28,801 bases of DNA from a virus: IMG/VR virus record IMGVR_UViG_3300025120_000375, positions 1 through 28,801 of that record; one strand, written 5' to 3'. The notes under the pieces were generated by a model, which was given only the letters and a program-made list of their open reading frames with translations, did no database searches and was not told the origin of the DNA. Of the stretch, positions 1 through 28,801 are shown in pieces (position 1 is the first letter of the stretch; every line of letters starts with the position of its first letter). The translations under genes were made by a program, and so were the position numbers.

Positions 1-2
1 GA

Positions 3-383
3 TCACAATATACTGAGACTGTATCCTTGTCTTCCTTGAACATATCCAACGCAACATCTTCTTTTGAATTCATAACACAAGCAGATGGACCACAACTCAC
101 ACTCACAATAGCAAAGAAGTTAGGATCTGCAGGCCATTCCTCAATTTCTAACCTAAGAGTACAGCCAATTGCATATTATGAGTCTGTACAAGATTATCAT
201 TTATGGAACGCTAAAGGAATGGTTAATGCAAGATACGAAGGATGCAAGCTAACATCTACAGATTACAATGTAGATAGTCCGGATACAGTAGATGGAGGAC
301 CGGTAATTACAATAACAGAGGGAGGAGGAAAACAATTAATATCGAGACCTGGAAAACAAGCAGGTACGTTTGAGATTAGATAA
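3..383 (+). CDS. Probable virion structural protein, C-terminal part (5' end outside window)
   Basis: The reading frame is open to the left edge: codons from base 3 read without a stop, so the TTG at 27 is not needed as a start and the gene probably begins upstream. About 126 residues are visible. They are rich in Ser, Thr, Gly and beta-forming residues, with no membrane segment and no Cys cluster apart from a single Cys, and end in GTFEIR. I do not recognise the family. A structural role is inferred only from its position directly ahead of other virion proteins and from its composition. A short spacer carrying the recurrent TATTTATA motif separates it from the next gene. Confidence 0.6.
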   Translation, partial: SQYTETVSLSSLNISNATSSFEFITQADGPQLTLTIAKKLGSAGHSSISNLRVQPIAYYESVQDYHLWNAKGMVNARYEGCKLTSTDYNVDSPDTVDGGPVITITEGGGKQLISRPGKQAGTFEIR

Positions 384-403
384 CGTTTTCCTTAATAACG
401 ACA

Positions 404-411
404 TATTTATA
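404..411 (+). promoter_or_regulatory. TATTTATA motif, candidate phage promoter
   Basis: TATTTATA lies inside the 12-mer CGACATATTTAT (399-410), which is found exactly three times in the window, each time between genes. It ends 26 nt before the GTG start at 438. See the motif finding for the whole set. Confidence 0.5.
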
Positions 412-437
412 TAAAACAAAGATAAAACTATAAACAC

Positions 438-1172
438 GTGGGATACTTAGATAATACAACCGTCACAGTTGACGCTATTTTAACCAATAAAGGACGAGAG
501 ATCCTGGCGGCAGGAGGCCGATTAAACATCGTAAAATTCGCATTATCAGATGATGAGATAGATTACGATTTATGGAATCCAGCTCACACATTAGGGACTA
601 ATTTTTATGGAAAAGTCATAGAAGATATGCCAGTTCTAGAAGCACTTCCCGATGAGACGCAGATGTTGCGATACAAGCTACTTACTCTGCCCAAGGATGT
701 TATCGGAATACCGGTAATTAGCGTTACACCATCTGCTGTAACATTCACTTCGTTGACTCAAGCAATTGACATAACACCAAGTACGTTAAACTTACAAGGT
801 GGAAATGATACGATGGGATATACAGCCATTCTGAGCGATGACACTGTCGCGACTTTAGAGGTAGCTACAGATGGAGGAGTTCAGAAATCAACAAGTTCAA
901 CCGTACTAGGTAATACTGATTTATCAGGAGCAGCTACTAGCTTCCTTGATGATAGTACAACTGGAACATCTACAACTGGAAAAACAATTACACGAACTGG
1001 AAGTAAATTTACTATCAAAGCTAAACCACAAGCTAACGTGACTAAGACTGTGAAAGCTTTATTAACGATTGTAGGTAATGAAACTGGTGGATTCAAGACA
1101 GTAGTTGTAACGGTAGATCCGACACAATTCACAACATTAGATATAGAATCAGCAATTGCTCCAATTAGATAA
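438..1172 (+). CDS. Conserved T4-like marine phage virion protein, function unknown
   Basis: 244 aa starting at GTG; the N-terminal sequence MGYLDNTTVTVDAILTNKGR fits this start. The first ~80 residues, with the segments ILTNKGREILAAGG, VKFALSDDEIDYDLWNP and EALPDETQMLRYKL, resemble a recurrent family in marine T4-like phages that I recall as structural but cannot assign to a part of the particle. The remainder (from about residue 90) is Thr/Val/Ser-rich and beta-like, with two TPS motifs (VTPSAVTF, ITPSTLNL) reminiscent of bacterial Ig-like decorations; that fold is a guess. There is no signal peptide or membrane helix. The next gene follows after 10 nt, so the two are probably co-transcribed from the motif at 404. 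Confidence 0.7.
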   Translation: MGYLDNTTVTVDAILTNKGREILAAGGRLNIVKFALSDDEIDYDLWNPAHTLGTNFYGKVIEDMPVLEALPDETQMLRYKLLTLPKDVIGIPVISVTPSAVTFTSLTQAIDITPSTLNLQGGNDTMGYTAILSDDTVATLEVATDGGVQKSTSSTVLGNTDLSGAATSFLDDSTTGTSTTGKTITRTGSKFTIKAKPQANVTKTVKALLTIVGNETGGFKTVVVTVDPTQFTTLDIESAIAPIR

Positions 1173-1182
1173 ATAAAATAAA

Positions 1183-2241
1183 ATGGCAGAAATATATAAA
1201 GATTTTCAAGGAGATGATGTAGTACCAGGCGATACTCAAACAATATCCCAACCGGTATGGTCAGAAAACATGAATCCTTATTCACAATCTTATGGTGGAT
1301 CAACTGGAATCGGATTCTTCACATCATCAGCTCAAGTATCTCAATCAGGAGACTATTATGTAAACGTATATCACAGAGATCCTCAAGACACAAACGAAGC
1401 TGCAACAGCAGCTGTTCAATTTGCTGTGGCTTATGGTAACAGATTAGGAAGTGGATCATTTGGAGATGTTAATACTGTAGGACAAAATGCTAATGATACA
1501 CCAACAAGAGCAATATACTCTCAGTATAGAAACCAACTTCTACCTCCAACGGATACAGCATTTACCTTTGGATCAGATACTCCAGACGACATTATTGTAA
1601 TTAATGTTGCAAGAGCTAGATTCAGACAAAAAATTGATCCAGGAAATTGGGAGCTTAGAATTGCATCAGGAGCTTTAGCAAGTGGAGCTACATCACATAT
1701 GTCGTTTATTGATAATAGTGGTGAAGAAGAGACTCCAACTGTAAATGAAGCGGGAAGAGTAGTGGGTATCTATAGCGGATCTGGAGCAGTAACAGCTTCA
1801 AATACTCAATACGGTTTATTCTATCCTGACCATGGAGTCTTAGTATTTAATGCTAACAGATTAGCTGTTGAAACTGGAATGCCTTTAGATACTGGATCTG
1901 CATTAACAATGACCACACAAGCTAAAAACTCAGTAACAGCTTCACAGTACATATCAGCTTCAACATACTTTGCAGCTAGAAGCGAGGAAAAGGTGACATC
2001 AACACACTACTTTGTACGTGTAACAAACAAAAACTTTAACTTCTCCAACAATCCAACATTTGTAACTGGAAGTACTGGAACATTTAAACATGCTAGCATG
2101 CTTAGAAATCCTAGTGTATATGTTACTACAATTGGAATGTACGATGACAACAATAGACTGGTAGCTGTGGCTAAGCTCAGCAAGCCATTATTGAAAAGCT
2201 TCAACAGAGAGGCCTTAGTAAAGGTTAAGCTAGACTACTAA
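1183..2241 (+). CDS. Virion structural protein with the shared AVAKL C-terminal domain
   Basis: 352 aa, Ser/Thr/Gly/Asn-rich and beta-like, with no transmembrane segment. Residues ~20-200 are of unknown fold. The C-terminal ~140 residues carry the landmarks GVLVFN, FNFSNNPTF, YVTTIGMYDDNN and AVAKLSKP and end in VKVKLDY. The same landmarks close the 977-aa protein encoded next, so this is probably a common attachment or docking domain of virion appendage or baseplate-associated proteins. The family occurs in many marine myoviruses, but I cannot name its T4 equivalent. The start ATG is preceded by A-rich sequence without a Shine-Dalgarno motif. The gene ends just ahead of a strong terminator hairpin, so it is the last gene of its transcription unit. 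Confidence 0.75.
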   Translation: MAEIYKDFQGDDVVPGDTQTISQPVWSENMNPYSQSYGGSTGIGFFTSSAQVSQSGDYYVNVYHRDPQDTNEAATAAVQFAVAYGNRLGSGSFGDVNTVGQNANDTPTRAIYSQYRNQLLPPTDTAFTFGSDTPDDIIVINVARARFRQKIDPGNWELRIASGALASGATSHMSFIDNSGEEETPTVNEAGRVVGIYSGSGAVTASNTQYGLFYPDHGVLVFNANRLAVETGMPLDTGSALTMTTQAKNSVTASQYISASTYFAARSEEKVTSTHYFVRVTNKNFNFSNNPTFVTGSTGTFKHASMLRNPSVYVTTIGMYDDNNRLVAVAKLSKPLLKSFNREALVKVKLDY

Positions 2242-2243
2242 AA

Positions 2244-2263
2244 TTAGTCCTTATTCAGACTAA
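2244..2263 (+). other. Small hairpin ahead of the terminator
   Basis: TTAGTC (2244-2249) can pair with GACTAA (2258-2263) across an 8-nt loop. It lies immediately after the stop codon and before the stronger terminator hairpin. With only 6 bp it may be incidental or may assist termination or 3'-end protection. Confidence 0.35.
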
Positions 2264-2267
2264 CAAG

Positions 2268-2301
2268 AAATCCCTTTCAGTTAACGGAAGGGATTTGTTT
2301 T
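2268..2301 (+). terminator. Rho-independent terminator
   Basis: AAATCCCTTTC (2268-2278) pairs with GGAAGGGATTT (2286-2296): 11 bp with one G-T wobble and a 7-nt loop AGTTAAC, followed by GTTTTAT. This is the clearest intrinsic terminator in the window. It separates the 352-aa gene from the 977-aa gene and is followed 8 nt later by a TATTTATA motif, as expected if that motif starts a new transcript. Confidence 0.85.
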
Positions 2302-2308
2302 ATCGACA

Positions 2309-2316
2309 TATTTATA
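2309..2316 (+). promoter_or_regulatory. TATTTATA motif, candidate phage promoter
   Basis: This copy is inside a second CGACATATTTAT (2304-2315). It lies between a terminator and a start codon only 4 nt further on. If transcription starts 5-8 nt after the motif, the mRNA would be leaderless or nearly so. Confidence 0.6.
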
Positions 2317-2320
2317 GGTA

Positions 2321-5254
2321 ATGGCAGGAGTTTTTAAAAATCTAGATGCAGCTGACATAAGGCTTACGCCTTTTCGAGCACATAAAAAGTGGTATAGCAC
2401 CATTTGCTATAAAGACTATTACTCAAATGTTTTAGCCAGCCCGGTTAGTATTGGATCTTTAGAAGGATCAAGTAAAGCTGGAGTTAGAGGATTATACGCC
2501 ACCGATGTTAGTAGCAGCAGAATATTGAGACTTAATCAAGATGATAAGTTTGAAATACTCAACGATCAAGATCTTACTAATCCAAACGGAGTAACTGCCT
2601 ATGGTATAGGACCGACACAACAACACATAATTGCAGGCTCAACAGCCGGAGGTTTGGGAGCGTTAGAACCTTATACAAGCCTACTCGCAAAAGGAACACC
2701 GTACACAAGCTCAAAAGTAACAAGCATAGAGAGTATATCCACATGCTTATCAGGCTCAGATGCAGCTATGGTGTTTATTGCCGGAACCCAAGGAATAACA
2801 TCAAAAGCAATAAACCACACAAATGGAAACTTTGGAGGTGTAGAAGGAGTTATACTCAACTCCTCAATAACGGCAACATTAACCGGATCATTCAATGCTG
2901 TAAATGCAGAAGGGAAAAGCATTAACGACAAAGTTGTGGCAATAGCATCTTCTGGATCATTAGGAGCTTTTGCTGTAGCATTTACTGGATCACTTCCTCA
3001 AGCATTAACAGCCAGCTTTAGCTCATCAGTGAGTCCAGGTAGTGCGTATGGGTATGCTCAATATGGCGTTAGCGCTTATGGAGTAACAATACCAGCTACA
3101 GTTAAAAGATTTATATATTGTGGTACTCAAGATTTATACTTTGCTCTATTTGACGATGGACACTTGTTTAGAGTAGAATCTAATGCTACATCACAACTTA
3201 TCACAACGGGTGTCAACGACATACTGATGGATAAAACCAACTTCATATCTGGATCAGCAACTTTGCAAGATAGTAAGGTTCATGTCGTGTATCGTAGCGG
3301 TGAAGTAGGTCTTGATTTATATGCAATAGGAACTGGCTACAATGTTGCATCTTTTGAAAAAGTGGTAGATGCAAGACAGTGGGTAGCATTGAAACCCGAA
3401 CTAAAAGCAACTATACAAACCAATCAAATACCAGCAACAATTGGCATATTTGCCGGCACCACTTCAAGCTTAAAAGAATCTGTAGTTTTTAATATCAATC
3501 CAGATACTTACGAAATATCAGATCCGGATCACTTTGGTGCGACAAAGGGTGATTTACAAATTGGAACCGCTCTAAAAGCAGGTGTATCTAGCTCGGACAT
3601 ATTTGTAGGATTTAGCTCCTCATATAGTAATAGGTTTGTTCAGTTTGATATTACAACAGAACCTACATTCTCTGTATACAAGGCTGATTACAATCCAATA
3701 CCATCACATCCTAGCTACAATCCATTAAACACACTATTCGATCAAGGCAATCCACACTTTCAATATTACGAACCTATTACAGTAGATGGTAAATTTCAAA
3801 GAGTTGTTCACAAATCAACCAACCATCTATTCTATGAAGACTTTTATAGCAATACAAAAGCTGCGTTTGGTAACGGAAACATCAACACACAACTAAGAGA
3901 TTTAGAAGATCAAGCATATATAATAAACCTTGCTCAATCTAAGTTTGGAGAAGCAATACAACAATCGTCATTAGAGATTGACGCTTACTATAATATAAGT
4001 GGTAGTCAAAACGAATCTATTAAGATAGTAGACGATCTATCTGGCAATCTGTATGTATCTGGCGGATTGGTGTCCTCTATTAATCCATCACTAAAAGTAT
4101 CAGGCTCTATGTCTATAAACAGTGTTGGTGAGTGGCCTACAAGAGAATTGTATAAGTACAACGGAAAAGGTGCAGTCACATTAACGGAGAGTTTTAACCG
4201 TGGAAACTGGGTAATGGAGACTCATTATGAGAATATAAACTTTAGCGATATTGCTGGTGACTCATTACCAATACCTCAACCAATCGATTTACTAGGAGTT
4301 GTTCCAATCTTTAGCGCTAGCTTATCTTCAAGCATACACATACAACCTTCAGCTGTCGAAAACTACCGACAGTCATACAACTTCGAGAATAGTGATTTTA
4401 CAATCACATTTCAAATAATGCCTACTGACGTAACAGCACACAAGTCTGGATCAGTGATCTTAACAAAAGCAGGTCCAGCTTCAGATGTAGGTGTAAACAT
4501 AAACGGAGACGTGTTTACATACAACTCAGATGAACGAACACCCTACGCCATAACAATGGATTCAGGTAGTACTACACTACGATTCAAGCGAGATAACTTG
4601 TTTGAAGAAGCTCAGGTATCAGGAAGTTTAACGCTGAATCAATTGCATCACGTTACGTGTCAATTAAGCTCATCTAAACTAATGATGTACATTGATAATG
4701 TGCTCCAAACAACTAGCTCAGATGTACCGATCAGTACAGGCTGTTCTAATAAGTCGGATATTTACCTTGGGAATAGTCACGAGGGTACTAGAGGATTTGA
4801 TGGAGTAATAGATAACGTAAAGATGTATGCAAGCACTATGAGTGATGTTGATAGGGAACTGTCGTACAATACGTTAGGTAGAGCTTCTGTTGTTGTTGGT
4901 AACGTGTTCTACAACCAAGGCATGATGGTACTGGGTTCTATCATATCCAGATACATGGACATAACAAACGTCACAGCTCGAGGTACACACACTATATGGG
5001 AAAAAGAAATTGCATGCACAGTTGGTGCTGGAGACTTTAATCGTAGCAACAATCCAACCCTACAAGAATATAGTCCAGCTTCCAATCAGCACATATTTAA
5101 ACCATTCACAACCGGATCAGATTTTAAGCCGTACGTAACTGCAATTGGTCTGTATGATGAATACGGAGATATGGTAGCAGTTGCAAAACTAGGATTCCCA
5201 GTAAAACTACCAACTAACGTAGATACAACATTTATAGTAAGATATGATAAATAA
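2321..5254 (+). CDS. Large tail-fibre/adhesin-like virion protein with LamG-like domain
   Basis: 977 aa. The N-terminus (MAGVFKNLDAADIRLTPFRA) looks like a conserved virion-docking segment. Residues ~60-450 contain recurring beta-strand segments such as YATDVSSSRILRLNQ, FIAGTQGI and YCGTQDLYFALFDDGH, suggestive of a beta-propeller. Residues ~690-850 look like a LamG/concanavalin-type jelly roll: FTITFQIMP, HHVTCQLSSSKLMMYIDN, IYLGNS and FDGVIDNVKMYASTMSD are in the order expected for LamG-like domains. The C-terminal ~120 residues (VFYNQGMMVLG, FNRSNNPT, YVTAIGLYDEYGD, AVAKLG) match the end of the preceding 352-aa protein. The likely role is recognition of host surface polysaccharide by a fibre or baseplate-linked adhesin. 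The fold assignments are by eye; the fibre role is inference. Confidence 0.7.
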   Translation: MAGVFKNLDAADIRLTPFRAHKKWYSTICYKDYYSNVLASPVSIGSLEGSSKAGVRGLYATDVSSSRILRLNQDDKFEILNDQDLTNPNGVTAYGIGPTQQHIIAGSTAGGLGALEPYTSLLAKGTPYTSSKVTSIESISTCLSGSDAAMVFIAGTQGITSKAINHTNGNFGGVEGVILNSSITATLTGSFNAVNAEGKSINDKVVAIASSGSLGAFAVAFTGSLPQALTASFSSSVSPGSAYGYAQYGVSAYGVTIPATVKRFIYCGTQDLYFALFDDGHLFRVESNATSQLITTGVNDILMDKTNFISGSATLQDSKVHVVYRSGEVGLDLYAIGTGYNVASFEKVVDARQWVALKPELKATIQTNQIPATIGIFAGTTSSLKESVVFNINPDTYEISDPDHFGATKGDLQIGTALKAGVSSSDIFVGFSSSYSNRFVQFDITTEPTFSVYKADYNPIPSHPSYNPLNTLFDQGNPHFQYYEPITVDGKFQRVVHKSTNHLFYEDFYSNTKAAFGNGNINTQLRDLEDQAYIINLAQSKFGEAIQQSSLEIDAYYNISGSQNESIKIVDDLSGNLYVSGGLVSSINPSLKVSGSMSINSVGEWPTRELYKYNGKGAVTLTESFNRGNWVMETHYENINFSDIAGDSLPIPQPIDLLGVVPIFSASLSSSIHIQPSAVENYRQSYNFENSDFTITFQIMPTDVTAHKSGSVILTKAGPASDVGVNINGDVFTYNSDERTPYAITMDSGSTTLRFKRDNLFEEAQVSGSLTLNQLHHVTCQLSSSKLMMYIDNVLQTTSSDVPISTGCSNKSDIYLGNSHEGTRGFDGVIDNVKMYASTMSDVDRELSYNTLGRASVVVGNVFYNQGMMVLGSIISRYMDITNVTARGTHTIWEKEIACTVGAGDFNRSNNPTLQEYSPASNQHIFKPFTTGSDFKPYVTAIGLYDEYGDMVAVAKLGFPVKLPTNVDTTFIVRYDK

Positions 5255-5906
5255 ACTCAACTATCAACTAGTCGATTACCCATACATAACGAAACCCCTA
5301 GAAGACGAGTCTGTGTTTGAAAAAATGATCATTCCCGACTTTTTTGATCGTATTGGATATGAGCTAACTTACGTAGAAGGAGAATATCACAAACAATCAA
5401 ATATTCCTGGACACATACTTGTACCTGGACGACCAACAGATGCGTCAGCATGTTTTCAAGATTGGATGTCTCAAGACGTGCCACATGCACATATCTTCCT
5501 AGACCACTGCCATCTAAACACCAGATACGGATACGCTGGTGAAGCTTTAGAGCAACTAAAAGAGTTTGCAAAAAACAACAAACGTCTTCAAAAACTAATC
5601 AATATCAAACCTAAGTATATGGCTGACTTTTGTATCGATTGGATAGAGGATGGTAAGGTTTTTGAGTTAATGCACATTGAACACGACTTTCATGACTTTG
5701 AGTTGTACAAGCAACACATTGTCTTTTTAGAAGATTTAATTCTCAAGCAAGATTGGGAGCAAGTACATACAGATCTTAAACCTCTCATAGCAGAAGACAG
5801 TTTTGATGAGTATGAGCAATCTAAAACTAAAGCAAAGTATTTTGGAATTGATCACTTAGAGTATTTGCACGAGCCTAAAATGCTATCATTTTTAAAAGTT
5901 TACTAA
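5244..5906 (+). CDS. Unknown protein coupled to SpeD homologue
   Basis: 220 aa, unrecognised. The ATG overlaps the end of the fibre gene by 11 nt and the stop codon sits 1 nt before the speD-like ATG, so translation is probably coupled on both sides. The sequence is rich in His, Asp, Tyr and Trp and has several acidic/His clusters: HAHIFLDHCHLNTRYGY near residue 80, and MHIEHDFHDFELYKQH near residue 140. The His/Asp/Glu pattern could bind metal, and a helical metalloenzyme (for example a diiron or haem-oxygenase-like fold) is one possibility, but no family motif is certain. There is no signal peptide or membrane helix. Its position suggests a function linked to the SpeD-like enzyme or to host metabolism rather than to the particle. 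Confidence 0.55.
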   Translation: MINKLNYQLVDYPYITKPLEDESVFEKMIIPDFFDRIGYELTYVEGEYHKQSNIPGHILVPGRPTDASACFQDWMSQDVPHAHIFLDHCHLNTRYGYAGEALEQLKEFAKNNKRLQKLINIKPKYMADFCIDWIEDGKVFELMHIEHDFHDFELYKQHIVFLEDLILKQDWEQVHTDLKPLIAEDSFDEYEQSKTKAKYFGIDHLEYLHEPKMLSFLKVY

Positions 5907-5907
5907 C

Positions 5908-6303
5908 ATGTTAGACCACAAACACCTCATATCTAAGGGAACGCTTAACGAAAAACTCACAACAGATCAAGTAAAGGATTTGATTGATAAACTAGTAATA
6001 GCTCTTGACATGCGATATGTGGAGGGAATGCCTATGAATCCAGTTGTAGGATACGAACCTAACGAATATCCAGGAGTATCCGGAGTTGGTATTATTACAA
6101 CATCACACATCGCTATACATACATGGGATGACAGTTTGGATTATCAACTAGATATTTATTCATGTAAGGCGTTTGAGAAGGATAGCATAGATTTAGTAAT
6201 CAGTCTGTATGGAATGAAAGAAACATCAGCCAAGTTATTTGATCGAAACTATAAAATAAAACAGTTATGGCCAGAAGAAAAAAATCAAGCAAAAGAGCAA
6301 TAG
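5908..6303 (+). CDS. speD: S-adenosylmethionine decarboxylase-like protein (SpeD family)
   Basis: 131 aa, the size of short prokaryotic AdoMet decarboxylases. Known family members are made as proenzymes that cleave themselves at a Ser, which becomes the pyruvoyl cofactor; they make decarboxylated AdoMet for spermidine synthesis. Here TTSHIAIHTW supplies Ser66 and His71, and DIYSC supplies Cys86. The Ser-to-His (5) and Ser-to-Cys (20) spacings equal those of the Thermotoga maritima enzyme (Ser63, His68, Cys83). Deviations: the usual HTxPE continues here as HTWDD, and the usual CG after the catalytic Cys is CK. speD is a known auxiliary metabolic gene in marine T4-like phages. The substrate might differ from AdoMet, since SpeD paralogues with amino-acid decarboxylase activity are known. 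Confidence 0.8.
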   Translation: MLDHKHLISKGTLNEKLTTDQVKDLIDKLVIALDMRYVEGMPMNPVVGYEPNEYPGVSGVGIITTSHIAIHTWDDSLDYQLDIYSCKAFEKDSIDLVISLYGMKETSAKLFDRNYKIKQLWPEEKNQAKEQ

Positions 6304-6674
6304 CTAAGAAACATGGGTTTAGGAGTGGCTTAGAGGAAGATATAGATAAATCACTCAAAAGCCGTGGCGTCAGTGGTGAGTATGAACAACACAAAATCTC
6401 ATACACAAAACCAGCTACCAACCACACATACACTCCAGACTTCAAACTTCCAAATGGAATTTTTATTGAGACAAAGGGCAGATTTGTATTAGCAGATCGT
6501 CAAAAGCATATACTCATAAAAAGTCAGCATCCTGAGTTGGATATACGATTTGTGTTTCAAAACGCAAACAACAAGATTAGAAAGGGATCAAAAACCACAT
6601 ACGCAGATTGGTGTGTAAAAAACAACTTTATTTACAGCAACAAAGAGATACCAAATAGTTGGTTAAACGAATAG
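6267..6674 (+). CDS. Endonuclease I-like Holliday-junction/branched-DNA nuclease
   Basis: 135 aa. Similar to T7 gp3 endonuclease I (PD-(D/E)XK fold), which resolves four-way junctions and branched replication DNA. Glu23 (RSGLEEDI), Asp58 (YTPDF) and Glu68-Thr-Lys70 (IFIETKG) fit the T7 catalytic set Glu20, Asp55, Glu65, Lys67 with identical D-E-K spacing. Downstream, DIRFVFQN, KGSKTTYADWC and NSW also fit the family. The N-terminus is strongly basic (MARRKKSSKRAIAKKH). The ATG lies inside the speD-like gene, a 37-nt overlap in another frame; the next in-frame ATG is absent and the catalytic Glu is at residue 23, so this start is well supported. Its partners are probably the primase and SbcDC fusion that follow, in recombination-dependent replication or DNA clearing before packaging. 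Confidence 0.9.
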   Translation: MARRKKSSKRAIAKKHGFRSGLEEDIDKSLKSRGVSGEYEQHKISYTKPATNHTYTPDFKLPNGIFIETKGRFVLADRQKHILIKSQHPELDIRFVFQNANNKIRKGSKTTYADWCVKNNFIYSNKEIPNSWLNE

Positions 6675-6683
6675 TTTTCCGTA

Positions 6684-6691
6684 TATTTAAT
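6684..6691 (+). promoter_or_regulatory. Degenerate TATTTATA-like motif (TATTTAAT)
   Basis: TATTTAAT ends 2 nt before the primase ATG in a 19-nt spacer. It is the weakest member of the set. The divergence could mean that the replication genes use a different promoter class from the virion genes, or that this match is fortuitous. Confidence 0.3.
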
Positions 6692-6693
6692 CT

Positions 6694-7617
6694 ATGAATG
6701 TATCACAAACTGAGCTTGTGATGAAGGTACTACATGGACATTTAGGAAGATCTACGCCACATAAAAATGGAGAAAAGAGCTTTCATTGTCCATTCTGTAA
6801 TCATCACAAAAAGAAAATGCAAGTCAATATCTTGACGCAAAAATGGCATTGTTGGGTGTGCAATGCGCGTGGTCAAACTGTGAACTCACTTCTAAAGAAA
6901 AGCAAAGCTCCTGAGTATGTTTTCCCTAAAATACGAGAAGTCTATGGTGATGTAAGGGTCTCAACACAAAAGAAGAAATCCAACAAATTATATTCTCTGC
7001 CAGAGCAATATAAACCACTACACAACCAAAGGAACACTCCTCATTACAGAAACGCATTACACTACGCAATACATAAGAGAGGGCTTTCTCCTATTGATAT
7101 AGTAAAGTATGAAATAGGTTATTGTGAAGATGGACCTTATGGAGGCATGTTAGTGGTACCGAGTTTTGATGAGGATGGATTCTTAAACTACTATGCTGGT
7201 AGAAGTTTCTATGATACAGACCACAAACACAAGAATCCACCAGTATCGAAGGATGTCATTGGGTTTGGTAGTCACATAAACTGGAAAGAGCCTATTGTGA
7301 TAGTAGAGGGTGCATTCGATGCAATATCAACAAGACGCAACGCGATTCCATTGTTTGGTAAAAAGATACTTCCAACACTAAGATCACGTATTTTAAGTGA
7401 GCGACCTCCTAAGCTTTACCTAGCTTTAGATCCAGACGCATATAAGGATAGTCTTGAGGAGATAGAGTACTTTATCAATAATGGTATAGAGGTGTACTAC
7501 ACAGACTTAAAAGATAAAGATCCAAACGAAACTGGACACAAAGGCATGTTAGACATGTTAGAGCTAGCTCAACAGCTTAGCTTTTTTGATTTGATAAAAT
7601 ATAAAATGAACATATGA
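6694..7617 (+). CDS. DNA primase (T4 gp61-like; zinc-binding and TOPRIM domains)
   Basis: 307 aa; T4 gp61 is a little longer (342 aa). It makes RNA primers for lagging-strand synthesis with a hexameric helicase, which is not in this window. The N-terminal CHC2-type zinc domain has C32-P-F-C35 and C53-W-V-C56. The TOPRIM domain shows IVIVEGAFDA with catalytic Glu205 and LALDPDA with the acidic pair Asp246/Asp248. Between them, GYCEDGPYGGMLVVPSF is typical of bacterial/phage primase cores. The protein starts only 30 residues before the zinc domain, so the start is firm. The stop overlaps the ATG of the next gene as ATGA, implying translational coupling with the SbcDC fusion. Confidence 0.9.
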   Translation: MNVSQTELVMKVLHGHLGRSTPHKNGEKSFHCPFCNHHKKKMQVNILTQKWHCWVCNARGQTVNSLLKKSKAPEYVFPKIREVYGDVRVSTQKKKSNKLYSLPEQYKPLHNQRNTPHYRNALHYAIHKRGLSPIDIVKYEIGYCEDGPYGGMLVVPSFDEDGFLNYYAGRSFYDTDHKHKNPPVSKDVIGFGSHINWKEPIVIVEGAFDAISTRRNAIPLFGKKILPTLRSRILSERPPKLYLALDPDAYKDSLEEIEYFINNGIEVYYTDLKDKDPNETGHKGMLDMLELAQQLSFFDLIKYKMNI

Positions 7618-10600
7618 GCCAAGGAATTACACTACCCAACAATGTTGATTACATCTTCCACATCGCTGATGTACACATTAGGAATTGGAAACGGCATAAA
7701 GAGTTTAGGCAGGTATTTGACAAAATGTTTAAGGAATTAGACAAGTGTTCTGACAACACCATCGTAACAGTTGGAGGTGACATTGTGCATGCTAAAACAG
7801 AGATGAGTCCAGAGCTTATCAGCATGGTATCTTACCTATTCAAAGGATTGGCAGATCGAAGACCTACATTTGTAATCACAGGAAACCACGATGCAAACCT
7901 AAACAATCCACACAGATTAGATGCATTAACTCCGATCGTTCAAGGACTAAAACATCAAAATCTTTGGTATCTAAGAGACACAGGATTGTATGATATACAT
8001 ACACCAGATCAGAAAATAGGAGTTAGTGTATTTTCTTTATTAGGTGAAACTGACAAATATATCACATATGATAAGATAGACAATCCAGACCAATATGATT
8101 TACTAATGGCTTTGTATCATGGTACGGTTGCTAACAGCAAAGTGGATAGTGGTATGAATATTGAACATGGACTAAGTTGGGACACGTTTGCTGGGTTTGA
8201 TGTAGCACCACTCGGAGATATACATAAACGTCAAGTGTTATCAAAGAAGCATCCATACATGTTCTATCCAGGATCTACCGTACAACAAAACTTTGGAGAG
8301 GCGTATGAAGGGCATGGTTATGGTGTTATTGATGTCAGAGATCGACAAGACATCAAATGTGAGTTTCAAGATCTACCCAACGAATATGGGTATTATACGC
8401 TAGAGATTACTGATGGTGTATTGCCAGACAATCTACCAATCACAAAGCATACAAGACTACGCATCAAGACAATCAAAACAGATGCTGCTCAAATGAAACG
8501 TGTTCTTGCAACGATACGTAAGAAGTACAAAAACCGAGATGCAATAGTTATCAAACTCGACAAAGGTGGCATGAACGGTGATGAGCATCTAGGTACGCAG
8601 TTAGACCAAGGAGACGTGCGTAACATACAGTACCAGAACCAACTTCTAACAGAATACCTAACCGACGAAGGTGTAGATGAAGACTCAATTAGCAAAGTTT
8701 TAGAGATTAATAAAAAGCTTAATGGTGAGTTACAGCAGCCTGAAGTAGCTCGCAGCATAATCTGGAAACCTAAGAAGTTTGAGTTTAGCAACATGTTCAG
8801 CTACGGAGAAGACAACTGCATCGACTTCAGCACTAAGATGGGTACTTGTGGCATATTCGCACCTAACCATGCCGGCAAGTCTGCCATATTAGATGCTCTA
8901 TGCTTCTGCCTCTTCGATCACTCGTTTAGAGCTAGTAAAGCTGACCAAGTACTTAATCGCAAGAAAGAATCATTCGAGTGTACCTTCAACTTTGAGCTCG
9001 AAGGATTGGACTATTTCATTCACAAAAAAGCTTTCAAGTACCGTAGTGGTGCATTAAAGGGTAGATTGCGTGTAGAGATTGACTTTTGGTACATCAACGA
9101 AGATGGGAACAAGGTATCACTGAATGGTGAGATGAGACGTGACACTGGTAAGATCATACAATCCTACGTAGGTACGTTTGATGATTTTATCCTAACCGCA
9201 TTATCATTACAACAGAACAACTCCAACTTCATTGACAAGACTCAGAGCGAAAGGAAGGATCTGCTAGCTAATTTCTTAGACGTTACGATATTTGATCAGC
9301 TTCACGACCTTGCCAATAGAAGCAATAGAAAAGCGGCAATTGTGTTAGAAGAGTATCAAAAGCAAGATTTTGAAACTAAACTAGGCGATGCAGAAAAGTC
9401 TTTAGATGAGTACACTATAAAGCATGATGATGCTGTAGCGGTACATAAAAAAGAGAAAGCTATACTTGATGATCAGATCAATAAAATGTTAATGTTATCT
9501 GAGCAATTGGAGCCGTGTGAAGAAGATGGTATAGATATTTCTGATGCATCAGAATCACTTGAAAGATACGAACAAGAATTGGTATCTTTGCAAGAAGACA
9601 AAAAAGTATCGACAAAGAAGTGGGAGGAATCTAAGAAGAGATTAACTGGATTAGAGTATGATAAGGAGCGTGCACTGAACAGCTTTGATCAGGACCTATA
9701 CACTAACCACAAAGCGAAGGTACTAGAAAAGATTGCGCTAGATACGGAGTTGGGAGAGTTAAAGATTACAATCAAAAACAAGTTGTCAAAACTTGAAAAA
9801 CTTAATAAACACGAGTATGATCCGAACTGCGAGCACTGCGTGTCAAATGTGTTTGTGCAAGATGCAATGAAGACGAAACTGGAGCTTGAGGAAGATAAAA
9901 CAACAGTAGCTGACTTTTTACAAAAGCGTATGCGAATCGTTGATTTTATCGAAAACAACAAAGAAATACAAGCACAAGCAGACTATATAAGAGACATTGC
10001 AACTGACTATAATAGCGCACGAGCTGATAAGGGTGATGCTGAATCTGAGTATGAACGTCTTAATAAAGATATAGCAGCATGCGAAGTCAATATTGCAGAA
10101 ACCAAATCGCAAATCAAACAATACAACAAGGCAGTAAAAGTCGTAGAACGTAACAATAAAACGAATGCCAAGTTAAGTAAGTTAAACATAGAAAAAAATA
10201 AACAAGCTGTAGCCGTACAGAAAACTAACAAGTCTGTACGTGATTTTTACGGTAAAAAGTGTGTCGCTGAGGAGACTATTGAAGAGAGTACAAAAACAAT
10301 CCAACACATGACTCAGCTAGTAGAAGACCAAGCAATATACGATATCTATTGCAAAGCTATGTATAAGGATGGTATACCATTTCAGCTTATATCAAAGGCT
10401 GTTCCATTCATAGAGCAACACGCCAACACTATACTAAATCAGATAATTGATTTTGAGATTGCATTAGAAACAGATGGTAAGAATATTAATGGATTCATAT
10501 GTTATGAAGATGAAAAGTGGCCGCTAGAACTAAGTTCTGGGATGGAAAAATTCTTATCCTCTATAGCTTTGCGTATAGCATTAATTAAGATCACAAATCT

Positions 10601-10805
10601 ACCAAAGCCTGATTTTATTGCAATTGATGAAGGATTGGGTGTTTTAGATAGCACTAATCTCAACTCAATGCACACACTATTCACTAATATGAAAGACACT
10701 TTCAGGTTTAGTTTAGTTATTTCACACATTGATGTGGTGAGAGATATGGTTGACAACATTATAACAATAGACAGAAAAAACGAATTGTCGTACATAAACT
10801 GTTAA
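7614..10805 (+). CDS. Fused SbcD-SbcC recombination nuclease (T4 gp47 + gp46)
   Basis: 1063 aa. The N-terminal metallophosphoesterase (Mre11/SbcD/gp47) has D19-V-H21, GGD56, G90-N-H-D93, H169 and G201-D-I-H204. From about residue 383 a Rad50/SbcC/gp46 ATPase begins: P-loop APNHAGKS (416-423, Ala in place of the usual first Gly), a long coiled coil from ~570 to ~900 interrupted by a zinc hook C739-E-H-C742, ABC signature LSSG (973-976), Walker B FIAIDE (Asp1005, Glu1006) and the terminal switch His in VISHID. In T4 these are two proteins that resect DNA ends for recombination-dependent replication and host DNA degradation. One continuous frame holds both, with no internal stop. The start is fixed by the ATGA overlap with primase. 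Confidence 0.93.
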   Translation: MSQGITLPNNVDYIFHIADVHIRNWKRHKEFRQVFDKMFKELDKCSDNTIVTVGGDIVHAKTEMSPELISMVSYLFKGLADRRPTFVITGNHDANLNNPHRLDALTPIVQGLKHQNLWYLRDTGLYDIHTPDQKIGVSVFSLLGETDKYITYDKIDNPDQYDLLMALYHGTVANSKVDSGMNIEHGLSWDTFAGFDVAPLGDIHKRQVLSKKHPYMFYPGSTVQQNFGEAYEGHGYGVIDVRDRQDIKCEFQDLPNEYGYYTLEITDGVLPDNLPITKHTRLRIKTIKTDAAQMKRVLATIRKKYKNRDAIVIKLDKGGMNGDEHLGTQLDQGDVRNIQYQNQLLTEYLTDEGVDEDSISKVLEINKKLNGELQQPEVARSIIWKPKKFEFSNMFSYGEDNCIDFSTKMGTCGIFAPNHAGKSAILDALCFCLFDHSFRASKADQVLNRKKESFECTFNFELEGLDYFIHKKAFKYRSGALKGRLRVEIDFWYINEDGNKVSLNGEMRRDTGKIIQSYVGTFDDFILTALSLQQNNSNFIDKTQSERKDLLANFLDVTIFDQLHDLANRSNRKAAIVLEEYQKQDFETKLGDAEKSLDEYTIKHDDAVAVHKKEKAILDDQINKMLMLSEQLEPCEEDGIDISDASESLERYEQELVSLQEDKKVSTKKWEESKKRLTGLEYDKERALNSFDQDLYTNHKAKVLEKIALDTELGELKITIKNKLSKLEKLNKHEYDPNCEHCVSNVFVQDAMKTKLELEEDKTTVADFLQKRMRIVDFIENNKEIQAQADYIRDIATDYNSARADKGDAESEYERLNKDIAACEVNIAETKSQIKQYNKAVKVVERNNKTNAKLSKLNIEKNKQAVAVQKTNKSVRDFYGKKCVAEETIEESTKTIQHMTQLVEDQAIYDIYCKAMYKDGIPFQLISKAVPFIEQHANTILNQIIDFEIALETDGKNINGFICYEDEKWPLELSSGMEKFLSSIALRIALIKITNLPKPDFIAIDEGLGVLDSTNLNSMHTLFTNMKDTFRFSLVISHIDVVRDMVDNIITIDRKNELSYINC

Positions 10806-10807
10806 CA

Positions 10808-10824
10808 ATACTATTTATTAGTAT
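10808..10824 (+). repeat. Inverted repeat centred on the TATTTATT motif
   Basis: ATACTA (10808-10813) and TAGTAT (10819-10824) form a perfect 6-bp inverted repeat around TTTAT, ending at the base before the ATG of the next gene. It could be an operator, a cruciform or RNA hairpin at the ribosome-entry region, or chance in AT-rich DNA. The stem is too weak and has no T-run, so it is not a terminator. Confidence 0.35.
10812..10819 (+). promoter_or_regulatory. TATTTATT motif, candidate phage promoter
   Basis: One-base variant of the recurrent motif, ending 5 nt before the ATG at 10825 in the 19-nt gap between the SbcDC fusion and the second virion block. It marks the change from DNA-processing to virion genes. 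Confidence 0.45.
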
Positions 10825-12948
10825 ATGAGCTTCGTTTCTTTTTATAAAAAACCACAACCGAGAGGATATTCAACTGGCCAGTTTCTCATTGAAGATACTA
10901 GTCCAGACTCTCCTGATTACTTTCAAGTGACTGAATTTCCTGACGCTGTAGGTGGTGGTCGTTACACTCTAAAGCTTAGAGGAAACGGATTGAATCTACG
11001 ATCAGATAGTAGTATTGATATAGAAGTTATTGATGCAGAAGGCGAAAACATATTTGCAGAGGTTACTGATTATATTGATAGATTTAATGATTATTATATA
11101 ACCATAGAGGTTTATGATATTACTGCAAAAGGGTTAGCTATTGTGTATTTGGTAGGTGAAGCTGTTGTTGACTTAGAAGGCAATCCAATTCCTCAAAGAT
11201 CCACTAGAGATTACAATGTTCGATGGTCACGTGCCATAAACATTCTTCCTATGGAAAGAAATACATCACAACTAGTATTTAACGATCCACCTAGTGTTGA
11301 AATTGTTCAAGTGCAAACACCAGAAAGAGAGTTTATTGATGCGTCAGCTTTATCTGGTAGTCAGTATTTACAATACACGTCTAGTGTAGATGACTTTACA
11401 ATCATAACACCCAACTTCAAGGGTTATGATCTCGACTTTCAATCTAGCAAAGATATCCTAGATGTAAACCTACAAAGAATACTCCTAAACCCAAGACAAA
11501 AACCTTCGACTGTCAATAGTGTCAACTCATCGTTAAGACAAGAAATATCCGAAATTCAAAACGGCTATCGAAGAGATCTGACATCTAGATTCAATACAAC
11601 AGTTAAGTCAATATCCGGATCAATACAAAAGGATTTTCTAGGAGGTACATTTGAATTTAAAAATGTAGATAGCACACCAAGTACTTTAAAACCTGATCTT
11701 CCATTAAACTTTAGTATTTCTGGTAGCGCATCCACACAACTACAATTCTATAGTGCAAATATTGTAGAGGTGTTATCGGATACAGAAATGCGGATAAGTA
11801 AACCAATCGAACTAATAACACTTGACACTAATGCACCGGGTGGAGGATACACAACTACACAGCGAGTGAAAGAGGCTAGCAACTTTTCAGCAAGTATAGC
11901 GTACCTCCCATCCGATCAGCAATTTGTAACTAGCTCGACTGTAAATATGAACTACCTAGAAACAACATTTGCTGATCTTAAACCTATTGGAGGTGATGTG
12001 TATAGAATAAAAACATCTTATAGGAAAGGAACGTCAACTGGTGACTTCAAGGTAATATACGATTCACTCGTCAATCCGGTAGAATACTTGACAGACGCCA
12101 AGTTTCCAAACCAAACAACATACGCAAAGAGGGATTCAGATTTTAGATTGATAGGACATTACACTAATCAAGAGATTGCGGATCTTTATTGGTCCTATCT
12201 AGTAGAAACACCTACTGCTATTTATCCAGGAATTATTCCTAGTGTTAACAGTTCGTCTCTACACGAGAGTGTGAGAGTTGAATCAGATTTTACACAATCA
12301 GCATTGTTTACAACTCAATATAGCCAGAACTATAACCTCGAACAATTATACACTATAGCGTGCAATTTGGTGCTAGATCCTAACACAGAATTAGAAGTGT
12401 ATATGGGTAGTGATCCTTTGAGTACCAATACAGTTGTACCGAACGCATCCCCCAAAGCTTTCTTAAAAGATGTGAATCTTGAGAAAACCAGATATGCTAA
12501 TAGCTTTAATCGATTTGGAAAGTTTATAGGTAGGGTACAAAATAAAAGAGACATACCGAAGAGGTATGGAAGAGTTGAGTTTGATTTTAAAACAGATGCT
12601 TCTGGATTAGGATCGCCTGTGTTTAGAGTAAAACCAATAGATTTTGTTAACATTACTGGTAGCGCTTACGTAAGCGAGATCAGTATAAAACCTTTAGCAA
12701 TTAATGGATTCTCACCCAACCTTGTCCAATATCAAATTCCTATGAATACAGAGATTGATGAGATTGTTGCAATATCCCAATCCCTCGATTTTAAGATAGA
12801 ATACTTTAATTACACTGGAGAGCAGTCTGAGTACGTAACCTTTCTTAACGATCTTAGGGTTAACATAAAGACAGAGATACCATCAAACACTTGTCAAGCA
12901 AACATTTACGACTTTATGTCATTTAATACACTAGAAAGAAATGGGTAG
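10825..12948 (+). CDS. Large virion/tail structural protein, family unnamed
   Basis: 707 aa with no signal peptide, no membrane helix and almost no Cys. The composition is rich in Ser, Thr, Asn, Asp and Tyr. The first ~120 residues look like a beta-sandwich (RYTLKLRGNGLNL, DIEVIDAEGENIF, DYYITIEVYDI, AIVYLVGEAV) resembling an immunoglobulin-like or carbohydrate-binding module. Further segments (QLQFYSANIVEVLSDTEMRI, DVYRIKTSYRKG, NLEQLYTIACNLVLDP, SAYVSEISIKP) suggest more beta modules. I recall similar N-termini in marine myovirus structural proteins but cannot give a function. It overlaps the next gene by 8 nt, so the two products are probably made together and may interact as parts of a fibre, whisker or baseplate. 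Confidence 0.65.
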   Translation: MSFVSFYKKPQPRGYSTGQFLIEDTSPDSPDYFQVTEFPDAVGGGRYTLKLRGNGLNLRSDSSIDIEVIDAEGENIFAEVTDYIDRFNDYYITIEVYDITAKGLAIVYLVGEAVVDLEGNPIPQRSTRDYNVRWSRAINILPMERNTSQLVFNDPPSVEIVQVQTPEREFIDASALSGSQYLQYTSSVDDFTIITPNFKGYDLDFQSSKDILDVNLQRILLNPRQKPSTVNSVNSSLRQEISEIQNGYRRDLTSRFNTTVKSISGSIQKDFLGGTFEFKNVDSTPSTLKPDLPLNFSISGSASTQLQFYSANIVEVLSDTEMRISKPIELITLDTNAPGGGYTTTQRVKEASNFSASIAYLPSDQQFVTSSTVNMNYLETTFADLKPIGGDVYRIKTSYRKGTSTGDFKVIYDSLVNPVEYLTDAKFPNQTTYAKRDSDFRLIGHYTNQEIADLYWSYLVETPTAIYPGIIPSVNSSSLHESVRVESDFTQSALFTTQYSQNYNLEQLYTIACNLVLDPNTELEVYMGSDPLSTNTVVPNASPKAFLKDVNLEKTRYANSFNRFGKFIGRVQNKRDIPKRYGRVEFDFKTDASGLGSPVFRVKPIDFVNITGSAYVSEISIKPLAINGFSPNLVQYQIPMNTEIDEIVAISQSLDFKIEYFNYTGEQSEYVTFLNDLRVNIKTEIPSNTCQANIYDFMSFNTLERNG

Positions 12949-14401
12949 TTTTGTATTTACACATGCATTTGACTTTTTTTACAAATGGACACCAACAAGT
13001 TCGTTTGGAATAGGTAACAGCGATTGGCCTCATGAGACTGTGACTAATGGAGGTACTGGATTAAGAGCACCTAGTGGGTATTATAATAACGGTGAAGCAG
13101 TGGACCTATTAAACTCAAGTAGCGTAGTAACTAGAGAGACAGCATCATTACAAAGCTCAGGCAGTGCCGCAGCATTACCATGGGGATCAGCAGCAGCAGA
13201 CTATTTGTGGAACTGTCTTGTTCCTACACAATCTGGTTTTGCTAATACAACTGAGATTTCATTCGGAGGATTGAGACAAAACAAATCTACTTACACGTTT
13301 ACATATAGTAGTGCTAGTTTTCTTTTCGACAAAGGACAGGGTGGGTATCCAGCTGGGTATGGAAGATCTATATATCCTATTACATCTAGCTGGAAGGCCA
13401 TTGAACCGTACATGACTGCCTCAAGTATGACATACTTTACGGGTAGATTTGGAAGTATAGGTACAAGTTATCCAGCAGACTACTTCCCTGCAACTATTAA
13501 CAATGCTGGTGTCGTTGGAAACACTCAAGAGGGTGATGGAGGGTATGCTGTACCTAGCGCAAGAAATGGATCCTTACCTGGCTATCAAGAACCTTCTGCG
13601 GTAAATACACTTGAACCGTTTCCACCTGGAACCAATCCAGATATGATTACTTATGGTAACGAGTCTACCGGATCGGATGATGGTAGGTTTTTTGATCTTG
13701 CTGGAGGTGTTGGGATATCAAGAGAAGCGGTTAGTGCTTCTTTAGCTGACTTCAATCAATGGGGAGCTAGCTCCACACTAGTTTATAGACAGTCGGCTTC
13801 TGTAGCATTGAAGCAACGAAGATTATTTTTCCCCACAATAGCAACCGGATCAGGCGCACCGGATACGTTTTGGTTAGGATATATAGCTAGCCAGTTTGCT
13901 CCTTTCAATTTAGGATCTAACGAAATCTTCAACGAGAATGGTGCTATATTTAATGTCAAGTTTAATCTAAAAAGAAACATATCAATTGACATGTATCCAG
14001 ATGTTGACGCAGGTAGTGAGTTGTTGATTTATATATTTGATGTAAAACCAACAATAAACACACCAGCAAACAGAATACTTCCAGCGACTAGTGCAGGATT
14101 CTATCCACCCGACAATAATATTGTAAGAATAAAAAACACTAGTCCAGAAATGTCATTTATAAACCCAGCTACCGGTTTCTTAATGGAGACATTTAATATT
14201 AACGTAGTTGAGTATGGAGTTAATGCTCAGCTAGTATTTGAAGCTAGCGGTAGTTTGGATAATGGTAAATACTTTGGATGCATTATTGATGATGTACAAT
14301 TTTGCCAAGTTGGCGTATCGACAGATCCAGCATTGCTTAAACCAGAAACTGTAGGTGGCGCAATTCAACAATCAACTGAAGCACCAGTAGGTAGAAACTA
14401 A
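12941..14401 (+). CDS. Virion/tail structural protein, unknown
   Basis: 486 aa, unrecognised, rich in Gly, Ser, Tyr, Phe and Asn as in fibre and tailspike proteins. N-terminal MGSFVFTHAFDFFYKW is followed by a low-complexity, probably irregular region up to residue ~230 with many Gly/Pro/aromatic residues. The C-terminal ~150 residues look beta-rich (NVKFNLKRNISIDMYPD, ELLIYIFDVKP, AQLVFEASGSLDNGKYFGCIIDDVQFC), possibly a jelly-roll or carbohydrate-binding fold. The ATG overlaps the end of the 707-aa gene by 8 nt, and the following gene starts 1 nt after this stop, so all three form a tight translational block. The role in the distal tail is inferred from context. Confidence 0.6.
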   Translation: MGSFVFTHAFDFFYKWTPTSSFGIGNSDWPHETVTNGGTGLRAPSGYYNNGEAVDLLNSSSVVTRETASLQSSGSAAALPWGSAAADYLWNCLVPTQSGFANTTEISFGGLRQNKSTYTFTYSSASFLFDKGQGGYPAGYGRSIYPITSSWKAIEPYMTASSMTYFTGRFGSIGTSYPADYFPATINNAGVVGNTQEGDGGYAVPSARNGSLPGYQEPSAVNTLEPFPPGTNPDMITYGNESTGSDDGRFFDLAGGVGISREAVSASLADFNQWGASSTLVYRQSASVALKQRRLFFPTIATGSGAPDTFWLGYIASQFAPFNLGSNEIFNENGAIFNVKFNLKRNISIDMYPDVDAGSELLIYIFDVKPTINTPANRILPATSAGFYPPDNNIVRIKNTSPEMSFINPATGFLMETFNINVVEYGVNAQLVFEASGSLDNGKYFGCIIDDVQFCQVGVSTDPALLKPETVGGAIQQSTEAPVGRN

Positions 14402-14402
14402 A

Positions 14403-14942
14403 ATGATAAACAATAGTAAAGTAAGAAATTCAAGGGTACCCTTCAAGCCAATTGAAGGATTAGCAAATGGAGATACCATAGGCAAAATCCGTTTAAAGAA
14501 TATATACACAAGTTGGAACGGAGAGAGCGTTGCTGATATAAAAACCAAACACGATACAAATCCCTACCTTGTTAGGATAGGCACACCCAATACAGATGAA
14601 AAGTTACGCTCTGACAACATCTATTTCATATCAAATTATCTTGCATACAATCCAATCACACAAGGTCTTGAAAAACGAGACATAATTTCTAGACGTGTTA
14701 TGGATAAATTTTATGTTGGACAATCAACACTGGAAGGTGAGTACAGTGATTGCAGTGTGGTTGTGAATGGTAGTGCTGTATTAGAAGATTTGTTTTTATA
14801 CAAAAACGAAAACATAAAGGATAAGTCTGTTTCTAGTATAATCACGAAGCTAATCGATAGGGTTGATATGCTTACAAAAGAAGTAGCACAATTAAAGGCT
14901 AAAGCGAAACAGCAGCCTATTTATACTAAAGACTCTTTATAA
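14403..14942 (+). CDS. Small fibre-like protein with C-terminal coiled coil
   Basis: 179 aa. N-terminal and middle regions are beta-like (IGKIRLKNIYTSWNGES, PYLVRIGTPN, EYSDCSVVVNGSAVLEDLFL). The C-terminal ~35 residues, VSSIITKLIDRVDMLTKEVAQLKAK, have heptad spacing for a coiled coil. The combination of a glycine-containing beta segment and a short coiled coil resembles the ends of trimeric phage fibres or their intramolecular chaperone regions, where the coiled coil drives trimerisation; no autocleavage motif is evident. It is translated immediately after the 486-aa virion protein. The last codons contain the TATTTATA motif that precedes the next gene, so the coding sequence and the putative promoter overlap. 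Confidence 0.6.
   Translation: MINNSKVRNSRVPFKPIEGLANGDTIGKIRLKNIYTSWNGESVADIKTKHDTNPYLVRIGTPNTDEKLRSDNIYFISNYLAYNPITQGLEKRDIISRRVMDKFYVGQSTLEGEYSDCSVVVNGSAVLEDLFLYKNENIKDKSVSSIITKLIDRVDMLTKEVAQLKAKAKQQPIYTKDSL
14918..14925 (+). promoter_or_regulatory. TATTTATA motif, candidate phage promoter
   Basis: Embedded in the last codons of the coiled-coil protein, ending 17 nt before the ATG at 14943. The longer context GCCTATTTATA is identical to the copy ahead of the portal gene (23305-23315). Confidence 0.45.
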
Positions 14943-17204
14943 ATGAATGATTTATCAAAATTTCTAGTTGAAAGTATTCTAAACGAAGTTGAAGAGGGAA
15001 TTACTGTAATGTTGCCTGGTGGATTTAAACCACCACATGAAGGACACTTAATGCTTGCAAAAGGCTATGAAGATATGCCACAAGTAAAAGAGGTTGTTAT
15101 TCTTATAGGACCAAAAGAGCGTGATGGTATTACTCTTGAAGATAGCGAAAAAATATGGGAAAAATTACTAGCCGGAACAAAAAAGATTAGAGTAGAAAGA
15201 TCTAAATATCCAAGTCCCCTACTTACAGCATACAAATATATTGAAGAGAAAGGACAACCTGGAGAATCGTATGCATTAGGATCCAGCAGTAAGGGTAGCG
15301 ATTATGATCGAATTCGAGGGTTTGTAGATCAACACCAAGACGATGGGAAATATCACAAAGACGGTGTTAGTGTGGTTGAATTGCCACTAGACAAATCGAA
15401 ACCATTATTCTATAAAAATAGAACGGACGATCAAAACGGTAAACCCACATCAGCATCTCAACTAAGATCAGATTTAGCTGCTCAAGATTATGAGAACTTT
15501 AAAACAAATTATCCGAGCATTACGTCTGACCAACAACTTAGAACTATATTTGACATACTATCAAAAAAAAAGATCCAGGAAGACCACTCCCAGTCTACTT
15601 TGGATGAAGTAGCTTTACGTAAACATTTTGAAGCACTTAAAGGTAAATTCAAAACTTTTATAGAAAAACTTAAACAAGAAGGTCAAGAGACTAAAGCTGC
15701 GTTTATCAAAATTGTTGATGCAGTAAAGAATAAAGAAAAGCTGTCAAAAGCAGAGAGAGTTGCAATAGGCGATCAACTAAAAGATGTACTAAAACTAGCT
15801 GGATTTACAGCAGCATCTGTGTTGCCTGGAGGAGTAATATACCTACTTCTAGCTCGCATGCCAATATTGCAAAGAACTTTAACACCTTCAGCTTTTAGAG
15901 ATGTTGACACTCCTGCAGAATTTTTGGCTGTTAGTGAAGGTCGCAAACTTTTAAGTGAAGGAGGAGCAGCTGGTCATATGGCACATCCGTACGAAGATAT
16001 GGATATGACTTTTGAAGATATTGAAGATATGATTGAAGCAGCTCTAACTGGAAAGGTGGAGTATGCTCAAGAAAAATTAGATGGACAAAACCTTATGGTA
16101 ACTTATAAGGACGGCAAAGTACTTTCCGCAAGAAATAAAGGGCAATTGAAAAATGCAGCAGAAAACGCAATGACTAAAAATGACATGGAAAAGTCAATGC
16201 AACATCTTCCTGACAATGTCCGTAATGCTTTTCTTGATGCAATGCAAGATATCACAGATGCAATTTCAAAACTCACTCCAACTGAAAAAGAGGAGTTTTT
16301 TGGAAACGGTACTAAGTTTATAAACATGGAACTTCTACACCCTTCCAGTGAAAATGTAGCTGCTTACGGAGTAACTCAGTTAAGAATGCACAATGTGCAG
16401 GAGTATGATGAAAACGGAAATGTTGTAGGAAGCGACAGTGAAGCGCCCACTAAAATACAACAAGCTTTAGATCGAGTAGAAGCTTCTAAGCAAGACACAT
16501 ACGAAATAAGAGCTACAGACTTGGTAAATCTTAAACAAACTAAAGATTACAAAAACCAAAAAGAAGAGCTAATCAAAGAGCTTGGCAATCTCAGAAGTAA
16601 ATATCAGTTAACCAAGAGTGATAAACTAGGATTATATTTTCAGAACTTTTGGTCCGACTTTATAAAAAACAATGCCAAAACATACAAATACGATCTGCCT
16701 GACGATGTATTACAGAACATTATTAACAGATGGGCTTTTGGTCAAAAACAACCTAACCTACGAGAATTAAAAAAGTCAATAGACAGTCCAGAATTTTTAG
16801 AATGGTTTAATAACATGGATAAAGGAAGAGGTGTTAGAGAGCAAAAAAAGATAGCAGTTGAACCGGTAGAAGATATATTTTTAAAGCTAGGAGTTTTTGT
16901 ATTGAAAAGCTTAGAGGGATTGGTAGCAATTAATCCTAACGATTCGATTGCAAAAATGAAAAGAGAGTTAGCTAGCTCTATCGAACAGTTGAAGGTAAAA
17001 GCAAACAACGATAAACTTCAAGACGATGATGCACCTTTGAGATTTCTCAAAGCACAACTCAAACGCTTAGATAAGATTGGAGGATTCGACGCAATAGTAC
17101 CATCAGAAGGTATAGTGTTTAAACACAAAGGAAAATTATACAAATTGACTGGAGCCTTTGCACCAGTGAATCAAATTATAGGATACATAAAATTCGGAAG
17201 ATAA
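14943..17204 (+). CDS. Bifunctional HIGH-type nucleotidyltransferase and ligase-like covalent nucleotidyltransferase
   Basis: 753 aa with two catalytic modules. Residues ~20-210: a HIGH-superfamily nucleotidyltransferase (NMN adenylyltransferase/cytidylyltransferase type) with PGGFKPPHEGHL (HxGH at 32-35), YALGSSSKGSDY and the closing TSASQLR motif (~169-175). Residues ~340-753: a nucleotidyltransferase of the RNA/DNA ligase superfamily, with motif I K378-L-D-G in YAQEKLDGQNL, then SARNKG, FINMELLHP, motif IV S-E722-G-I-V-F and motif V-like K734-L-T-G. Cytidylyltransferase-like and ARNKG-type ligase-like proteins are known in cyanophages and pelagiphages, but the substrate is not. Between the modules (~215-330) is a Lys/Glu-rich helical linker. 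The 3' end overlaps the next ATG as TAATG. Possible jobs are NAD-related salvage coupled to RNA repair, or end-capping of nucleic acid; both are inference. Confidence 0.75.
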   Translation: MNDLSKFLVESILNEVEEGITVMLPGGFKPPHEGHLMLAKGYEDMPQVKEVVILIGPKERDGITLEDSEKIWEKLLAGTKKIRVERSKYPSPLLTAYKYIEEKGQPGESYALGSSSKGSDYDRIRGFVDQHQDDGKYHKDGVSVVELPLDKSKPLFYKNRTDDQNGKPTSASQLRSDLAAQDYENFKTNYPSITSDQQLRTIFDILSKKKIQEDHSQSTLDEVALRKHFEALKGKFKTFIEKLKQEGQETKAAFIKIVDAVKNKEKLSKAERVAIGDQLKDVLKLAGFTAASVLPGGVIYLLLARMPILQRTLTPSAFRDVDTPAEFLAVSEGRKLLSEGGAAGHMAHPYEDMDMTFEDIEDMIEAALTGKVEYAQEKLDGQNLMVTYKDGKVLSARNKGQLKNAAENAMTKNDMEKSMQHLPDNVRNAFLDAMQDITDAISKLTPTEKEEFFGNGTKFINMELLHPSSENVAAYGVTQLRMHNVQEYDENGNVVGSDSEAPTKIQQALDRVEASKQDTYEIRATDLVNLKQTKDYKNQKEELIKELGNLRSKYQLTKSDKLGLYFQNFWSDFIKNNAKTYKYDLPDDVLQNIINRWAFGQKQPNLRELKKSIDSPEFLEWFNNMDKGRGVREQKKIAVEPVEDIFLKLGVFVLKSLEGLVAINPNDSIAKMKRELASSIEQLKVKANNDKLQDDDAPLRFLKAQLKRLDKIGGFDAIVPSEGIVFKHKGKLYKLTGAFAPVNQIIGYIKFGR

Positions 17205-17503
17205 TGGAATTAAAAAAACTTTTAAGCGAAAAGAAAGAAGCAATCGCAACGTCACCAAACACAAATATGACGTTACACTATGACCCTCAATTTGCTGAGG
17301 TAGGAGAGGATGGAAAACCAGAGTTTTCTTTTAGTATAACAATGTCGTCAGTAGGTGGTAAGGATTTTTACCGAACAGTAGCTGACAAAGATGAAGAAAA
17401 GAAACTTGCAGAAGCTATGAAGCTTGAGTTGCGAAGAGCTTTAAGAAAGTTTGATAAGAATGTATCAGCAGTATTAGAAAAATATAACGCACAAGCACGA
17501 TAA
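17204..17503 (+). CDS. Small unknown protein
   Basis: 99 aa, unrecognised. The N-terminal half has beta segments (MTLHYDPQFAEV, PEFSFSITMSS) and the C-terminal half is a charged helix (EEKKLAEAMKLELRRALRKF). There is no Cys, no membrane segment and no signal peptide. It overlaps the stop of the ligase-like gene by 1 nt and is followed 1 nt later by the zinc-ribbon gene, so it belongs to the same operon; a head- or tail-assembly role or an accessory role to the ligase are both open. Confidence 0.6.
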   Translation: MELKKLLSEKKEAIATSPNTNMTLHYDPQFAEVGEDGKPEFSFSITMSSVGGKDFYRTVADKDEEKKLAEAMKLELRRALRKFDKNVSAVLEKYNAQAR

Positions 17504-17504
17504 T

Positions 17505-18017
17505 ATGAAAAAAATTAAAGTTACAAGAAACAAGTATGTCGAGCGTCACGAAGGTGATGTATGGGAAGAAAACAATAAAACGTGGACAATTAAAAATGGC
17601 ATAAAAAGAACGGTTACAAAAATGGATAAGGCTAGAAAGGACTTTCTTGTTCCATTAGCTTGCCCGTGTTGTGGTAAAAAGATGAACAATAGATTAGATG
17701 CCAAATTTTGGAAAACTGATCGAAAGTGTTTTAATTGTGTTGTTGATGAACATCATGAGTTAAGAGCAAAAGGATTAAAAAAAGAATTTAATGCGAAGAA
17801 AAAGTATGAAAATGCTAAATCGTATTTGAAAGAGGTTCAAGCTGGATTAGAAGAATATAAAGAATCTTCAGCCAGGAACACACATGTTACTGAGAAAGGA
17901 AAAATTGAAAAATGGGCTAACCCTGATAATAAGATCATACACGAAATGATTGATAAAGAGCTAGAAAAGCTTGAAGAAGTGGTTAGTGGATTAAAGGATA
18001 AGCTAGATGAAAAATGA
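17505..18017 (+). CDS. Small zinc-ribbon protein with coiled coil
   Basis: 170 aa. Residues 53-56 (CPCC) and 75-78 (CFNC) can form a four-Cys zinc site. The N-terminus (MKKIKVTRNKYVERHEGDVW) is basic. From about residue 85 a long charged helix or coiled coil runs through KKYENAKSYLKEVQAGLEEYK and ends in KELEKLEEVVSGLKDKLDEK. I recall homologues in T4-like marine phages but no assigned function; nucleic-acid binding or a structural zinc site are the likely options. It overlaps the next gene by 11 nt in another frame. Confidence 0.65.
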   Translation: MKKIKVTRNKYVERHEGDVWEENNKTWTIKNGIKRTVTKMDKARKDFLVPLACPCCGKKMNNRLDAKFWKTDRKCFNCVVDEHHELRAKGLKKEFNAKKKYENAKSYLKEVQAGLEEYKESSARNTHVTEKGKIEKWANPDNKIIHEMIDKELEKLEEVVSGLKDKLDEK

Positions 18018-18468
18018 AGAGTCTAAGGGTTTATGGGCTAACATAAGAGCCAAAAAAGCTAGAGGAGAAAAATCATCTCCTAAAGGCTCTAAAGCATACA
18101 AAGCTGCAGTCAAAGCTGGCAAGAAGATTAATGCCAAAGAATCCGTTGTTTACCGAAATGAAGGTTTGAGACTTGAAATAATAGAACACTCAGAACCAGT
18201 ATTATATCAAGAGGCTAAGTATAATGGACGTACTGTTAAGCTTAACAAAATAATGCGTGGTGATGTTAAGAAATTTAAAGTACATGTAAATTCTGGAAAA
18301 AAGAATGCAGACGGTACTATAAAAGCAAAAAAAGTAAATTTTGGTCAAAAAGGAATGAAAATCAAAAAGAGTAATCCTGCAAGACGTAAGTCTTTTAGAG
18401 CAAGACACAATTGCGATAACCCAGGACCAAAAACTAAAGCAAGATACTGGTCTTGCAGAAAATGGTAA
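18007..18468 (+). CDS. Basic protein with conserved phage motif ending YWSCRKW
   Basis: 153 aa, very Lys/Arg-rich. Two segments look strongly conserved in aquatic phages from memory: the N-terminal GLWANIRAKKARGE and the C-terminal RRKSFRARHNCDNPG followed by KARYWSCRKW, which includes Cys136 and Cys150. The middle holds a small beta segment (RLEIIEHSEPVLYQEAKYNG and following). No enzymatic motif is evident. The strong positive charge suggests binding to DNA or to an acidic partner, perhaps inside the capsid; that is inference. The start overlaps the zinc-ribbon gene by 11 nt, and the last base precedes a TATTTATA motif. Confidence 0.65.
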   Translation: MKNEESKGLWANIRAKKARGEKSSPKGSKAYKAAVKAGKKINAKESVVYRNEGLRLEIIEHSEPVLYQEAKYNGRTVKLNKIMRGDVKKFKVHVNSGKKNADGTIKAKKVNFGQKGMKIKKSNPARRKSFRARHNCDNPGPKTKARYWSCRKW

Positions 18469-18476
18469 TATTTATA
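18469..18476 (+). promoter_or_regulatory. TATTTATA motif, candidate phage promoter
   Basis: Begins directly after the stop of the basic protein (18468) and ends 3 nt before the ATG at 18480. Its place argues that the ParB-like gene starts at 18480 rather than at the in-frame TTG (18453) or ATG (18462) upstream. Confidence 0.5.
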
Positions 18477-18479
18477 AGT

Positions 18480-19370
18480 ATGAACAAATCACTTTTTAAT
18501 CAAATAAACGATATGCGGAAAGATATTTTATCTGAGTCCGATGTATTTGATAACCCTAAAGCTGTTGGATTAAGTCAGCTAGATAAAAGTCTAGCAGGTA
18601 GTGCCGCCGGTGGAGGATATGATGATGACAATAAAGAGGATGATATCATAAACGGAGGACCTGATGCTGTACCAGTGAATCAATTGAAGCCTGCGCAGAA
18701 AGAGGTGATTGTATCTAAAGCTGTTGCATTTGCTCTTGGATATGCTTTCAACGATTTTAAAGAGGTTAAAGCTAAGAATGGAGCTCCAGACTTAGCAAAC
18801 ATGGAAGCTATCGTATCCAATGACGATTTCATTATGGATGGACATCATAGATGGGCAGCTGCCACTCTCCTATATCCAGGCGCTAAAGTAGCTGTAACAA
18901 AGCTAGACTTACCAGGCCAACAACTCATAACTGTACTTAACACTATGACTAAAGGCAAATTAGGTATTGATGCTGGAAACAAAGGGAAGGGTGATATAGC
19001 TAACTTCACAGGAGACAAGGTCCAAAATGCAATTAAGTATGCTTTGAAAGATGGTACAGAGGAAGGGTTAAAACAATGGCCACATCTATCCGCTGAAGAA
19101 GTTAGAACGGCATTAGGAAAAGTTCCAGGAGCACAAGGTGACTCAGAAAAGGGAATGGCCATTATGGCTGACAATGCTGGAAAGTTGGTTAAACAAAAAA
19201 TGCAAGGAGCTCCCGAAAGAAAGGACATGCCAGTTATTGATGCAGAAAAAGTAAAGTCAATTGTAAAGTACTTAGAAAAAGGAACAGCAGATGTTCTTCC
19301 GCCATACAGTAGCGATGTACAAAAACACTTAAAAGAAACATATCAGTGGAGAGCTGGAATTAAAAAATAA
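18480..19370 (+). CDS. ParB/sulfiredoxin-domain protein
   Basis: 296 aa from the ATG at 18480, chosen because upstream in-frame starts overlap the preceding gene and the TATTTATA motif. A ParB/sulfiredoxin-like (ParB-N) fold is indicated by VPVNQLKPAQKEV near residue 65 and by FIMDGHHRWAAA with D120-G-H-H-R-W125, followed by AKVAVTKLDLPG. In ParB this loop binds CTP; in sulfiredoxins ATP. Phages carry many stand-alone versions with unknown roles (nuclease, regulator or head-linked). No ParA, no helix-turn-helix typical of full ParB and no parS-like repeat were seen, so plasmid-style partition is unlikely. The C-terminal ~100 residues are helical (ISTMTK-type linker, then AEKVKSIVKYLEKG). The N-terminal ~45 residues are helical and then acidic. 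Confidence 0.75.
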   Translation: MNKSLFNQINDMRKDILSESDVFDNPKAVGLSQLDKSLAGSAAGGGYDDDNKEDDIINGGPDAVPVNQLKPAQKEVIVSKAVAFALGYAFNDFKEVKAKNGAPDLANMEAIVSNDDFIMDGHHRWAAATLLYPGAKVAVTKLDLPGQQLITVLNTMTKGKLGIDAGNKGKGDIANFTGDKVQNAIKYALKDGTEEGLKQWPHLSAEEVRTALGKVPGAQGDSEKGMAIMADNAGKLVKQKMQGAPERKDMPVIDAEKVKSIVKYLEKGTADVLPPYSSDVQKHLKETYQWRAGIKK

Positions 19371-19373
19371 AAC

Positions 19374-19781
19374 ATGAAATTAAAAGATTTATTACCAATA
19401 TCAAGTCTACAAGAAGTACAAGGTGATGCGTTGTCAATAGAGTATTTTCGCAAGTTTAGCGAGTGTTGTGATTACAATGTGCTATTTGATTATGTAGGCG
19501 TAAAAGATGATATAGAAATATACACTGCAGATCTTACAAATTTTGGCGATATGAGTGTCGTAGTATCAAAAGCTTATATAGTAGCTAAGATTACTAAAAA
19601 ACATGCAATGTTTGGTTTGGTATATGTGTTGAATGGATTAGAGAAACTAGACGCTACCATTTGTAAGGTTACTCGAAAAGAAAAAGATGGTCATGTCAAC
19701 TTAGAATGTATTAAGTTTGATGCAGAGGACAAGAAAAACTTTTCTGGCGACGATGTGAAATTTAAAAATGTAATCAAATGA
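19374..19781 (+). CDS. Unknown small protein
   Basis: 135 aa, unrecognised. Mixed alpha/beta: SIEYFRKFSECCDYNVLFDY, then strands DIEIYTADLTN, MSVVVSKAYIVAKI, FGLVYVLNGLEKLDATICKV and VNLECIKFDAEDK. It has four Cys but no paired CxxC site. The start lies 3 nt after the ParB-like stop in A-rich sequence without Shine-Dalgarno, and the stop overlaps the next ATG as ATGA, so it is made from the same message. Confidence 0.6.
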   Translation: MKLKDLLPISSLQEVQGDALSIEYFRKFSECCDYNVLFDYVGVKDDIEIYTADLTNFGDMSVVVSKAYIVAKITKKHAMFGLVYVLNGLEKLDATICKVTRKEKDGHVNLECIKFDAEDKKNFSGDDVKFKNVIK

Positions 19782-20185
19782 AAAAGAAGTACACAAAAAA
19801 ACAACTAAACAGAGCTTTGATCCGAGAGCTTGTTAAGCGTGAACTTTACAAGACTTTGAAAGAAGGTGGCGGTGGTGCTCCTTCCGAAGAAGAAGAAGAG
19901 AATGCAGCAGCCAACGCTTCCATAGAGCCAGATGCAAAGCCTGAAGAACCTACAGAAGAGCCTACAGAAGAGCCTACAGAAGAGCCTACGGAAGATGAAC
20001 CAGGTCTTGAAGAAGATCTAGCAGAACTTACTGATCTTTACGTCAAAAAACTTCAAGATGCTAAATCTGATGTTGATTCTAGTGACGTAGTCGAAATCCT
20101 AACTACAATACTCGATAGCTTTGGAGGTGGTAATCAAGATAAATTAACAATTTTGCAAGGAGTAAAAGAAGAGAGCTTACGATGA
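19778..20185 (+). CDS. Acidic low-complexity protein with EEPT repeats
   Basis: 135 aa. Basic helical N-terminus (MKKKYTKKQLNRALIRELVK), then a Gly- and Glu-rich stretch, four EEPT-type repeats around residues 56-71 and an acidic helical C-terminus (LAELTDLYVKKLQDAKSD, VVEILTTILDSFGGG). Such a basic helix / acidic linker layout is seen in phage scaffold, core or internal head proteins, but homology is not visible. ATGA overlaps join it to both neighbours. Confidence 0.6.
   Translation: MKKKYTKKQLNRALIRELVKRELYKTLKEGGGGAPSEEEEENAAANASIEPDAKPEEPTEEPTEEPTEEPTEDEPGLEEDLAELTDLYVKKLQDAKSDVDSSDVVEILTTILDSFGGGNQDKLTILQGVKEESLR
19943..19990 (+). repeat. Four tandem 12-bp repeats encoding EEPT
   Basis: GAAGARCCTACR occurs four times head to tail (19943, 19955, 19967, 19979); the two middle units are identical. 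The repeat lies in frame within the acidic linker, so copy number can change by slippage without frameshift. Confidence 0.85.
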
Positions 20186-21024
20186 AAAAACTAGAAAAAT
20201 TAATAGAGAGTGCAGTCAAAGCAATGACTCCTCTGAAGGAGTACACAGATAAGAATTTCTCAGGAGCAAAGGTCATATCAGATGCTATGCAGAACAAACC
20301 TGATAGCGAGGACATGGAATTTATTACAAAGTATTTTCCAAACGCAGTTAAAAGTATGTCGACAGCGCAAGCAAACTTGAAAGCTAGTGATGCGAGTCCT
20401 ATCAAAAAGAGAATGGGACAATACGCTCCAATGTTTGTACATGTTCAATATCATACATTTACAGAAACTTCTGGACAAACATTCGCAGTACATCAAACAC
20501 AATATTACAACTCTAACTTCAAAGATCAAGATCCAAAATTCAATCCAAGGGTGACTGAGCTTAACTTTTATAGTGGCGAAGATCAAAACGATAAGATGGG
20601 AATGATTCTTGCAACAACAGATGAGTATATAAAAGATTTGAGAGATTTAGAAAGACTAGGAATGTTGGGAAAAAGAGTGAGCGAATCAGTTAATAGTAAT
20701 TTGAATGAAAACAAAGGACAGGATGCAGCTACAGAATTAATAGCTAAACTCAGAAGAACCTTATATCCTACACTAAGCGATCTTGAGTTAGACGCATTTA
20801 AAAATGAAATGGCTCAACACCTTGACGCCACTATGAATGAAAACAACATGAATACAAAAACAGAATCAATAGTAAAGCGACTTAAAGAAGACTCTGAGTA
20901 CCAGAAGTTTTTCAAATCAGCAATGGATAAGTTTGGCGTAAAATCACCAAAAAGTTTGAGTGATAAAAAGAAGAAAGAGTTCTTTAATTACGTTGACAAA
21001 AACTACAAAGCTAAAGGCGAGTAG
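20182..21024 (+). CDS. Unknown phage protein with conserved FFNYVDKN C-terminus
   Basis: 280 aa. N-terminal helix MKKLEKLIESAVKAM; the middle is alpha/beta (MFVHVQYHTFTETSGQTFAVHQTQYY, RVTELNFYSGEDQNDKMGM). The C-terminal ~45 residues, EYQKFFKSAMDKFGVKSP and KKKEFFNYVDKNYK, form a helical tail that I recall at the C-termini of many aquatic phage proteins, often near head genes; the function is unknown and it could be an interaction tag. A middle segment ELIAKLRRTLYPTLSDLELD is helical. There is no catalytic motif. The start is fixed by an ATGA overlap. Confidence 0.65.
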   Translation: MKKLEKLIESAVKAMTPLKEYTDKNFSGAKVISDAMQNKPDSEDMEFITKYFPNAVKSMSTAQANLKASDASPIKKRMGQYAPMFVHVQYHTFTETSGQTFAVHQTQYYNSNFKDQDPKFNPRVTELNFYSGEDQNDKMGMILATTDEYIKDLRDLERLGMLGKRVSESVNSNLNENKGQDAATELIAKLRRTLYPTLSDLELDAFKNEMAQHLDATMNENNMNTKTESIVKRLKEDSEYQKFFKSAMDKFGVKSPKSLSDKKKKEFFNYVDKNYKAKGE

Positions 21025-21038
21025 AATTAAAGCAAGTT

Positions 21039-21395
21039 ATGACTCTAAATAAATTTCACCTCATATTCCTAGGGATCTACACTGCAGTAGTGGTGTTTGT
21101 CACATGGTATTTTGTTAAGCCGGAAGCTGCAAGCAATACCGGATTGACGGTAAAAGATCAACAACTAGTTGACAGCTTATCGAGTGTTATTTCTGTACTA
21201 GAGTATCAGCAGTTTGAAAAGGACAGCCTAATAATAGGCTTCCAGCGAGACATATCTTTACTAGACGTTCAGATAGATGGCACCAAAACTAAAATTACAC
21301 AAATACAAAAACAACATGAAGAAGAGCTTAATGATATTGAGCGTTTTACTGTCACTGACCTTGACAAGTTTTTCGCAGACCGATACAAAAAATAA
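21039..21395 (+). CDS. Membrane-anchored coiled-coil protein, i-spanin-like
   Basis: 118 aa with one N-terminal transmembrane helix (residues ~6-25, HLIFLGIYTAVVVFVTWYFV), then a periplasm-type soluble domain dominated by a coiled coil (VISVLEYQQFEKDSLI, DGTKTKITQIQKQHEEELNDI). The size and topology match inner-membrane spanins (Rz type), which fuse inner and outer membranes at the end of lysis. The following gene starts inside this one in another frame and encodes an exported coiled-coil protein, as in overlapping Rz/Rz1 pairs. Position just ahead of terminase is compatible with a late lysis role. No endolysin or holin is recognised nearby, so an alternative is a generic membrane protein. 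Confidence 0.55.
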   Translation: MTLNKFHLIFLGIYTAVVVFVTWYFVKPEAASNTGLTVKDQQLVDSLSSVISVLEYQQFEKDSLIIGFQRDISLLDVQIDGTKTKITQIQKQHEEELNDIERFTVTDLDKFFADRYKK

Positions 21396-21738
21396 CGAAG
21401 ATTCCGTCGTAGTTTTACCATACAGTATAGCACAACAGATAGCATCAGATTTAGTCAAGTACGATCAGTGTGTTGAGATGTTCGATTATACTAATGTACT
21501 ACTAGACTTAGCTAATCAAAAAATAGCAAAGCAAGACAGCTTAATACAACAAAGCACTCAAAAGTCTTTACTGTGTAGAAAGCAAGTCGACGCACAAACC
21601 CAGCAGATCACAATATATGTGACTGGATTAGAAAACCTACAGAAAGAAAACGAAAAATTAAAAAGGAACCAACGTTGGTTAGGGGCTGGCTTAGGCGCAA
21701 CAGTCTTAACAACAATCCTTGTACTATTTATAAAGTAG
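21316..21738 (+). CDS. Exported coiled-coil protein with C-terminal membrane anchor
   Basis: 140 aa from the ATG at 21316; a longer in-frame start at 21277 adds 13 basic residues in front of a perfect signal peptide and is rejected. MKKSLMILSVLLSLTLTSFS looks like a cleavable signal with a Bacteroidota-style SFSQ junction; there is no lipobox Cys. The middle is a coiled coil (LLDLANQKIAKQDSLIQ, GLENLQKENEKLKRNQ) with two Cys, and residues ~121-140 (WLGAGLGATVLTTILVLFIK) form a C-terminal transmembrane helix. It overlaps the i-spanin-like gene by 80 nt in a different frame. The lack of a lipoprotein signal argues against a classical Rz1; a pair of interacting envelope proteins remains plausible. 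Its last codons carry the TATTTATA motif. Confidence 0.6.
   Translation: MKKSLMILSVLLSLTLTSFSQTDTKNNEDSVVVLPYSIAQQIASDLVKYDQCVEMFDYTNVLLDLANQKIAKQDSLIQQSTQKSLLCRKQVDAQTQQITIYVTGLENLQKENEKLKRNQRWLGAGLGATVLTTILVLFIK
21725..21732 (+). promoter_or_regulatory. TATTTATA motif, candidate phage promoter
   Basis: Lies in the last codons of the exported coiled-coil gene and ends 7 nt before the terminase ATG. TACT/AGTA (21722-21725/21733-21736) flank it as a short inverted repeat. Confidence 0.5.
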
Positions 21739-21739
21739 A

Positions 21740-23305
21740 ATGAGTGGAGTAGATTTAAAGCAGCTAATAAGGACTGAGTACGTAAAGTGTGCCAAAGATC
21801 CGGTGTACTTTATGAAAAAGTATTGCCTAATCCAACACCCTGAGAGAGGCAAAATACCTTTTAAGTTATTTCCGTATCAAGAGGAGTTGACTAGAGACAT
21901 GGAAGAGAATGACCGTGTTGTCATACTCAAGTCTCGCCAATTAGGAATATCAACCCTTTCAGCTGGATACTCTTTATGGACAATGCTGTTTAAGAGTGAC
22001 AAAAATATCCTTGTTGTTGCAATTGATCAAAACACATCTAAAAACCTTGTAACAAAGGTTAGTGTGATGTTTGAGAATTTGCCAAGCTGGCTACGGCTAA
22101 AGACAACTGAAAAGAATAAACTGTCTTTGAGACTTTCTAACGGATCACAAATTAAAGCAGTAGCAAGCTCAGGAACATCAGGTCGTTCAGAAGCACTATC
22201 TTTGGTGATTATTGATGAGGCAGCTTTCGTTGACAATGCGGAAGAGTTGTGGGCATCACTGCAACAAACACTAGCAACTGGAGGTAGAGGTGTCATACTA
22301 AGCACACCAAATGGAACTGGTAATTTCTTTCATAAGATATGGATGAAATCAGAAGAGGGAGAGAATCAATTCTTTACTAAAAGGTTACCATGGCAGGTGC
22401 ATCCCGAAAGAGATCAACAGTGGAGAGATAGGCAGGATGAGGAGTTAGGACTTAGATTAGCAGCGCAGGAGTGTGATTGCGATTTCAGTACATCAGGTAA
22501 TACTGTTGTGCATCCAGACATGCTAAACTTCTATCGACAAACCTACATGCAGGATCCAATTGAAAAACGAGGATTTGACAGCAATTTGCATGTGTGGGAG
22601 ATTCCAAATTATACAAAAGACTATGTAGTTGTAGCCGATGTTGCTCGTGGAGATGGAACAGATTATTCAGCATTCCATGTGTTTGATTTAGAAGAGGCAA
22701 CACAAGTAGCTGAATACAAAGGTCAGCTGAACACTAAGGATTATGGTAACATGCTTGTGTCTATTGCTACAGAGTACAATGATGCATTGCTGGTTATTGA
22801 AAATGCAAACATAGGATGGGCAACTATACAACAAGTAATTGATCGTTCATACAAAAACCTCTACTATACACCAAAAGATATTGGATTAGATTCAGAAAGA
22901 TATCTAGCACGAGCTACAGATGTTCAACGTACCAAAGATCAGGTAGCTGGCTTTACAATGTCTTCAAAAGTACGACCTTTAATTATTTCCAAGATGGAGT
23001 TGTATATGAGGGAAAAAAGCTGTATAATAAGGAGTAGAAGACTCTTAGATGAGCTCGGAGTTTTCATATGGCGAAACGCCAGACCAGAAGCTCAACAAGG
23101 ATACAATGATGATTTAGTAATGAGTTGGTGTATGGCATTATGGGTAAGAGACACAGCTTTAAAGTTGCGTCAAGCAGGAATTGAGCTTACAAAAAGAGCT
23201 TTAGATCATGCTAAATCTACAGCCGTATATAAAACATCCCACGAAACTAAAACATGGAAAATGGATGTAAAAGGTAAAGACGAAGACTTAAATTGGTTAT
23301 TGTAG
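21740..23305 (+). CDS. Terminase large subunit (T4 gp17-like)
   Basis: 521 aa; T4 gp17 has 610. It is the packaging motor ATPase and headful nuclease that docks on the portal. The ATPase domain (residues ~1-260) has P-loop K64-S-R-Q-L-G-I-S71 of the gp17 type, Walker B LVIIDEAAF (D159, E160) and coupling motif STPNGTGN. The RNase H-like nuclease (~290-480) has VVVADVARGDGTDYSAF (D300), VIENANIGWATIQ and YNDDLVMSW (D457/D458), which give the metal-binding acids. It starts 1 nt after the preceding stop. No small terminase subunit was recognised in the window. Confidence 0.96.
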   Translation: MSGVDLKQLIRTEYVKCAKDPVYFMKKYCLIQHPERGKIPFKLFPYQEELTRDMEENDRVVILKSRQLGISTLSAGYSLWTMLFKSDKNILVVAIDQNTSKNLVTKVSVMFENLPSWLRLKTTEKNKLSLRLSNGSQIKAVASSGTSGRSEALSLVIIDEAAFVDNAEELWASLQQTLATGGRGVILSTPNGTGNFFHKIWMKSEEGENQFFTKRLPWQVHPERDQQWRDRQDEELGLRLAAQECDCDFSTSGNTVVHPDMLNFYRQTYMQDPIEKRGFDSNLHVWEIPNYTKDYVVVADVARGDGTDYSAFHVFDLEEATQVAEYKGQLNTKDYGNMLVSIATEYNDALLVIENANIGWATIQQVIDRSYKNLYYTPKDIGLDSERYLARATDVQRTKDQVAGFTMSSKVRPLIISKMELYMREKSCIIRSRRLLDELGVFIWRNARPEAQQGYNDDLVMSWCMALWVRDTALKLRQAGIELTKRALDHAKSTAVYKTSHETKTWKMDVKGKDEDLNWLL

Positions 23306-23307
23306 CC

Positions 23308-23315
23308 TATTTATA
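23308..23315 (+). promoter_or_regulatory. TATTTATA motif, candidate phage promoter
   Basis: In the 24-nt gap between terminase and portal, ending 14 nt before the portal ATG. GCCTATTTATA (23305-23315) repeats the context at 14915-14925. Confidence 0.5.
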
Positions 23316-23329
23316 TAAAATAAACAAGA

Positions 23330-25177
23330 ATGGCAGAAGAAAACAAATCTAATTTATTTAGCAGACTACGAAAGTTGTTTAGCACAGACGTTATCATTCG
23401 TAATGTAGGTGGAAAGCAATTGAAGGTGGTTGACACGGACAATATACAGTCAGTAGGTAACCTAGACAATAATAGTCGTATCGATCGATACAATAGAATG
23501 TATGGAGCTGGTGTAACTACCGCTTACAATCAGGGTGAAATACTACAAGCTACTAGGATTGAATTATTCAAAGATTATGAAGCAATGGATTCAGATAGCA
23601 TCATATCATCAGCTCTTGACATATATGCTGATGAATGTACAGCTAAGGACGAGTTTGATGACACACTCACAATCACCACAAACAACGATAAAATACACAA
23701 AGTACTTCACAACTTGTTTTACGATATACTTAATGTTGAGTTTAACTTATGGCCTTGGACCCGTAGTGTTTTAAAGTATGGTGACTTCTATCTCCATCTC
23801 AACATTACTGAGAAGTTTGGAATAACAAACGTGGAACCGATCTCAGCTTACGAGATGGTACGAGAAGAGGGTCAGGATCTAGCCAATCCAAACAAAGTAA
23901 CTTTTAAGAGAGATATGATGGGAGGGATTGCATCTAGCACAATGATCCATCGTAATGAAACAGAAGAATATGATAACTTTGAAATAGCACACTTTCGATT
24001 GCTAAATGACACCAACTTCTTACCATACGGTAGATCGTTATTGGAGCCAGCAAGAAAGGTATGGAAACAGCTTACTTTAATGGAGGATGCGATGTTGATT
24101 CATCGAATTATGAGAGCTCCAGACAAGCGTATTTTCAAAATTGATATTGGTAATATACCACCAAACGAGGTTGATGCATTTATGGAAGGAATGATCAATA
24201 AGATGAAAAAAGTACCGTTTATGGATGAAACCACTGGAGAGTACAATCTCAAGTACAACATGCAAAACATACTAGAAGATTTCTACCTACCAGTCCGTGG
24301 TGCAGAAAGTGGAACACAAATAGAAACAACTCCTGGATTACAAATGGACTCCATTCCAGATATTGAATATCTACAAAACAGAATGTTAGGTGCTTTAAAG
24401 ATTCCAAAAGCTTATTTAGGATACTTAGAAGACACTACCGGAAAAGCATCTTTAGCTTCACAAGATTTTAGATTTGCAAGAACAATAGAACGAGTACAGA
24501 AGATCATAGTTAGCGAGCTTACAAAAGTTGCTATTGTACACTTATATTCACAAGGATTTACTGATGAAGAGATTGTCGACTTCTCTCTGAAACTTACACC
24601 TCCTTCTACATACTACGAAAGAGAAAAATTAGAATTGTGGACTAGTAAAGCTACCTTAGCAGGCGACTTAGTTGAGAAAAAGCTATTCAGTAGATTCTGG
24701 GCTTACGAACATATATTCAATATGCAACCAGAACAGTGGATGGAGGAACAAGAACGAATTGCAGCTGACTCTCAAGAATTCTTCCGCTTAGAACAAATCA
24801 AAACTGAAGGAAATGATCCAAAGAAAACTGGACAATCATTCGGAACAGCTCACGATATAGCTAGTCTATATAAAGGCGATCAAGGAGTACCAAAAGGGTA
24901 TGATGAAAAAGAAATGCCTGAGGGTGGATGGCCTGGTGCTGGAAGACCTAAAGAACCTGGTACATATGGCAAGCATTCACATCCATTAGGATGGGATCCT
25001 GCAGGCCACAAACAAAACAAAGCGGCTGGACGTGTAGTCTATGAGTCTCAGAAATTAGACAATTACAAGGGATTAAAGGATAACCTTAAGACAAAATCCG
25101 AAGCACTACGCAGTACATACAGTAAAGATGAGAAGAAATCTGGCCTTCTTAACGAAGAAAACTTGCTAGATGAGTAA
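23330..25177 (+). CDS. Portal (head-to-tail connector) protein, T4 gp20-like
   Basis: 615 aa, somewhat longer than T4 gp20 (524). Twelve copies form the ring through which DNA is packaged and to which neck and tail attach. Family features include RIDRYNRMYGAGVTTAYNQ near residue 50, DSIISSALDIYADECT, NFLPYGRSLLEPARKVWKQL, EDAMLIHRIMRAPDKRIFK, the long stem helices and LPVRGAESGTQIETTPG, followed by LQNRMLGALKIPKAYLGYL. The last ~100 residues (from about 510) are Gly/Lys/Pro-rich with GKHSHPLGWDP, an extension beyond the core that is probably internal to the head or disordered. Only A/T-rich sequence precedes the ATG. Confidence 0.95.
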   Translation: MAEENKSNLFSRLRKLFSTDVIIRNVGGKQLKVVDTDNIQSVGNLDNNSRIDRYNRMYGAGVTTAYNQGEILQATRIELFKDYEAMDSDSIISSALDIYADECTAKDEFDDTLTITTNNDKIHKVLHNLFYDILNVEFNLWPWTRSVLKYGDFYLHLNITEKFGITNVEPISAYEMVREEGQDLANPNKVTFKRDMMGGIASSTMIHRNETEEYDNFEIAHFRLLNDTNFLPYGRSLLEPARKVWKQLTLMEDAMLIHRIMRAPDKRIFKIDIGNIPPNEVDAFMEGMINKMKKVPFMDETTGEYNLKYNMQNILEDFYLPVRGAESGTQIETTPGLQMDSIPDIEYLQNRMLGALKIPKAYLGYLEDTTGKASLASQDFRFARTIERVQKIIVSELTKVAIVHLYSQGFTDEEIVDFSLKLTPPSTYYEREKLELWTSKATLAGDLVEKKLFSRFWAYEHIFNMQPEQWMEEQERIAADSQEFFRLEQIKTEGNDPKKTGQSFGTAHDIASLYKGDQGVPKGYDEKEMPEGGWPGAGRPKEPGTYGKHSHPLGWDPAGHKQNKAAGRVVYESQKLDNYKGLKDNLKTKSEALRSTYSKDEKKSGLLNEENLLDE

Positions 25178-25195
25178 TAATAAAAAAAACCGACA

Positions 25196-25203
25196 TATTT
25201 ATT
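25196..25203 (+). promoter_or_regulatory. TATTTATT motif, candidate phage promoter
   Basis: Third copy of CGACATATTTAT (25191-25202), in the 44-nt gap after the portal gene; it ends 18 nt before the ATG at 25222. The rest of the gap is A/T-rich with an A-run; no terminator hairpin is seen. Confidence 0.5.
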
Positions 25204-25221
25204 ATTAAGGTAATATATTAT

Positions 25222-26052
25222 ATGAAGAAGTCGACACACTCAAAGATAAAGAATACCGGAATTCTTTTCGAGTTGCTAACGAGACAAATTACAGCAGACA
25301 CAATGACTGGTGTAACCAACTCTCCCGCACTCAAGATAATTAAGGAATATTTCGCAGCTAAAACAGCTTTAGCGAAGGAATTGGTATTGTACCAAACTCT
25401 AATTAACGAAACATTCAAAACCGCAGAGAAAGCAAACATGCTTCTTAATACAACTATTAAGTTGCGTAGAGGTTTGAATGAAAAAGCTTTAAACGATTGC
25501 AAGTATAATCTTATTAAAGAGATTAAGAAGCATTACGAGTTAAAAGACTTTTTCAAGTCAACTGTAACCAACTACAAAATACATGCTTCCATTTACAGAG
25601 TTTTTGAAGGTGCTGGAATATCACAAGCAGCTGATGTAGTTAGAAGCAGAGCAGCCATAACAGAACATATTATAAAAACTGAAAGTAAACCATCACCTAA
25701 GAAAGTTGAGTACTTGAACGAAGATGAAGAAGTGAGAGTTTTAGCATACAAGATTATGTTGGAAAAATTCAACTCAAAATATGCAAAGCTTTCAGATGCA
25801 CAACAATCAATTCTACGAGAATACATTAACAACGTAAGTAATACTACAACGCTTCGTGACTTTGTTATCAAAGAGAGCGCTAACCTTCAAGAGAATTTAG
25901 CTAAAAAGTTAAAAGTGGTTAAGGACCAAATCATATCAATAAAACTGACAGAGGTGATGCATTTGTTAGACAACAACAAAAAGATTAAGCGCGTGAAAGA
26001 AGATCATGTTCATTCATTATTGCTATATCACGAACTTCTTAAAGAACTGTAA
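25222..26052 (+). CDS. Conserved unknown head-cluster protein between portal and protease
   Basis: 276 aa, almost wholly helical, Lys-rich, with no Trp or enzymatic motif. The N-terminal KNTGILFELLTRQITADT is, from memory, a conserved signature of a marine T4-like phage family found beside portal and prohead protease. The remaining helices (LLNTTIKLRRGLNEKALND, LKVVKDQIISIKLTEVMHLL) may form a coiled bundle. The position corresponds to the T4 head region, so a prohead core or internal head role is likely but not shown. The start follows the TATTTATT-containing gap. The next gene begins 1 nt after this stop. Confidence 0.7.
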   Translation: MKKSTHSKIKNTGILFELLTRQITADTMTGVTNSPALKIIKEYFAAKTALAKELVLYQTLINETFKTAEKANMLLNTTIKLRRGLNEKALNDCKYNLIKEIKKHYELKDFFKSTVTNYKIHASIYRVFEGAGISQAADVVRSRAAITEHIIKTESKPSPKKVEYLNEDEEVRVLAYKIMLEKFNSKYAKLSDAQQSILREYINNVSNTTTLRDFVIKESANLQENLAKKLKVVKDQIISIKLTEVMHLLDNNKKIKRVKEDHVHSLLLYHELLKEL

Positions 26053-26053
26053 C

Positions 26054-26809
26054 ATGGGACTAAGCTTAGAAGAAAAGAAAGACTTAAAAAAATACATCAA
26101 AGAGCAGGCAGCTAAGATGAAAGAAAACACTACTGGTGCCATTGCTACTTATGATACTCCAAACGCATTCACCGGAGATTCAGACGATGATGGTACACAA
26201 GCTGTTGATCTTACGGATCCAGAATACGCTTACTCTATCGAAGGTCCTAAAAAGAGAAATCCTAAATATTCTGTAAAACTAAACGAAGTATCTTATCAAG
26301 CTTTTAAAAAAGACGAATCGAGATCTACTGTACAGAAGGTTAATGCAAACATATTAGAAGTAAACAAAAATATTAGAGAGTTGGCAAGAATGCTACAACA
26401 TAGCATAAAGCTAAAAACTGAACAGAAAATGGACAACAATATCCATTGGAAAAAAACTAACGAAGCATTAAAAAAGATGCACCATCGTATATCAGTATTG
26501 TCAGAAAAAGCTAATCAACTCTACGATCTAACAGAAGCGACAGCCCAACAAGCTCAAGGAGACTTGCTATCACTACTAAACAGTGTTGGCGATCCACAGT
26601 TTGATGCAATACGACCTAACGATATTGATCACAATCCAATAGGACCTGATCATTTTGAGTTTGATGTATTGTTAAATGGCGAACCAATTGCAATTGATTG
26701 GGACAAAGGAAACTTAACATATCAAGACTATAGCGAAGAGATACCGTTAGGAAACATTGATAATCCAGAGGAAGTTATCGCTAATATTAAAAAACACTTA
26801 ATATCATGA
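26054..26809 (+). CDS. Unknown head-cluster protein with central coiled coil
   Basis: 252 aa from the ATG at 26054; a longer in-frame start at 26006 would overlap the previous gene by 47 nt and add an implausible hydrophobic leader. N-terminus is MGLSLEEKKDLKKYIKEQ, then an acidic linker (~30-75), a coiled coil (~95-150, NILEVNKNIRELARMLQHSI and following) and a C-terminal beta-like domain (DHFEFDVLLNGEPIAIDWDKG, ~200-250). It is unlike T4 gp22 in sequence, but the helical/acidic make-up and the place directly before the prohead protease suit a core or chaperone component. The stop overlaps the protease ATG as ATGA. Confidence 0.65.
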   Translation: MGLSLEEKKDLKKYIKEQAAKMKENTTGAIATYDTPNAFTGDSDDDGTQAVDLTDPEYAYSIEGPKKRNPKYSVKLNEVSYQAFKKDESRSTVQKVNANILEVNKNIRELARMLQHSIKLKTEQKMDNNIHWKKTNEALKKMHHRISVLSEKANQLYDLTEATAQQAQGDLLSLLNSVGDPQFDAIRPNDIDHNPIGPDHFEFDVLLNGEPIAIDWDKGNLTYQDYSEEIPLGNIDNPEEVIANIKKHLIS

Positions 26810-27420
26810 AAAGAGTCTTAATAGATTATATTGGATCAATTCAAGTATCGCCTTCACAGATCAACGAATCCATGAATAAAAATAATGGAAAGTTAATCGT
26901 GTCAGGAATAATGCAAAGAGCAAGCACTGGCGGTGATGAAAACTTTAATCAAAATGGAAGAAGCTATCCTTTACCTATTTTGAAAAAAGAATGCGAAGCT
27001 TACAAAAACACTTTTGTAAAAGAGCGTAGAGCATTAGGTGAACTAGATCATCCAGATTCCCAAGTAGTAAACTTATCGAACGTGTCTCACAATGTGCTTG
27101 ATTTGTGGTGGCAAGGAAACGATCTGATGGGCAAGATAGAAATACTATCTACACCATCAGGAAACATTGCAAAGGAGTTAATGAAATCTGGGATCAGATT
27201 GGGTATTAGCTCAAGAGGAATGGGATCTGTTAAAGAGTTAGGAGAAGGAAAGGTAGAAGTACAAGACGACTTTGAAATCGTATGTTGGGATTTGGTTAGC
27301 AATCCATCTACACAAGGTGCATTTATGAACTCATCTTTAAACGAAAATACCAACTCAAACAAAAGCAATAAGAATACAAGAATTCACTCACTTATTAGTG
27401 AGATAATATCAGTAATGTAA
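26806..27420 (+). CDS. Prohead maturation protease (T4 gp21-like)
   Basis: 204 aa; T4 gp21 has 212. This herpesvirus-fold serine protease sits in the prohead core and trims core and shell proteins before packaging. LDHP (His82) and GISSRGMGSV (Ser135/Ser136) are the family's catalytic His and Ser regions; NQNGRSYP near residue 48 and VSNPSTQGAFM near residue 168 also fit. It is joined to its neighbours by ATGA and TAATG overlaps. The major capsid protein, its main substrate, should lie downstream of the window. Confidence 0.92.
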   Translation: MKRVLIDYIGSIQVSPSQINESMNKNNGKLIVSGIMQRASTGGDENFNQNGRSYPLPILKKECEAYKNTFVKERRALGELDHPDSQVVNLSNVSHNVLDLWWQGNDLMGKIEILSTPSGNIAKELMKSGIRLGISSRGMGSVKELGEGKVEVQDDFEIVCWDLVSNPSTQGAFMNSSLNENTNSNKSNKNTRIHSLISEIISVM

Positions 27421-27803
27421 TGAAGACAAATATACTAAAACAACTCAGCGAAGCAATGGATAATGCCGGCGCAACGAAAATGAAGCTTAACGAAAAAGCT
27501 CAAGTGCTTGAAGAAATTAAAGAGTACGGAAACTTTGAAGAAGCAATCTATCGTAGCGAAGGATTAAAGGAAGCTGCTAACAGAATATCTGAAATCGTAG
27601 AAAAGGCGGAACGTGTTGCTTTACAAGAAACTGAAGAATGGTTTGATGAAGTGACTGTGAAGAGAAACATGAAAGAGCTTAACAATAACAATAAAGAGTT
27701 TACTAAAACAGTAGCTGAGGTATCTAAGCTGCAACAGCGTTTAGAATCTTTATACGAAGAAATGGGTAACAATCTATCTCGCTACTATGAAGTTGGTCAC
27801 TAA
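27420..27803 (+). CDS. Small helical head-cluster protein
   Basis: 127 aa, nearly all helix, highly charged, with no Cys. MKTNILKQLSEAMDNAG at the N-terminus, a middle helix (NRISEIVEKAERVALQETEEWFDE) and a C-terminal coiled coil (EFTKTVAEVSKLQQRLESL, then NNLSRYYEVGH). I recall homologues following the prohead protease in marine myoviruses. Possible roles are core or scaffold partner; no direct evidence. The ATG overlaps the protease stop as TAATG. Confidence 0.7.
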   Translation: MKTNILKQLSEAMDNAGATKMKLNEKAQVLEEIKEYGNFEEAIYRSEGLKEAANRISEIVEKAERVALQETEEWFDEVTVKRNMKELNNNNKEFTKTVAEVSKLQQRLESLYEEMGNNLSRYYEVGH

Positions 27804-28801
27804 CAAAAACACAATCGTTGATATACTAGGCGAATTAATGCTTGAGTATACAATACTCGAAGCAAACCCATTTGCTGCAGCTGAGAAGGATGAAGGTGGT
27901 GGTGACGCTGGCGGTGATGAAGGTGGTGGTGATGAAGGTGGAGAAGAAGAGAAAAAAGAAAAACCAAAAGGAGACGGAAACGCCTTAACAATAAAATTCG
28001 ATCCATCGACTGTTAAAAAATACAACACCAATACTGATTGGAGATCTGGCGAAGGTGAAGTCAAAAAAATCTCAAAAAAAGGTTTAGAGGTAGATGTTGA
28101 TGGATACACAATACAAGTAAACTTTGACGATCTTACCGAAGTATCGAGAGGAGCAACAAAAATGCTTTATAGACATTTTCTCAAAGAAGAAGAAGAGAAG
28201 CTAGATGCTGAAGATAAAAAGCAGATAGCGGATTTAGAATCCGAAATGGGAAAAGTAGCTAATGAACTAGGTTCAGCATTCGATGCTGCTCAAGATGAGA
28301 TTGAAAAAGAGGTAGAACAGATGCCTGACGAAAAACTCAATGAACATAAGCAAAAACTCAACGAAGCGTTAGGAGCTACAGCTATTATAGGTTTTATCTT
28401 AGCATTACCTAAACTCGTTGAACTCTTAACCAAATCCTTAGCTAAGTTGGTAAAGTTGATTAAAAAACTTACTGGCGCAAAAAAGCCGGAAACAGAAGAA
28501 GAGCAAGCAGTGTGGGCTCAAAAAATTATAGACTTTACTCACAAGTGGCACAAACTATACATCAAAGCATTTTATTATATGTTTAAGATGTCAGGTCTAT
28601 ACAAAAAAGCCGGTATTAAGGATAAGACAATGCAAATGAAAGTTGCCAATATATTCTACTACACAGTTGTGGCAGGGTTAGCAGTAGCTGCTGGAGTAGG
28701 CGCAGTCGGAGCATTTAAAACCGGAATAAGTCAAGCAGCTCATGGAGGCGAGTTTGCCTTAGGAACTTTTGAGTCAGTAATGGCAGTTGTGAAATCGGGT
28801 G
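27787..28801 (+). CDS. Large head-cluster protein with two hydrophobic segments, 3' end outside window
   Basis: Open frame from the ATG at 27787 to the window edge: 338 codons with no stop, so the gene continues. It overlaps the helical protein by 17 nt; an alternative ATG at 27838 would avoid the overlap. After a helical N-terminus comes an acidic Gly-rich linker (residues ~35-60), a small beta domain (LTIKFDPSTVKKYN, GLEVDVDGYTIQVNFDDL), a charged coiled coil (~120-195), a hydrophobic helix (LGATAIIGFILALPKLVELL, ~198-217), then IIDFTHKWHKLYIKAFYYMF and a second hydrophobic Gly/Ala-rich segment (YTVVAGLAVAAGVGAVGAF, ~297-315). It occupies the place of the gp22 scaffold in T4, but hydrophobic segments are unusual for a scaffold. 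It may be an internal protein ejected with DNA or a membrane-associated assembly protein. Confidence 0.75.
   Translation, partial: MKLVTNKNTIVDILGELMLEYTILEANPFAAAEKDEGGGDAGGDEGGGDEGGEEEKKEKPKGDGNALTIKFDPSTVKKYNTNTDWRSGEGEVKKISKKGLEVDVDGYTIQVNFDDLTEVSRGATKMLYRHFLKEEEEKLDAEDKKQIADLESEMGKVANELGSAFDAAQDEIEKEVEQMPDEKLNEHKQKLNEALGATAIIGFILALPKLVELLTKSLAKLVKLIKKLTGAKKPETEEEQAVWAQKIIDFTHKWHKLYIKAFYYMFKMSGLYKKAGIKDKTMQMKVANIFYYTVVAGLAVAAGVGAVGAFKTGISQAAHGGEFALGTFESVMAVVKSG
27889..27942 (+). repeat. Gly/Asp/Glu-rich in-frame repeat
   Basis: GATGAAGGTGGTGGT recurs (27889-27903, 27916-27930) with shortened or altered copies between and after (GACGCTGGCGGT, GATGAAGGTGGA). It codes for an acidic flexible linker in the last gene; length changes by slippage would stay in frame only in 3-base steps. 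Confidence 0.75.

What the first reader, a model, noticed from the sequence alone, without database searches (positions are those of the whole stretch)
14943..17204. Fusion of a HIGH nucleotidyltransferase to a ligase-type covalent nucleotidyltransferase
One protein holds an HxGH/TSASQLR nucleotidyltransferase and a KLDG...EGIVF...KLTG ligase-family domain. Separately, phages use NMN adenylyltransferases for NAD salvage and RNA ligases for tRNA repair. Joined, they could make and use a nucleotide-linked intermediate, for example attaching a NAD-like or CDP-linked group to RNA, or repairing RNA under host attack. Its position in a late/virion region, not beside other RNA-repair genes, is odd.
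Basis: partly seen in the sequence, partly recalled or inferred. Interest (0 to 1): 0.7.

Follow-up and report, generated by a model that had tools for sequence, protein, structure and literature searches.

The report
Capsid-targeted nucleotidyltransferase–RNA-ligase phage protein
This phage gene joins two enzymes, one like those that make NAD and one like RNA ligases, behind a short tag that looks like the 'pack me into the virus head' signals of phage T4, so the enzymes are probably carried in the particle, cut apart there, and delivered into the host at the start of infection.

Summary
In detail: one 753-aa ORF (14943-17204, +) holds an N-terminal HIGH nucleotidyltransferase (H32xxH35, SASQLR) and a C-terminal covalent nucleotidyltransferase of the RNA/DNA-ligase fold (K378). 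The ligase model is confident (pLDDT 89, pTM 0.86), and all 50 listed PDB matches are RNA or DNA ligases. Its motifs are invariant in 56 relatives. HIGH and ligase share an ORF in 44 of 48 complete proteins. The late-region position now has an explanation. The protein starts with a leader ending in L-x-E, as do 5 of the 7 gene families between it and the pre-terminase genes, the capsid protein of a relative, and a cyanophage HIGH-domain protein found in virions by mass spectrometry. All five [LI]xE+small-residue sites of the protein fall in its three disordered linkers, and most module joints of longer relatives carry the same site. Best reading: a capsid-targeted polyprotein, trimmed by the gp21-like protease into separate enzymes that enter the host with the DNA, probably for RNA repair and NAD/nucleotide defence. 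Packaging, cleavage and both activities are inferred, not measured.

The parts
14943..17204 (+). whole gene, 753 aa, HIGH nucleotidyltransferase + helical segment + ligase-type covalent nucleotidyltransferase
   Evidence: relatives with the same order
14943..14987 (+). N-terminal leader MNDLSKFLVESILNE, ending L-N-E15; capsid-targeting-sequence-like
   Evidence: leader with [LIVF]xE in 42 of 48 complete family members, before different second modules; enriched over shuffles and over matched motifs
15000..15560 (+). HIGH-superfamily nucleotidyltransferase domain (residues 20-206): H32xxH35, SASQLR R175
   Evidence: Foldseek top hits NMN, nicotinate-nucleotide and phosphopantetheine adenylyltransferases, prob 1.00
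15561..15608 (+). disordered linker with putative protease sites I-Q-E213|D and L-D-E222|V
   Evidence: pLDDT < 50 at 210-222; [LIVM]xE at this joint in all 13 relatives examined
15609..15902 (+). helical LETM1-like segment with a hydrophobic stretch (LPGGVIYLLLARM)
   Evidence: helices in model; resemblance to LETM1-like domains is recalled, not confirmed by Pfam
15951..15962 (+). putative protease site L337-S-E339|G340 directly before the ligase module
   Evidence: [LIVMF]xE|GG[AGS]xGH in 49 of 67 distinct sequences; stand-alone ligases L003 and L064 have their leader end at this point
15960..17201 (+). ligase-type covalent nucleotidyltransferase module (residues 340-753)
   Evidence: AF2 pLDDT 89.2, pTM 0.86; all 50 listed Foldseek PDB hits are RNA or DNA ligases
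16071..16085 (+). ligase motif I, E377-K378-L-D380-G381
   Evidence: invariant E, K, D, G
16131..16139 (+). motif Ia-like R397-N-K399
   Evidence: R and K invariant
16329..16331 (+). motif III glutamate E463
   Evidence: invariant; aligned with motif III of T4-type Rnl1 by hhalign
16548..17093 (+). helical insertion between motifs IIIa and IV (residues about 536-717)
   Evidence: DSSP of model
17106..17120 (+). motif IV E722-G-I-V-F726
   Evidence: E, G, V, F invariant
17142..17150 (+). motif V K734-L-T736 (second lysine of canonical KxK replaced by Thr)
   Evidence: K and T invariant in 56 sequences; the Rnl1 of carrier phage Mel-JY01 reads KYK
17204..17503 (+). small protein, leader MELKKLLSE| before conserved KKEAIATSP
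   Evidence: leaders differ in relatives but always end xxE immediately before KKEAIAT
18480..19370 (+). ParB-like protein with leader ...RKDILSE|
   Evidence: 6 of 7 relatives carry [LI]xE; DGHHRW motif seen in translation
19374..19781 (+). small protein with leader MKLKDLLPISSLQE|
   Evidence: 12 of 12 relatives carry [LI]xE
19778..20185 (+). small protein with leader ...LYKTLKE|GGGG
   Evidence: 12 of 12 relatives
20182..21024 (+). protein with leader ...AMTPLKE|Y
   Evidence: all members of its family carry [LI]xE
21740..23305 (+). terminase large subunit
   Evidence: phrog_2 5.9e-48
23330..25177 (+). portal protein
   Evidence: phrog_213 2.1e-64
26806..27420 (+). head maturation (prohead) protease, the proposed processing enzyme
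   Evidence: phrog_207 4.4e-52

Best explanation
The gene encodes a capsid-targeted polyprotein. (1) A 15-residue leader directs it into the prohead [inferred]. (2) The phage's gp21-like prohead protease cuts after L-x-E at residue 15, in the linker near 213-222, and at 339 [inferred], giving a HIGH adenylyl/cytidylyltransferase of about 22 kDa, a LETM1-like helical piece and a ligase of about 47 kDa. (3) These are ejected with the DNA, like T4 Alt [inferred]. (4) The ligase forms a K378-nucleotidyl adduct and acts on nucleic acid ends, most likely sealing RNA cut by host defences. The HIGH enzyme most likely makes NAD+ from NMN or a related dinucleotide to offset NAD-depleting defence [folds shown, reactions inferred]. 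In longer relatives the same chassis also carries a PNK/Zeta-like kinase, and in single cases a HAD-type or NUDIX module, which fits an RNA end-healing and nucleotide-salvage kit.
For: Fold: C-domain model hits only ligases, archaeal RNA ligase 2vug 5.8e-4 and T4 Rnl1 9do4 1e-3; N-domain hits NMNAT/PPAT. Catalytic motifs invariant. Leader: [LI]xE in the first 32 residues in 0.88 of the ligase family vs 0.37 in shuffles, and about 0.8-1.0 vs 0.15-0.5 in the LxE-bearing neighbour families; family mean 0.92 vs 0.25 for other genes, while [LI]xD gives 0.14 vs 0.40. The KKEAIATSP neighbour has leaders of 8-19 residues of different sequence, all ending xxE before the same mature start. The capsid protein of a relative has a T4-like propeptide ending LLKE|G, the same residues as before the ligase module in several members. 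A prohead protease is encoded. All five [LI]xE+small sites of the window protein lie in its three disordered linkers. Module joints in polyproteins carry [LIVMF]xE with unrelated upstream sequence. T4 Alt is cut at ITE-6 and LTE-619 (PMC5694885). HIGH-domain proteins of cyanophages are found in virions by mass spectrometry (PMC10665884, PMC9602691), and the one of S-CREM2 begins MKNFSSFLTE|A. Extra modules: Zeta_toxin 3.7e-11, CTP_transf_like 2.6e-9, NUDIX 7.9e-12.
Against: No virion proteome was found for any phage with this ligase family. A clade (L037, L042, L044, L051) lacks the leader and starts directly at the HIGH domain. 18 of 67 ligase joints lack LxE, the ones seen reading LLLM|GG. 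Two families between the gene and terminase (17505-18017, 18007-18468) lack LxE and were counted as controls. The module-joint anchors were chosen after seeing examples. Ligase motif V lacks the second lysine, so the chemistry may differ from known ligases. NadV, the usual partner of phage NMNAT, is absent from the complete Mel-JY01 genome and from LR756508, which weakens the NAD-salvage part. Mel-JY01 already has a conventional Rnl1 elsewhere. The cyanophage authors note that their NMNAT could be a contaminant of the virion preparation.
Confidence: 0.6

Rival explanations
1. A true bifunctional enzyme: the two domains stay joined and work in sequence, the HIGH domain making a dinucleotide or regenerating NAD+ and the ligase domain using it (for example NAD+ as adenylate donor with NMN recycled by the HIGH domain, or NAD/CDP-type groups attached to RNA).
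For: Pairing in one ORF in 44 of 48 complete members and on nearby genes in the two stand-alone cases; two distinct HIGH subtypes occupy the same slot; motif V is KxT rather than KxK.
Against: LxE sites in disordered linkers between the domains in nearly all relatives, and ligase modules that exist alone starting at the same residue. Upstream neighbours of the ligase vary (LETM1-like, HAD-type, membrane-like, other), so there is no fixed HIGH-ligase interface.
Confidence: 0.15
2. An intracellular late or early enzyme, not packaged: an RNA-repair ligase plus NMN adenylyltransferase that simply sits in the late operon.
For: Phages are known to encode NadM-type and RNA ligase enzymes as soluble proteins (PMC7824862, PMC9503650); one clade lacks the leader.
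Against: Leader and LxE pattern shared with adjacent genes and capsid protein; cyanophage HIGH homologues with a similar leader found in virions.
Confidence: 0.17
3. A virion structural or DNA-end-binding protein that reuses the ligase and HIGH folds without catalysis.
For: Late-region position between tail and terminase genes; motif V change; a second ligase-like domain with degenerate motif I (NLDG or KLNG) exists in L003 and L064.
Against: Motif I lysine, Ia, III, IV and the first motif V lysine are invariant over 56 sequences down to about 36-40% identity and in three annotated-record relatives at 31-33%; the HIGH histidine, Ser/Arg motif and Lys117 are kept.
Confidence: 0.08

Closest known systems
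T4 RNA ligase 1 (Rnl1) and archaeal RNA ligase (Rnl3-type, PDB 2vug)
   Same: Covalent nucleotidyltransferase fold with motifs I, Ia, III, IV, V in order; Foldseek top hits; hhalign to phage Rnl1 E 0.0025 with motifs I, Ia and III in register.
   Different: About 180-residue helical insertion between IIIa and IV (known relatives, from memory, carry their helical domain after motif V); protein ends about 17 residues after motif V; KxT not KxK in motif V; conserved GGAxGHMxHPxxD element before motif I; no significant Pfam match.
T4 Alt and internal proteins IPI-IPIII (head-packaged, gp21-processed)
   Same: Short N-terminal leader ending (I/L)xE; late gene; prohead protease in the genome; enzyme cargo.
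   Different: Two or more enzymes on one chain with internal LxE sites; different enzymes; packaging not shown here.
Polyvalent proteins of phages (Iyer et al. 2017, PMC5512222)
   Same: Multi-domain, late-region, disparate enzymatic modules, ParB-like partners, proposed injection.
   Different: Ligase-type nucleotidyltransferase and HIGH modules; in the passages found, that paper mentions RNA ligases only in its section on 2H domains; protease-type sites at joints are not a stated feature there.
Cyanophage virion 'cytidyltransferase/NMNAT' (phrog_395; S-CREM2 gp154, S-SCSM1 ORF91)
   Same: HIGH domain behind a leader; detected in virions; window matches phrog_395 at 5e-5.
   Different: No ligase module seen.
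NadM and NadR bifunctional NMN adenylyltransferases of phages
   Same: HIGH domain fused to another enzyme in phages; NUDIX or P-loop kinase modules also occur here.
   Different: Ligase partner; NadV missing from two large genomes.

Membership tests
Covalent nucleotidyltransferase (RNA/DNA ligase, capping enzyme) superfamily | ligase nucleotidyltransferase fold | tested here: met
   all 50 listed PDB hits are ligases
Covalent nucleotidyltransferase (RNA/DNA ligase, capping enzyme) superfamily | motif I KxDG with invariant lysine, plus motifs III and IV | tested here: met
Covalent nucleotidyltransferase (RNA/DNA ligase, capping enzyme) superfamily | motif V KxK (usual in ATP-dependent members) | tested here: not met
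   KxT invariant; fold and other motifs place it in the superfamily as a divergent branch
T4 RNA ligase 1 (Rnl1) family | match to Pfam RNA_lig_T4_1 over its cut-off | tested here: not met
   no Pfam hit; the true Rnl1 of Mel-JY01 scores 1.7e-16
T4 RNA ligase 1 (Rnl1) family | RNA ligation activity | not testable with these tools
   needs enzyme assay
HIGH-superfamily nucleotidyltransferases | Rossmann-like fold with (H/T)xxH and S/TxxxR motifs | tested here: met
NMN adenylyltransferase (NadM/NadR/NadD) | curated family score above cut-off | tested here: not met
   NCBIfam E 0.0095-0.09 for the window and 4e-6 for L079, all below cut-offs
NMN adenylyltransferase (NadM/NadR/NadD) | NadV in the same phage, as reported for phage NadM (PMC9503650) | tested here: not met
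   absent in complete Mel-JY01 and in LR756508; present in LR756500 only
T4-type head-packaged, protease-processed proteins | 10-20 residue leader ending L/I-x-E | tested here: met
T4-type head-packaged, protease-processed proteins | gp21-like prohead protease in genome | tested here: met
   phrog_207 4.4e-52
T4-type head-packaged, protease-processed proteins | presence in virion and cleavage | not testable with these tools
   needs virion mass spectrometry; precedent in cyanophages
Polyvalent proteins | multiple disparate enzymatic domains in one late-region protein | tested here: met
Polyvalent proteins | injection into the host | not testable with these tools
   inferred from leader only

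The most novel reading that the evidence does not exclude
A widespread class of phages uses one capsid-targeting leader to load a whole enzyme polyprotein (HIGH adenylyltransferase, RNA-ligase-like enzyme and, in some, kinase, HAD-type or NUDIX modules) into the head, and its prohead protease dices it at LxE joints into a ready-made RNA-repair and NAD/nucleotide-rescue kit that is injected before any phage gene is expressed. The ligase is a new family with altered motif V chemistry.
Probability: 0.42. Interest if true: 0.82.

Novelty: new variant of a known kind. Interest (0 to 1): 0.64.

Why it matters
If right, repair of RNA and restoration of NAD would be delivered with the infecting DNA, before phage genes could supply them, by phages common in sea and lake metagenomes but almost uncultured. 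It would give the prohead protease a further use besides trimming capsid and internal proteins: cutting apart a multi-enzyme polyprotein. It gives a function and a direct test for a family that occurs in over 580 viral stretches with almost no annotation, and adds a divergent branch to the RNA-ligase superfamily with an unusual motif V and domain layout. [quoted passage not shown]

Tried and rejected
Pfam, PHROG, NCBIfam and PDB sequence searches with the window protein alone gave no significant ligase hit. PDB profile hits to GTP pyrophosphokinases (E 0.005) fall mostly in the helical insertion and do not agree with the fold; rejected as chance. NAD+-dependent ligase (LigA-like motif V) was considered from memory but not tested, so it is kept only inside a rival. 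NadV co-occurrence was tested as support for NAD salvage and failed in two of three large genomes. The LETM1 resemblance of residues 223-320 could not be confirmed by Pfam. Chromosomal or prophage copies were sought: six hits, all short MAG contigs that are probably phage contigs binned with hosts. No paper describing this ligase family was found; the literature tool does not cover most subscription journals.

Full report
What is there. The window is a 28.8-kb virus record of a tailed phage. The ORF at 14943-17204 is intact, 753 aa. It follows tail-like genes and lies upstream of terminase (21740), portal (23330) and head maturation protease (26806).

Domains. Residues 20-206 form a HIGH-superfamily nucleotidyltransferase: AF2 pLDDT mostly 80-93 over this part, Foldseek prob 1.00 to NMN, nicotinate-nucleotide and phosphopantetheine adenylyltransferases, though E-values are only about 1e-3. 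H35, S170, K117 and R175 are kept across relatives including Prevotella Lak phages, where the domain stands alone; position 32 is H or T, as the superfamily motif allows. Residues 223-320 are helical with a hydrophobic stretch. Residues 340-753 form a covalent nucleotidyltransferase: pLDDT 89.2, pTM 0.86. Every one of the 50 listed PDB matches is an RNA or DNA ligase, best E 5.8e-4. TM-scores are low (about 0.2), probably because about 180 residues of helices (536-717) sit between motifs IIIa and IV, so this is a distant branch. hhalign against a phage Rnl1 alignment gives E 0.0025 for the single comparison, though with only 12% reported probability, with motifs I, Ia and III in register. Motif V is K-x-T in all 56 sequences, against K-x-K in the Rnl1 of a carrier phage.

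Distribution. Annotated phage records hold only three carriers of the ligase module: Microcystis phage Mel-JY01 and two uncultured huge phages. Mel-JY01 keeps the gene at the same place, a few genes before terminase, and has a conventional Rnl1 elsewhere. In 48 relatives with a complete 5' end, 44 carry a HIGH motif in the same ORF. Of the four without, L003 and L064 are stand-alone ligases, each with a separate HIGH gene downstream; L040 has its HIGH motif in a short ORF just upstream; L129 was not followed up. Proteins reach over 1,500 aa and add a Zeta/PNK-like P-loop kinase, and in single or few cases NUDIX, HAD-type and ParB-like modules.

Leader and joints. The N-terminus MNDLSKFLVESILNE resembles leaders of other members that have different second modules, such as MNKLTRWLVETILTE before a KGQHRG module or MSLKKLVEEITKPILQE before the kinase. 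An [LI]xE in residues 4-32 occurs in 0.88 of the family against 0.37 in shuffles. Among eight gene families from 14943 to 21024, six show this; averaged over those plus three head genes the rate is 0.92, against 0.25 in other genes, while [LI]xD is 0.14 against 0.40. The head group was chosen knowing the motif, and 17505 and 18007, inside the cluster, were placed with the controls, so these figures are descriptive. The strongest single case is the gene at 17204: leaders of 8 to 19 residues and different sequence all end xxE directly before KKEAIAT. In the window protein five of nine [LI]xE triplets are followed by a small or acidic residue, and all five lie in the three disordered linkers; the chance that random placement of nine sites puts one in all three is 0.006 (linker limits set by hand from pLDDT). 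In the polyproteins the joints before kinase, KGQHRG, AVxGxK, helical-membrane and ligase modules carry [LIVMF]xE in 4/4, 6/7, 4/4, 4/4 and 49/67 distinct cases, with unrelated sequence upstream; the anchors were picked after seeing examples. Stand-alone ligases L003 and L064 have leaders ending LILE|GG and FLFE|GG, exactly the internal site of the fusions. The putative capsid protein of a relative has a propeptide ending LLKE|G at residue 55 (capsid identity by position, size and neighbours, not by profile).

Link to known biology. T4 Alt is cut by gp21 at ITE-6 and LTE-619, and T4 internal proteins bear 10-20 residue leaders (PMC5694885, PMC9958956). HIGH-domain proteins were found by mass spectrometry in virions of several cyanophages (PMC10665884, PMC9602691); the S-CREM2 one begins MKNFSSFLTE|A and that of S-SM2 MKSFFQFLSE|A. 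Virion-packaged NAD/ADPr enzymes and polyvalent proteins are an established idea (PMC9503650, PMC5512222).

Interpretation. Shown: both folds (by prediction), conserved catalytic motifs, recurrent pairing, leader and joint pattern, protease gene. Inferred: packaging, cleavage, injection, RNA ligation, NAD-type synthesis. The most likely role is a defence-countering kit delivered with the DNA. The NAD part is the weakest: curated NMNAT models do not reach their cut-offs, and NadV is missing from two large carrier genomes.

Verdict. A real, conserved and largely undescribed phage enzyme family of a known general kind (head-packaged effectors), with a new ligase branch and a plausible new packaging and processing arrangement.

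Noticed in passing
window 7614-10805: SbcD-like nuclease and SbcC-like ATPase appear fused in one 1063-aa ORF (phrog_7339 at 34-131, phrog_77 at 299-1061); a similar-length AAA gene lies in Mel-JY01 at 183173-186373.
   Followed up: no
L003:7256-9217 and L064:5594-7333: Another HIGH-domain protein near the stand-alone ligases has an N-terminal ligase-like region with degenerate motif I (NLDG, KLNG); in the L003 protein that region matches stretches of other huge phages (LR756501-504) without the HIGH part.
   Followed up: partly
L023:8819-11242; L078:2-2266: Polyprotein variants with a HAD-type DFDDT module and with a NUDIX domain (7.9e-12) upstream of the ligase module.
   Followed up: partly
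L002:4483-7230: Huge-phage member with a ParB-like domain in front of HIGH and ligase modules in one 915-aa ORF.
   Followed up: no
window 18480-19370: ParB-like protein with its own LxE leader next to the target gene; ParB-like domains are also common in polyvalent proteins.
   Followed up: partly
window 5908-6303: S-adenosylmethionine decarboxylase-like gene (phrog_3125, 2.2e-12) between tail-like and replication genes.
   Followed up: no
window 21277-21738: Small protein with a signal-peptide-like or membrane N-terminus just before terminase, conserved in relatives; function not examined.
   Followed up: no
L037, L042, L044, L051: Clade whose proteins start directly at the HIGH domain (T instead of H at the first HIGH position) without a leader but keep LTE or LSE before the ligase module.
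   Followed up: partly
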